From: Watersipora subatra
Taxonomy: Eukaryota > Bryozoa > Gymnolaemata > Cheilostomatida > Watersiporidae
NCBI RefSeq assembly: GCF_963576615.1
Contig: NC_088714.1
Span: 42,812,072 to 42,876,071 of the forward strand
Length of the DNA stretch: 64,000 bases
Direction of reading: 5' to 3'
Positions 1 to 64,000 of the stretch are shown here, in pieces; positions within the stretch are counted from its first letter, which is position 1; each line of letters starts with the position of its first letter. The notes below the pieces were generated by a model. It saw only the letters and a program-made list of their open reading frames with translations. It had not been told where the DNA came from and ran no database searches. Made by a program: the position numbers and the translations under genes.

Positions 1-17
1 AGAACTGAAACTCTTAC

Positions 18-1655
18 TTTTAGAATGCGGAGAGACTGAGTTTTAGCCGCCACAATCGACATGCTAGCCTCAAACTCTTGCATCTGTCGGCGAATCATCT
101 GATTCCTTTGGAGACTCTTCTCTCGTTGTGATCTCAGGCTTTCCATCTGTGATTTCAACTGTATTTTTTTTAATACATCACTACAAATGTTGAGTATTAT
201 TAGTAAATGTAGATAACCTCCCAGTCTCAAATATAAACATAAAACGAAAAAAGGTGTGTAGAGATTCTGAAAAGGCTGTATTTGGTGCTATCTTCTTACT
301 CATACTGAGCAAGAATAAGTGAATAGCAAGTAAGTGAGAACTAGTCAGTAAACAGTCCGTGAATAGTTAGTCATTAAACAGTTAGTCATTAAACAGTTAG
401 TCAGTGAACAGTTAGTCAGTATACAGCTAGTCAGTAAACAGTTAGTCAGCGAACAGCTAGTCAGCGAACAGCTAGTCAGTGAACAGCTAGTCAGTGAACA
501 GCTAGTCAGTGAACAGCTAGTCAGTGAACAGCTAGTCAGTGAACAGCTAGTCAGTAAACAGCTAGTCAATGAACAGCTAGTCAGTAAACAGTTAGTCAGT
601 AAACAGCTAGTCAGTAAACAGCTAGTCAGTGAACAGCTAGTCAGTAAACAGCTAGTCAGTGAACAGCTAGTCAGTATACAGCTAGTCAGTGAACAGCTAG
701 TCAGTGAACAGTTAGTCAGTGAACAGTTAGTCAGTGAACAGCTAGTCAGTGAACAGCTAGTCAGTAAACAGCTAGTCAGTGAACAGTTAGTCAGTGAACA
801 GCTAGTCAGTGAAAAGTTAGTCAGTGAACAGCTAGTCAGTGAACAGTTACTCAGTGAACAGCTAGTCAGTAAACAGCTAGTCAGTGAACAGTTAGTCAGT
901 GAACAGTTAGTCAGTGAACAGCTAGTCAGTGAACAGCTAGTCAGTAAACAGCTAGTCAGTGAACAGTTAGTCAGTGAACAGCTAGTCAGTGAACAGTTAG
1001 TCAGTGAACAGCTAGTAAGTGAACAGTTACTCAGTGAACAGCTAGTCAGTAAACAGCTAGTCAGTGAACAGCTAGTCAGTAAACAGTTAGTCAGTGAACA
1101 GCTAATCAGTAAACAGTAAGTCAGTGAGCAGCTAGTCGATGAACAGCTAGTCAATAAACAGCTAGCTAGTCGTCTAGTAATTCGCAGACAACTAGTCACA
1201 TATAAAACAATATTAAAAGTGCGGCATTAACCTTATTAATAATATTTGCAGATCTAATAAAAATGTTATACTTGAACACTAAACAAATCAATACTACTTG
1301 AGAGGTAATGCAACCTTTTGTTGTTGTGTGCCATGAGTCGCTGTAAGTCCTGGCTAAGCTGAATCCGCTTCTGTTCACTGCAACCATGTAGAACAAGTGT
1401 GAAATGCAGTGACATCCATTCTCACTATTACATCGCTTATGACTGACAAGAGAAACTCCTTGACGAATGATTGTTTGATTTCACCACAATACTTTAAAGA
1501 TAGTTTAATAAAAAAACATCAAGATGCATTTTTTCAAAAGTGATGTGATTTGCACAAATCAAAGGAGTTATCAAACAGATGAATAAATTGCTGATACGGT
1601 TTTGAACAGACCTGGCAATAAGCTGGGCTTGCGAGTCATCCAAAAGAGGATCCAT
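18..1655 (-). CDS. Partial gene for an unidentified coiled-coil protein (5' end)
   Basis: Three coding exons can be read on the minus strand. The first, 1655-1612, starts with ATG (MDPLLDDSQAQLIA), leaves two bases of a codon and ends at a GTCTGT donor. The second, 1377-1315, follows a TTGCAG acceptor; the split codon gives Ser and then EQKRIQLSQDLQRLMAHNNK, ending at GTTGCA. The third, 158-18, lies between an ATACAG acceptor and a GTAAGAG donor and gives 47 stop-free codons rich in Gln, Arg, Glu, Met and Leu (LKSQMESLRSQREKS near its start). The composition suggests a coiled coil. Exon 2 ends with two spare bases while exon 3 needs phase 0, so at least one exon of length 3n+1 is missing from the model, probably between 159 and 1314, where a minisatellite also lies. 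The gene continues beyond the left edge. I do not recognise the family; a centrosomal, ciliary or trafficking protein would fit, but that is a guess. Confidence 0.6.
341..1175. repeat. 15-bp minisatellite
   Basis: About 55 tandem copies of a 15-bp unit close to CAGCTAGTCAGTGAA, with C/T and G/A variants (CAGTTAGTCAGTAAA). Because 15 is a multiple of three and the unit lacks stops on the minus strand, it produces a long low-complexity open frame (repeating Ser-Leu-Thr-Ser-Cys) that is not a protein. The array lies in an intron of the minus-strand coiled-coil gene. Confidence 0.95.
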
Positions 1656-1779
1656 GATCAATCAAAGGAATTATGTAACTTTAAGAATCTTTGTCCAATA
1701 CTCTCTCAGTGTCACGATAGCAGCTGTAATTAATGCTGTGAATTAAAGAAAAAACTAAGCAGTTGCAAGAATAAAATTA

Positions 1780-3080
1780 ACTAGAAATTCCCCTGTCATA
1801 CAGCCCACGACCAAAGTGATAATGGAACAAGAAAGGGTACTGCCAGTTGGGAAATGCAATATTAACAGTCAAATGGCACTGCAGTGCAATAGGAGAACTG
1901 CAATGGTAGCTGCAATGGTTGCTGTAATGTACTGGGTGTTATTATGTACAACAAACTGCAATAATGAAAGGAAAAGATTATATGTTTATATCTCTCCACT
2001 GCAATAGGAGAAATGCAATATTAGAAGTAAAATGGCAAGCTGCTGTGTAATATACACAGGCTGGGGGAGGGGGGCTGTATATCATTGGTCATAGCAGCCA
2101 TTATCAAAAAGTTGTGATATTTATCTAGATTTCTGTATTTATATCTAAAAAATTATGCTCAATTTAAAAATCTAAACAGATTTTAGCTGGTTGTCATAGA
2201 AATAGATGTATATCTATAAGAAAATGTAGGCCTATTACTTAATTTTGCAGATATTAAAAATGGCTTGGCAGTACCACGATATTGGGCACAGTCGCAGTAT
2301 CATCAACAAAATCTTTAGAAAAATAATAACAGTAACATATTGCACACCATCGGTCACTATATATTTCGATCTGGTGAATTCGAATGATTATTCGTATAAC
2401 TAAATTCTATAATATTCTTATAAAATTGAATAATTATTCTAACAATTAAATATTGTAATAATCTTATAAGAATCGTTAGAAAAATATCATCGTCATTTCC
2501 TTTACTTTCAATGCTTTGGACATCAGTTGGAATACCAAAGTACTCATTATAAGTGTCCAAAATGTCAGAGTCCGGTAGACTCGGCAAAAAAGAAATGATT
2601 ACTTTTCAGTACTTCCACGTTAATTACAGAAACCTTCGGCAATTGGACGATGCCGTAGACTGGTGAAATGTGCACGTTTTTTTCGTGAAATGCGCACGAC
2701 TTAATGGTTTTACTCTCTGTCGCATGACCTTATCGGCGATTCATTGGCCGGTCTTAATTTTGATTAAAAAAGGTTTGTCAAGTTTTAATGGCCATTTTAA
2801 GCCAAATTAATCTGTCTATGTATAATCTGATCAGATGGGTTAATTTTAGGATATTACTTTTCAAAGGCTTGGTAACATATTTAAATAGGTTTATATGTGT
2901 TTTGTATCATGACTATACTTAAGCGACTCAACACAAAAATGGTTAAATCTTTTGATGGGATTTCGGTACAAGGGTTTGGTAACGGTCATTGAGGAATAAT
3001 TTTTCGGGAGTTGTGTGCGCATATGCATTTATCATAAAGTTCCCAAACAATCGCTTTGCTCGTGTTTGGTCGTGGGATGA
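1780..3080 (+). mobile_element. Interspersed repeat R2, copy 1
   Basis: This segment is collinear with 59513-61150. Both copies begin with ACTAGAAATTCCCCTGTCAT. They share the block at 1780-2050, then the block from about 2115 to the TTTGGTCGTGGGA motif near 3070. Copy 2 has about 330 bp extra between the two blocks. I could not find terminal inverted repeats or a clear target duplication, so the class is unknown. The minus strand keeps a relic of a shared peptide (listed separately). Confidence 0.75.
2400..2700 (-). pseudogene. Broken copy of the R2-encoded peptide
   Basis: The minus strand encodes pieces of the same peptide that is open in the other R2 copy: HISPVYGIVQLPKVSVI, then (after a shift of frame) SDILDTYNEYFGIPTDVQ and ESKGNDDDIFLTILIR. 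Several differences between the copies are at third codon positions. Frame changes just upstream of the first piece and between the pieces show that this copy cannot make the full peptide. No known family is recognised. Confidence 0.5.
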
Positions 3081-4484
3081 TAGAAACATAAGAAACAATT
3101 TTTTCGGACAGATTTAACCACATAGATATTATTTTTGGTAATTGACTTAATTTTGACATTATCATTTTTCTTTTTTCCATCCGTTAACTGACATAACTGA
3201 CATTTATTACATGCAAATGGTTGTTGACTGCTTTCACCAAATGGATGACTATGCTTGATCAACCATTGTTTTAGCAGACAAAGGATATAATTAAGCGCTT
3301 GCAACACCTTTGGCACTGGCCCAAAGAAATGAAGGAAAAAACTCAAAAGTTCCTACTGTCATAATGCAGCCACTTGTCTGCGTGTAATAATTTTTTCGGA
3401 AGTGTGAATACTTACAGTTTTCCAGCAGTTTGGGTACATAAAAAAAATGTTTATTCAATTTCATAAATGCTTGTTCTTGTCTAAATGAATTGCTGTTTAC
3501 AATACTGATAAGTCAGAAGGGTTACTCATAACGCAAGACGTTTATGTATTTGACCTTTTTAACAGTTTAGACAAACTGTGTAGAACTGATGCACTTTCAA
3601 GCTGAACTGTTCATGGTTACAGTACCATATAACGTTTTATCGTATAAGTAAGATCAGAAGTACATTATCATTTCTATCTCATGATTTGTGAGAATCGTTT
3701 TATGAGACCCAATAGCCTAATGTAATTACATACAGAGCAAAGCTTGCCCTCCTTGCCAATTACATAGATGCCTCTTCCAAAATGTCATATGAAGAGCTTT
3801 TAGGAGATGGCGTAAATAGCTGGCAAGTTGTGACTTTTAATCACTGCTGGTTATAATATCTGTAATTTAGCATGAAGCACAGAGAAGGAATGCTGACGAC
3901 ACAGTCGACTATAATAGTGGTAACTTCTAGATTTCTTTTGTCAACATTAACTTATTAAGACATTTGCTTCTATCAAAACAGGTTTCAAAACCCAGAATAT
4001 CTGTAGCCCCTTGGTAAAATTAGCATTAGCAAAAATAAAAAAAACTTGTGTAGTGATAAATGTTATTTAGTAATTTATGTTATCTAAATAGCTATTCACA
4101 CAACAAACCATTTTGTAGTAGAGCAACAAGATCAACTAACTAATATAGTCAATTGCTGAAAAGCATATGAGCATATTACACTGTAATAATAGACCTTTCA
4201 ACTTTCTGTTACAAGCAAAAGATTTGCTTGATTTCCACTTTAATTTCATCTACTATTTAGCTTCTTCATATTTTACCCCAGATCTCTAGATTTCTCTATT
4301 TTATTTTAACTTATTACAATACTTACTAAAGAATAAAAAGAAAAAATTACTCACAGCATTAAAATTATAAAAATATTTCTTCGAACAAAACGCAACTACT
4401 GCAAGAAAATGAGCAGCTCTAAAAGCAACTGCACAAATCTGGTCTGCAAAACGCCCAAAAGTTCATCTTCATTAGTAGTCTTGT
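3081..4484. other. AT-rich intergenic DNA, no gene recognised
   Basis: Short minus-strand open frames at 2986-3346 contain a Cys-rich stretch (CNKCQLCQ) but show no other support such as splice sites or a repeat partner. The rest is AT-rich with no convincing exon, RNA gene or tandem array. Confidence 0.5.
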
Positions 4485-4990
4485 TGCTCTAGCTAGTCAA
4501 CCCAAAAAATATCGCAACAACCTCTTTCGATCTTTGATCACGGCACACTCAAATAAGCACCGACGGTGTATAAGGGAAAATGCTTGTTGTGGTTTATGAT
4601 TTAAAGACCATTCGAAACACTAATACAACATTTTTGTGGTGTTATTAGTTTAAAATATGTAAAGCTCAATTGTGAGACCATGTTTATTATTAGACTACGT
4701 TAAATTATTTTTCGATTGCTGGTGGAGAATATATAATTAAACATACTGCGTCAACAAAAGCAAACGACATAATCTATCCATGAACTTATATTATTATTAT
4801 CAGCTTATTAATGGAGCAAAGGAGAAGGCGCAACAGTGGTTTTGAAATTATGCCTTAAATGTAGTGGAAAAGCTTGTTATGGGTAGATGTGGAGAAATTA
4901 CGCTACGAATAACTAATGCAAATCTACACACAACATCACTGTTTAATTTGCTTTGCCATTTCATTCCATTTTCATTCATTCCCATTACAG
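4485..4990 (+). mobile_element. Interspersed repeat R1, partial copy
   Basis: Collinear with about 8160-8670. Both contain AAAAAATATCGCAACAAC near their start, a shared block around GACCATGTTTATTATTAGAC, and ACGCATAACTAATGC-like sequence near their end. The copy stops where the CATTTCATTC motif ends, so it holds only the left third of R1. No coding capacity was seen. Confidence 0.75.
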
Positions 4991-7900
4991 TTCGGCAAAG
5001 AAGACCAAGATTGCAAAAATTTTACTTCATACTAAAGTGCTAGCTGGCTGTAACGAAACAGGTTTCCAGTTGGCTGAAAAACTTGTATCAAAGTTTATAA
5101 CTTTGTAAACTTTCTGGACTGAACTGCTGGTCTGGCAAACTGCTGATGTAAACCAAGTGCTGACAAAACTTTCTAGGACTAAAAGTGGCACCTAAACACT
5201 TGGTTAGAACATTTTACTTAGTGTTCACACAGACTTTTGTAGAAATCATACCAGAGACTAACATCATATTAGCACATATTTAATTCACCAATTCGGAGCA
5301 CTTATTGAGCTGGGTTTTGGAAACAGATGTGGATGCCGCTATCATTTCCTGCATTATACCATTTTAGCTTGTCAAAGATACCAGACTAGTTACGTTTGTT
5401 GCTGACTTATGCAATCTTTTGCATTATTGCAGCTAATGATTCGCTGTTGTGTGTCACGTTTTTAGGAGCCCAGAGTAAACGTCACCAATGTTTTATTCAC
5501 TGTTTAAGAAATTAAAGCAAAAAACTCAAACCTAACTGACCATAACTAACCGTGCCCCTCAACCTTTCTATACACAAGTGGTTCAATATTACTCAAGCTT
5601 AATAATTAAAATAACCAATACGCATGCCATGCATAGAAAGATTCAAATATTATCGAGTTTTACTATCACCGAAAAGCAACACTAGCATAAATAATCCTTG
5701 TAAATTATGCTCAATTGGCGAGCTATATCACTAATTTGTAATATATGCTGACAAGCTTTTACACATGCCTCATATAGACTACAATCATGATTTTTCTATA
5801 GAGTTGAATGTAAAAACACAAGTGGCATTAGAGATCTGAAAAATCATGAGTGTCTTCATCATAAACAGGTAGAAAGATTTGTGAATTGCAATGTATAATT
5901 TCTTTCAGTAGACAAATTCAAACACCACAAACTGCTTTACCACCTACCAACATTCCCTTCTCTGACTCCTCTCATTAAATTATTATTATCATTTTGCTCT
6001 CAGAGGCAATTGCTTCCTTCTTGCACTGCAAGACATTCACCTACAGGCTTGCCACCTAAGATATGAGCAAAAGCCACCGTAACTTCCATAAAAGTGTAGA
6101 TACCAATTAAGATAACAAAATTAAACATAGACTGCTGAGATGATCCTTACCAGAACAGCAACGAAGGCCAAGCTGTCAATAACATGCCAAAAAACTCTCT
6201 ATTATGACAGTTTCCTCCTCCAAACTATCAGAACTGAAATCTAAACTGGATCCCTACCAATGCTGGTAACACACACAGCTACAAGTATTAACCTGATTAA
6301 CTAATAAATAATGATTAAGACTTTAAATTTCATGAGGCTAACCACTTGTGCCTGCTCTAGTTTGTACTAAACAACTGTAAAATAGCCTGCAACTCGTGTA
6401 TCAACATTTCACGAATGCCATATTGAATCAGGATTATGTTCTTTAAATCATTGGTGCTCATTTCAAGATTTTTGTTCTGGTTAGCGCAACTTGATAGCTA
6501 AAGTTTGTAAAAAATATTTTTGCTAGCTCTTCCTACAGCATTCTATTGGCCTATACAAACCCTATTTATCGACTCAATTTGTGTCGGCCTATTCTTTTTT
6601 TTGCCAGGGCCTAACTACTTAACTAATACCTCTAATTTGATTGTCGGCTGTTGTATGAAAGTATTTACAAAAGCAAATACCAGATGGGAGTAAGCCTCTT
6701 GTAAATACCAGAGGTTAAACCAATTGTGATATATGCAATACTGCATTGAACAAAACACCTGGTACATCAAAGAACCATCAGGAGAAACAATAATTATAGA
6801 AGCTTTGACAAGCAGATGAGAAACTTCCAGTAGAATAAATCTATCAGCTAAGATGCGTCAACCAGCTTGCCATTAAAAATGGCAAGCATCATTTCCAATC
6901 AGCACAATCCTATGACATACTCAGACAAGTCCACTCAAATACCAACCCTCTACAACATAAAGAACAGAACCTGAGCACCTTTTCACAGGCTAACAGAGAC
7001 ATCTACACAAAAGAATAGCTCTAATAACACTGCTTCTTTCTTCTTCGTCTGCTGAGCCTCTTTCTCTTCTGTCGGCTGAGGCTCTTTTAACTGCAAAGGC
7101 TCTTTATATTTCAATTGTTGAGCCTCTATAATCTATATCTATGGACTGTCATGGCTATCATTTGACTGCCAACACTTGTAGACGTACAGGACTCAGCAAA
7201 CGAATATAAGCAACTGTTCGCGTAAAAGTGTAACCTTCATCGGTTATTTTAAATCTTTTGTGATTGGTATTATTGTTTTACAATTTGTTAGTTGTGTATT
7301 TGATTTGATGAACTTATAGAATAAAGTCCTGAGTACATTTTATGGGTAAATATTGGTATTGCTTATAATAGCTTGACACCTTCACTAATGTCTGAACCAG
7401 TAATAATAAAGTTGGTTCACACGCCCTAAGCAAAAGCGCACAAACAAAACATTGTCAAAACAGTATAAGATGACAAAGCAAATTCAACACTGATGTATGC
7501 GAGGATGCAGATTCTGTATAACATATTTCTTCCAAACCACACTTAACACAGCCTAGTGGTTTATTTTAGCTGGTCTATCTTCTTGTCCCGAGACTGTGTG
7601 TTAGCTCAACTAAACACTGAACTAAACAATAGAGTAATAAACACTACCATCAGAGCTTCGGTGTACAAGGTTTACAATTTCATAGGTTAAGACAAATCTT
7701 CGCGAGTTCTGAAATTACAATTTTTAATAGCCTAAATTTTACGATAGAAACTAATTATAGTAGTAAGTTAAACTGAAATGATGAATAACCGTTACAACCA
7801 ACTAAAGGCAAGAAGACGCAGATTCTGGCAATATCGGAATTTTGAATAGAGTCGCATGCATATACAACACCGAGTAACATTAAGTATACATGTGCTGATA

Positions 7901-8154
7901 TTTGAGCTACATGTATATAGCCCTCGACAGTCTTCAAATATCTTTGTCTAGGATTAAAGGCTATATTGAGTTATGTACCGTCATAATATCAGGTCGACTT
8001 ATGAATAGCAAATGTTTGTGTAAAAACTAATTTTTTTAAGTTTATTTATATAATAATTAAAATTAAATATTTAAAATTTAAACAACATTGTAATTAACAA
8101 AAATCATAAACATTAAAGTGTTGAGCAAAAAGTAGTATTGTTCACGTACACGAC
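4991..8154. other. Intergenic DNA, no gene recognised
   Basis: AT-rich sequence without a supportable exon, RNA gene or tandem array. A pyrimidine-rich stretch near 7030-7130 repeats the theme CTGAGCCTCTTT a few times but is too irregular to call a minisatellite. Confidence 0.4.
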
Positions 8155-9600
8155 TAGAAGTCGTTTCCAAAAAATATCGCAACAACTTCTTTCGATCATA
8201 GATCACAACACACCCAAATAAGATGTATAAGGGAGAGTGCATGTTATGTTTTATGATTTAAAAACAATGTAAAACAGTAATACAACATGCTTGTGGTGTT
8301 ATTAACCTAAATGTTACTTAAAGTGTTATTAACCTTCATGTGTAGTGCTCAATTTTGAGACCATGTTTATTATTAGACTACGTTAAATTATTTTCCGATT
8401 GCTGGTGGAAAATATATAATTAAACATATTGCGTCAACAAAAACCAACGACATAATTTATCCATGAATTTATTTTGTTATTGTTATCAACTTATTATTGG
8501 AGCAAAAAAAAATGTGCAACAGTGGTTTTGAAATTATGCCTTAAACCTAGTGGGGAAACTTGTAATGGTGTTATTGGTGCATGGGGAGAAATTACATTAC
8601 GCATAACTAATGCGAATCTACACGCAACATCATTGTTGAATTTGTTTTGTCATTTCATTCTATTTTGACTATGTTCAGTTTGTGTACTTTTGCTTTGTCA
8701 TGTGGGAACTAATTTGATTAGTACTGATTCAGGTACATTTGAAGGTGTTAAGCTATTGTAAGCAATACTGATATTTACCAGTAAAATGTACTTATTTATT
8801 GTAAAAGTCTAACAATTAAAATACATAACTAACAAAATTCTAAACAATAATATTAATGACAAAAGGTTAAAATAGCCAATAAAAGTTACATCCTTACTTG
8901 AACGGCCGTCCATGTTTGCTTGCTCGGTCTATATGTCTTAGAGCTTCGACAGTCAGATAAGATTCGTGGAAGTCCTTATATATAAAGGCTCAGTAGTTGA
9001 GATAGGGAAGTAGAAGAGAAGCAGCTGATAATGGAGAAGGAGACTCCATAGGTGGGGAAAGGATAGAGGCTTCAGAGGAAAAAGAGAGGGGACTCCAAAG
9101 GGAGAGAAACGCATCTCCGCAGGCAGAGGGAGCCTTAGCAGGTCCTTGCAAAAGGGAGATAGATACATTGACCAGCAGTTAGAAGTTGAGTCGCTGGAGC
9201 TGTTCTTTTTTATAGATATCTCTGTTAGCCTGTGAGAAGGTGTTTAGGTGCTCAGTTTCTGTTCTTTATGTTGCAGAGGGTTAGCAATGGAGTGAACTTA
9301 TCTTAAGTATGTCATGAGAGTATAATGATTGGAAATGATGTCTAACTCCAATTGTCTTGGTCGTGTTTGATACAGGTCTGATATCTTTTAATGGTTTCCT
9401 GGCATGTCAATTGATGTATCTTTTCTCGTGAGCTACTTCCACAGGAGATTTCTAAGCTGTTTGTAGATAAGTATATGATGACTGTCTTTAGGTGTCATGT
9501 TCATTGTAATATTGCATGTCTTCGGTGTTTGGTCGCTTCTCCATTACGCTATCTGCTTTTGCTAATACTATTATACAACAATGGCTTACAAAGACAACCG
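8155..9600 (+). mobile_element. Interspersed repeat R1, longest copy
   Basis: The left part matches 4485-4990. The right part matches 34630-35640, including a purine-rich block (GGAGAAGGAGACTCC-like) near 9030-9130 and the shared end CTCCATTACGCTATCTGC. No transposase or reverse transcriptase was seen. It is probably a non-autonomous element of about 1.4 kb. Confidence 0.7.
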
Positions 9601-9689
9601 TTTTGCGCATGACTTTCCTTGAGCGACTGATGCGCAGACGATTTATGCACAAAAATTATTCAGCTCTGGTCGACTGTTGAGCTTGTTGT

Positions 9690-10335
9690 TGTCAATACGG
9701 TTTACAAATGGGGGTGTTGAAATCTTACGTGGTTTTGGAAAAATCATGTTATACACGATTATTGCGGATCTACACAAGCGTCACTGTTTAATTTGCTTTG
9801 TCATCTTATTCTGTTTTTGACTACGTTTAGTTATGCGCTTTTGCTGAGGTTGCGTGTATTAATTTAATAAATATTAGTTCAGACTAAGATTCAAGCTAAG
9901 CTAGTAAAAATACCAATACTTACCAGTAAACGATACCTCTTTATTTCTAAAAAAAACCCATCGCTTTAAATACACAATGAACAAATTTTTAAAACAATAA
10001 TACTGACAAAAAGGGTAGAACTATCCAAAGAAAGTTACACCCCTGTGCGAACAGCTGTTCACGTTCTTTCACTCAGTGTTGTACGTACATCTATAAGTTG
10101 CGACAGTCTAAAGAGAGCCACGACAGTCAATAAAGACAGAGTCTCAACAGATGAAAGATAAAGAGGCAATGTCATTGAAGCTTTTCTTTGATAAGATGTT
10201 TATGTCCTCAGGTTTTGTTCTTAATGTTGTAGAAGGTCAGTATTTGAGTGGAATTGTCTTGATTATGTCTCGGAAATTTTATGGTCGGAAATGTTGATTA
10301 ACTCCTGTTATTTTGGTAATGTCTGGTAGAGGTTG
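9690..10335 (+). mobile_element. Interspersed repeat R1, diverged copy
   Basis: More diverged than the other copies, but in the same order: TTTAATTTGCTTTGTCAT near 9785, a TTACCAGTAAA motif near 9925, ACAATAATACTGACAAAAAG-like sequence near 10000, and the GTTTTGTTCTTAATGTTG block near 10215. It begins right after the previous R1 copy, so the two form a near-tandem pair. Confidence 0.6.
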
Positions 10336-10345
10336 GTGGAGCAGT

Positions 10346-10493
10346 CTACGTGTCATCATCACTAATTTCTTCTGCTGCTTTCTTAGCCTCCTGGTTGGCG
10401 CGTTTTCTCTGATTGATTTTTTCCTTTTGGAAGTTTTTAATTTGCTGGTTGATGACTCTTTGTAATGGGACAATGAGTAGAGTTGGTCTTTCA
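10346..10493 (-). CDS. Possible terminal exon of an unidentified gene
   Basis: On the minus strand, after a possible CATAAAG acceptor, there is a frame with coding character: ERPTLLIVPLQRVINQQIKN followed by a highly charged stretch (FQKEKINQRKRANQEAKKAA) and EEISDDDT with a TAG stop at 10346-10348. The alternation of Lys, Arg, Glu and Gln suggests a coiled-coil tail. No upstream exon was found between here and 12.9 kb, and the left edge abuts repeat R1, so it may be a captured gene fragment or a pseudo-exon. Confidence 0.3.
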
Positions 10494-10499
10494 CTTTAT

Positions 10500-12900
10500 G
10501 GAAAACTGATAAGACATAAGCTTGATAGTCTAGGATAAATAAAGAAAGTGTTTTTGCACACTGACTTTACATTAATTGGGCATTCTTATTACATAAATCA
10601 CATTCGATAGTGAGGATAGACAGGGACAGTAGTTACTTTAACGAATACTTGTTAACTCAATCAGTTTTAGTTATAGTTATCTTTTCAGAGTATAACAAGT
10701 AATTGCTTAAGAATAGGCCTATGTAAAGAAAATATACTTATCACCGGTAGGGGCTTTTTACTGCACCTTCTGTTTATTTCATTCTAGCAACTCACTCTGC
10801 GTCTACTACATTTTCTAATAAAAATCTATTTCATGAAGTTTCTTTTTTTGCTCCCCTCAAAGGAGCAAGATAAGGGCAATTTGATGAGTTGTAAAATGAC
10901 TTAGTTTGATGCCTTCTGATGAACTTTTCAAGTTTTTTCCTCTGAATATTGGTACCGTGTGTATTGGTTGTCTGTTTACTGTTTATGTTCTTTTGTATTT
11001 TTTGCTATTTCATGGTAGAGATATTTTATTATAATAGCTTGTGTAGTAAAACTGAGATTGAATTAGTTGGTGCACAAAATTAGTGTGATGAATTATCGTT
11101 TTACTGTTATTAATATCTAGAAAAATATAATATGTTACTCTGGTGGTAGGTAATCAAAATCTGTAAAAGTAGCTGCAGAATCAATATGCAAATATTGGGA
11201 GTAAATCTGCAATAACAAAAAGATCTTGTTACTCTTGCAGTCACTGATTTATATCTATGTACCAATCGCTGAAAAATTTATTTATTTTTCAGAAACTAGG
11301 CTGAAGGATAGCTAATTGCTTTGCGTGGATTACTAGAAAATACTACATTTCTAACATATAAGAGGACCCAGTGCAATGTGACGGGTAATTGTTTCAGAAG
11401 CATTTTTTAAATGACGGCCAATTCCTAGGACTAAACAAAGCAACTCTGTCGTTGCCATGGTCACTTTTCTAGGTTTTTTAGTTCCACACAATTTAGCAAC
11501 TTCACTGTAACGTTTGTGTACAGGCAGGATTTTAAAAAGAAATTGTGTTGTGTTTATCTTTTGAATTTTTCAACTTGATCAACAAAAGAGTAGCAATGCT
11601 TAATTAAATTAATGCTTTCGTTAAACAGTGCTATAGCAAGGATCATCTTCTTGTATCCTAACCACATATATTAGGTTTGTAGTTAGAATATTCTCCGAAT
11701 TATGTGCAAATCACTTGTGGCCAATAATTTTCTGCCAAGCTAAAAATGTTCACCCTAAAATAAAAGACCTTTAAAGAAGAAATTAATTTTGTTTATATGT
11801 AATCTGTTAGAAGTCGCCAGTTTTTGCTATAAGTTATTGCTAATATGTATAACCTAACTAACGCATAATGGATGAAAAGTCTTGTGTATGAGTTAGTATA
11901 TATTTATACTAAAGTATATTATATTTTTTAAAAATAATGAAATACCTGGACAAAGCAATATGTTAGAGCTCAGTGTTTTTAGTTGTGACTGATGACTCAA
12001 TTAATATCATTAATAAGCCTTGTTTTTAAATAATACTGTGATAGCAGTCATTATGATTTTTTCGGTATTGACTGGGTTGCACAAACCAATATTGTACATG
12101 TCATTAAAATATTTCCATGCAATTACATCCAATCTGACAGTTACAGATCAAAACAAAGTATGTAATTATATTCAAATAGAAAGCAATAACTAACTGCGTA
12201 ATTACCGAACAATTTACATTATGACAAACACTAAAGATGCTCCAATTAGAAATAAAAAAACTGATTTCAGATATCGATCTGATTTATCGGGTTAATTTGC
12301 TGATCCTCACTAATAACTACCATTATCCAAATACCAATTGGCTTATCCAGTTCTTTTGTGCTGCGTAGTTGATTGTTCCTTTTATTGCAGAGTCTACAGT
12401 CAGGCCTCTGCATTCAAAATTAATTTTTTTCAAGATTTGCATCATTCGTTAAAAAGAATTGTTTGTTGAGGCAAGGTAATAAATTTTAATTGATTTTTAT
12501 TTATTTTAACCTTTGTTCCGCTGCTACAAAGCCTATGCTGACTCCTTAGTAAATACTGTAGGTAATTACACAAAGGAATGAAACTAAATGTTAACATATA
12601 CTAAACTTCATGTAGAGTGTGGGCTTCAGAGATGCTTAGATTTGAAGGAAGATAGAGCTATGCAAAGCAATGTACACAAAATTACACTAAGTGTAGTTTA
12701 AACTAACTTGGCCTATGCATTTTTGTTATTACTATATTTTCTAATATTTTGTTTGATGCATAAAAGGAGATTTTCTGTAGTTAGCTGCTAGTACCTCATT
12801 AGATTAAAGCTTTTTCATTGCGGATTAGATAGCACTGGTAATCGCTTTAATGCCCCATAGATATGAATACTCTATGAATTATCAAATCATTTTTAGGATG
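10500..12900. other. Intergenic DNA upstream of MGAT1
   Basis: AT-rich, with no exon, tandem array or recognisable transposon that I can support. It separates the R1 cluster from the MGAT1 promoter. Confidence 0.5.
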
Positions 12901-12914
12901 AATATGACTGAGGG

Positions 12915-12920
12915 TATAAA
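12915..12920 (+). promoter_or_regulatory. Possible TATA box of MGAT1
   Basis: TATAAA lies 42 bp before the MGAT1 start codon. A start site about 30 bp downstream would leave a leader of only about 15-20 bp. This assumes that the ATG exon is the first exon; an upstream non-coding exon is not excluded. Confidence 0.35.
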
Positions 12921-12961
12921 GGTGTTTCTCTACTGAACAAGACAGTTGAGAGTTCGCCTCT

Positions 12962-15900
12962 ATGGCACTCTCAGCGGGACGAGTTCTTTTTACTTTTGCT
13001 CTTCTCTCACTCTGTCTACTAATCATTAATTTATGGCTGATGGCAGGCCACGAACAACCTAATCCATCTGCTTTAGTAAGTATGCCTTTACTTAAATTAA
13101 ATTTCTATAGTAAGTAATTATCAGAAAATTGTCTATATTTTAGTTGATATCATACCTGATTTCAGTTTGCTATAGTTACAATAAGAATGTTTGTATTGAT
13201 GTGTCATATCTTTCCATGCAGACCTTCTATCTAAATTTTAGTATTTCTCCATGAACTTAGCCTCTGAAATAATGATGTTTCGGACGACATTGTTCATTTA
13301 CATGTACATCCTTCTATATGCACATCCTTCTACATGTACATCATTCTACATTTGCATCCTTTTACATGTACATCCTTCTACATGTACATCCTTCTACATG
13401 TACATCATTCTACATGTACATTATTCTACATGTACATTCTTTTACATGTACATCCTTCTACATGTACATCCTTCTACATGTACATCCTTCTACATGTACA
13501 TCCTTCTACATGTACATCATTCTACATGTACATTCTTTTACATGTACATCCTTTTACATGTACATCCTTTTACATGTACATCATTTTACATGTACATTCT
13601 TTTACATATACATCCTTTTACATGTACATCCTTTTACATGTACATTCTTTTACATGTACATTCTTTTACATGTACATCCTTCTACATGTACATCCTTCTA
13701 CATGTACATCCTTCTACATGTACATCATTCTACATGTACATTCTTTTACATGTACATCCTTTTACATGTACATCCTTTTACATGTACATCATTTTACATG
13801 TACATTCTTTTACATATACATCCTTTTACATGTACATCCTTTTACATGTACATTCTTTTACATGTACATTCTTTTACATGTACATCCTTCTACATGTACA
13901 TCCTTTTACATGTACATCCTTTTACATGTACATCCTTTTACATGTACATCCTTTTACATGTACACCCTTTTACATGTACATCCTTTTACATGTACATCCT
14001 TTTACATGTACATCCTTTTACATGTACATCCTTCTACATGTACATCCGTCTACATGTACATCCTTTTACATGTACATCCTTTTACATGTACATCCTTTTA
14101 CATGTACACCCTTCTACATGTATATCCTTTTACATGTACATCCTTTTACATGTGCATCCTTTTACATGTACATTCTTTTACATGTACATTCTTTTACATG
14201 TACATCCTTCTACATGTACATCCGTCTACATGTACATCCGTCTACATGTACATCCGTCTACATGTACATCCTTTTACATGTACATCCTTTTACATGTACA
14301 TCCTTTTACATGTACACCCTTTTACATGTATATCCTTTTACATGTACATCCTTTTACATGTACATCCTTTTACATGTACATCCTTTTACATGTACATCCT
14401 TTTACATGTGCATTCTTTTACATGTATATCCTTTTACATGTATATCCTTTTACATGTATATCCTTTTACATGTACATCCTTTTACATGTACACCCTTTTA
14501 CATGTACACCCTTCTACATGTACATCCTTCTACATGTACATCCTTGTACATGTATATCCTTCTACATGTACATCCTTTTACATGTACATCCTTTTACATG
14601 TATATCCTTCTACATGTACATCCTTTTACATGTACATCTTTGTACATGTACATCCTTTTACATGTATATCCTTCTACATGTACATCCTTCTACATGTACA
14701 TCCTTCTACATGTACATCCTTTTACATGTACATCCTTGTACATGTACATCATTTTACATGTACATCCTTCTACATGTACATCCTTCTACATGTAGATTCA
14801 TGTACGTCCTTCAACAGTTTCTGATTTTTTCTCAGAATTGAAATGTCAACATTAATATCAGAACAAATGGTTCTTTTCTGAATTTAAGTTTGCAATCTGC
14901 CAGAAAGTTACATTTTCTTGTTTTTTTGTGTGCCAGACTCAAGGATCGTTGGAAACAAAGCTTGCAGGGCTGAGCGAAGAAGCGATTAAGCAGGCTACTG
15001 CTGCCCACCATCTTGAACTAGAGTTGTCTCAATTAAAAGCCGCTATTAAACAAGGCAGGTATATGTATGGTAATCGTTACTATAGTAAGAGCCACGTCCA
15101 TCTGTCTGAAGCCTCACCGAGTGCGTTGGGAAAAAAGGTTGTATCACACATTATTCAAACTTGGACATTCAGCTAGTATAGTACTCCAGAATGCTACCAT
15201 CTGCACCGCTCAGACAACTTGATGTATTTCAGAATATCTGCGCAAATATTGATTACACCTGATGGTCTCTTGCAGTGCCCCGAACTTCCAGGGTACTAGT
15301 ATTAATAACTGGGCAAGATCGTGTTTCAGATAACTATGAAGAGTGTGTGTTTGGCTGGCCGTTACTATTCTTACTTGCAGAATAAGAGCATAGCACAATG
15401 TTACGAGGATTAACACTACTTTTTTAGAAACACTTTAGACATAGCTGACTCTTTACTTGTTGCAGAGAGAGCTATAAAGGTTACACTAGCAAAACCACAG
15501 TTTAATCAAGCCATTTCTACAGTTGCAAAGCCTGCAGCTTCTACAGAGGAAATTGTGCTTCCTATCCTTGTTTTTGCATGCAACAGACCTGAGGCCATAG
15601 TTCAAGCCCTAGATGACCTGCTCAAGTGGGTTCATTTTTTGTGATCACAAAAAATTTTAGTCGTGTATTTCTGCTCTGTATTTCACTAGTTTAACATAAA
15701 TTTGTTAACATTTAGCCTTCTCCGGAAGCTTTCTAGTTGCAACAAGTTTTTTATTGTTATAAATAAAGCAAACAGATCCGGTGTCTGACAGATAGCTCTG
15801 GTATCTGACAGATAGCCCTGGTATTCTGTCCGACAGATAGCTCTGGTATCTGACAGATAGCTCTGGTATCTGACAGATAGCTCTGGTATCTGACAGATAG

Positions 15901-18900
15901 CTCTGGTATCTGACAGATAGCTCTGGTATTCGACAGATTGCTCTGGTATTCGACAGATAGCTCTGGTATCTGACAGATAGCTCTGGTATCTGACAGATAG
16001 CTCAGGAATTTTTTGCTTACTGCTTTGCTACCCATGATTACTTGCAAGTGAAGATCATCTGTCAACCAGCTCTTCTGTCGAAGACTGCTCATTGCTCACA
16101 TTGAGCATTTCATGGTCACTTTTGTTGTAACCAGTTTTTGATATCAGTAAAATCTTACAAGTGATTTAGTCCTCCGTTATTGATAGTAAAGGGCAACATA
16201 CTACGATTACAATGCATCTTCTATGTTTGCAAACAAAACAGAAAACACTCTAAGCAATTGTTATGGCAGTCCTACGGTGCGCATGCTGGTGTACTACTGG
16301 AATACAGCATTAATACTGCTCTTTATGCTTTATTTCTATTAGATCAAATTAAAGATAAATGTAGCGTGGTAAATTGTTGTACACTAGTATCTTTTCAAAC
16401 CTTGATTTAAAATCAGATTTTGCGATATACTATTTAGTTTTTAGAGCAGAGCTTTGAGAAATAAAACGAATCTTCAGGCATTGATTTTTGACAAGTTTAC
16501 ACCAGTTTTTTGTTTTTTTTGATAGCGGATTCGCATACAATTGAGAACGTATCATTGTATAGATAGGAGTGAGCATTTTCTGCCAGTGTTTTAATTATTT
16601 TATCTATATCTATGTTCTGATCTATTGCCACTTTATTTCTACATCTTAAAGTCACGTTTTAAGAATTTGACATCTATTGTAGATACAGACCTTCTAAAGA
16701 AAAGTTCCCCCTTATAGTCACTCGAGACTGTAATCATGAAGCTACGCGCTTAGCAGTAGATAAATATAAGGATGTTATTCACAGGCATTTAGTGGTGAGT
16801 TCAAAAAAGCTTCTGTTTAAAGATGACCTCATCCAAAATGTTTGTAGGTTTTATCCGAAAGTGTCGTTATTTTTCTATCATTTGCAATTGTTTTCTATGC
16901 TTGAGATGATCTGACTGTCAGGATGTTTCAAGATTAAAATCGGCAAAACTTGATCACGTTTAAGCCGTTCAGATTAAAGAAAAGTGCGATTATGGTGTCT
17001 ATAGTTGCACTTCAGCTAAGGGACCAACAGAATATAGCTACGTACTGCTGCTTCAGCTAAGGGACCAACAGAATATAGCCACGTACTGCTGCTTCAGCTA
17101 AGGGACCAACAGAATATAGCCACGTACTGCTGCTTCAGCTAAGGGACCAACAGAATATAGCCACATACTGCTGCAACTTGAACAGACCAACAGAATATAG
17201 CCACATACTGCTGCTTCAGCTAAGGGACCAACAGAATATAGCCACATACTGCTGCAACTTGAACAGACCAACAGAATATAGCCACATACTGCTGCAACTT
17301 GAACAGACCAACAGAATATAACCACATACTGCTTCAACTTGAACAGACCAACAGAATATAGCCATGTACTGCTGCAACTTGAACAGACCAACAGAATATA
17401 GCCACGTACTGCTGCAACTTGAACAGACCAACAGAATATAGCCACATACTGCTGCAACTTGAACAGACCAACAGAATATAGCCACGTACTGCTGCAACTT
17501 GAACAGACCAACAGAATATAGCCACGTACTGCTGCAACTTGAACAGACCAACAGAATATAGCCACATACTGCTGCAACTTGAACAGACCAACAGAATATA
17601 GCCATGTACTGCTGCAACTTGAACAGACCAACAGAATATAGCCACATACTGCTGCAACTTGAACAGACCAACAGAATATAGCCACGTACTGCTGCAACTT
17701 GAACAGACCAACAGAATATAGCCACATACTGCTGCAACTTGAACAGACCAACAGAATATAACCACATACTGCTGCAACTTGAACAGACCAACAGAATATA
17801 GCCACATACTGCTGCAACTTGAACAGACCAACAGAATATAGCCACATACTGCTGCAACTTGAACAGACCAACAGAATATAACCACATACTGCTGCAACTT
17901 GAACAGACCAACAGAATATAGCCACGTACTGCTGCAACTTGAACAGACCAACAGAATATAGCCACATACTGCTGCAACTTGAACAGACCAACAGAATATA
18001 GCCACATACTGCTGCAACTTGAACAGACCAACAGAATATAGCCACGTACTGCTGCTTCAGCTAAGGGACCAACAGAATATAGCCACATACTGCTGCAACT
18101 TGAACAGACCAACAGAATATAGCCACGTACTGCTGCTTCAGCTAAGGGACCAACAGAATATAGCCATGTACTGCTGCAACTTGAACAGACCAACAGAATA
18201 TAGCCATGTACTGCTGCAACTTGAACATAATAGTTGATATCAATAATAGAGACAGTCAACCAACAATGCTTGCTTGTGGTTAAGCCGTTCAGATTCAAGT
18301 GAAAGTGTGATTCAGTCGCACTGTCACTCTTCAGTCACAGTCTATACGGTAGTTGCTCTTCGGCAAATAGACCAACAGAATATAGCCACGTACTGCTGCA
18401 GCTTGAACATAATAGTTGATATCAATAACAATAGAGACAGTCATCCGTGCAACTAGTGATGTCATTTTGGCATGTATTTTCCTTCTGAGCGTTTTAATCA
18501 TGATAAAGTTGTGTCAATTTTAATCTTAAAACATCCTGGCATCAGATCACCTCAAACATCAAAACAAAAATGGCGATTACTTTCTGATAAAATCTACTAA
18601 AAATTTAGTGTAACTTCATCTTTCTTAATCGAAAACAAAGCTGAACTGGCAGACTTATACACAAAATGTATGTCTGTAAGTAAGCCATTGGGTAACACTG
18701 TTAATACAGTATTACCATTTATCTATTTTAACTAGCTGTGCAAAAGGTATTAGGACCAGTGGGTACGCTTGATTAATACCAAACCTACATTCCTTCCATC
18801 TACTTTTTTGCTGCAAAGACATCTTTCCTAGGCGTTGTCAATCTTTCGAAAACGCTGACGGATGCTTTTTGTATTCAGTGAAGAAGTACTCTGTCCACAT

Positions 18901-21900
18901 GCTGAGTAGTTGCTGAGCGCATTATACAACAGCGATTCAATTTAGGTTTTTAACACAGTTGGACGTTTTATTAGTGATCAGTTATGTTTCTGTTTTAATT
19001 TCTCTTAAATTTGATGTTTTATCCTAAACTGATATGAATCACTGCATTACCGAGTACACCATGCAGCTTGGATGTCAAACTGAATATTGCTAGTTGCAGA
19101 TCTTATGAGACTCCGTTTCATACGCTGAAAGATCTTTTGTAAGGCCTTTTTTTCGAACAGCAAGTGTCATAGACAAGACCTGCTCTGAAAATTAAAATAT
19201 TTTTTGCAATGTTTCTTAAAACTCCTAAACAAATCGTAGACTGATCGTGTCTATTTTAACTTCAATATACTACACTCTCATGGACAATGGCGGAGTTACC
19301 AACTCTCTACTACACGCTCATGGACAATGGCGGAGTTACCAACTCTCCACTACACGCTCATGGACAATGGCGGAGTTACCAACTCTCTACTACATGCTCA
19401 TGGACAATGGCAGAGTTCCAACTCTCTACTACACGCTCATGGACAATGGCAGAGTTCCAACTCTCTACTACATGCTCATGGACAATGGCGGAGTTACCAA
19501 CTCTCCACTACACGCTCATGGACAATGGCGGAGTTACCAACTCTCTACTACACGCTCATGGACAATGGCGGAGTTACCAACTCTCCACTACACGCTCATG
19601 GACAATGGCAGAGTTCCAACTCTCTACTACACGCTCATGGACAATGGCAGAGTTCCAACTCTCTACTACACGCTCATGGACAATGGCGGAGTTACCAACT
19701 CTCTACTACACGCTCATGGACAATGGCAGAGTTCCAACTCTCTACTACATTCTCATGGACAATGGCAGAGTTTCAACTCTCCACTACACGCTCATGGACA
19801 ATGGCGGAGTTACCAACTCTCTACTACACGCTCATGGACAATGGCAGAGTTAACAACTCTCTACTACATGCTCATGGACAATGGCGGAGTTACCAACTCT
19901 CCACTACACGCTCATGGACAATGGCAGAGTTCCAACTCTCTACTACACGCTCATGGACAATGGCAGAGTTCCAACTCTCCACTACACGCTCATGGACAAT
20001 GGCAGAGTTCCAACTCTCTACTACACGCTCATGGACAATGGCAGAGTTCCAACTCTCTACTACATGCTCATGGACAATGGCGGAGTTACCAACTCTCCAC
20101 TACACGCTCATGGACAATGGCAGAGTTCCAACTCTCTACTACACGCTCATGGACAATGGCAGAGTTCCAACTCTCCACTACACGCTCATGGACAATGGCG
20201 GAGTTACCAACTCTCTACTACACGCTCATGGACAATGGCGGAGTTAACAACTCTCTACTACATGCTCATGGACAATGGCAGAGTTCCAACTCTCCACTAC
20301 ACGCTCATGGACAATGGCAGAGTTATTAACTCTGCCATTGTTCAGATTCAGGAAAAGTTCAACGAGTAGCTCAAGGAGCTTCAGGTGGCTTTTATTGGTC
20401 TCACCCAACTTGTTCCGTGCAATGGCCAGAAAGATACTGTGGAAAATTCTAAGTAAGACTGGATGCCCTGATGAATTCATAAGAGTTATGAATTTATCAG
20501 GGCAAAAGTTGAAACAAAAGTTACTGCTGTCTGCGAACTACAATACTCGGAGAATAATGCAATAGTGGCACATACTGAGAAAGGCCTGCAGAAGTCATTT
20601 GATTGTTTCCATCGCACACACAATGTTCTCAGCCTCAAAGTGAATATAAAGAAGACAATTACTATACCGACTGTAACCAAGTAACCGTCTGAGCTCTTGT
20701 TGAGCCTCAATTTGCAGTGGAACGACTGGAGTTTAAGTTTTGTAAAGTCATTCAATTACCATGTAAGTTGCCTTTCGTAAAAAGCTAATTTAGATGTTGA
20801 GATTAAAAAATCTACAAGCAGCAAGTGCAGTCATTGGCCGTCTCAAATGACTGCAAATATCTTTCAAAACACAGATATTTTACCATATATAAAACTCAGG
20901 TTTACAAGGTAATCGTTTTCACTACATTTCCGTATGGATCAGAAATAGATACATTTATTTGCAGTCATAACCTGAAACCACTTGACAATTTGTATAGTAG
21001 ATGACTCGAAGACATTTTAGGAGTAACTCAGAGTGACAAATGGACAAGTATAAGTATAAGTATTGAGACGATTGTCAAGAATCAGTAACGCTGGACAGGT
21101 CATATGGTACATGTAGATGATATCAAACTTCCTAAGCAAGTCTTCTACTCAGAGCTAACAGATGGAAAGCGTAATCAGAGTGGTAGAAGAAAATGATACA
21201 ACGATACCATCAGGAGATTTCATTTTCTGTTTCGTAAGATTGGAGACCAAAGTAATTCGTGCCACTGGCAGAACTAAAGGGTCTCTATTTATGGGGGTAC
21301 TAAGCTGAGCTTGGAGAGGCTAGAAAATCCTGATTAATCTCTTCTACGGGCTCAACTTTGCTGGCTCACATGATTTGACAGGCAATAACCGTCTAAGAAG
21401 TCATGACAAAAACTCATTAATAACAAGCAGACACCATACTCTCATTGCAGGCGATTGCTGAGAGAAGGCCTATTCCTCATATATCGCATGTCATAAAAAA
21501 TGTCATATTATTTATTCTTGCAGTTTTATTCATTGGAACGTGTCACAAAGGATTAGCAGTTCAATCATAGAGACACAGTGAATATTTGTCACAGGGGTTC
21601 AGAGTTGAGACTGCATGGCTAGTGCTTTGTGGAGGGTTTTGCAATGTTCTCTGTAACTCTGCAATAATGTGACCGTTTTAGATTGGCACTATGCTGGGCT
21701 TCAGCTGCTGCATATTGCTGGGATGAATTGGTTCTAAAACTGTGTATGACAGAAATCGTTCAAAGCAGGTTTTTGGAGCGTAGATTATGTGTTGCTGTGA
21801 TTGTGTATTGCTCTGATTGCATGTTTCTGTGGTTTTGTGTTGCTATGATTGCGTGTTGGTAAGGTTGTGTGTTGCTGGGATTGTGTGTTGGTAAGATTGT

Positions 21901-24900
21901 GTTGGTAAGATTTTGTGTTGCTAGGGTTGCGTGTTGCTATGATTGCGTGTTGCTAGGATTCTGTGTTTCTAGGGTTGTGTGTTGCTAGGACTGTGTGCTG
22001 CTAGGGTTGTGTGTTGCTAGAATTGTGTGCTGGTAGGATAATGCGTTGCAAAGATTGTGTAGGGCTGAGATTGCCTGAACAGAAGTTGCGATAGTTTAAA
22101 ATGGAATAATGGAGAGGTTGCACTATATAAACTAGTATAGTCTTCTATCTCTCTCTAACTGTGTTGTAAGATCAGCCAGGTGGATGATGGCTGTAGCTGC
22201 TTTTGTTTAGCAACCAGATTCTGGAGAGATTCCTAATTTGGACAAAAAAGAGAAGAAAATGCAGGGTTATTTCAAGATATCTCGCCACTATAAATGGGCT
22301 CTTGGACAAATATTTGATGTGATGAAGTACAAAGCTGTAATAGTCATGGAAGGTGAGTTGATGCAATAAAAAACTCAGATAAGCAGGAATTTATCAAATA
22401 TACTCTGTAAGCATTTTGCTGTGGTACCCTAAGCATTACCTGTTAAGTAGCATTATCAGCTATAATAAGACTAGCAATTTGGAGATTTTGTGCTTGTATC
22501 CCAATTAGAGAGCAGTGCATGGCATAACCAACACTTTTCGATACATAGCTTTAATCAAACTAGCCCCTAGGCTTATATTTCAAGCAATGGTTTTGCCTTT
22601 TTCACTGTTGCATTTAGAGTTTTACAAAAAATTTTAGTTGCCATTGCCAGCTAGTTGATGACAGATTCATATGCTATGGATAACTTTATATTCTCAAGAA
22701 GTATTAGATAGTTTTTAAGGCATTTGCAGTGTTGTATTCGTTGTAATACTGGTTAATTGGAATTGCGCTTCATATTGATCTCAAGTAGAACACATTTCCC
22801 ATAAAGAACCTTTCGTTCACTCTCATTTATATTTCTATCATCATCTTAATGTTCTATGGAACTTCGCTGTTACAGCTGCCAATCTATTTCAGATGACTTA
22901 AACATCGCCTCTGACTTCTATGAATACTTTGCTGCCACCTACCCTTTGCTCAAGACTGATCCAACTCTATATTGCGTCTCGGCATGGAATGATAATGGGA
23001 AAGCTTCGCAAATAGAAGATAATCCGGGTAAGCTCATTCAGACTGTTGAATATTGGTTCATACTTGAAAGTTTCATACCAGGGTGTAGGTTAACAATAGA
23101 ACTTGTAGCCCTTTGTGTCATTGCTCATCATGTCAGTTTGGCTAACAATCACATTACCATCTGGGAGGAGGTCTGTACTCTCAATTGTTTGGATCCACAT
23201 TTGCCCATTTTCAGTTGTGGTAAATGTCTGTTTGCATAGTGGAAACTGTTTAAAACTAGTGGTTTGTAATGGTTTTTATGACGGTTTACGAATCTATAAG
23301 TCTGGTTCTATTCTCCATTGGTTGAAAAAAGATGTAGTATTCTCTGACTGTCTCTTCATCCTGATATTATGCTGCTTGATCAATCAGAAATTGGCTGGAT
23401 GCTTCAGCTTTATGTTTGAGAGACAGAACTGATTTGGGAGCAGCATATGTGTACAGTCGAAAGTATATGTTACAGAATTACTGTATAGATCTGATTTTTT
23501 CCCCGGCCTTGGATGGATGATGTTGGATACCCTTTGGGATGAGTACAGAGACGTTTGGCCTCGCGGGTAAAATAGTTTCTCTTGCATTCACTAAGTTGTA
23601 ATTAGTATCATGGAAAGCTATTATATTTATGTGGATTAGTAGTAGTTTAGTCATTAGCATTGCTATGTTGTATTCGTGCCATCATCCGTTTTAATGAGCT
23701 ACTTTATAAGAATACATTGTATTTTGTTTAAATCTTTTCAGAGCTCTAACGACATTATGAATAGTATATGTGAAATATTAAAACGAATTTGTTATACCAA
23801 ACTATCTAACGATTAAATATAGAAACCTAATTTATATAAAAAACTAGATTAATGAAGGAATAATTAGTAAAAAGGCATTTTTTATTGTTTATGTTAGAGT
23901 CAATGAACTGATGTGTAGGCAATGCACAAGCTTATTGGTTGAAGGATTGATATAAGAGCCTTCTACTCCTGCCTGGTGTAATTCACGCTTTTAACTAGAT
24001 TCAATTCAAATTAACTTTCTCTGTTTTATTATTTTACAACTTATTTTGCTTGTCTGTCTTATAATTTTGTTTGCAAAATGTAGAATGTTTATATAGGTTT
24101 GTATAGAGAGGTTTCAAGCGTCGGAAATTATTGCATAACTCGAGAAAATCATTTGCTCAAGATTTCTGTCATTTTAAAAGAATCACATTTACTTTAGAGG
24201 TGATCGTAAGTCGAGGTTTGACTGTTCTTGAGGTGATCATGAGTAGAGGTTTGACTGTTCTTGAGGTGATCGTAAGTAGAGGTTTGACTGTTCATTGAGG
24301 TGATCATAAGTAGAGGTTTTACTGTTCTTGAGGTGATCATAAGTAGAGGTTTTACTGTATGTTGAGGTGATCATAAGTAGAGGTTTGACTGTTCTTGAGG
24401 TGATCGTAAGTCGAGGTTTTACTGTTCTTGAGGTGATCGTAAGTAGAGGTTTGACTGTTCTTGAGGTGATCATAAGTAGAAGTTTTACTGTATATTGAGG
24501 TGATCATAAGTAGAGGTTTTACTGTATGTAGAGGTGATCATAAGTAGAGGTTATACTGTATGTTGAGGTGATCATAAGTAGAGGTTTTACTGTATGTAGA
24601 GGTGATCATAAGTAGAGGTTTTACTGTACATTGAGGTGATCATAAGTAGAGGTTTTATTGTATGTTGAGGGGATCATAAGTAGAGGTTTTACTGTATGTT
24701 GAGGTGATCATAAGTAGAGGTTTTACTGTATATAGAGGTGATCACAAGTAGAGGTTTTACTGTATGTTGAGGTGATCATAATTAGAGGTTTTACCGTATG
24801 TTGAGGCGATCATAAGTAGAGGTTTAACTGTTCTTGAGGTGATCATGAGTAGAGGTTTGATTGTATTTAGGTTAGATTAGAATCATGAGATAATTCTAGA

Positions 24901-27900
24901 TTGTAACCTCTGGCTCGCTATACAACTTTTACCACAATTGTTACCTTTATAAAAATAGGTTGCATTCGTATTCCTTTCATATACCCATGACTGAGTGAGT
25001 CTAGATGATTAGTGGCCGCTAAGACTATGCATGTCTATAAACATAGAATTCTTTTTATATGCTGTGTTCAACGATAACAGTTCGACGTGGTAATTGCGGG
25101 GTTATAGGAAAGTTTGCTCATGAATCCATTGATAAGCAGTTTTAGCTTTAATGGAACTCATCTGTTACACAACAGGCACAGTAGACACCCCTGCAACATG
25201 AATAATTCATTCCGAGTACGTTCAAGTTATAAGACTTTTATTCCTAATTGCCTAATTCATTCCAAGATTATTCCAAACTTGCATCTTGGGCCTTTCAAAT
25301 AGGAAAAAACTAAACTTCAGTTATGTAATTTAATGACTATACAGTAACTCTGGTATTATTGATTTTTATCAACAACTTTTTTCTTCTTTCTTACCACTTT
25401 CACTTGATTTAAGGTTCTTGATATGGTAATTGTATGTGAAGGGGAGCGCGCACCAACAATGTCAATTTAAATCTATTTTTTACGGACAGCAAGTCTACGG
25501 TGGAAAGTAAAATATAAAAAACTATTGTATGTGTCTAGAATAAAGCAAAACAAAATTATACATTTGCTATCGTAAGAGCGGTGTCTGTTCGTCCGTCCGT
25601 TTTTCCTAAGCCAGGGTTAAAGGTAAGGATAAGAGATTGATTTCAGTGAGACTCCCAACTCGTGACATTCAGGCTTCAATTTATACACCAATCAACTGCC
25701 TCCGAGTATTTCTGAATACTTAATTGTGCACATACTTATGTGCTTTATCAGCACACATGATGATCTCTCATGGCACACTAGACTGGCTGGGTACTAGTAC
25801 AATGTATATATAATAGAGATACCCCTATATGTCACTTTATCTCCCATGTGCGACAAGAGGGGAAACCATTTTAATGCTGTCCATTGGACCTTCGCTATTC
25901 ACATTGAATTTGAGAACTTGCATTACGTGGCGTTATATGGAGGTAATATTCTAATGTAATATGAAGCAAAGACTGCATGAATTCTTTAGGTTAAATGGAA
26001 TTTTGTTATAGGAGCGTATAGTGTATATGATTAGTGAGTCTAAACTTTCAATATGCTTTAGGACTTCGGGCTATGTTTCCAATTGTGCTGTATAGAAACT
26101 TGAAAATATCCAGTGTTAACAAAGCCTCTATACACCGTAATGAAGCCTGATCATTGCAAAAACTGCCATAAGCATTCTAGATTTGTGAAAGGTGCTCAAT
26201 TGGAGTCTGAACCTCGCATACGCATCTCATATGAGTTCTCCTCGCTCAACTTAGCGAATCTGCATGCACCTTTTGGTCTCAAAAAAGCTTGCTAAGGAAT
26301 CATCATTCTGTTCACTAATATACTTTTACCAAAGCATGCTAATTGGTCACTATTGAAAACATTTCTCAATCAGGTTCTGGGATGACTGGATCAGGCAGGA
26401 GGATCAGCGTCATGGCAGATCTTGTATCAGGCCGGAGATCTCCCGAACTCACACGTTTGGTGAAAAGGGTGTGAGCTTGTAAGTCTTGTAAGCCTCTCCT
26501 TGAGGTCATTTAAAGTCATGCATTGCATATTGTGTACGATACTTCTGCCAACTTATGTATGCAGGTCAAGGTTGTCTAGGCCAGTCTTAAAGCTTATATT
26601 TAGGTTCACAGTTTATCAACCTGTTGTGAATTTAATTGGCTAATCCTTTCTGCAGCAGGTCTAAGTTTAGCTAGAACTCACTGAAGTAACTGTTCCCTGC
26701 AAGCTGTCTATTCACACACATTTACATGTTATAGTTCATAAAATACCCAAGTTGTAGCCTTCAACAAGATTTGAATACACTATATTAGAACAATTTCAGC
26801 TCTGCCATTCCTAGTGTCATCTGCCAATAAGGCAATGCGAATGCTTTTCAATTGTAGAGGTCTCTTCTATAAAACTCATCTCAAATTCATTGTCTTGAAT
26901 GAGAAACCAGTGGAATGGACAAAAATGGATCTCTCATATCTAAAAAAGGTGAAGTCTTTTAGACACATGTCTCTCCATCTTGTGAAAATCTTTTCATTTT
27001 TAATGATTGTTAAATTCATACTGTGATGTCACTAGGGTGGCTTGACCCATAAATTTTATAAAGGCGTTTTTTTGTGTCAGTCTGGTCTGCAGTATTAACA
27101 TTAGCATCAGCTCTATCAAACCGTTATCATAGCATCAGATATCATGATTTAAAAAAAGTTGCTTTTTCTCCTGAAAATCTGTTTAATGAGCCTATACACG
27201 CAGGAGGTTGTGCGATTTATGATACTATTGGTTATATGATAAAGTTCACACGCAACTCTTACAGGAAAAGTATGATGAGAGTTATACAATAGCAGTCTAC
27301 AATTCCCCCATAATTCCCCTCAGTGATCTCAAGAAAGCAGCAGAGGAAAAAACTTTGAGCTCAGTGCGCATAACATACGACTCTAAAGTCACATTTAAAG
27401 CACTAGCGAAGCAACTCAATATCATGAATGATTTCAAGGTTGGTTCTTTTTGTTATTGCTGTTTTATAACATTTGAATAGTCAGGTGTATTAGATAGTGG
27501 TTGCTATTTCTACTCCTTACTCTAATCTGTATATACAGTATATATACACTGTACATAAAACCTTCAATTGAACGCTATGGCGCTCTATTTTTCAACCCTC
27601 CCTCTATAGTGACGCTCAAATGAAGTCTGGTGTGGTATTTTTTAAATAGCTCGTCAGAGTTTTGAGAAAATAAATTTAACCCTTTTATAGGCGAAGCGAA
27701 TGTTGCCTTTATTTTGCACACTCCTTTGGTTGGAGCGACATTAATCCTTTTAATGCAATAAATCTGCTATAACTTACCTCAAGCTTGTCGTAGATCTCTA
27801 AATTAATGTGTATTGGTAAGCTGAGAAACATCTCTACTTGTTGTTTGCAATTAACCTACGATGATCTTATAGATGATCTTACAGATGATCTTATAGATGA

Positions 27901-30076
27901 TCTTATAGATGATCTTATAGATGATCTTATAGATGATCTTACAGATGATCTTATAGATGATCTTACAGATGATCTTATAGATGATCTTATAGATGATCTT
28001 ATAGATGATCTTATAGATGATCTTATAGATGATCTTATAGATGATCTTATAGATGATCTTATAGATGATCTTATAGATGATCTTACAGATGATCTTATAG
28101 ATGATCTTATAGATGATCTTATAGATGATCTTATAGATGGTCTTATAGATGATCTTATAGATGATCTTATAGCCTGCGTTGCAATTTGTTGGAGCTTTAA
28201 ATTTTTATTGCATTTTAAATTTGAAGGCATATTTTGACTTCATAACTACATGTATATTGAACAATGTTGCATAAAAAGCTCATTTCACTCATTGATATGT
28301 TTGCTACAGTTTGCAACCAAAACTGGCTTTTTACATGCAATCGAAGAGGAGTTATGATAAACGCAAGGATGCTATCAAATAATATGCTATAAGTCTGCAA
28401 ATTTTTAAATTCTATAACGATAATATATCAAATGCTACAAATATATATTCAAGAACAAGGAGCATAAACGAACCATACTTATAGTACATGCAGAAACAAA
28501 AATTACGAATTTTGAAATGTAAATATTTGCATCGTTTGCTCGGCCGTTTGCATTCTGATTGTTGCTTTCGATGGAACGAACATCTTCTGGCTGTTCAATA
28601 TCTTCCGCAATGTCTTCTGACCTCAACTCTTCTTCTGCGCTGATGAATCAGTCGATATTAGCATCCAAACAATTGTTTAGCAGAGCAAAACTTTTACGCG
28701 TTTCATTTAGCACAAATAATAATACATCTTCAGCCGGAGGGGCGCTAAGCACAACTTTTAGCCTAAAACTAGTCGTACATATACCATCGTAAATGTAAAA
28801 CGTTTTTCACATACGTCGAAGTATCAAGACCTCATTGAACGAGGAACTACTATTAGCTTTATACAGTTACTAGCCGAATGCTCAGGTATTAAAAAACAGC
28901 GGCAAGTAATATAGTTGCGTGCCACTTGCCATTAGCCTAGCACATTGCCAATGGCTAATATGAGTAAGCTAGTGTCCCTATTGCTAAACTTAGTAGATAG
29001 AGCCGTAAGAGCAAGCTTTAGTGACGTTACGTAATGCAGAGTGCTATGGCAGATAAGGGCTCATATCGCCCAATGAATTCATTGCATCTTGCGGGGCTCC
29101 ATGGGTTAGTTTATCGCCTGGTGAATGGGAGGTTGCAAGATCAAATCTTCTGGAGATGAATTCTTCATTGCTAGATACTAATCAACAATAGCTAGAAAAA
29201 CCGAACGACGGACTGAGATTTATATATATATGTAGATTTCTATGGTGTTGCTTTAAAAGTTTTGATGAAAAAGCCGAAAAGCTTTGAAGCTACAAAACGG
29301 ACTTCGATACAAACAGAAACAACGAAAGAATGAATTGTTATTGATATAACCGAGTCATTATTAGTATGATTTTGTGGACACTTTTCTACTGATAACTTGC
29401 TATTACGGGTTCGTAAAGATTGAAGAATGTCAAAGTGATGGTCTATTGTTCAATCCTTCTCCTATAGCAGCATCCAAATAAAGGTGGCGTTCAAATAGAG
29501 GTTTTACGGTATGTACATCATATATCAATGTTTGTTCGCGGGTCTGTCTATGTGTCCAGTTATACAATAAAAAATTAGTTTATAGAGGGTTTGATCTTGG
29601 ACTCTCCAGGTCAGAAGATCAGCGATCTAACTCACTACACTACAATTGGTTGACTGATTGTAGTGATGAATGATTGTGGTGACATTCATTGCATTGGTTA
29701 AAATACTCGTTAAAATAAAATAAGCGCTTGGGGTTATTATCTAGTACGTTTTATCATTATGCAAATTGGCTATTGTATTAGCAAAGATTTAGACTACTAT
29801 TTTACAAGGTAAGTTACTTATCTAGTACCGGTATATTGATAATCAGTTGCGTTAGATAGTGGTTGCTATTTCTCCTCTTTCCTCTAATATATTGATAATC
29901 AGGTCTATTAGAAACTGGTGAAGTAATGAGTGCGCTCACAACCAGTTGGACATATTTTTCAGGATGGAATTCCACGCACTGCATACAGGGGAATATTACC
30001 CATCGTATACAACGGACTTAGGGTCTACCTGACCCCAGAGTCAGAGTGGAAGAAATATGATCCTTCTTGGACGTAA
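12962..30076 (+). CDS. MGAT1: Alpha-1,3-mannosyl-glycoprotein 2-beta-N-acetylglucosaminyltransferase (GnT-I)
   Basis: GnT-I transfers GlcNAc from UDP-GlcNAc to Man5GlcNAc2 in the medial Golgi, opening the route to hybrid and complex N-glycans. Coding exons: 12962-13075, 14937-15084, 15466-15625, 16683-16794, 22211-22352, 22893-23027, 23476-23566, 26374-26478, 26858-26948, 27265-27438, 29963-30076 (TAA). All introns are GT-AG and all phases agree, giving 461 residues (human about 445). Type II topology: short tail, membrane anchor about residues 8-27, stem, then catalytic domain from about 115. The metal-binding EDD is residues 225-227, split by intron 5; WDDW is 303-306, with D304 matching the rabbit catalytic Asp291. 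Cysteines 126, 157, 253 and 318 match the two known disulfides. The C-terminus is KYDPSWT, as in the family. The exon 2 donor (GTAAGA at 15085) was chosen over GTATAT at 15059 because only it keeps frame with exon 3; the stem sequence there is the least certain part. Vertebrate MGAT1 has a single coding exon. Confidence 0.95.
13299..14796. repeat. 16-bp minisatellite in MGAT1 intron 1
   Basis: About 93 copies of TACATGTACATCCTTT or TACATGTACATCCTTC fill most of intron 1. Each unit holds the palindrome TACATGTA. The unit has no stop codon in any plus frame, and 16 is not a multiple of three, so all three plus frames stay open for about 500 codons. These frames are artefacts. Confidence 0.97.
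15777..16003. repeat. 20-bp minisatellite in MGAT1 intron 3
   Basis: About 11 copies of GCTCTGGTATCTGACAGATA, with a shorter variant (GGTATTCGACAGATTGCT) and one unit carrying an insertion near 15825. Confidence 0.93.
16806..18642. mobile_element. Foldback-like element with a minisatellite core, MGAT1 intron 4
   Basis: The outer arms are inverted copies. The left arm (about 16806-16955) contains CAGGATGTTTCAAGATTAAA; the right arm (about 18490-18642) contains its reverse complement in diverged form (TTTAATCTTAAAACATCCTG). Matching blocks also occur around TTTTATCCGAAAG on the left and CTTTCTGATAAAA on the right. Inside the arms, a block of about 85 bp starting AAGCCGTTCAGATT occurs as a direct repeat on both sides of the core (about 16961 and 18281), and GAACATAATAGTTGATATCA occurs twice on the right. 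The core is a 40-bp minisatellite. No transposase was seen. Elements with tandem-repeat cores are known in molluscs; assignment to a named family is not possible here. Confidence 0.7.
17010..18224. repeat. 40-bp minisatellite inside the foldback element
   Basis: About 30 units of 40 bp containing CCAACAGAATATAGCCACAT and CTGCTGCAACTTGAACAGA. Variant units in which AACTTGAACAGA is replaced by TTCAGCTAAGGGA sit at both edges of the array, while the centre is nearly uniform. This is the pattern expected of unequal exchange, with old units left at the margins. The long open frames on both strands are artefacts of the stop-free 40-bp unit. Confidence 0.95.
19266..20328. repeat. 39/40-bp minisatellite in MGAT1 intron 4
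   Basis: About 27 units built on CTACACGCTCATGGACAATG. Two main types alternate: one with GCGGAGTTACCAACTCT (40 bp) and one with GCAGAGTTCCAACTCT (39 bp). The last unit runs straight into a reverse transcriptase relic, so the array may have grown from sequence next to, or inside, that LINE. Confidence 0.95.
20340..21290 (+). pseudogene. LINE reverse transcriptase relic
   Basis: Pieces typical of the reverse transcriptase and post-RT region of metazoan LINEs are visible in changing frames: [18 protein letters not shown] near 20440, then (after loss of the middle palm region) [20 protein letters not shown] near 20560, where NNAIV stands in the place of the catalytic YADD-type motif. After that comes a typical post-RT stretch with [20 protein letters not shown] around 21090-21150. 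Stops and frame changes make it non-functional. Same strand as MGAT1, in intron 4, directly after the 39/40-bp array. Clade (RTE, jockey or CR1-like) is undetermined. Confidence 0.75.
21780..22070. repeat. Degenerate GT-rich minisatellite in MGAT1 intron 4
   Basis: Imperfect units of about 16-17 bp with the theme GTGTTGCTAGGATTGT, ending about 140 bp before MGAT1 exon 5. Far more diverged than the other arrays in the gene. Confidence 0.75.
24194..24865. repeat. 33-34-bp minisatellite in MGAT1 intron 7
   Basis: About 20 units containing GAGGTGATCATAAGTAGAGG and TTTTACTGTATGTT, with a second type ending TTTGACTGTTCTT concentrated at the left side. The stretch GAGGTTTTACTGTA resembles the terminal sequence of the TIR element seen at 29515 and 42145 (GAGGTTTTACGGTA). 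Confidence 0.93.
25565..25805 (-). mobile_element. tRNA-related SINE copy in MGAT1 intron 7
   Basis: Member of a family also found at 37275-37515 and 58025-58245. The shared order on the plus strand is a GTCCGT-rich start, a tRNA-like block (CAACTCGTGACATTCAG ... ACACCAATCAACTGCC), then GTGCTTTATCAGCACAC and a GGGTACTAGTA end. Read on the minus strand, the tRNA-like block holds A-box-like TTGGTGTA and B-box-like GAGTTGGGA. Confidence 0.65.
27858..28172. repeat. 12-bp minisatellite in MGAT1 intron 10
   Basis: About 26 copies of GATGATCTTATA, with occasional GATGATCTTACA. It is highly uniform, so probably young. Both strands stay open because 12 is a multiple of three. The translated repeats (Asp-Asp-Leu-Ile and Ser-Ser-Ile-Arg) are artefacts. 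Confidence 0.97.
28508..28765 (-). pseudogene. Decayed ORF inside TIR transposon R3
   Basis: On the minus strand about 85 codons read with a single internal TGA. Visible pieces are [31 protein letters not shown], then after the stop [20 protein letters not shown] and [18 protein letters not shown]. The acidic, low-order sequence would suit a terminal region of a transposase, and its position inside a TIR element supports that. I cannot assign a superfamily: no DDE catalytic block is present. Confidence 0.45.
29090..29200 (+). mobile_element. tRNA-like SINE head
   Basis: GGGTTAGTTTATCGCCTGGT resembles an A box, and GGTTGCAAGATCAAATCTT, 30 bp on, sits where a B box would be, as in tRNA-derived SINEs. 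No proper tRNA fold is apparent, so it is not called a tRNA gene. Confidence 0.4.
29540..29655 (-). mobile_element. tRNA-like SINE head, opposite strand
   Basis: Read on the minus strand, AACCAATTGTAGTGTAGTGA is followed by a B-box-like GAGAGTCCAAGATCAAACC. The plus-strand flank has the GTCTGTCTATGTGTCC start that recurs at other SINE copies in the window. Confidence 0.4.
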
Positions 30077-30180
30077 TCTAGTCATACTGACACATACAAT
30101 GGTGCTTGTGTCATTTTTACCTTTCAGTTCTATGTTTATTGCATGTTTGTATTCTTCTGAACTGTACAAGGCATTGTCTG

Positions 30181-30186
30181 AGTAAA
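30181..30186 (+). terminator. Probable MGAT1 polyadenylation signal (AGTAAA)
   Basis: AGTAAA, a known variant of AATAAA, lies 105 bp after the MGAT1 stop and is followed by a GTTGAATGGTTG stretch. No canonical AATAAA lies closer. Confidence 0.4.
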
Positions 30187-30189
30187 GCT

Positions 30190-32879
30190 TGTTACATCGT
30201 TGAATGGTTGCATTATTCAGTCAGGTATCTCAGTTTTTATCTTCTTTTCATTTCTGAAATAGCGCTGATAAGAAGATTCTGTTAGGTTAGCCTCTACTTT
30301 GTTCATGAAATCTGTAGATTTAATTTATTTTTGGTGATTACCTTTTTATTTTTTGTCAAAGGAAGATAAGTCACATTTGCTATAATCATAAAAAAATTTT
30401 AAAATGACATGGTGAGGTTACATCCGACTTAAAACGACATGAAAATTTTAAAACTATGAAGTACTGTATATCAACCATTTGATTTTAATATAATTGAGGT
30501 CTGATATGGCATTTGGGACTTTCTTCCTAAAAACACAAAGATTCACATTGTATAGCATTATATAAGCGCCTTCCAAATAATTATTGTTGAAATAGAACAC
30601 TATTACATCACCGTACACTCATATTACTCTCAGATTGCACTCTGCAGTGCGCATTGAGCAAGCTGAAATTTTATAAATGAACTTTGTTGCCATTTTGGGA
30701 ATATTAAGCGCATCAATTTATAGCACAGCGATTCCTGTGTACGAAGTGTGTTACATAGGTCATATTTTGAGGTAACCTTGCACGGCTACTTGAGTAGCTC
30801 ACATGTCTGCAGTTATCATGTATATTCCTCATTAGTTATAAACAAACAGCCAGCATTTCATATTATTTATGAGAATCTGAATATTTTGCTGGCAAAATAC
30901 TGTAAACATGGTATGGTATATGTTTAACGAATAGATAATTAGATAATAGGTTGGACGAAATCTGTTCCCGCAAGTGCATGCAAAATAAACAATCTGTTCC
31001 CGCAAGTGCAGGCAAAATAAATTTGTTGTAGAACAGGATAAGCTCAATTTGACTTGAGATTTGAGAGGATACTAAACATTGCCATAGTATTTCATGAGCT
31101 CTGATGTTGTCTACATGACTATGCATACCCTTGTATTTGTATTAAAGCCTTAATTTAAACAGGCAAATAGTCAGTTGATAACTTGGTTTAAAGGTTTTAA
31201 GCTAAAAGTGGTGCAAACACAAAGCTAAAATGTTCAAAGTTAAAATTAACACAATTTTTAGCTAAAGATTGTGTTAATTTGAATGTTGCTAGCTTCAACT
31301 AACAACATTCAAATTACCGCAATTTTCAAGAAAATATGATGGCCAAGGTCCATAAAAAGCATTTTACTAATGATCGAAAGCTCGTGGACAGGCAAGTAGA
31401 GCAACCCAAAAGGTTAGTATCTCAGTCTGAAGCTGGAAAGCTCTTAAGAATGTTAGATTCATGGAGTAACCAACTTGACCTCTCTGTGTTGTGAATACAC
31501 TGATGTTTCAGGTGGTGTACAGTTTTCCCTCCACTCTGACTGTGTTATGGATTGCTTATATTGTACATCAGTAGCAATAGCACCCCTTATATATAACATA
31601 ACATTACACTAATCTTCTATACCTATGTATATATTGAATGTTACTAACCGTCAACAGTAGAATTGGAGAGGGCTGTGAAAACAAAAAACTGCAAGCATTA
31701 GCTATGGCATCAGAAAAAAGTGTTTACGGCGCTGGCACCGTTTTTATACTAAAGTAAAACAATTATTTTTGGCTAAAACGACAGAAGTAAAATGTTTTCA
31801 GATTCATAAATATACTTATGGTCTAGCTCCCCAATGCCTACAGCACAGGAGATATGGCATTAGCTCTATGGAGAATCGGTGATGGGAACAACATGGGGCT
31901 TTGTCAAAAAATCAGTTCATCATACATGAACAATGCTATCTTTTTTTATGGAAGAGATACAAACTTTTTTTAATTAAGTGTGCTACAGTAAAACAAAGTA
32001 CAGGGAGTTCTTATCTCTCAAGAGAGCAATTCTCATATTCAAAAACCAACTTTTTTAAAACCTTTTTCACGTTACCCGGCACGACTTTTTTCTGTGCATA
32101 AAATGCTTGATGATATCCCAGACAACTCAGTAGATTAGACATTCACTGAAACAACATTTTAGCTCATGCACGATATCTGTGTAATTTCCAGTATAGCGGG
32201 TGTTATTTCAAAACAAATCCATGTATTTCTACTCTTTACACATGTTTGTTAGGGACTGGCATTTGCTGATGCGCTTACATCCAGCTTGAAATGAGATGCA
32301 AATCTAAAATTTGTAAAGTATGTCAATCGCTTTATTCTTATATAATTACAATCTCAAATGGTATCTAGGACTATCATCTAGTCAATGATAGCTTTGGGGC
32401 TTCATTCGGTCAATTATAGCTTTTAGTGGATCGCGAGATGCAGTTTGGAGATTGTGGTTCCCAACTGTTGCGACAATGGTTATGTCTATCTCATATTACA
32501 ATCATCACAAACTCCGAAGAAAGACAAATCTCATAACTTAAAAAAATACTTGCGGTAATTTGAAATACATTTTATCATACCTGTAGTTAAAGGAAGAGAT
32601 GAATTTTACAGTGAAATATTCCAACAAACAAGCTTGATTTTGAAGCATGTTTCCTTGAAGTCTGGGTGAACAATCTCAACTATAAGCATTTACATAAACT
32701 GGAAGACTTGACAGTAAGCGTTAGAGTGTCGAAGTAGGTTAACGTTACATATCTTTTTTCAGTTGGTGTTTCTCTTTGGAGTCGCAACTGGTCTGTTTCA
32801 GGCTTCTGCGCTCTTCGAGTGACTGATGGTGTATGACTGCTGAAATTGGTACTCCTGATATTACTGGTGTTGTCAGTAG
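30190..32879. other. Intergenic DNA downstream of MGAT1
   Basis: No gene recognised. It contains a 34-bp direct duplication (ATCTGTTCCCGCAAGTGCA, twice, 30959-31023), two neighbouring hairpins at 31246-31315, and otherwise plain AT-rich sequence. Confidence 0.5.
31246..31315. repeat. Two overlapping hairpins
   Basis: TTAACACAAT (31246-31255) pairs with ATTGTGTTAA (31268-31277). AATTTGAATGTTG (31276-31288) pairs with CAACATTCAAATT (31303-31315). The arms are perfect, and the right arm of the first overlaps the left arm of the second by two bases. Confidence 0.8.
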
Positions 32880-33720
32880 CTCCACCTAGATTATATTGGC
32901 TTAAAAGGTATTTTTGGAGTGCCTATATGTGTTGTTGATTTCACTTCTTTCGTTTAGGGTGGCTGTTTCTAGCCTGCAAATGAAGTAGCACTTTTCAGTT
33001 AGGCACATATGGTATTTCTTTGTTCGGTTTGAGCAATGATATACAGCCCCCATCATCACCCCACAGCTGTATATCATTGGTTTGAGTAGGGTTTAGTTTT
33101 CTGCATAATTTTCTATTTAATCCTATGGTTTGTATTGTCAGTCTTAAGCTTCCAAATGTGTTCACGGAGTTCTGCGCTGTTTTGTTTGTCACTGTGCGTG
33201 AATAAGGCTTGGTGGTTTCTATAGGCTATCTAGTTTTGAAATCGATGGTACATATTCTTATATAGGTGCACTTGGTGCTCATGTCTCTTCAAGTCACTAT
33301 GGGCTGGTATTCTATGCTTATAGTTATGTAGTTTCCATTCAGTAGGCGGTTGATCTTGGCTATACAATTGCAGTTCCTAGTTTTAGTTGAGTTCTGCTAG
33401 TTGTTGAGTAAGCATCTGTTACGTGAGTCTATGCGCTGCTTCATGTTTGGCATGCAGGAGCTGACTTTTAGTGTATATCTATTAAATACTGTGTGCAGCA
33501 GGGGTGTAAAAGGCAAACATTTATGTTTATGAATTTTCTGCCTATGTTAGTTTGTATATTGGCCTTATAAAGTGGGTTACACCAAGTTATATGTCGCTTT
33601 CATTTTCTCCTGTTAGTCACCGGCTGCGTTGAGGCGTGCTTGTACATGAGTGTGTGGTTATAACCACTGTCTTTGAGTGCTTTCTGGCACGGTGGTGCTG
33701 CTTTGTTGAATTCACGTTAA
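32880..33720 (-). pseudogene. Penelope-like retroelement relic with GIY-YIG region
   Basis: On the minus strand a broken reading frame gives pieces in the order known from the C-terminal part of Penelope-like elements: KRHITWCNPLYKANIQTNIG near 33580, LKVSSCMPNMKQRIDSRN near 33450, CNCIAKINRLLNGNYITI followed by IEYQPIVT near 33340 (the Cys-rich linker before the nuclease), YRNHQALFTHSDKQNSAEL and REHIWKLK near 33170, and EKCYFICRLETATLNER near 32980. Stops and frameshifts are frequent, and the GIY-YIG core itself is poorly kept. The reverse transcriptase part would lie beyond 33720 but was not found, so the copy is truncated. Confidence 0.75.
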
Positions 33721-34620
33721 TTACTGGAGAGTGTAGCCAGTGTAGTTAGGGTGTAGTTATAGGGTAGTTATGGGGAAAAATCTCAAAAGGAGCAAAATCA
33801 GTTTTCTTTGCAAAATCTCAAAAGGAGTTTTCTTCCCTTCCAAATCTGGCAGTATTTTTTTTAGTCGGTCAGCAACTAAATGAGTGAACAAACGTTTAGT
33901 TGGTAGCGTTCAAAATATTTCTAGACATTCGATTTACTCTACTACTTTACTCGCTATAACATTAGCATTGCCGAAATCGTTTTATTTGATTATAGCTTGG
34001 CAAAATATGCTACAGAAACCGATAGTTACGCCTGTCGTGCTTTCGTTCTCATAGCCGCGCCAGTATATCCGATTCTGGAATTTTCTTTACAATGCGCTGA
34101 ATGTTTTTTAGATTTATTTTAAGTTAGAATGGTTTAACTGCGTCAAGTCAACACATCTACTGACGCTGTTGCGCAGTTTAAAAAGTTTTAACCAAAAATC
34201 GTTGTTGTATATTATGTGAGTGGGTATGAATTTGATTATTAAAAGTTTTCTGTGCTCAACGCCGAAGTGAAATATTGCTTAATTTTTGGGTGATGTATCT
34301 CACTGGACAGAATACGTAATTATTACCGGGAAATAATTTTATCGGATAGGCTAAATTTTAAAAATGTACACTCACTGCATGTGTTGTGGTGAGAATAATG
34401 GGAAAGGGAAGAGAAAGGATATATAGCACAAACCCATACGACTTGTACTCTTGCTACTGCATTAATTGAAAACTACATCTTTTTGTCTCCTATCTTATAG
34501 CAAGTGATGTCTTTTACTACTATTTAAACAGCAACTCAACAAGCAGTTGGTAGTCGTGATGTATTAAAATAATCAAGGTCTACCTAATTCTTTCTATCAT
34601 AGTTGGAAATCCTTGTGCCT
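33721..34620. other. Intergenic DNA, no gene recognised
   Basis: AT-rich. A short direct duplication around 33778-33835 repeats AAAATCTCAAAAGGAG. No exon or RNA gene supported. Confidence 0.45.
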
Positions 34621-34629
34621 GTTATGGAT

Positions 34630-35640
34630 GTAAAGGGAGAAAGTATGTTATGCATAACTAATCCGAATCCACACACAACATCAGCGTTGAACTTGCTTTG
34701 TCATTTTATTCTATTTTGACTATGTTCAGTTTGTGTACTTTTGTTTAGCTTGTGGGAACTAACTTGGTTATTACTGGTTCAGGTACAAGTGAAGGTGTTA
34801 AGCTGTTGTACACAATACTGATATTAACCAGTAAAAGTTAATTCTTTATTTTATAAGCACAACAATTAAAATATACAACTAACAACATTCTAAACAATAA
34901 TATTAATGACAAAAGGTTAACATAGACAATAAAGGTTACACCCTTACTCGAACGGTCGTCCATGTTTGCTTACTCGGTCTCGTACGGCTGCGGGTTTCGA
35001 CAGTCAGATGAGAGTCATGGCAGTCTCTATATATAGAGGTTTGATAGTTGATATAGGGAAGTAGAAGAGGGTTGGATAATGATGGAGAAGGAAGCACCAT
35101 AGGTAGGGAAAGGATAGAGGCTCCAGAGAGAAAAGAAAGAGAGAGGCTCCAGAAGCAGAGGAATGTGCCTCAGCAGGCGGAGGGAGCCTCAGCAGGTTCT
35201 TCAGGAAGGAGAAATAGGTAGATTGACCGCAAATGATAGAGAGAGTGGTTGGAGCTGTTCTCTATTATAGATGTTTCGATTAGCCTGTGAGAAATGCTTA
35301 GGAGCTCAGGTTTGTTCTTTATGTCGCAGAGAGTTAGCAATTGAGTGAACTTGTCTGAAGTACGTCATGGGAGTGTAATGAATGGAAATAAAGACTAGCT
35401 CCAATTGTCTTGGTTGTGTCTGGTACAATTCTGATATCTTTTAATGGTTTTCTGGCATATCAATTTGTGTTCCTTTCCTCATAAGCTACTTCCACAGGAA
35501 GTTTCTAAACTGGTTGTAGATGAGTATATGATGACTGTCTTTATTGCTGGTCCTTTGATGTATTAGGTGTCATGCTCAATGTAATATTGCGTATGTCTCC
35601 ATTACGCTATCTGCTTTTGCTGATACTTCTATACCAGACT
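34630..35640 (+). mobile_element. Interspersed repeat R1, right-hand copy
   Basis: Collinear with 8570-9565, including ACTATGTTCAGTTTGTGTAC, the purine-rich block near 35080-35170 and the terminal CTCCATTACGCTATCTGC. Identity is high enough to read base by base, so this copy and the 8.2-kb copy are fairly close relatives. Confidence 0.75.
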
Positions 35641-36189
35641 TTGCCAGCGAGGTTTTTAGTGATCGACAATATACTCAATGACCAACAAATTCCGAAAAAG
35701 AACTTTCAAACTGTAGTTGTACAAATTGCACCAACATCACAGAAAATGCCACCAAGTGCCAATTGACAAATTCCTACAGAACTGAATCATCACCTAGAGG
35801 CAATAACTAAATGAAGCTTGGGACGCAAAGCATACCGTGATTTTTGCTTGTTTTATAGGAAATATTTCAAATGTTGTTACCTTAAACCTCTTTTCGGTAA
35901 AGTCACAAATTCTCAAAGCTCTGTTGTTAGATATTATTATAGACTCACTATTTCCAAAGAGTAAGCCTTGTAACTCAACTGTTGAACAGTATCACTTCAG
36001 CTAACCTTTGAACTGAAGTAAAATCAGGGCAACCCCCTAACCAGGCCAAACAAGAACTGATGCTTAGTTATAGTAGCCTAGGCACCACCAATTTAACTAC
36101 ACTTTCGACACTACCAGTATGAAAGCTGTTAATACCGACTTGCCAATAGCAGATTGTAGATACACTAACACAACCCCAGCAAAAGCCGA

Positions 36190-36665
36190 CAACTCAGACT
36201 CTATTTATGACAGCTAATAGTGGACTGTGTATATCAGTGCAACCTCAACAGAGCTAATAAATCAGACTCGTTATTACAGCCGACAGCAGGCTGTATATAT
36301 ACCAGCACACTCCCAGCAAGAGCCAACAATACAGACTCTGACACAGCCGATAACAGACTGTATATATACCAGCGCAACTCCAGCAAGAGCCGATAATACA
36401 GATCCTATATACCACAGCCGATAGCAGACTGTCTATATACTAGTGCAACTCCGGCAAGAGCCGATAATACAGACTCTATATAACAGCCGATAGCAGACTG
36501 TCTATATACCAGCGCAACCTCAGCAAGAGCCGATAATAGAGACTCTATATACCACAGCCCATAGCAGACTGTATATATACCAGCGTGACTCCAGCAAGAG
36601 CCAATAAATCAGACTCTATATAACAGCCGATAGCGGACTGTGTATATACTAGCGCACCCTTTAAG
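36190..36665. repeat. ~68-bp minisatellite
   Basis: About six to seven units containing CAGACTGTATATATACCAGC, CAACTCCAGCAAGAGCC and GATAATACAGACTCTATATA. Units differ by small indels. It lies between R1 and a SINE, with no gene nearby. Confidence 0.88.
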
Positions 36666-37274
36666 CCAAGATGTATAAGTTACAAAAGAAGATGTGTTGT
36701 ACTTGAATAAATTTATATCACAGTATGTCTCACTATACTAGCCAAATTCCGACTGCTCCTCAAATGCAAAACCAGCTGTTTATATAAGCGAGCAGAAGCA
36801 AACAACATATGATTGGTGGTTACAAGTAGTTGATCAAAACGGCAGTTACTTTTCAAAAAACAAACGCTATTTACCAGTAAATAAATGATATAAAATTTTT
36901 GTTACATTTATGAAAACATTAATTAATATGGGAAAAGAGTTAATAATAAAACAAAGAACAAACGAATATTCTTTCTTGAAGTTCAGAGGATTTTCTGCTT
37001 GTAAGTCCAAGGTAGCGGGTGCCTTATAGTTCTTTTAGCGGGCGCTTTTAGCTTGCATTTATTCCAGCAAGCGTCGTTAACCTTTGGAAGACTTCATAAT
37101 TTGAATTCTTTAGTTGGATAAATAAGCCCTGATTGACTCGCTAGTGTAGTTTTAGCATTTGCTCCCATCGTTTCTTAGGCCCTTCTCAGTTCCACCAACA
37201 TTTAATGAAGAGTTGTCCTTTCGCTTTATTGGTTGAAAGTCTTTTTCGCAAATTTACTACGGAACAGTACAATC

Positions 37275-37515
37275 TTAACGACAATAAGGGCCGAGTTTGT
37301 TTGCCTGTCTGAAGCCATGGTTAGAAGTTGGATAAAAGATATCTTCGTCGGAGATTCGAACTCCCGACATTCAGCTTGATAACCCGACACTCAAACACCT
37401 GCACCAATCGACTGCCTTCTGGAACTTCGGAATGATTGTGTAGATAGTTATTCTCTGTGCTTTATCGGCACACTTAATCATCTCTCACAGTACACTAGAC
37501 TGCCAGTGTGCTAGT
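37275..37515 (-). mobile_element. tRNA-related SINE, best-preserved copy
   Basis: Read on the minus strand, GGCAGTCGATTGGTGCAGGT (A-box region) is followed after about 30 bp by GTCGGGAGTTCGAATCTC (B-box region). Together they give a typical RNA polymerase III internal promoter. The plus-strand order matches the copies near 25.6 and 58.1 kb, including TTTATCGGCACACTTAATCA. Confidence 0.75.
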
Positions 37516-37625
37516 ACTGATAAAGTACAATTGAAAATTTTGAAGGATTATATATTTTGAGCCTATTCCAAGTACTGAAGAAACATTAAACGGTTTAGTG
37601 GCTCAATTTTATTTTTTAGCAAGCA

Positions 37626-37663
37626 AGTTCTATGTGTTTATGAAACCATAAACACATAGAACT
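37626..37663. repeat. Perfect 17-bp inverted repeat
   Basis: AGTTCTATGTGTTTATG and its reverse complement CATAAACACATAGAACT, separated by AAAC. Confidence 0.9.
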
Positions 37664-38099
37664 TTAAACAACCATAATAAGTGCAGAACCATAAAACATC
37701 AAATTTCACTATGCCAGGAAATTACTTTTATTATTACTTTAAAAAGTTTTCCTCACTTCTATTAACCCATGTAGTTATGAGTAGTATTGTTTACTCGCAA
37801 GCTCTGGTTTTCTACCAAAGACCTGGGAGTTTAAGCATTTGCTTCAAGATCTTACTCGTTCCCAATACAGTCATACATCGACACATGAGCTTAATGCATT
37901 CTGGGAGTATGTATGCATTCATTTCGAGCGCGTATGTCAATTCTCTTGTATCTCAATTGGAATATTCCTATATAAAATAACTATATACAACTTAATCCAT
38001 TCCCATGCCATGAGAAAATACCATCTAAAAACAGGATACTAGGATGAAAAAAAGTGTTTTCAGCTGTTGTAATTTGCTACCTATGCTCACAAAGTAACA

Positions 38100-38530
38100 A
38101 ATACCTATTTAGTGGCTATCTGCAATAAAATGTAACATTACTATGTACAATACTGTATGGAGTTTTTACCTTCGAGATGGACATGGTGGCTAACAGCAAT
38201 GTAAGACTTAACCTCTGGAAATGCCTCCGGTACACCAGACCTTTGTGACACTACGCAACATAACAAACTTTAAATTTTATTGTCTTTTTTCGGCTTGGCA
38301 TCTTTTGCCCTGCTTTCACTTTTGGCGACTTCATATGAAATTTTTTAAACTAATTCGGCAGAAAATACCGAGCAGTGGTGTTCTCGAAAGCAGCCTCTCA
38401 AACACTTGGCCACTCAGTGGCTGTCTCGAAAATTGGCTAGTATGCTATTTTTCGTATGTTGGGGCACTCATATGTCGAAATATGACTGTAGCGCGTTTTA
38501 CACAACTGACTTTTATTGATTGTTACTGAT
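38100..38530 (+). mobile_element. Interspersed repeat R5, partial copy
   Basis: The start (CTGCAATAAAATGTAACATT) matches 53575-53640 (CTGCAATAAAATGTAACTCT), and the later part contains TTCGGCAGAAAATACCGAG, similar to 40240-40260. No coding region seen. Confidence 0.5.
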
Positions 38531-38649
38531 ATTTGGGAAAGTCACATTTTGCGTGCAGGCGTTATTATACCCAATGTTCTAATGACTAATGGAATTACAA
38601 TTGTTTTTATGCTGGCACTTTTTGTCTACTAGTGGGATATGTTTTACCA

Positions 38650-39020
38650 TTTCTTTTCCTTTGCTGGCTTTGTTGTGGCTCTCTTGCTCTCTCTGTTTAC
38701 CACCATGATATCTGGCTGATTTGCCAGATTTGCTGATGTGCTCATTTGTCCATATGTAGAAGTTCCAGAAGAGCTTACCACAGTCGTTCTCATTGAGCTT
38801 ATCAGGAGCTTGCCATTTATGTAGTGCTTTATTGAGGCCATACTCATAGCATAGGGTTCTGTACGCTACACCGTCGATATGATTATGCCACTCAGTATAC
38901 GCATTTCCTACGAGTTGCTTTCACCCACAGATGCTGTGTTGTATGAACTCTAGTGCATCCTTGCAGTCTACATATAAGATCATTTCTAGTGTGATGAATC
39001 TCTGTTTGGAGTAGCCTAGT
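38650..39020 (-). pseudogene. LINE post-RT C-terminal relic
   Basis: On the minus strand: CKDALEFIQHSICG near 38950, then after a stop KQLVGNAYTEWHNHIDGVAY, RTLCYEYGLNKALHKWQAPD and LFWNFYIWTNEHIS, and after a change of frame ANQPDIMVVNRESK near 38690. This order (a Cys/His segment, an AYTEWHNH-like segment, then QPDIMVV) is that of the C-terminal domain found after the reverse transcriptase in a widespread group of invertebrate LINEs. Stop and frameshift make it dead. No RT domain lies upstream within reach. Confidence 0.6.
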
Positions 39021-39492
39021 TGGGAGCACATGATACTGTGCTGCGATGATTAGCGATTATGTATCGACCATTAAATCACTTTTGTTCAGCCACATATATG
39101 TATGGAGGTAGATACCATGAAGAGGTTTGGTGTGCCAGTCAGGTTCCTCATATGTTTGCTGTTCCATTTTCACAGCACTCAATGACTCAATGGAATTCAG
39201 CTAGCAACCTATCTATGGTGATCATTGAGGTTTTCAAGCTCTGTTTTTTTATTGTCTGCTGCACACCTCTGGGCTCCCTATTCCCATCTTTCCTGCTAAA
39301 ATGTAACCTACCAGTATCGTACATCTATTGCAATGCTCCATGCATGGTCAGCAGCTTTTGGAGTACAGATTGCTGAGAGGGTAGACTGCATCCATAATAC
39401 TGACAGTAGCTGAAAAGCTAAGTAAAAACTGTTTTTCAAACATCATATATACAAATAGTTTAAAGACTGTTTTGCACTTATATATATATTGC

Positions 39493-39568
39493 TATAGAAA
39501 CATCGCTACAGATATATCACTATAGATATATCACTATAGATACATCACTATAGATACATCACTATACA
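39493..39568. repeat. Short tandem repeat, ~14 bp
   Basis: About five units of TAGATACATCACTA or TAGATATATCACTA. Confidence 0.8.
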
Positions 39569-40029
39569 CATATCAAACCAAAGTTATATAAATTTGAATT
39601 CCTTGTCAAATCTCAAAATCTCTCTACAAAAGTATAACGCTGAGTGAAGCTAGCAGCAATTTATAATGTAACGTTTGTATCAAAATAACATGAAAAATTG
39701 TTTGTGGCAGCTACGAAATATAAGCAAAAGCTTACTTGGGCAAATTTTGACTCAGTACTATTTGAGGAATCAATATCACTATCAAACATTAACAACTATT
39801 AACAATCTTTAACCAAATTCCAAAGTTTGAAGCTACTCGGAACAACCGTTTCAGCCTATAGATACAACTATCAAAACTACATCAACTGCTGTGTAACATA
39901 AATTCAGTAGATATATATATTGCACTCCTCGATCTTATAACACATATACCTCCAGATTGTGTGAAGGATATATATTTTGATGATATATTTTATTTATAGT
40001 GCACAGTTTATGGTGTGAAATGTTGAAAA

Positions 40030-40830
40030 AAAACTTTTAATAATAATAATTAATAATAAAATAAACTTAATTCACGTTAAATAAGTTTAGCTTACTAAGC
40101 ACATACTTAAAGCTAAGCTTTAGTATTATTTTCAACTATTTTACTGAATTTAAACTTATCAAAATTTTATCACCTAGTAGTTTCTGGCTTCGTTTTCAAT
40201 ATAATTTTAGCACGATCTCGTTAAAACCTTGTTTCATTTAGTTCGGCAAGAAATACCGAATAATGCTGTTTTCGTAATGAAGTGAATTTTTGTTAGCAGG
40301 TTAAGGGCAGTTGTCGGACCACTGACCTCCTGTTTAAAGGGATTGCAACTCCAATTTTGCTATTGGTTTTAAAGGGAAAAATATCATTTTACACAAGAAT
40401 TGCTGAATTAGAAAAATCGTCATCGTGTCTCATTCAGGCGCTGTGAAAATGTTTTTGGCGAACAGAATTTTAGCGTCTTTGTTATTTTGACATATGTAAT
40501 AAGCACACTGGCTGCCAAATTTGAACCCGGGCAAAAATTTTGTTGAATTCATATGGTGAAATAAGATTCATATGGTGAGGTGAAAAAATCATCATGTTCC
40601 ACTTCATATGGTGAAAAAATTGTATAGTAGGGTAATCGTATCCTGAGGGTGAATTGTACGTATATAAAATTTTAATGCTCTTTACCAGAGGGTGTTTGCA
40701 TTAGATAATTATAATGGGTTTCTATACCCTCGATATTACGTTTTCGCCTTGCAATGCCAACACCGGGACGAATTAATGTCGTATGGTGGGGTCCACTGTG
40801 TATGATAATTACAAAAAATGAAGTGAACAA
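40030..40830 (+). mobile_element. Interspersed repeat R5, long copy
   Basis: Collinear with 53640-54080: TTAGCTTACTAAGCACATAC matches TTAGCTTACTAAACACATAC, CTGCCAAATTTGAACCC matches CTGCCAAATTTGAATTT, and both then run into repeated TTCATATGGTGAA-type motifs. Its right end (GGTGTTTGCATTAGATAA to GGGGTCCACTGTG) also occurs inverted at 51545-51680. Confidence 0.65.
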
Positions 40831-41267
40831 CTCCAAATTTGAATTGCTTCATCTACAACGACAAACAATATTATGAATTAAATTCTGAGGATTATTGAAA
40901 GAATAACTTTGTTTAATTCAAAATAAAGCTTTTTATAATGATTTGTTGTACACGCAAACTCGCAGATGTTGTTCATGCGTATATCTGATGCTTTCCTAAA
41001 ACATAGGTAAACTTTCCTGAAGATTGCGCACTCCTGATAATGATTGAAGTAAAATGAATTTACTTTAATTGCATACTGATAAATTAATCTTACCATGATC
41101 TACGCCTATTACAACATGTCATTAATAAGCAAAACTAACAATTGTTCGAATTTGTATTATTCTTTATTGTAGTGTGTTTAGATATTATGCAGATAGCAAA
41201 TGTAAAATTTTACATTGTCATTGAATCTAGCAATATAAAAGCTCCCTAATTTCTCACCTCTTTGTTA

Positions 41268-42145
41268 TTTGTTTAAAATCTCTATTTGAATGCCATGGCG
41301 CTTTATTTTTCAACCCTTCTTCTATAGTGTCGTTTAATTAGAGGTGGCATTCAAGTAAAGGGTGGCGTTGTATTTTTCAACTAGCTCATTAGAATTTTGG
41401 GAAAATGAATTTAACTCTTTTAAAGGCCAAGGGATGCTAATTTCGGTTGTATTTTACACTCCTTGAGGCAGATTGATGTTAATGCCGTCGGCCTCAGCAT
41501 TTTTGCCAAACTGTTTTTCAATTGCGTCGAAATTTCAGACTGAGTTAAATAAGGAACTACTTTGAATATAAAATATGAGCGTGAATTATCTAGACGGAGT
41601 CGCTTTCAAAGTTCTAAAGAAAAAACCGTAAAGCCTTGGAGTTAAAAAATAGACATTACGGTTGTAATTTTTCAAGACGTTGTAAAGTTAGATAATGCCA
41701 TAACAATGGCTACCTTTACGTCATACGGTGTTCCTGAAGAGTATTCGCATCGCTCATCAATATACTTTGATGTCGTCAAGTAAGATTGTAAACCACATTA
41801 TGGATGAATCTGAAAATAATGGATATGATTTAGTCCTTTGAATCAGAGTGTAGTTCTGATGATTGTGATGATCATTTCAGGTACACCATCACTATAATCA
41901 GGGCAACCATTACAGCAACAATGTAAACAATTAATTATTATTGATGTAACCGAGTCATTATTACTACCATTTTGTGGACACTTTTACTGACCATTTCTAT
42001 TATAGATTCGTAAAAATCTAAGAATTTCAAAGTGGTTGGCAAATAGAGGTGGCGTTCAATTAATGGGGTCATTGTATTTTTCAACCCTTCTTCTATCGTG
42101 GCGTTCTATTAGAGGTGACGTTAAAATGGAAGTTTTACGGTATTA
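41268..42145. mobile_element. TIR DNA transposon R3, short copy
   Basis: The left end (AAAATCTCTATTTGAATGCC) and right end (GGAAGTTTTACGGTA) are diverged inverted repeats. Inside, GGCGCTTTATTTTTCAACCC and GTCATTATTACTACCATTTTG match the long copy at 27548-29515. It lacks the middle part with the coding relic, so it is a deletion derivative of about 0.88 kb. Confidence 0.65.
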
Positions 42146-42262
42146 ATTAGTAATGCAATAATTACGCAACAGCTTAATAATGCAGAAGTTACAGTAGGTC
42201 TCAAGTTGAAAATTTAAATTTATTTTAGTGTCAATCAAAAGGTAAAAAGTTATGACCTTTAA

Positions 42263-44113
42263 CCAATTCAGGCCTGTTCCCGGTTACTACGGGAAGAGTT
42301 GTGTTCTCCAGGGCCCGTTCCCGGATTCTACGGGTTAAATTTTGATTCACTCTATTGCTTAGCTGTTTAGGTACATCGGTTTTATTCATTCACCAAACGA
42401 AGTTTAAGAGTCTGGGCTTCATTTTGATACCAAATATGTGATTGGACAAGAGAGTTCTAAATAACAAATTGCATGATAGATATCAACTGTTTTGAAAATT
42501 TGTTGATCGCCATTTTGGAAAGAGTTTATTCGAACGACGGCAAAATTTTTAAATGAATTAGATGTGGTAATCAGCTCGGGGAAAGAAAATAGCAACGAAA
42601 GTAATGTTCAAGAAGAAAATGAGAACTTTCTGATGGAAGAAGGTAAGTTTTATGTGGCTATTTATAGAATTTTACCGAAAAAAAAACGATAAAAAGCCGA
42701 AATTTTTCTTGTGAATTTCAAACAAACTTTATTCTAACAGTGTAAGATATGGATTTTTTCATGATACACATGACTATAACATTTTCAATCCAATAAAATT
42801 TAGATTTTTTTGCAGCATGAACTCATCACTTTATTACCCCATAATAAATAATAATTTTATGATTTCCTTGTAGAACTGCAAGATAATAAAAATTTCTGAT
42901 TTCGTTTATATCCAATTGTTCAACCCACAGTTAGTCAAGCATATAGTTCTCAACCTCAACACCTACTATAAACTAGCCCCAACCACTAGGCTCTAATATT
43001 GGTTGATAGGGGACACTTACCACAGTAATCATCTTCATGACTTTCTGTGTTTATATCTACAGTATCAAAAAATATTTGCAATTTGTATTACCAATTGTTA
43101 GCTGCAGTAGACTACTTGTTTTTCATTTTTTATCAGGTATTTACCCTGAAAAGCTACTAGAGCACAATTTTTTCTAGGCTGTACGAGAAGTTTAAAAGCA
43201 ATTAGGTTGCTTACTACCGATCATATTTGCTAGATGTAGGTGAATACAGTCAAGAGCTTGTGAGTGATGATGCCATTGACGCTGTCCCATCATTTACCAA
43301 TGTTGCACTTCATAGCTCCGGAACTACTATGTTGAAAGCAGTAAATTTTATATTATCTGAAAGCCAACAAAATACTGCATCAACTAACTTATAATGGGAG
43401 CAAATATGCATGTGTAGTTGGCATCAAATAACTCTCACTGTGTCATCATTTTTTTATGAACACACCCATATTATACATGTCTATATTGTTTTGTTTTCAT
43501 ACATATTCATTTTTACTGTATTTTTTACAATATATTTTACTGTATTTTTACACATTTTTTCTTGGCTGGTGATTGTCTGTTAGCTGGTAACTTAAGTATC
43601 TTTTTTATGCATAATATATTCATAATAGCCTTTGCAATGCATTTCAATATAAATTTTAACAAATTGTTTGATTATATAATTGATAACTGTCAGCGACGTA
43701 GTGTTGGTTAGAAGCTCGTAACACCTGTTCTATTGCTTGGAATTAAGAAATCATTTTTTTTATTTGCTGCTGATAAAGTTTGCTATCAATCTAACATAGG
43801 TCCAACAATGTCAGTACCAAAAACTGCTTGTGAGCTGCTATGAAACATAAAAAATAAATTTGATCAAAAAAAGTTCACGGAAGTAGTAAAAATTGTGGTT
43901 AGTAGAATTTGTAAAGGTGCACAGAAATTTATATCAAATTGTAGCCTGGAATGTCTTCGTTAAGCTGCAAAAAACAAATCAAGATTATTTTGAAAAGAAC
44001 TCTAGTTATACTCAATTTCGTGTAGCTCTATTTTAATTGTAAGGCTACTGAAAAATTACATGTAATTAGGCTGGGAGGGGCAGTCAACCAATAACTAATT
44101 AGTCCTGAATGGG
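42263..44113 (+). mobile_element. piggyBac-like element without transposase core
   Basis: Flanked by TTAA at 42259-42262 and 44114-44117, the target duplication of piggyBac elements. Inner ends are inverted: CCAATTCAGGCCT on the left, AGTCCTGAATGGG on the right (reverse complement CCCATTCAGGACT). Near the left end GTTCCCGG-N6-ACGGG occurs twice in direct order (42275-42295 and 42317-42337). An acidic reading frame near 42540-42640 (SSGKENSNESNVQEENENFL) ends at a GTAAGT donor, and another acidic piece follows an acceptor-like TGTAG near 43240 (GEYSQELVSDDAIDAVPSF). Both would suit the acidic N-terminus of a piggyBac transposase, but the catalytic domain is absent. Confidence 0.7.
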
Positions 44114-44117
44114 TTAA

Positions 44118-44850
44118 CTACATGTAGATTGCAAGCAACTTCTATCATATTTAATAAATGTATATATTTTATATTAAGAAGTTGGTAAATATTATAAATA
44201 TTTACTATCATAGAGCTGAGCAATGCATTAAGATTCATTTAATAGTACGTTTAATGGATGTAACTTATTGTTATTTATTGGTTCTGTCGAATATTCTTAT
44301 AGTCGACATTAATAGGTTATATATATTTTTAAACGACTTGCAGTAATGAAGTTTCTAACATAAAGCCTTTTGGCTCATTTTAATCCATATGGCCATCCGA
44401 GTTTTAGCAATATTCTTTAGTTTCACTCTTTGTCATACATGGCAAGCTGAGAAGGTTAATATATCATATTGCATAGATTAAACCTTGTAACTGAATATGA
44501 TTGGCATTATTTACAAAGAATTGATTGATGATAAATGTGCATGGTGCCTGCTAACTTCATGTCTAAAAAAAGATCAATTGCTTACAATTCAGGCTATATA
44601 GTAGGGTATTTTTGATAGCTCAACTTCTGTCTAGGATAGAAGTCATAGTCTCTCACACTCGACACACCGACACTCGACAACACTCTCTCACACCATCGAC
44701 CATCAATATCTGTATTACAGGTCACTCTCTACTCACATTGTTGTTTTGATTTTTATCTGATTTCATCCTACAAGCATTCATCTCCGAAAAGTAGTGCTCT
44801 AAATTTTCTGTTCTTTGATCAGATTACAATTTACGTTAATCTTTTACAGT
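44118..44850. other. AHSA1 upstream region
   Basis: About 730 bp between the piggyBac-like element and the first AHSA1 coding exon. A CTATATAG motif lies at 44593-44600. The coding exon is preceded by CTTTTACAG (ending 44849), a good splice acceptor 13 bp before the ATG, so a 5' non-coding exon probably lies upstream, perhaps in the CACTCTCTCACACC-rich stretch near 44655-44730. Confidence 0.35.
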
Positions 44851-44862
44851 TGTTAGAGACCT

Positions 44863-47800
44863 ATGGCCAAGTGGGGTGAAGGTGATCCAAGGTGGATTGT
44901 GGAGGAGCGTGCAGATGCTACAAATGTAAACAATTGGCATTGGTTAGTGTTTTTGAGACTTATTCATTTACACAAGCCTTGCCATAGCTTTTGTACAAAT
45001 GTTCTCAATGTTACACATTATCTTTGATAAACATGCTCGTCGAATTAGACTTGTGAACGGGTGACTTTCAAAATAGACAACAAGTACAGCTTGCATGTTT
45101 TTGGTTTACAGAGACTCTAGTCAATTCCCAGTCATAAAATGTCACCAGTCGTTGTAAACCTATGGTAGGTGCATGCTTGTGACCACGAAGCCTACTTTTT
45201 TCATCACGAGGGAAATTTAAATGAATTTTGAGAAATGTATTATTGTTTGTGGGTTCAGGTTCTTGATCGATATATCATATCTTCCTGGTATCAGATCAAT
45301 TTGTAGCATCTTGTTGATTGTGTTCAATATATAGCTTCTTGTTTACATGTCAACTTGTCAGGACTGAGAAGAATGCTACCAGCTGGTCTAAAGACAGACT
45401 CAAGTCCCTACTTGTAGGTCTAACTATCAATAACGCGTGTAAGTAAATTAATTATTAAATTTGTTTAGATGGGTGGCAACAAGATCACAGCGGCTTGACA
45501 TTTTCTGTTCATTTCGTATAGTATAGAGTGGCTTTATTGGATACAGCTTTTTAGAACATCTAGTTGTATCATACCCTGATCAAGAAGTCTTAAAACCGTT
45601 CTAATGCGCAGTCGCTGAACTGTCTTTTCATTTTGTGTGGGTGTATTTACCTGCAAATGAGATTTTTGAAATGTAATCATTTTAAATTATAGCAATTTAA
45701 AGCATGTCACTACATGTGTTCTAGCATTTGGTGACGATCAGAAATGTCGTAGGAGGTGACTTACGTGTATATTTCCTTAATATGGCCACGGTCTTGCATA
45801 GAGCACAAGTGATATTAAGAACAGGTTGAGACACTTCTTCTTTATAGCATGTCTTCTTTCTATCACATGTCTTCACATGTTCCTTTTAGGTGGTAATGTT
45901 GAGCTCCAAGACTTCGTAACTTTAGAAGGAGAAGCATCAGCGAATAATCGGAAAAGCAAGTTAATCTTTTTCTATGAATGGGATATAAAGATCAATTGGA
46001 AGGGTAGGTTAAAAAAATTGTTCAAGTTGAATTTGTGCTAGAGGCTTTTTTATACTATTTCTTAGAAATTGCAGCATTTAAATATGTTGTCACCATCATC
46101 GATGTACTGATGAATGGAGAACCAATCAAAAGGAAGCAAGTACATGTAGTTATAATATTTGTTAGAAGATGAGTTAGCTACTGGTTATGAACATATTGAA
46201 ATTCTTCCAAGGAATCATCATTCAGTTATTACATAAGAATTAGTGTGAAAGTAAGGATGTTAATTGGGCCGAGTTTCTTTTCAGGCAATCTGAACACAGA
46301 AGATATGACAGAAGTTAAGGGAACAATATCCATTCCTAATTTGAGCGATGAACAAGATATCGTAGATATTGAGGTTGGTTTCTTTGTAGCTATATTTGGT
46401 TACAAATGCTTACATTATAGGTAATCTGTGCGGTCAGACTTCCACTACATACTAAGTTAATTTTGTTTCCATGCTGGCTTTACATGTTAAAACTGATGTG
46501 TATTAGAGCAAATATATTTATAAGAATTCACTGCAATTCCCTTTTTTCTATGGTCCAAACGATCTACAATACCTCATTGTTGACTACTAACATGAAACAT
46601 ACATTGCATAGAACTTTCTAAAAAAAACTAAATGTAAAAGTGGTAATCGGTCCAAGTGGCTTTTGTTGCTACTTCACTTTAGAGACTGAAGTAGATGCGA
46701 TAACAAAGACTATATGAACTGTAAGCTAGCTTAAATTATAACTGTCACGTACACCTTTTATCGTATTTGCTAGGCAAATCGGACACGCTGATTCCGATTT
46801 TGTACTCAAAATAAAGATTGGTCACTAACCTTCAAAGTCATGAAGGCTTTTTTAAAGCGTTTCAATATCGGTTTCGAAAACAACACAATCGGCATAACAA
46901 GCTTCGTCCATAAATACGTGACGTAGCCTAGCTTTTTAGGACCGAAAGTTAAGGATGTTTAGTACGATTAAGAATAATAGAGATGGGTGTCTTAAAACCC
47001 ATTATTATCTAATTCAGTTTGTAAAATAATCTCAGTCTTTTATGAAAGGTAGATAAACTATTTAAAATTGCTCGTAGCTTGTTACATGATGTTTAATAGG
47101 CTGAACGTCGAGAAAAATGAGCTAAAAAAACTGCGATTTTATCACAAGCTTGCGTTGTTATCGTGCTTTTTTGAGCTCATTTTTAAATATGCAATGTTAA
47201 ATAGCTTATCTACCTTTCAGAAAATACTATGATTATTTTGAAGGCTGAATTTAGATAATAATGGGGTTTAAGACACCCATCTCTATCATTCCAAATCGGA
47301 CTGGACATCATTAACTTGTGATGTCACTAGTGGACCAATCTTTATTTTGAGTACAAAATCGCAATCAGCGTGTCCGATTTACTTAGAAAATACTATAAAA
47401 GTTCTACGTGACAGTTATGGTTTAACTTTCAAATGTTGAATTTGACTGTTTGGTTGGCTGACATGCAAGTACATGTAAATGTGTACGGATATGTTACAGT
47501 TATTCTGAAAATATTGAAAAAAGTAAACATGATGAAGTTGAAATGCAGAAATAACTGTCAATAAAATTCAATTTATCTGATTTGAAATACATCACTCGGC
47601 TTGAAATATGCTGTTACCACATGTACATGTATATAGATTTGGTCTCGATACCAAATCGGCTTACAACCAATCACTCGGAACCAAACGAGGTACATCGATG
47701 ACTGACTTATGACTACCTATAGTGCAGACCTGCCTGCCATCTGCACACGTTCAAGTGTAAGATGATATTGTATCCAAAACGTCTCGTGACTGCATATATT

Positions 47801-50800
47801 AGTAGTGTTTTATGTTGCAAATAAAGAAATAGAATATAAAATAGGAATGGAATACTTACATTTCATGTTAAATTATTCACTGTGGTTTACACTAAGGTTT
47901 TCACTTCTTTTATTAACCAATTCTTACCACCAAATATTAACTGTTAGGATTTACCAAACGTTTAATCATGTTCCAGTAATAAGATAGTTGGCTAGCAAAA
48001 GAGTTAATTCTAAAAGAAAAACAATAAGAACTGTGATACTATTTGTAAAAGAAGTCGGCTGCTTTCAATAGCAATACTATTTGGTACAGCTATTAGGAAA
48101 CAGGCTTGCGTGCATGTGCTCAGATGTACTCATTTCATCTATTTCATGTCAGCTAATATCAGATTCTTCATAACCAGAAACGAAATATCTAGCATATATG
48201 TTGTATTGTAGTGTGGGTGTATGTAGCTACAGCAAATATCTGTAGATATTTGCTGTAGCTACATACACCCACACTACTATACAACACCTAATGATTACGA
48301 ATAGTTTAATCAACTTAAGTTGAACTCGATCGTGCAAAGACCATGATGCCATTGGGGGAATTTTCAATAACCTTATTGAAGTATAATGAGTATATTACTA
48401 ATTTAATATGTCATATGGCTCCTCAGCAGTGAGCCATATGACATATTAGATAAATAATTTCTGTCTCAAAAATATGTGGGAGCAGGAATAATGCTTTTGC
48501 AGTTATAGCTAGCTACATTGGCCAAATATGATACATGTCAAAGATGAAAATCAAACCAGTACAAAAATAGTTTTTGTTTATAGAATCAAACTAAAAAACT
48601 TGGGTTTCAACAGACCTAATTATCTAAATGCCTGATGAATATTGTTCATAAAACATTTATATTTGTTTGATGAGTTTCGTATACAGTTTCAATTTATACT
48701 ATTTGCTAGAAGTAAGGATGGCTATCCATATACACAGGGTTGTTTGTGTGAAGCCTTCTCATTGACATCCATATGCACATGATTGTTCATTCGAAGCCTT
48801 TTCGCTGGCATCCATATACGCATGTTTGTTCGTGTGAAGCGTTCTCGTTGTCATCCATATACACGTGGTTGTTTGTGTGAAACCTTCTCGTTGTCATCCA
48901 TATACACATGGTTGTTCATGTGAAGCCTTCTCGTTGTCATCCATATGCACATGGTTGTTCATGTGAAGCCTTCTCGTTGTCATCTATATACACATGGTTG
49001 TTCATGTGAAGCCTTCTCGTTGTCATCCATATACACATGGTTGTTCATGTGAAGCCTTCTCGTTGTCATCTATATACACATGGTTGTTTGTGTGAAGCCT
49101 GCTCATTGACATTTGAATGGATCACATATGAGTTTAGCTCGCTCTGGAAATCAATAAACAAAATGACAATTTCGTTCATCGAGAATTGACTGTTTTAGTC
49201 TATCATTTATGTACGTTTCTTCTGCTGTAGCTACGCATATACTATTCATATCCCAAGTCTTTAAGAACTCTCATCTCGGACAAATGTTTGCCGATATGAT
49301 GTTTGATTAGGCTGTACTTTCACCTATAGTGGTTAATACAGATTTGCTACATTTTATAACCAGAACTACCTAATTCCAATTAGTCTGACTTTTTCGAGCA
49401 CGCGGCATTATTAGTTCTTTCCTGTAGGCACATATTTGGCAATAGTAAAGTGAATGTCAAGCATATGTGCAATATGTATGTATTCAGACAGATGTAATAT
49501 AGCTCATGTCACTAGTTATCCAATAAGCACAGACCGTCTCTATATGTTGTACTTAACGGATGACTTATGCGTGATGTTATTGGCATGTTGTGTTATCTAA
49601 CCATCAGGTAAATGTAGCATTGACCAGTCAGGTGAATGGAGGAGACATCCTTAAAGAGATGATACGCACAAAAGGGGCCGATTTGATACGAGAAAAGCTA
49701 GCTGATTATATTGACTCATTGAAAATTGGTGAGATCTTTTTTGCTGCAGTTCTGTTAAAGTTCTGTATACATTTATGTTATGTCGGGTGTATTCATGTTA
49801 TGTTTGTTTTTATCTTTAGATGTTGTACAGTCAGACCTTGGCATGCGAAGTCAATTCATTCCAATATTTCCTTTGTGCGCCACAATGATAATATGTTGTA
49901 GCAAATATTCATATGATATTACATTGCATTTTGTTCAATGCATTCCTGTGCTTAAAAAATTAATAAAAGAACACCTGAAGTAATGACTAACATCATTAAG
50001 CCAAACAAATTATTTAGGACTAAGTAAAGAATAATTGTAAAAACCTAAATCATATGTAAAAACTAAAATTCTGAAGTCGTAATCAGTAAAGTATTTATTG
50101 CCAGTTTACGTGAGAGACACGAGAATAACGGTAATCTTGGTGGCACTTAGTAATAAAAACACTCCTAACCAACTCTAACGTACACTTGATATGAAATACA
50201 CAGCGGAATGCACTCCAACCTCGCTGCATGCAGTTTAAATTAATTAAATATCTGTGCGATTCATTTTTTCAAGTTTTGTAATTTTCACTAGTTTTTCATA
50301 CCTTTGTATCCAAAGCCATAATATATTGAGAAACTTGGTGTGTGTATTATGTGGGAATTGCTTTGTATGTCGAAACAAATATTAGCTCAAATTTTACACT
50401 TGGTATCGAAAACTTTATATGTAGAAGTGATTGTAAGGCAGTTTTTGTCGTGTTCCAGTCGTGCTATACTCTTGTCACATTATACCTTCCTCACGTTATT
50501 CCTTAGTCACGTTATACCTCAGTCACGTTATACCTCAGTCACGTTATACCTCAGTCACGTTATACCTCAGTCACGTTATACCTCAGTCACGTTATACCTT
50601 AGTCACGTTATACCTTAGTCACGTTATACCTTAGTCACGTTATACCTCAGTCACGTTACACCTCAGTCACGTTATACCTCAGTCACGTTATACCTCAGTC
50701 ACGTTATACCTCAGTCACGTTATACCTCAGTCACGTTATACCTCAGTCACGTTATACCTCAGTCACGTTATACCTCAGTCACGTTATACCTTTGTCACGT

Positions 50801-53800
50801 TATACCTTAGTCACGTTATACTGGTAAAGAGGTCTTGCGATGTGTATTGCAGGTATGTGATTTCTGACAAAGTCTGCTCAAGTGATGTGTAGTGTAGTAG
50901 ACCCATGTCATTTATATATTGTGACATCATTCAGTCTGGCCATTGCGTTTCATGTCTAATATGTCCCGATTATTTCATGTTTATCGTATTAGAATTCAGT
51001 CAAGGAATGATTTTACCCACTGATCCACAAGCATCCACCAACAGCAAATCTGCTCCTACCAGTTCAGCCAAGAGTATCACTGAAGAATTCAAGCAAGCGT
51101 CTATAGCTCCCGCCAGCACCAACACTTCCAAACTCAACCAGCCAGTTATCGGCGTCAAGCTAGACACAAAGAAAATTAGCATGAAAGAGGAGTTCATGTG
51201 CGGGAAGGAAGAGTTGTATAGGGCTCTGACTGAAAAAAATGTAAGTAAAATCCATTCTCAGGCTATCAGTTAGTATATATATATTATATATATGCTAACA
51301 TATATATAATATATATATATATATACAGTTAATATATATATATATTAACTGTTTCCGTCGCTCTCTCCCTCCTCACTCTCTTTACACTTGCAAGAATCTA
51401 ATGAAGATGTTTTACTAGCAAAGTATGCGATGTTTTTATTTTCTGTTCATGGAATGTGTATTACAATAACGGCTTATGTTGTACCTGATGTAAAATCTAT
51501 TAAGTTCATTTAGTGTTACTGCGCAACTTGCAATTCTGACCTGGTATTAGTAGAGTGGACCCTCATCATATGATTTTAATTCGTTCCTTTGTTGGCATCA
51601 CAAGGTGAAATTTTCGTATAGAGTGGTATAGAAACCTTTAGGAAATATCCAATGCAAACACCCCTTGGTAAAAATCGTCAAATTTTTATATGCGTACTGT
51701 GCATATTAAAAATTAGTAACAAAATAATATCTTAATCTTAGTAACTATAGTTACTTACAGTAACTTTAGTGTATTTACCCTACAGGATGAATTTATTCGC
51801 GGAGTTAAATTTTGCAAAAATTTCCATTTCATGCATATTCGCGGATTAATTTATTCGCGGCTGAAAACTGTCACTCTCTATGAAGAGTTAACTCTATTGC
51901 ATCTAGCAATAGAGTTAATCCTACGCATGCGCACATTGCGTGTTTCGGTTTCTATTTAGCTTACAACTACGGGTCAATCATGCTAAGCTATAAATTTTTT
52001 GCTGCGTTCAGAGGTTTTCACGAATATTCATAGATTTGGAGGCCTTTGATGAACCAACAACTTGCAGTAAGTAATGAGTTTTTTTTCAAAACCATTTACT
52101 AAATTAGTTGAATTTTACTTTAGTTTTTTGGTAAAATGCAATATTTATTTTTTCTATTCCTACCGCTTTGTTTTTTGTTATAGTGTGAGAGAGAGAATTT
52201 TCATCATACACGGAGGCATAATGACTGCAAGGGTGGTAGATGTCATTTTTAGAAGATCACCAATTATTCAGAGAGGTCTTGAAATTGAGGTAGAAGTGAC
52301 CGCAGCTGCTAACGAGAAGAATATATCTGTTTTAAAAAAGGAACAAAAACGCCTTTACCAGCACAAATTTTGGGTCAACCGGCAGAACTTTGCAATAGTA
52401 GGCCACGAGGAGAGTTCTGATGATAACTTCTTTACCAGCCATGTAGTAGCGAGAGAATCGCCTTTAACATCTACCCAAGACAGTGACAGCGATATAGAGC
52501 TGCTATTACCAAAATAACTAGCCAGAGAGCACCATTACCCGCTAGTATTCACTTATCAAGAGTACCAGTTCATTTTATTGCTAGACAACCGCCATATGGA
52601 CTAAACTGTTTATATTTACTCCATTCATCGTTTGTAAAATATTGTTTGTATTTGAAATATTTTATTTGTACACTCAAGTTTGTAATAAATTATAATATAT
52701 CTATACATGAAATGAAATATATAATATAATCATGTTTGCTGCAGCGATATCAAGGAGTTGTTGTTGATGAAGGGGTCTAGGCTGACTGGTTGCTTCTCTG
52801 CCAATATTCCTGCCTTGATGAATATTACTAATTGTCTCTAGTTTTCGTAATCGGAATAGGTTATATTTCATTCTCAATCTGCAGTAAACACAAAAAAGAA
52901 AAAAATATTAATAAGTGTTAAGGAAGTACAAAAACAATAGCTGAAATAATTAATGAAAGTGATAAGTTTTTAAACAAAAGAATTAACTAACGCAGTTAAT
53001 TATGGAAAAACGTATCTGCACTGCAAATCAAATACATACCATAATGTCCAGATCAGAATCATTATCGTCCTCAACTACGATATTAGAGATTGATGGAGTT
53101 AATTTCGATGTCAAAAGACTATAGGAGAGATTTTTGACATGCCGAATAACTTGTGAAAACCTTGAATAATTTTGTAAAGAAGTTCGATGCAATGGCAATG
53201 AAACTCGAAGCCCCGGCGACGATTTTAAAGAAGTTTTGGAACTCGGCTATGATTAGTACTTCTGCTAGCGGCTATTTTTGCGATGATGCCATTCTGCATA
53301 TCTTGTGACAACCTTGAATAATTTTGTAAATAAATGTGATGCATTAGCAATGAGGTTAACTCAAAGCCCCAGCAATGATTTTAAAAAGGTTTTGGAACTC
53401 AACTACGTTTAGTATGTATGCCTAGCGGCTAGTTTTTAATTTTGAGGCAGTAGTTATTCTCCCTTGTGATTAAAAATAGAACTAATTTTTCGCGGAGTTG
53501 ACTGTTCTCGAAATCGCGAATTTTTGTAATCATCGAATATTTTCATCCTGTAGGTTAGTAGTTATGATCTGCAATAAAATGTAACTCTACAGTGTAATAT
53601 GTGCAATACATACTGTTGGCAGTTCTTACTTTTGAGGAAGATGTATAAAATAAACTTTGAATTTAATTTTAAATGATTTTAGCTTACTAAACACATACTT
53701 AAAGCTAAGTTCTAGTATGTATTTTTAATTATTTTACTTAACTTCAACTTTTTCACCGTTAAAATTTTATCACTTATCTGTTTCTGGTTTCATTTTCACA

Positions 53801-55084
53801 ATAACTAATAACGAATAGCGTCAAACTGAGTGAGATTGAGCATCGTATTTTTTTCATTTGTTCTTTGAAGGATTTCGGCAAATAGCATATCGGCACATTT
53901 GTTATTCTGACGTAATCAGCACCCCGACTGCCAAATTTGAATTTCAAGTAAAATCTTTGTTGATATCATATGGCGAATAATATTTCGTATGGAGAGAGCA
54001 AAAAATCATCGCCTTCTACATTGTAGGGCAAAAAATCATATAACAGGGTCATCGCAATCCGAGGGTGCACTGTACAGGTTTATAATTGTTTATACTTGAC
54101 TCGCCATAATGCCAATTTTTGAATTTCTAAATGCAGAATTATTGCATAGTTGAGAAATATGTTGATTATGTAGCTAGTGTGGTTGGGCCTGGAGTTTAGT
54201 AATAGGTTAAGAATCTGCATCATATGCTACTTTAATTACAAGACATTCATCCATAATTCTCTTACCTTCACTCAAGGATGGATGAAGCTGGTTATATCAT
54301 ATAGCAAACAGCTCTTTAGATCGATAAAACTTTCCTTGCCTTTCAGAAACTGAGCTAGGTGCAATTGTGCAAGTCGAGTAATGACGCCCTATAAATGCTG
54401 TGTTGTAGATGGTGCAGGCTTTCACAAGAGCCCCGGTTGGCAAGTGGGAGCTCTGTGTTGGTGGTCGATTTATCCTCTTTGATGGCCTCATCTCTGGTGA
54501 ATTTCAGCAGCTCGTAAGTTAACTAATATACATGTACATATGTATATAAAGGTGCATGTATAGTTTATCAGATATGAACATCCACAGGTAGAGAAATCCT
54601 CCCTGGCATCCAATGAGTTCCAGCACATAAAACAACTTGTTGTACAAATGCATATTTAATTTAGCTTAACTAGTGCGATTTTTTGTGTATATTTCCAAGT
54701 TTTTTTTTAGGTACGTTGCATATAAAAACAAAACTATATCTGCTAAATATAGTTTTACATTTCATTTCTCAGTAAACTAACTTATTTGTGATGTGAGGTG
54801 CTAGAAGAAACACATTGGCTGTTCAGGACTGTACTTGTAGTAGTCTCGTTACTCTTTAGGTTCCACATGAAACGATAGTTCAGCGATGGAGGATGAAGAG
54901 TTGGCCGAGTGGACATCATTCAGTGGTTACCATCAAGCTCTCCCAATCATCCAACTCTACCACATTAGTTCTTTCACAAACCGGTGTACCGGCTAGCGAG
55001 ACAGAAAGTACAAAGCAAGGCTGGCGAGGCTACTACTGGAACAGTATTCGTCAGACATTTGGATTTGGAGTTAACATATTTTGA
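44863..55084 (+). CDS. AHSA1: Activator of Hsp90 ATPase, Aha1
   Basis: Cytosolic co-chaperone that binds Hsp90 and stimulates its ATPase. Coding exons: 44863-44942, 45362-45438, 45890-46003, 46286-46373, 49608-49728, 50993-51240, 54409-54513, 54860-55084 (TGA). The model has about 352 codons (human 338). The N-terminus is MAKWGEGDPRWIVEERADAT followed by NVNNWHW (residues 21-27), the Aha1 signature that tunes Hsp90 action; intron 1 splits its last Trp codon. Exon 3 has ASANNRKSKLIFFYEWDIK and exon 4 ISIPNLSDEQ, both in the Aha1 N-terminal domain. A linker rich in Ser, Thr and Ala (exon 6) leads to the C-terminal START-like domain, with QAFTRAP, SGEFQQL, QRWRMKSWPSGHHSV and a QTFGFGVNIF end. 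All introns are GT-AG and phases agree, except that exon 4 is one base short: AAGGAACA at 46318-46325 where an extra G would join TEVK to GTISIPNL. All other exons look intact, so an assembly error or a recent allele is likelier than a dead gene. Confidence 0.93.
46741..47415. mobile_element. Snapback MITE, Tc1/mariner-like, AHSA1 intron 4
   Basis: TA at 46739-46740 and 47416-47417 flank inverted ends: ACTGTCACGTACACCTTTTA on the left, and TAAAAGTTCTACGTGACAGT on the right. Pairing continues inwards through GGCAAATCGGACACGCTGAT versus ATCAGCGTGTCCGATTT, the GATGGGTGTCTTAAAACCC / GGGGTTTAAGACACCCATC pair, and on to a centre near CACAAGCTTGCG (about 47151). The whole 675 bp is thus one long imperfect hairpin. 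There is no ORF. TA duplication and foldback form fit Tc1/mariner-type MITEs. Confidence 0.85.
48199..48286. repeat. 88-bp near-perfect palindrome, AHSA1 intron 4
   Basis: Arms of 43 bp (48199-48241 and 48244-48286) pair with one mismatch around a 2-bp centre (GT). The arms contain GTGTGGGTGTATGTAGCTAC and GTAGCTACATACACCCACAC. Confidence 0.95.
48404..48448. repeat. Perfect 18-bp hairpin, AHSA1 intron 4
   Basis: TAATATGTCATATGGCTC pairs with GAGCCATATGACATATTA across a 9-base loop (CTCAGCAGT). It lies only 118 bp after the 88-bp palindrome. Confidence 0.93.
48728..49108. repeat. 43-bp minisatellite, AHSA1 intron 4
   Basis: About nine units built on CATCCATATACACATGGTTG followed by TTCATGTGAAGCCTTCTCG and TTGT, with the later units closest to one another. 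Confidence 0.93.
50455..50822. repeat. 16-bp minisatellite, AHSA1 intron 5
   Basis: About 23 copies of CTCAGTCACGTTATAC, with a CTTAGTCACGTTATAC variant. Each unit holds a CACGT core. Confidence 0.96.
51272..51352. repeat. AT-microsatellite cruciform, AHSA1 intron 6
   Basis: (TA)n runs broken by GCTAACA and by two inverted blocks, CAGTTAATATATATA and TATATATATTAACTG. It begins about 30 bp after the exon 6 donor. Confidence 0.85.
51545..51680 (-). mobile_element. Interspersed repeat R5, inverted fragment
   Basis: The reverse complement reads GGTTTCTATACCACTCTA, then TTGTGATGCCAACAAAGGAA and ATGATGAGGGTCCACTCTA, matching 40685-40800 in order. Confidence 0.6.
52221..52517 (+). CDS. Small unidentified gene nested in the TIR element
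   Basis: An ORF of 98 codons starts MTARVVDVIFRRSPIIQ and ends DSDSDIELLLPK. The first half is mixed, with an EIEVEVTAAANEKN stretch. The middle is basic and aromatic (KKEQKRLYQHKFWVNRQNF); the last third is acidic and Ser-rich (GHEESSDDNF, STQDSDSD). No signal peptide, membrane segment or known domain is recognised. A likely 5' intron precedes it: donor GTAAGT at 52067 and acceptor TTGTTATAG ending 52183, 37 bp before the ATG. An AATAAA follows the stop at 52684. It lies wholly between the inverted ends of the TIR element, and on the same strand as AHSA1, whose intron 6 holds it. It may be an element-encoded accessory protein or a captured host gene. Function unknown. Confidence 0.55.
   Translation: MTARVVDVIFRRSPIIQRGLEIEVEVTAAANEKNISVLKKEQKRLYQHKFWVNRQNFAIVGHEESSDDNFFTSHVVARESPLTSTQDSDSDIELLLPK
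52684..52689 (+). terminator. AATAAA of the nested gene
   Basis: AATAAA lies 167 bp after the nested ORF's stop, within the TIR element. Premature use by AHSA1 transcripts is possible, since it lies in AHSA1 intron 6 on the sense strand. Confidence 0.4.
53145..53440. repeat. ~150-bp direct duplication inside the TIR element
   Basis: ACCTTGAATAATTTTGTAAA occurs at about 53159 and 53312, followed in both copies by GCAATG or GCAATGAG, AAGCCCC, GATTTTAAA and GTTTTGGAACTC, ending near CTAGCGGCTA. The copies differ at about one base in eight. Confidence 0.85.
53565..54085 (+). mobile_element. Interspersed repeat R5, copy next to the TIR element
   Basis: Collinear with 38105-38170 at its start and with 40070-40670 further on (TTAGCTTACTAAACACATAC, CTGCCAAATTTGAATTT, AGGGTGCACTGTAC at the end). 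It begins within 10 bp of the TIR element's right end. Confidence 0.6.
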
Positions 55085-55295
55085 TTACCGTGCCTGAATT
55101 CCTAAATTACGGGATTTCATATGTGATACACCATCCGATACTTTTCATTGGTCTTGCAGCATTTTCATGTATATGCTTATTAAACTGGTCCGTTTATTTT
55201 AACTGTAACATGCATTTTCGCATTTCTGTTTAATTATTGTAATACGGTTGGAAAAGCCTCTAAAATTGTGTTATATTTTCATCACATCAGAAGTA

Positions 55296-55301
55296 AATAA
55301 A
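55296..55301 (+). terminator. AHSA1 polyadenylation signal (AATAAA)
   Basis: AATAAA within AAGTAAATAAATAC, 212 bp after the AHSA1 stop and the first canonical signal after it. Confidence 0.6.
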
Positions 55302-55339
55302 TACAAATGCATATGGTAAAGTTTTAATCCTTACTATAA

Positions 55340-55520
55340 TAAGAGCTGTGTTTGTCCGTCTGAAACTGGCAAAGGCAATAGGAAAAAATATCACCCCCGC
55401 ATGGGCATCAAACTTGGGGCATCAGATCCGAAGGCCAGCACATTACCACTACACACACCACTCAGTGGCCACACCACTTTGTGGGATAATCATACTAATT
55501 ACTCATGACGATCTCTCACA
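55340..55520 (-). mobile_element. tRNA-like SINE copy, second type
   Basis: Starts with GAGCTGTGTTTGTCCGTCTG on the plus strand, like the other SINEs. On the minus strand GTGTAGTGGTAATGTGCTGG resembles an A box and CCAAGTTTGATGCCC a B box, so its tRNA head differs from that of the 37.3-kb family. Confidence 0.5.
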
Positions 55521-56889
55521 GTGCATGGGCCTCATACCATATAAAAACAACTACAAAAGGGTCTACTCTCACTGTTGGGTAAAACTGACCTCTGATGTCA
55601 AAATCGTAGTCCAGCTCACTGCATACACGTGATAAGAAGCCAAAATATTAGTACTGGCTATATCAGGCTCGAAAACTGGCAAGCCCACAGCACAAATGAC
55701 AGGACGAATTAATTATTGAGATAAAAATGTTTCCTGCTAAACAAAATTTGTGAAATGAGGGAATTCGGAGCATCCGAGCTAACTTAGTAAACTAGCTTGT
55801 CGTAAATGAAAAGGTCACAGGCATTTTTCATCTTTATCACACAATAGCGACTGGGTATAATTAGAAGGCACACTCAGTGATACCACGACTATTATAACAT
55901 TCCACTCGTCCAAATGCTATGTATAAATAAATCTGTGGGCCTGAAAACTTGAAACAACTAATACAAACAATTTTTTTATTATATCCGCTATTTTGTCTTT
56001 AATCCATGTCGGTCTGCTGTTGTCAACTGTCAACCATTGTCAATGGCTGAAGGCACCATATAATACAGTTTATGCGTGATGCTTTTAGTAATAGATAAAA
56101 CATATTTTGGTGACCAAGTTTCTTATGTATAGTATATCAAATTATGTGTTTAGTATTTTCAGGAACTTCCATTTTTGGCTTGGTCATCGTCAGCATGATT
56201 TTATTTGCTGCGAGATAATAGACCGCCATAACAGCATATAGTATTTCATGTACGTTGCCTTAAGAGGTAGTATTGGCTGCTTGTTTACCAGTGAAGATGA
56301 CCATAATGGAAGCTTACATTCAATAACCTAGTTGACAAAATTTTCAAAGGAATGGTTGAAAGCACTTCATTCACATCAATGATCATGCTTCATGTTTTTT
56401 ATATAAGTATGAATGCGGTCGATCCCATATTGATGTATGAGTATCTTTCGGATTTTGCTATGCTAAGCTTACTTTTGTCTAAATAGATAACCTTGATATA
56501 TACTCAAGAAGGAGTATTTTCTCATAGACTACCGAAAATTGCAGAAGTAAATTTAGTCATGTAATTCCACTAATGGCTGGCAGAAGAAATTCTCAAGTGC
56601 CTCATCTGATCCTTTACGTGATAGCCTGAGGAAAAGCACCTTGTTAGTTTGTACTTAGTACAGCCTTTGTAGTTACTACAGACTTTGTATAGCCTCTCCG
56701 CAAACTCCGTGGTACCCTTGTTGTCTCTAGGAGGTGCGGCTTTAAGAACTGATGGTGCTGCAAAATGTAGAGTTGCTTTGAACTACTGCATATAAACATC
56801 TATTTACTGGTATTATATGTTTTTTGATCACAAAAACAAGCGGAACACCAGGTAAAGTGTTTTAAGGAATACTCATCCCCAAAACACTG

Positions 56890-57180
56890 TTGAGGATGCA
56901 AATAAGAAAATGACAAAAAATACAGGTCTGTGGAGCGTGTTATAACATAAGCAATATATTATTTATAAAGCATACCTTTTGCCCTCTTCTTAACGCTTTA
57001 TAAAATTTTGAGTTTATAATTAATATATTAATTTGAACTTGAACATCGTCAAGGAGTTTAGGAATGCTTTGTACAATTTTGAGTTTTTAATTAATAAACA
57101 ATATATTATTTATGAAGCATACCTTTTGCCCTCTTCATAATTGGAACTTGAACATCGTCGAGGCAATTAGGAAGGCTTCA
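56890..57180. repeat. Interspersed repeat R6 with a tandem duplication
   Basis: AATATATTATTTATAAAGCA followed by TACCTTTTGCCCTCTTC occurs at 56952 and again in near-identical form at 57100, each followed by AACTTGAACATCGTC. A third, diverged copy lies at 62490-62660 (CGATATATAATTTATAAACC, then ATACCTTTTGCCTTTTAC). Confidence 0.75.
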
Positions 57181-57486
57181 AGCTGTAGTCTCTTTCTTTC
57201 TAGGCGCCGTCTCAAAATATTTGATTGTAAGGTAACTGCGTTGATTTTGAAGCAAGGTTATGCTCTGACCAACCCCAAGCAGTAAAGCTAGTGTGTAACG
57301 GTCGTGTTGCAAATATGGAAGGGCATAGATCTTTAAAAGGTGTTATCAGCAGCAGAATTGTTATAAAATACTCATGTGCCATTCGACGAAACTTGTTTCC
57401 AGGATAGCTTTATTTTCTGTTCAACGTTTTTGTTCTGGTTGTTTCGATATCGGCAGTGAAAGCAAAACCTATTTCATTCCTATTTT

Positions 57487-57706
57487 GTGATGTCTGATAA
57501 AGTTGTGATGTCTGTTAGAGTTGTGATATCTGATAGAGTTGTGATGTTTGATAGAGTTGTGATATCTGATAGAGTTGTGATGTCTGATAAAGTTGTGATG
57601 TCTGTTAGAGTTGTGATATCTGATAAAGTTGTGATGTCTGATAGAGTTGTGATATCTGATAGAGTTGTGATGTCTGATAGAGTTGTGATGTCTGATAGAG
57701 TTGTAA
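57487..57706. repeat. 18-bp minisatellite
   Basis: About 12 copies of TGATGTCTGATAGAGTTG with TGATATCTGATAGAGTTG and TGATGTCTGTTAGAGTTG variants. The open frames on both strands are artefacts. Confidence 0.95.
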
Positions 57707-57709
57707 CGT

Positions 57710-58020
57710 CTGATTTGATTGCAGATTTAGAGGTGAATAGCTTAACCATTAGCCTAGGTGTCCAACTGAGTGCAATGATTAATATTAGTCATGATTTCCA
57801 TTACATATGGTAAAATACTCAGACTTATAGAGCTTGGTGTTATCAACTAGCACTGTTGATCATTACGTGTAATGGAAGGATTATTAAGTCATCCGCTAAC
57901 ACAGCAATTGTTTTAGTAGAGATTACTAACTAGCTTTCGACATAGGTTACTGAAAATCAGTGAGTAATTTTTTTTATTACCTGTGCAACGCCATGCATTC
58001 GGCTAGTCAGTAATATAATT
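57710..58020. other. Intergenic DNA, nothing recognised
   Basis: No exon, RNA gene or repeat partner seen between the 18-bp array and the SINE copy. Confidence 0.4.
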
Positions 58021-58024
58021 AAAC

Positions 58025-58245
58025 TATAAAGCAATGTCTGTCCGTCTGCCTGAAGCCATGGTTGGAGATTAGAAAAAAAGATTGTATTGTTTGAGATTTC
58101 AACTCGTTACTTTCAGCATGTTAAAACAACTCTCTAACAATCGCACCAAGTTGCCGCAATTAGATAAGTGTGAATGATTTTTATATACATATAGTTGTTT
58201 GTGCATTATCAGCACACCTGACTGATGGGTACTAGTATTCATTAA
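58025..58245 (-). mobile_element. tRNA-related SINE copy
   Basis: Shares with the 37.3-kb copy the order TGTCCGTCTGCCTGAAGCCA, TGGTTGGAGATTAG, GAGATTTCAACTCG (B-box region on the minus strand), CAATCGCACCAAGTTGCC (A-box region), TTATCAGCACACC and GGGTACTAGTA. More diverged than that copy. Confidence 0.65.
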
Positions 58246-59298
58246 AATTGTTCTAATACAATTAGTTCACCCTTTCCAAGTTCTCTGCCTGGTATTATAG
58301 TTCTATTGTCACTTCTAATATCATGTTGACTTGTTTAGTAGAAACCGTTTTAATTGTGCTGATGTACGACTGAATCTTTTCGTGCAGTATGAATCACATG
58401 AGATAAAAGTACTACGACTCCTATATGGGTGTTACAGGATAAAGGTTTGACAACTCCATTAACCTTTCAATAATCTGCTTTTTTTTATTTCGTTCCAAAT
58501 GATAATATAATCTATGGTAATTTTCGTAAGGATTTTAAATGGGCTGTCAACAATTTCACTCTGATATCAAATATTCAAGATTGTGTAGGCATAAATTATC
58601 CACTATATTCTAACGCATTTCAATTAAAGGTATGCAATTACTAGGCCACAAATGGGAACACTATTATAATATTGAGCAAAGGGATGTTGCCAAATAACAA
58701 TTGCAATGTATACACATTGTGCAAATGTTTTTACCTAAATGAAAAACAATTCTGTTTTGTTCTCAAGTTCAACAACGCAAATGAGATGGCAACTTCTTCA
58801 TAGAGATTCTCAGTTTGCGCAAAGTTCATGCACATGTAAGCACAATATCCACTAAAGTGCTTGATTTCATAGTATTCCAACTTTAAGAACTAAGAAATTA
58901 AAGTTTAAATAATATTTCACTACTAAATGTCGAGAACAACCAGGAAATTTGTGTTAGCATGCTGCCAGTGAATAAAAAGCTAGTTTTAGGCATTTCTGAT
59001 ACAGAAATTAAAAAAAAACCATATCTGAACAGCAAGTGTGACGATGTTCTAGCTCACATTGAAGATGCTGTCCTGATGCAAGTGTCCATCACAATAGAGC
59101 TAACAATAGCAACTCAACCTTTTAACCAACGCTCTATTAACACCTATTAACTATAAATAGTATAGTATATATGTATAATTAATAGGTCTATGCAATACAA
59201 TAATACTAAACTGGAAATGTAAAACATTGATGTGACCACATGGCATACTTTCTGCGCTTCTGTTTTCGGAACTAGCTCCTTAAAAGTGAATACATATA

Positions 59299-59420
59299 CA
59301 GTAGACGCTCCTATAATGTATACATTCTATAATGTAAGTTCCAGATAATGCAAAAAATTATGCAAAATTTTTTCTTCGTACAACATAAAAAGTTCCATAT
59401 AACGTAAAGTGTCAAGTTGG
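59299..59420. mobile_element. Possible end of a pogo/Tigger-like DNA transposon
   Basis: CAGTAGACGCTCCTATAATG followed by repeated TATAATGTA- and TATAACGTA-type motifs is the style of pogo-type terminal repeats. The other end was not found, so this may be a truncated copy. Confidence 0.3.
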
Positions 59421-59512
59421 GGCAACTTCTCAAATTCGTTTTGAATGGTAACATATCTCGCTGCACATGTGAGAAAAAACGATGTATGTACAGCGTTATA
59501 TTTATTATATAT

Positions 59513-61150
59513 ACTAGAAATTCCCCTGTCATATAGCCCACGACCAAAGTGATAATGGAAAAAAGAAAGGGTACTACTGGTTGAGAAATGCAATATTAGC
59601 AGTCAAATGGCACTGCAGTGCAATAGGAGAACTACAATGGTAGCTGTAATGTACTGGGTGTTACCGTATTATGTACAACAAATAGCAATAATGAAAGGAA
59701 AAAATTATATGTTTATATTTCTCCCCTGCAATAGGACAAATGCAATATTAGAAGTAAAATGGCAAGCTGCTGTGTGATATACACAGTTTGAAAGTTGGTT
59801 GTGTTGAATGTAGAATGGTTTTGACAGCGATCTGTAACAGAAAGCAAGCATTAGCATTCACGTGTGTCTGGAAGTTTTTTGCAATCTGGAGCAAAATAAA
59901 AAATGAGTCATGATCACGGAAACCATGGTTAAGTCAGGTGTGTGAGATTTAGAGTTATCTACACTAGCAGAAGGAGAAAATTCTCACAGTTATTTTGCAA
60001 AAGGAAATTTGATTCCAGCTTAATTACAGCAGATTTTATGGTCAATAAACTGAATGCATGTTTACCATTAGTGCGAAAACATAGTTCTGAGAAAACTGGT
60101 GTTAGAGTTTAAGAAACAAAAATCAATGCACAATTTTGTTTACATTTCAAAACGTCATAGCAACCAATATCAAGAAGTTGTGATATTTATCTAGATTTCT
60201 GTATTTATATCTAAAAAATTATGCTAAATTTAAACAGATTTTAGCTGGTTGTCATAAAAATAACTGTATATCTATAAGAAAATGTAGGCCTTTTACTTAA
60301 TTTTGCAGATATTAAAAACGGCTTGGCAGTACTGCGATATTGGGCACAGCCGTAGTATCATCAACAAAATCTTTAGATAAATAATAACAGTAACATATTG
60401 CACACCATCGGACACTATATGGTACTTTGATCTTGTAAATTCAAATGATTATTCTTATAATTAAATCTTATAATAATCTTATAAAATCGAATAATTGTTC
60501 TTATAATTAAATTTTGTAATAATCTTATAAGAATCGTTAAAAAAATATCATCGTCATTCCCTTTACTTTCACTGCTTTGGACATCAGTTGGAATACCAAA
60601 GTATTCATTGTAAGTGTCCAAAATGTCAGAGTTATTTTTAAAATTGGCAAAAAAGAAACGATTACTTTTCAGTACTTCTATGCTTATTACAGAAACCTTC
60701 GGCAATTGGACAATGCCATAGACTGGTGAAATGTGCACGTTTTTCTCTTGAAATGCATCCGGCTTTATGGTTCTACTATCTGTCATACGGCTTTATGGGC
60801 GTTTTGTTGGCCGGTCTTAATTTTGATTAAAAAGGCTTGTCAGGTTTTAATGGCGATTTAGGCCAAATTAATCTTTCAAGTTATGTATACTCCGATCAGA
60901 TGGGTAAGTTTTAGGATATTGTCTACACTTTTCAAAGACTTGGTAACATATTTGAATAGGTTTATATGTGTTTTGTATCATTATTATACTTAGACGACTC
61001 CATAGAAAAATGGTTAAACCTTTTGATGGGATTTCGGTACAAGGGTTTGGGTATGGCTGTTTATGGATAATTTTCGGGAGTTGTGTGCACATATGCATTT
61101 ATCATAAAGCTCCCAAACACTCACCTCGCTCATGTTTGGTCGTGGGACAA
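59513..61150 (+). mobile_element. Interspersed repeat R2, copy 2 (longer)
   Basis: Collinear with 1780-3080 and about 330 bp longer owing to 59780-60165, which is absent from copy 1. Shared landmarks are ACTAGAAATTCCCCTGTCAT at the start, GTTGTGATATTTATCTAGAT near 60177, TTTTGATGGGATTTCGGTAC near 61020 and TTTGGTCGTGGGA at the end. Confidence 0.75.
60415..60786 (-). CDS. Hypothetical ORF carried by repeat R2
   Basis: A 123-codon open frame starting MTDSRTIKPDAFQEKN, then VHISPVYGIVQLPKVSVIS, SDILDTYNEYFGIPTDVQ and SKGNDDDIFLTILIR, ending in an Ile/Asn/Lys-rich tail translated from AT-rich DNA. The first 85 or so codons have a counterpart in the other R2 copy with many third-position differences, which suggests that the frame was once under protein-level selection. 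The tail does not look like protein. No family is recognised. It could be an internal exon of an element-encoded or captured gene rather than a complete protein. Confidence 0.35.
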   Translation of the reverse strand: MTDSRTIKPDAFQEKNVHISPVYGIVQLPKVSVISIEVLKSNRFFFANFKNNSDILDTYNEYFGIPTDVQSSESKGNDDDIFLTILIRLLQNLIIRTIIRFYKIIIRFNYKNNHLNLQDQSTI

Positions 61151-61189
61151 CTTCCAAAACATTCTAGTTCATTGTGATAGATCGTCAGA

Positions 61190-61300
61190 TGCGTCGACAA
61201 AACAGAGAATATGTAGCTGCGCAACTATTAATAAATAGGCGGTCGATTGGTGCAGATGTTACAGCGTCGGTCTACCAATCTGAATGTCACGAGGTGAGAG
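61190..61300 (+). mobile_element. tRNA-like SINE head adjoining R2
   Basis: GGCGGTCGATTGGTGCAGAT, then GCGTCGGTCTACCAATCTGA and ATGTCACGAGGTGAGAG, match the minus-strand head of the 37.3-kb SINE (GGCAGTCGATTGGTGCAGGT ... AAGCTGAATGTCGGGAG). The B box is degraded here. Confidence 0.55.
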
Positions 61301-61479
61301 TATCGCCAAAAGTTATCTTTTGTTTTAACCTTGACCCCTGGGTACAGCTAGATGACGAACAGGTGAACTCTGCTCTTTTTATGGTAAAATATATTTTTGT
61401 TTTGCTTTATTGTAAACATATGAAATATTTGTTATTAGTTTTAATTTCCAGAATAGACTTTGCTGTCTAGAATAAATGA

Positions 61480-64000
61480 ACATATAATTGAAAATGGGCG
61501 TCGAATATGTGTTTCCTCATCAACTTGTCGTAAAATTATCACAGTCATAGTCTATAAGACCAGTGAAATTGATCAGTAAAAGAAGACAAGTTGTCAATGC
61601 AATTAATAATATTACAGTTACGATACAGTCAACAAATTAAAAAGTTGAGTCTAGTTTTTTTGGATGGCCAAAGGAGTGAATTTGGAAAAATCTTGGAATA
61701 GATTAGGCAATTTACATGTATTTCACTGTTACTGTATTTCAACGTAACCTTCCTGGAATTAATTATTTATGTTGTATGACCATCTAATGTATGTTGTTTC
61801 CAGTTAAGACGTGTAACCAAACAATTAAGAGTAACTCTATCTAAATTTTGAGAATGTGTTAAAATGTTTATACGTATGATAAAACAATCATGAAACATAC
61901 GAACATTCAGGAGATTACTTTGAACAAACTATGATGGTTGACAGTTAGTTTATCAGCTTCACACCTTCAGGAGGCGGTAAATGAAGCGATAACTGTTAAC
62001 TTTAAAAAATAAACTCAAGTGATGTTCAATTCTAGAAATACCCATAAAACCGACATCAAATTGACAATATTCTACTTAGGTTTGTGACCAAAATCTGTGC
62101 TATAGATATAATATATAATATAGATTATATTATATCTATATTATATCATTCTATTAAAGATTAATTATATATAGATATATAATACCGTGTCATCAGCTTT
62201 GTACTATAGTAACTTTAATATGTTTGCATGACAATCAGTGGAACGCTTACAAATATACAGGAAATTAGCAAGTGATTGACAAAAATCTTTTGCTATGTTC
62301 AGTTTAACTTACTTGACTTCAAAGGACAAGGCATCAACTTCACTGATGTGAGAATGGTAAAGTTTGATATATCGCGGTGTACTCAATATTTCATTACAGA
62401 CCACAAGTTCAAACATAGCATGCAACAGCTGGAAACCTTCTATTTGCAGCTACATACATAAAAGGAGACAAAACAGAAAACAAAAATGATACGCACTTTT
62501 GGGGAAGCAATTAATAAAATGACAAAGGCTACAGATTTGTGAAACATTTAATAACATAACGATATATAATTTATAAACCATACCTTTTGCCTTTTACATA
62601 ACGCTTTATAAGATATTTGAGTTTCTTATTATTATATTTACAGTCATAGCAATGATCATTTTTGGCATCTTTCTTTAAAAAAAAAGGTTATTGAAAACTG
62701 AGCAGAATCAGTGCAATAGCGTTGGCGACGAGACAGTAAACTTGAATCAATTAAAGTCTGGACCCAACTCAATCCAGCTTGGCGAGCAGCAAAGATTGTT
62801 ATTGTGGCTAAGTCAAATTCCCTTTAAACTACCATAACATAACCCCCACTATACTATATGTGTGCGATAAAACTAACTTGGTGATTTAATTCATGCATTA
62901 TTTTCTTGTTTTACCGAACAACAATGGTCAGTAGTGTATGGTACCAGAATTGACAAACTCTGGTTGTGAAAGTGGGTGCCATCATCTTTCCTCATTTCTG
63001 CATAGCGCCTGATTGATAGTGATGGTAAAAATGACGTTATAACAAATATTTCATGCCAAAAATTGTGTAGAAAGTTTGGATCAGGACCAGGAAGTGCTAC
63101 AGCTTAAAGGTTGACTTGCAACAGAAGATACATTACAGTTATTTGTTATCAAAAGGTTCACCATGTCTTACTCTGCTGTGTTGTAGGTTTGAAATATGTG
63201 GAAATGTGATTACAAGCTCTTAAAAACTCGCAAACAAACAGTTACTCGCAGCTATCACAAAAACGGCCGTAGATTAGAATTTTTCTCAAAGCAGCTCAAA
63301 TGTGACGTAGTTGAATACGATGTGCTTATTTTACACTTTCATGCAGCCTCATTCGGCGAAATATTTTCACAGATACACTTCACGCATTTAATAAAACCCT
63401 GTCTATTGTCTTTACGCGTCTATTTCATCACCATTATAATACTGTAACTTTGAGCGGTGATATGTCAAAACCTAGCTTAAAAATCAGTTTAAATTTTCAA
63501 CCTTAGCGCAAGGGAGTGCATATCATCCTCTGATAAACATGAGGAGCCTGTTGGTCGCCTGTGATGGTCAAAAAATGCTGCAGAAATTGTTCGCGCCATT
63601 TGGCAGGAAGTATGGGTCACATGATCAGATTATGACTAGATGATTAAACGAAACTGAAACGAAACTGTAAAGTAGCGAGCATCTACATTTGATTTAAGCT
63701 TTTCGGTGGAATCGAATTGTTTGTCATAAACTAATGCTATGAGAAGTGTTATATTGAGCCTTTTATTGGCCTTTCATTTCACGTGATAACATCACATGTC
63801 AAAACAATAACCATGTCGAGTTGAGTACGTCATCAAAATAAAGGGATTCACACTGATGAAATGAGTGCCATCACTCTGTTGTGATGCACATGAGTTTTTG
63901 TGACAGATTCATCTACAGTGAGATGAGACAAGCTGGGTCATTTACTACCAGCATGTGGTTCCATACCTGCAGAAACGTCAAATAAAGTTACAGGGATGAA
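61480..64000. other. Intergenic DNA, right edge
   Basis: No exon that can be supported. It holds an AT-rich hairpin at about 62100-62150 (TATAATATAGATTATATTAT and similar), the third R6 copy at 62490-62660, and otherwise AT-rich sequence. Confidence 0.45.

Follow-up and report, generated by a model that had tools for sequence, protein, structure and literature searches.

The stretch of DNA analysed here (the window) comprises 64,000 nucleotides of the genome of Watersipora subatra (contig NC_088714.1). It carries exon pieces of a GNT-I (MGAT1-like) gene (PF03071) at 16663-27477, and many long arrays of minisatellite repeats with a basic unit of 12-40 bp (318-1165, 13297-14794, 17022-18227, 19268-20333, 24197-24866, 27860-28172, and 50474-50821), which yield long, meaningless open frames. 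Further downstream, two exon-like frames matched Pfam domains: Aha1_N at 45802-46038 (E 2.5e-11) and AHSA1 at 54860-55081 (E 8.6e-15). A transposable element of 1778 bp with paired inverted ends (51778-53555; Table 1) sits between these two frames. Its position would put it within an intron of an AHSA1-like gene (45802-55081) that runs on the plus strand, as the element does.

Table 1. Features of the element, in window positions.
Feature	Position	Strand	Remarks
TA target-site duplication, left	51776..51777	.	TA on both sides in 33/38 two-ended copies
Whole non-autonomous element	51778..53555	+	1778 bp; 37-row family consensus, 1808 bp
Left terminal inverted repeat, CCCTACAGGATGAA...	51778..51799	+	695 exact left-type ends genome-wide; reversed-pattern control, 0
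TATAAA, putative promoter	51989..51994	+	Consensus position 212
Possible coding end of exon 1, ATGAACCAACAACTTGCA	52049..52066	+	Candidate exon; in-frame join to the HIRAN frame only in L052 of five D-type copies tried
Possible intron, GTAAGT...ATAG	52067..52183	+	Donor GT in 34/37 and acceptor AG in 36/37 aligned copies
Putative deletion-junction region	52184..52200	+	About 95 bp (N-terminal half of the HIRAN stretch) absent relative to D-type copies
98-codon ORF, predicted C-terminal remnant of a HIRAN-like protein	52221..52517	+	
AATAAA, possible polyadenylation signal	52684..52689	+	Consensus position 906
Unit of about 155 bp, present twice, about 80% alike	53135..53440	+	In the 3' third of the element
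Right terminal inverted repeat	53534..53555	-	Final base T, against G in the family
TA target-site duplication, right	53556..53557	.	TA on both sides in 33/38 two-ended copies

An earlier note on this DNA had delimited an element of 1777 bp (51778..53554) flanked by a duplicated TTA. Comparison with sibling copies corrects both the extent and the duplication. Among 38 copies with two ends, the window copy included, TA was found on both sides in 33 and a 3-bp duplication in none; this makes TA the duplication and CCCTACAGG...CCTGTAGGG the ends of the family, the terminal sequence beginning one base further out than first read. The window copy seems to be flanked by TTA because its terminal G has changed to T: its last base is T, while 36 of the 37 other two-ended copies have G. 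Matches of 4 bp, found in six of the 38 copies, are what a TATA-like target would give, and none reached 5 bp or more; position +3 was T in 22 copies and position -3 was A in 16. The inverted arms of the window element are 24 nt long and 88% complementary, TA counted in. In P0003, the frame of the element's ORF continues, after TA, into an element left end; this looks like one family copy inserted into another, in support of the TA duplication.

Tc1/mariner elements duplicate TA, and PIF/Harbinger elements a 3-bp TWA. Judged by its TA duplication and inverted ends, the family would most likely belong to the Tc1/mariner superfamily. The alternative of a PIF/Harbinger-type MITE with a TTA/TAA duplication is suggested by the window copy alone, with its TTA on both sides; as the 3-bp TWA test failed in all 38 copies, TA was so frequent, and the terminal base of the window copy deviates from the family, we give this reading almost no weight. 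MITE traits are nonetheless present, as the elements are non-autonomous, with inverted ends and many copies of uniform length; 1.8 kb exceeds the typical length of a MITE.

A search of the genome's own DNA (784 Mb, 239 contigs) with the element, in which 40 of 2574 first-look candidates were scored, gave at least 42 matches, of which 35, including the window copy, cover the query almost from end to end with an identity of at least 87%. Exact copies of the left end TACCCTACAGGATGAAT number 318 + 377 = 695 in the genome, and those of the right-type end TACCCTACAGGATGAAA 613 + 569 = 1182; the reversed-pattern control gave 0 for each. The right-type end is able to occur at both sides of one element. 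Contig C1, up to 52.4 Mb, contains 45 neighbouring inward-facing pairs of ends within 12 kb of each other; six had a right-type end at both sides, and 39 were mixed left/right pairs, 30 of them spaced about 1586-1842 bp, seven longer, and two shorter. The pairing of the ends seen in the window copy thus recurs in its siblings, and the spacing of mixed pairs clusters near 1.8 kb; unpaired ends in other copies, which had been named in advance as evidence against the element, were not what we observed. Three pairs on the same stretch lie 610-644 bp apart. The one of these that was read, L142 (C1:4982640-4983310), is a derivative of about 0.65 kb with the right-type pattern at both ends and without the ORF.

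Copies were read in two samples. The first consisted of 39 copies with flanks, the top-scoring ones in the DNA search; its substitution counts exclude three of 40 rows (L045-L047), and the tree of the 37 rows (36 fetched copies and that of the window) has a star-like shape, its end branches making up 94% of the total length. For the second, we took the first 84 left ends in the list and kept 80 (79 on C1 and one on C2); of the four omitted, three were already in the first sample and one lies inside L101. Of these 80, 64 match the family sequence over at least 700 bp, most having been read over only about 0.75-0.85 kb. The tree of the second sample was built from 33 of its first 40 rows, omitting seven with insertions, deletions, or truncation. 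The first sample seems to favour copies without indels; an A-run in the ORF has a length of 6 in 36 of the 40 rows of the first sample versus 11 of 33 rows of the second. Because of this bias (16 of the 37 aligned rows of the first sample have an intact ORF, against a far lower share of the second), intactness of the ORF was counted on the second sample.

The gene-like parts of the window copy stand in the order proposed earlier, with a donor (exon end 52066), an acceptor (exon start 52184), the 98-codon ORF (52221-52517), and AATAAA (52684). The description of a non-autonomous inverted-repeat element with gene-like parts and no transposase was likewise borne out: the 37-row consensus holds no transposase-like frame, and its only open frames of at least 60 codons are three, of 145 (including the 98-codon ORF), 70, and 74 codons. 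Splicing of the putative intron (52067-52183) is plausible. The frame of the window ORF is also open upstream across this supposed intron (147 aa from 52074), and a frame of at least 140 codons runs through it in seven of 40 first-sample rows. On the minus strand lies a possible convergent spliced mini-gene (52840-53139; consensus 1369-1060; MASSSQK...DSDLDIM / IENETTYSDYEN, 49 codons), whose CAG acceptor and polypyrimidine tract are of good quality. Its frame is broken in the window copy and intact in 15 of 37 aligned copies, and a search for relatives of this putative gene found none.

To the earlier note, the ORF looked like a complete gene whose family was unknown. When the window ORF or close copies were used as queries, Pfam, PDB, and homology searches gave weak, chance-like matches and nine fragments that we read as probable copies of the same element; the window ORF alone matched no Pfam family above the cut-off, and its AlphaFold2 model (mean pLDDT 55) was unusable. 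A different picture emerged from the copies that we call D-type. Five of the 80 sampled copies (L052, L093, L099, L105, and L117) have about 95 bp extra directly after the splice acceptor. Eleven D-type copies, six of them chosen by protein search, were aligned, and their majority sequence, read in the ORF frame, adds NNLHDPFAVKLINADCATVGHLPREISRVSSFFIIHGG ahead of the window's first Met. Of the five D-type copies tried, L052 alone has exon 1 in frame with the HIRAN frame; exon 2 begins with a short GA run of variable length.

When four D-type pieces were tried against Pfam, HIRAN (PF08797) was the sole family matched, with E-values of 2.4e-4 to 9.3e-3, under the gathering cut-off of 24.7 bits. 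Five further D-type frames were taken from genome matches: L130 passes the cut-off with 26.7 bits, L131 (24.5) and L135 (19.7) fall below it, and L132 and L134 gave no Pfam HIRAN match. A homology search with the D-type pieces (7992 candidates scored) returned at least 53 proteins at E ≤ 0.01, namely the nine element fragments mentioned above and a further 44 proteins, among which six have a precomputed HIRAN domain; 28 of the 44 were aligned, and 11 of these match HIRAN at E ≤ 0.001. One D-type piece matched five PDB entries, all of the HLTF HIRAN domain (E 0.15-0.2), and the profile of the 28 relatives matched HLTF HIRAN structures at E about 2e-4. Using hhalign, the element protein aligned with its HIRAN-like relatives over 85 columns with a probability of 99.4 and an E-value of 1e-21, these relatives having been found with the same element pieces. 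No relative was found in viral contigs.

The family of the ORF can thus be named, as L130 exceeds the Pfam cut-off and the hhalign match is at E 1e-21. By this homology, the window's 98-codon ORF corresponds to the C-terminal part of a protein with a HIRAN domain (PF08797), the N-terminal half being missing, probably through a deletion. What had seemed complete is a remnant, lacking about 95 bp with the N-terminal half that sibling copies keep, and the 95-bp segment in D-type copies, together with the HIRAN homology, rules out a complete gene of a new family. Because the homology runs across the joint, the segment was probably lost from the window type and not gained by the D type. The window ORF starts after the VGHLPREISR core, so that the whole HIRAN domain is not present in the window copy, and the profile positions before 28 (the first part of the domain) are unmatched even in D-type copies.

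One could also regard the ORF as a chance open frame in an AT-rich MITE, which never was a gene. Its length by itself is weak evidence, because an ORF of 98 codons or more turned up in 39 of 1000 sequences made by dinucleotide shuffling of the family consensus, and the neutral evolution of the copies described below fits such an origin too. Against it stand the G+C content by codon position (54/35/40%), which looks coding-like, and the HIRAN homology across the deletion joint in D-type copies, data that already contradict it; we regard a chance frame as very improbable.

As a remnant of a HIRAN gene, the ORF is mostly broken among its siblings. The 98-codon frame (homologous start, stop after 98 codons) is intact in only six of the 80 second-sample copies (L054, L092, L098, L099, L105, and L129), and no start was found in eight. 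Three copies are open to the end of the read stretch, L048 for 89 codons (possibly intact) and L109 and L114 past codon 98; the three already-fetched ends left out of this sample (L018, L020, and L043) would contribute two more, L018 and L043. Among the 33 rows, 12 form a clade (support 100/100) in which every frame is broken, eight of the 12 entering the same shifted frame after the A-run; this subfamily multiplied without the ORF. The earlier note had named random disruption of the ORF in other copies as a finding that would count against its reading, and these counts and this clade show that other copies do disrupt it. In each of the two main subfamilies of the first sample, the majority sequence keeps the ORF intact, and a role of the ORF in master copies during part of the expansion is possible.

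The measurement of selection among copies that had been called for gave a pattern that fits neutrality. Relative to the 37-row consensus, the ORF has 333 nonsynonymous, 16 stop, and 114 synonymous changes, with a neutral expectation of 321.5, 17.2, and 124.3, taken from the substitution spectrum of the rest of the element. Changes common to at least three first-sample rows number 29 nonsynonymous and seven synonymous (neutral ratio 2.9), and the HIRAN part of the 11 D-type copies has 41 and 13, respectively (neutral ratio about 2.8). None of the 11 deletions in the ORF in the first sample is a multiple of three. Deletions per kb and copy in that sample are 1.0 in the ORF versus 2.1-2.7 elsewhere, a lower rate that may be due to how the sample was picked. 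The two main subfamilies, A and B, differ at 48 positions, of which two lie in the ORF, both being amino-acid changes. Judging from these patterns, the HIRAN gene looks dispensable to the element.

These data also bear on a rival reading, in which the HIRAN gene belongs to the transposon itself as an accessory gene, useful for transposition and selected in rare masters, with most copies being dead offspring. Neutral evolution of dead offspring is expected even under selection on masters, and the lower number of deletions in the ORF in the first sample speaks for such a gene. The D-type frame is also kept at many loci: an 83-residue HIRAN piece gave at least 150 matches scored among 1645 candidates, about 118 of which start at residue 5 or earlier, many without a stop. 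HIRAN-like proteins of 68-206 aa (the length limits of the search) occur on many other contigs, some in clusters of 25-35 member sequences. However, the shared changes, which come nearest to a signal from inner branches, are not conservative in the first sample; both subfamily differences within the ORF alter amino acids; the D-type copies show no visible constraint; the clade of 12 expanded with broken frames; and the 0.65-kb derivative L142 does without the ORF. We therefore hold such an accessory function to be unlikely. As a separate observation, P0015, P0034, and P0037 are small HIRAN-like proteins that represent 25, 34, and 35 member sequences, respectively, each set coming from one or two contigs, and their genes are possibly multi-copy in other genomes.

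No autonomous partner with a transposase was found in the copies read, which cover the 80 sampled left ends, six of the seven long end pairs, and the 37-row consensus. The long pairs were candidates for an autonomous form, and those read (all but the 2476-bp one; L136-L141) proved to be ordinary copies split by insertions. By eye, the inserted open frames look LTR retrotransposon-like in L136 and L137, and Tc1 transposase-like in L139. The Tc1-like element (L139, 738-1940) has ends CAGTGGTGTGC..., is flanked by TA, and is inserted into a family copy; with ends unlike CCCTACAGG, it does not suggest itself as a partner. When the whole genome was searched in six frames for Pfam HIRAN (87 candidates scored), there was no match at E ≤ 0.001, which speaks against the HIRAN assignment. 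No host donor gene emerged from this search, and the protein matches may come from element or host loci.

We consider it quite probable that the family is TA-specific (Tc1/mariner-like) and non-autonomous, about 1.8 kb long, and carries a decayed HIRAN gene as passenger cargo. Most likely, a Tc1/mariner-type transposase encoded elsewhere would move the element in trans. An early form would have contained the coding part of a small protein with a HIRAN domain, taken from a host gene or from a parent transposon, together with a promoter, a first exon, and an intron. The gene would then have been carried along as cargo and have decayed by deletion, frameshifts, and point changes. A single deletion of about 95 bp may have removed the N-terminal half of the HIRAN stretch, upon which an internal Met became the start of the 98-codon ORF, and subfamilies would then have been amplified with the open frame kept or lost. 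The window copy would be one old insertion, which by its position lies in an intron of the AHSA1-like gene.

The family shows a gene for a DNA-end-binding domain that was spread over a genome by elements with more than 1000 ends and then decayed, with deletion and frameshift steps that can be read by comparing sibling copies. It also illustrates how single copies can mislead: one terminal mutation altered the apparent superfamily, and one deletion masked the protein family. The HIRAN domain of HLTF binds 3' DNA ends. A wider proposal, which we put forward as doubtful, is that TA-targeting DNA transposons of invertebrates repeatedly carry small HIRAN proteins as accessory cargo. These proteins might protect or present the 3' ends made during excision, and the window family would be a late, decaying branch. 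If it is true that HIRAN genes ride related elements in other animals, this would suggest an unrecognised transposon accessory gene. Among the papers listed in literature searches on HIRAN and transposons, none dealt with a HIRAN gene carried by a transposon, which is no proof of absence, and those listed for the element's terminal sequence included nothing relevant.

Compared with known systems, the family resembles non-autonomous Tc1/mariner (IS630) elements in its TA duplication, short inverted ends, AT-rich flanks, and many transposase-less copies. It is unlike them in its length of 1.8 kb with a gene remnant, and in having no transposase in what was read; its ends, CCCTACAGG, also differ from the CAGTGGTGTGC ends of the Tc1-like insertion in L139. 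With small HIRAN (PF08797) proteins and HLTF, the element protein shares the VGHLPREISR core and a RRSPI-QGGLEI stretch, which align over 85 columns, whereas D-type copies are unmatched before profile position 28 and the window copy also lacks the VGHLPREISR core. Finally, a paper on the Pack-TYPE and Pack-Mariner elements of plants (PMC8903248) describes these as non-autonomous TIR elements with coding DNA between their ends. As far as that description goes, the window family is similar in being a non-autonomous TIR element that carries coding DNA, and differs in that one gene piece is common to most sampled copies of a large family, in an animal and not in a plant.
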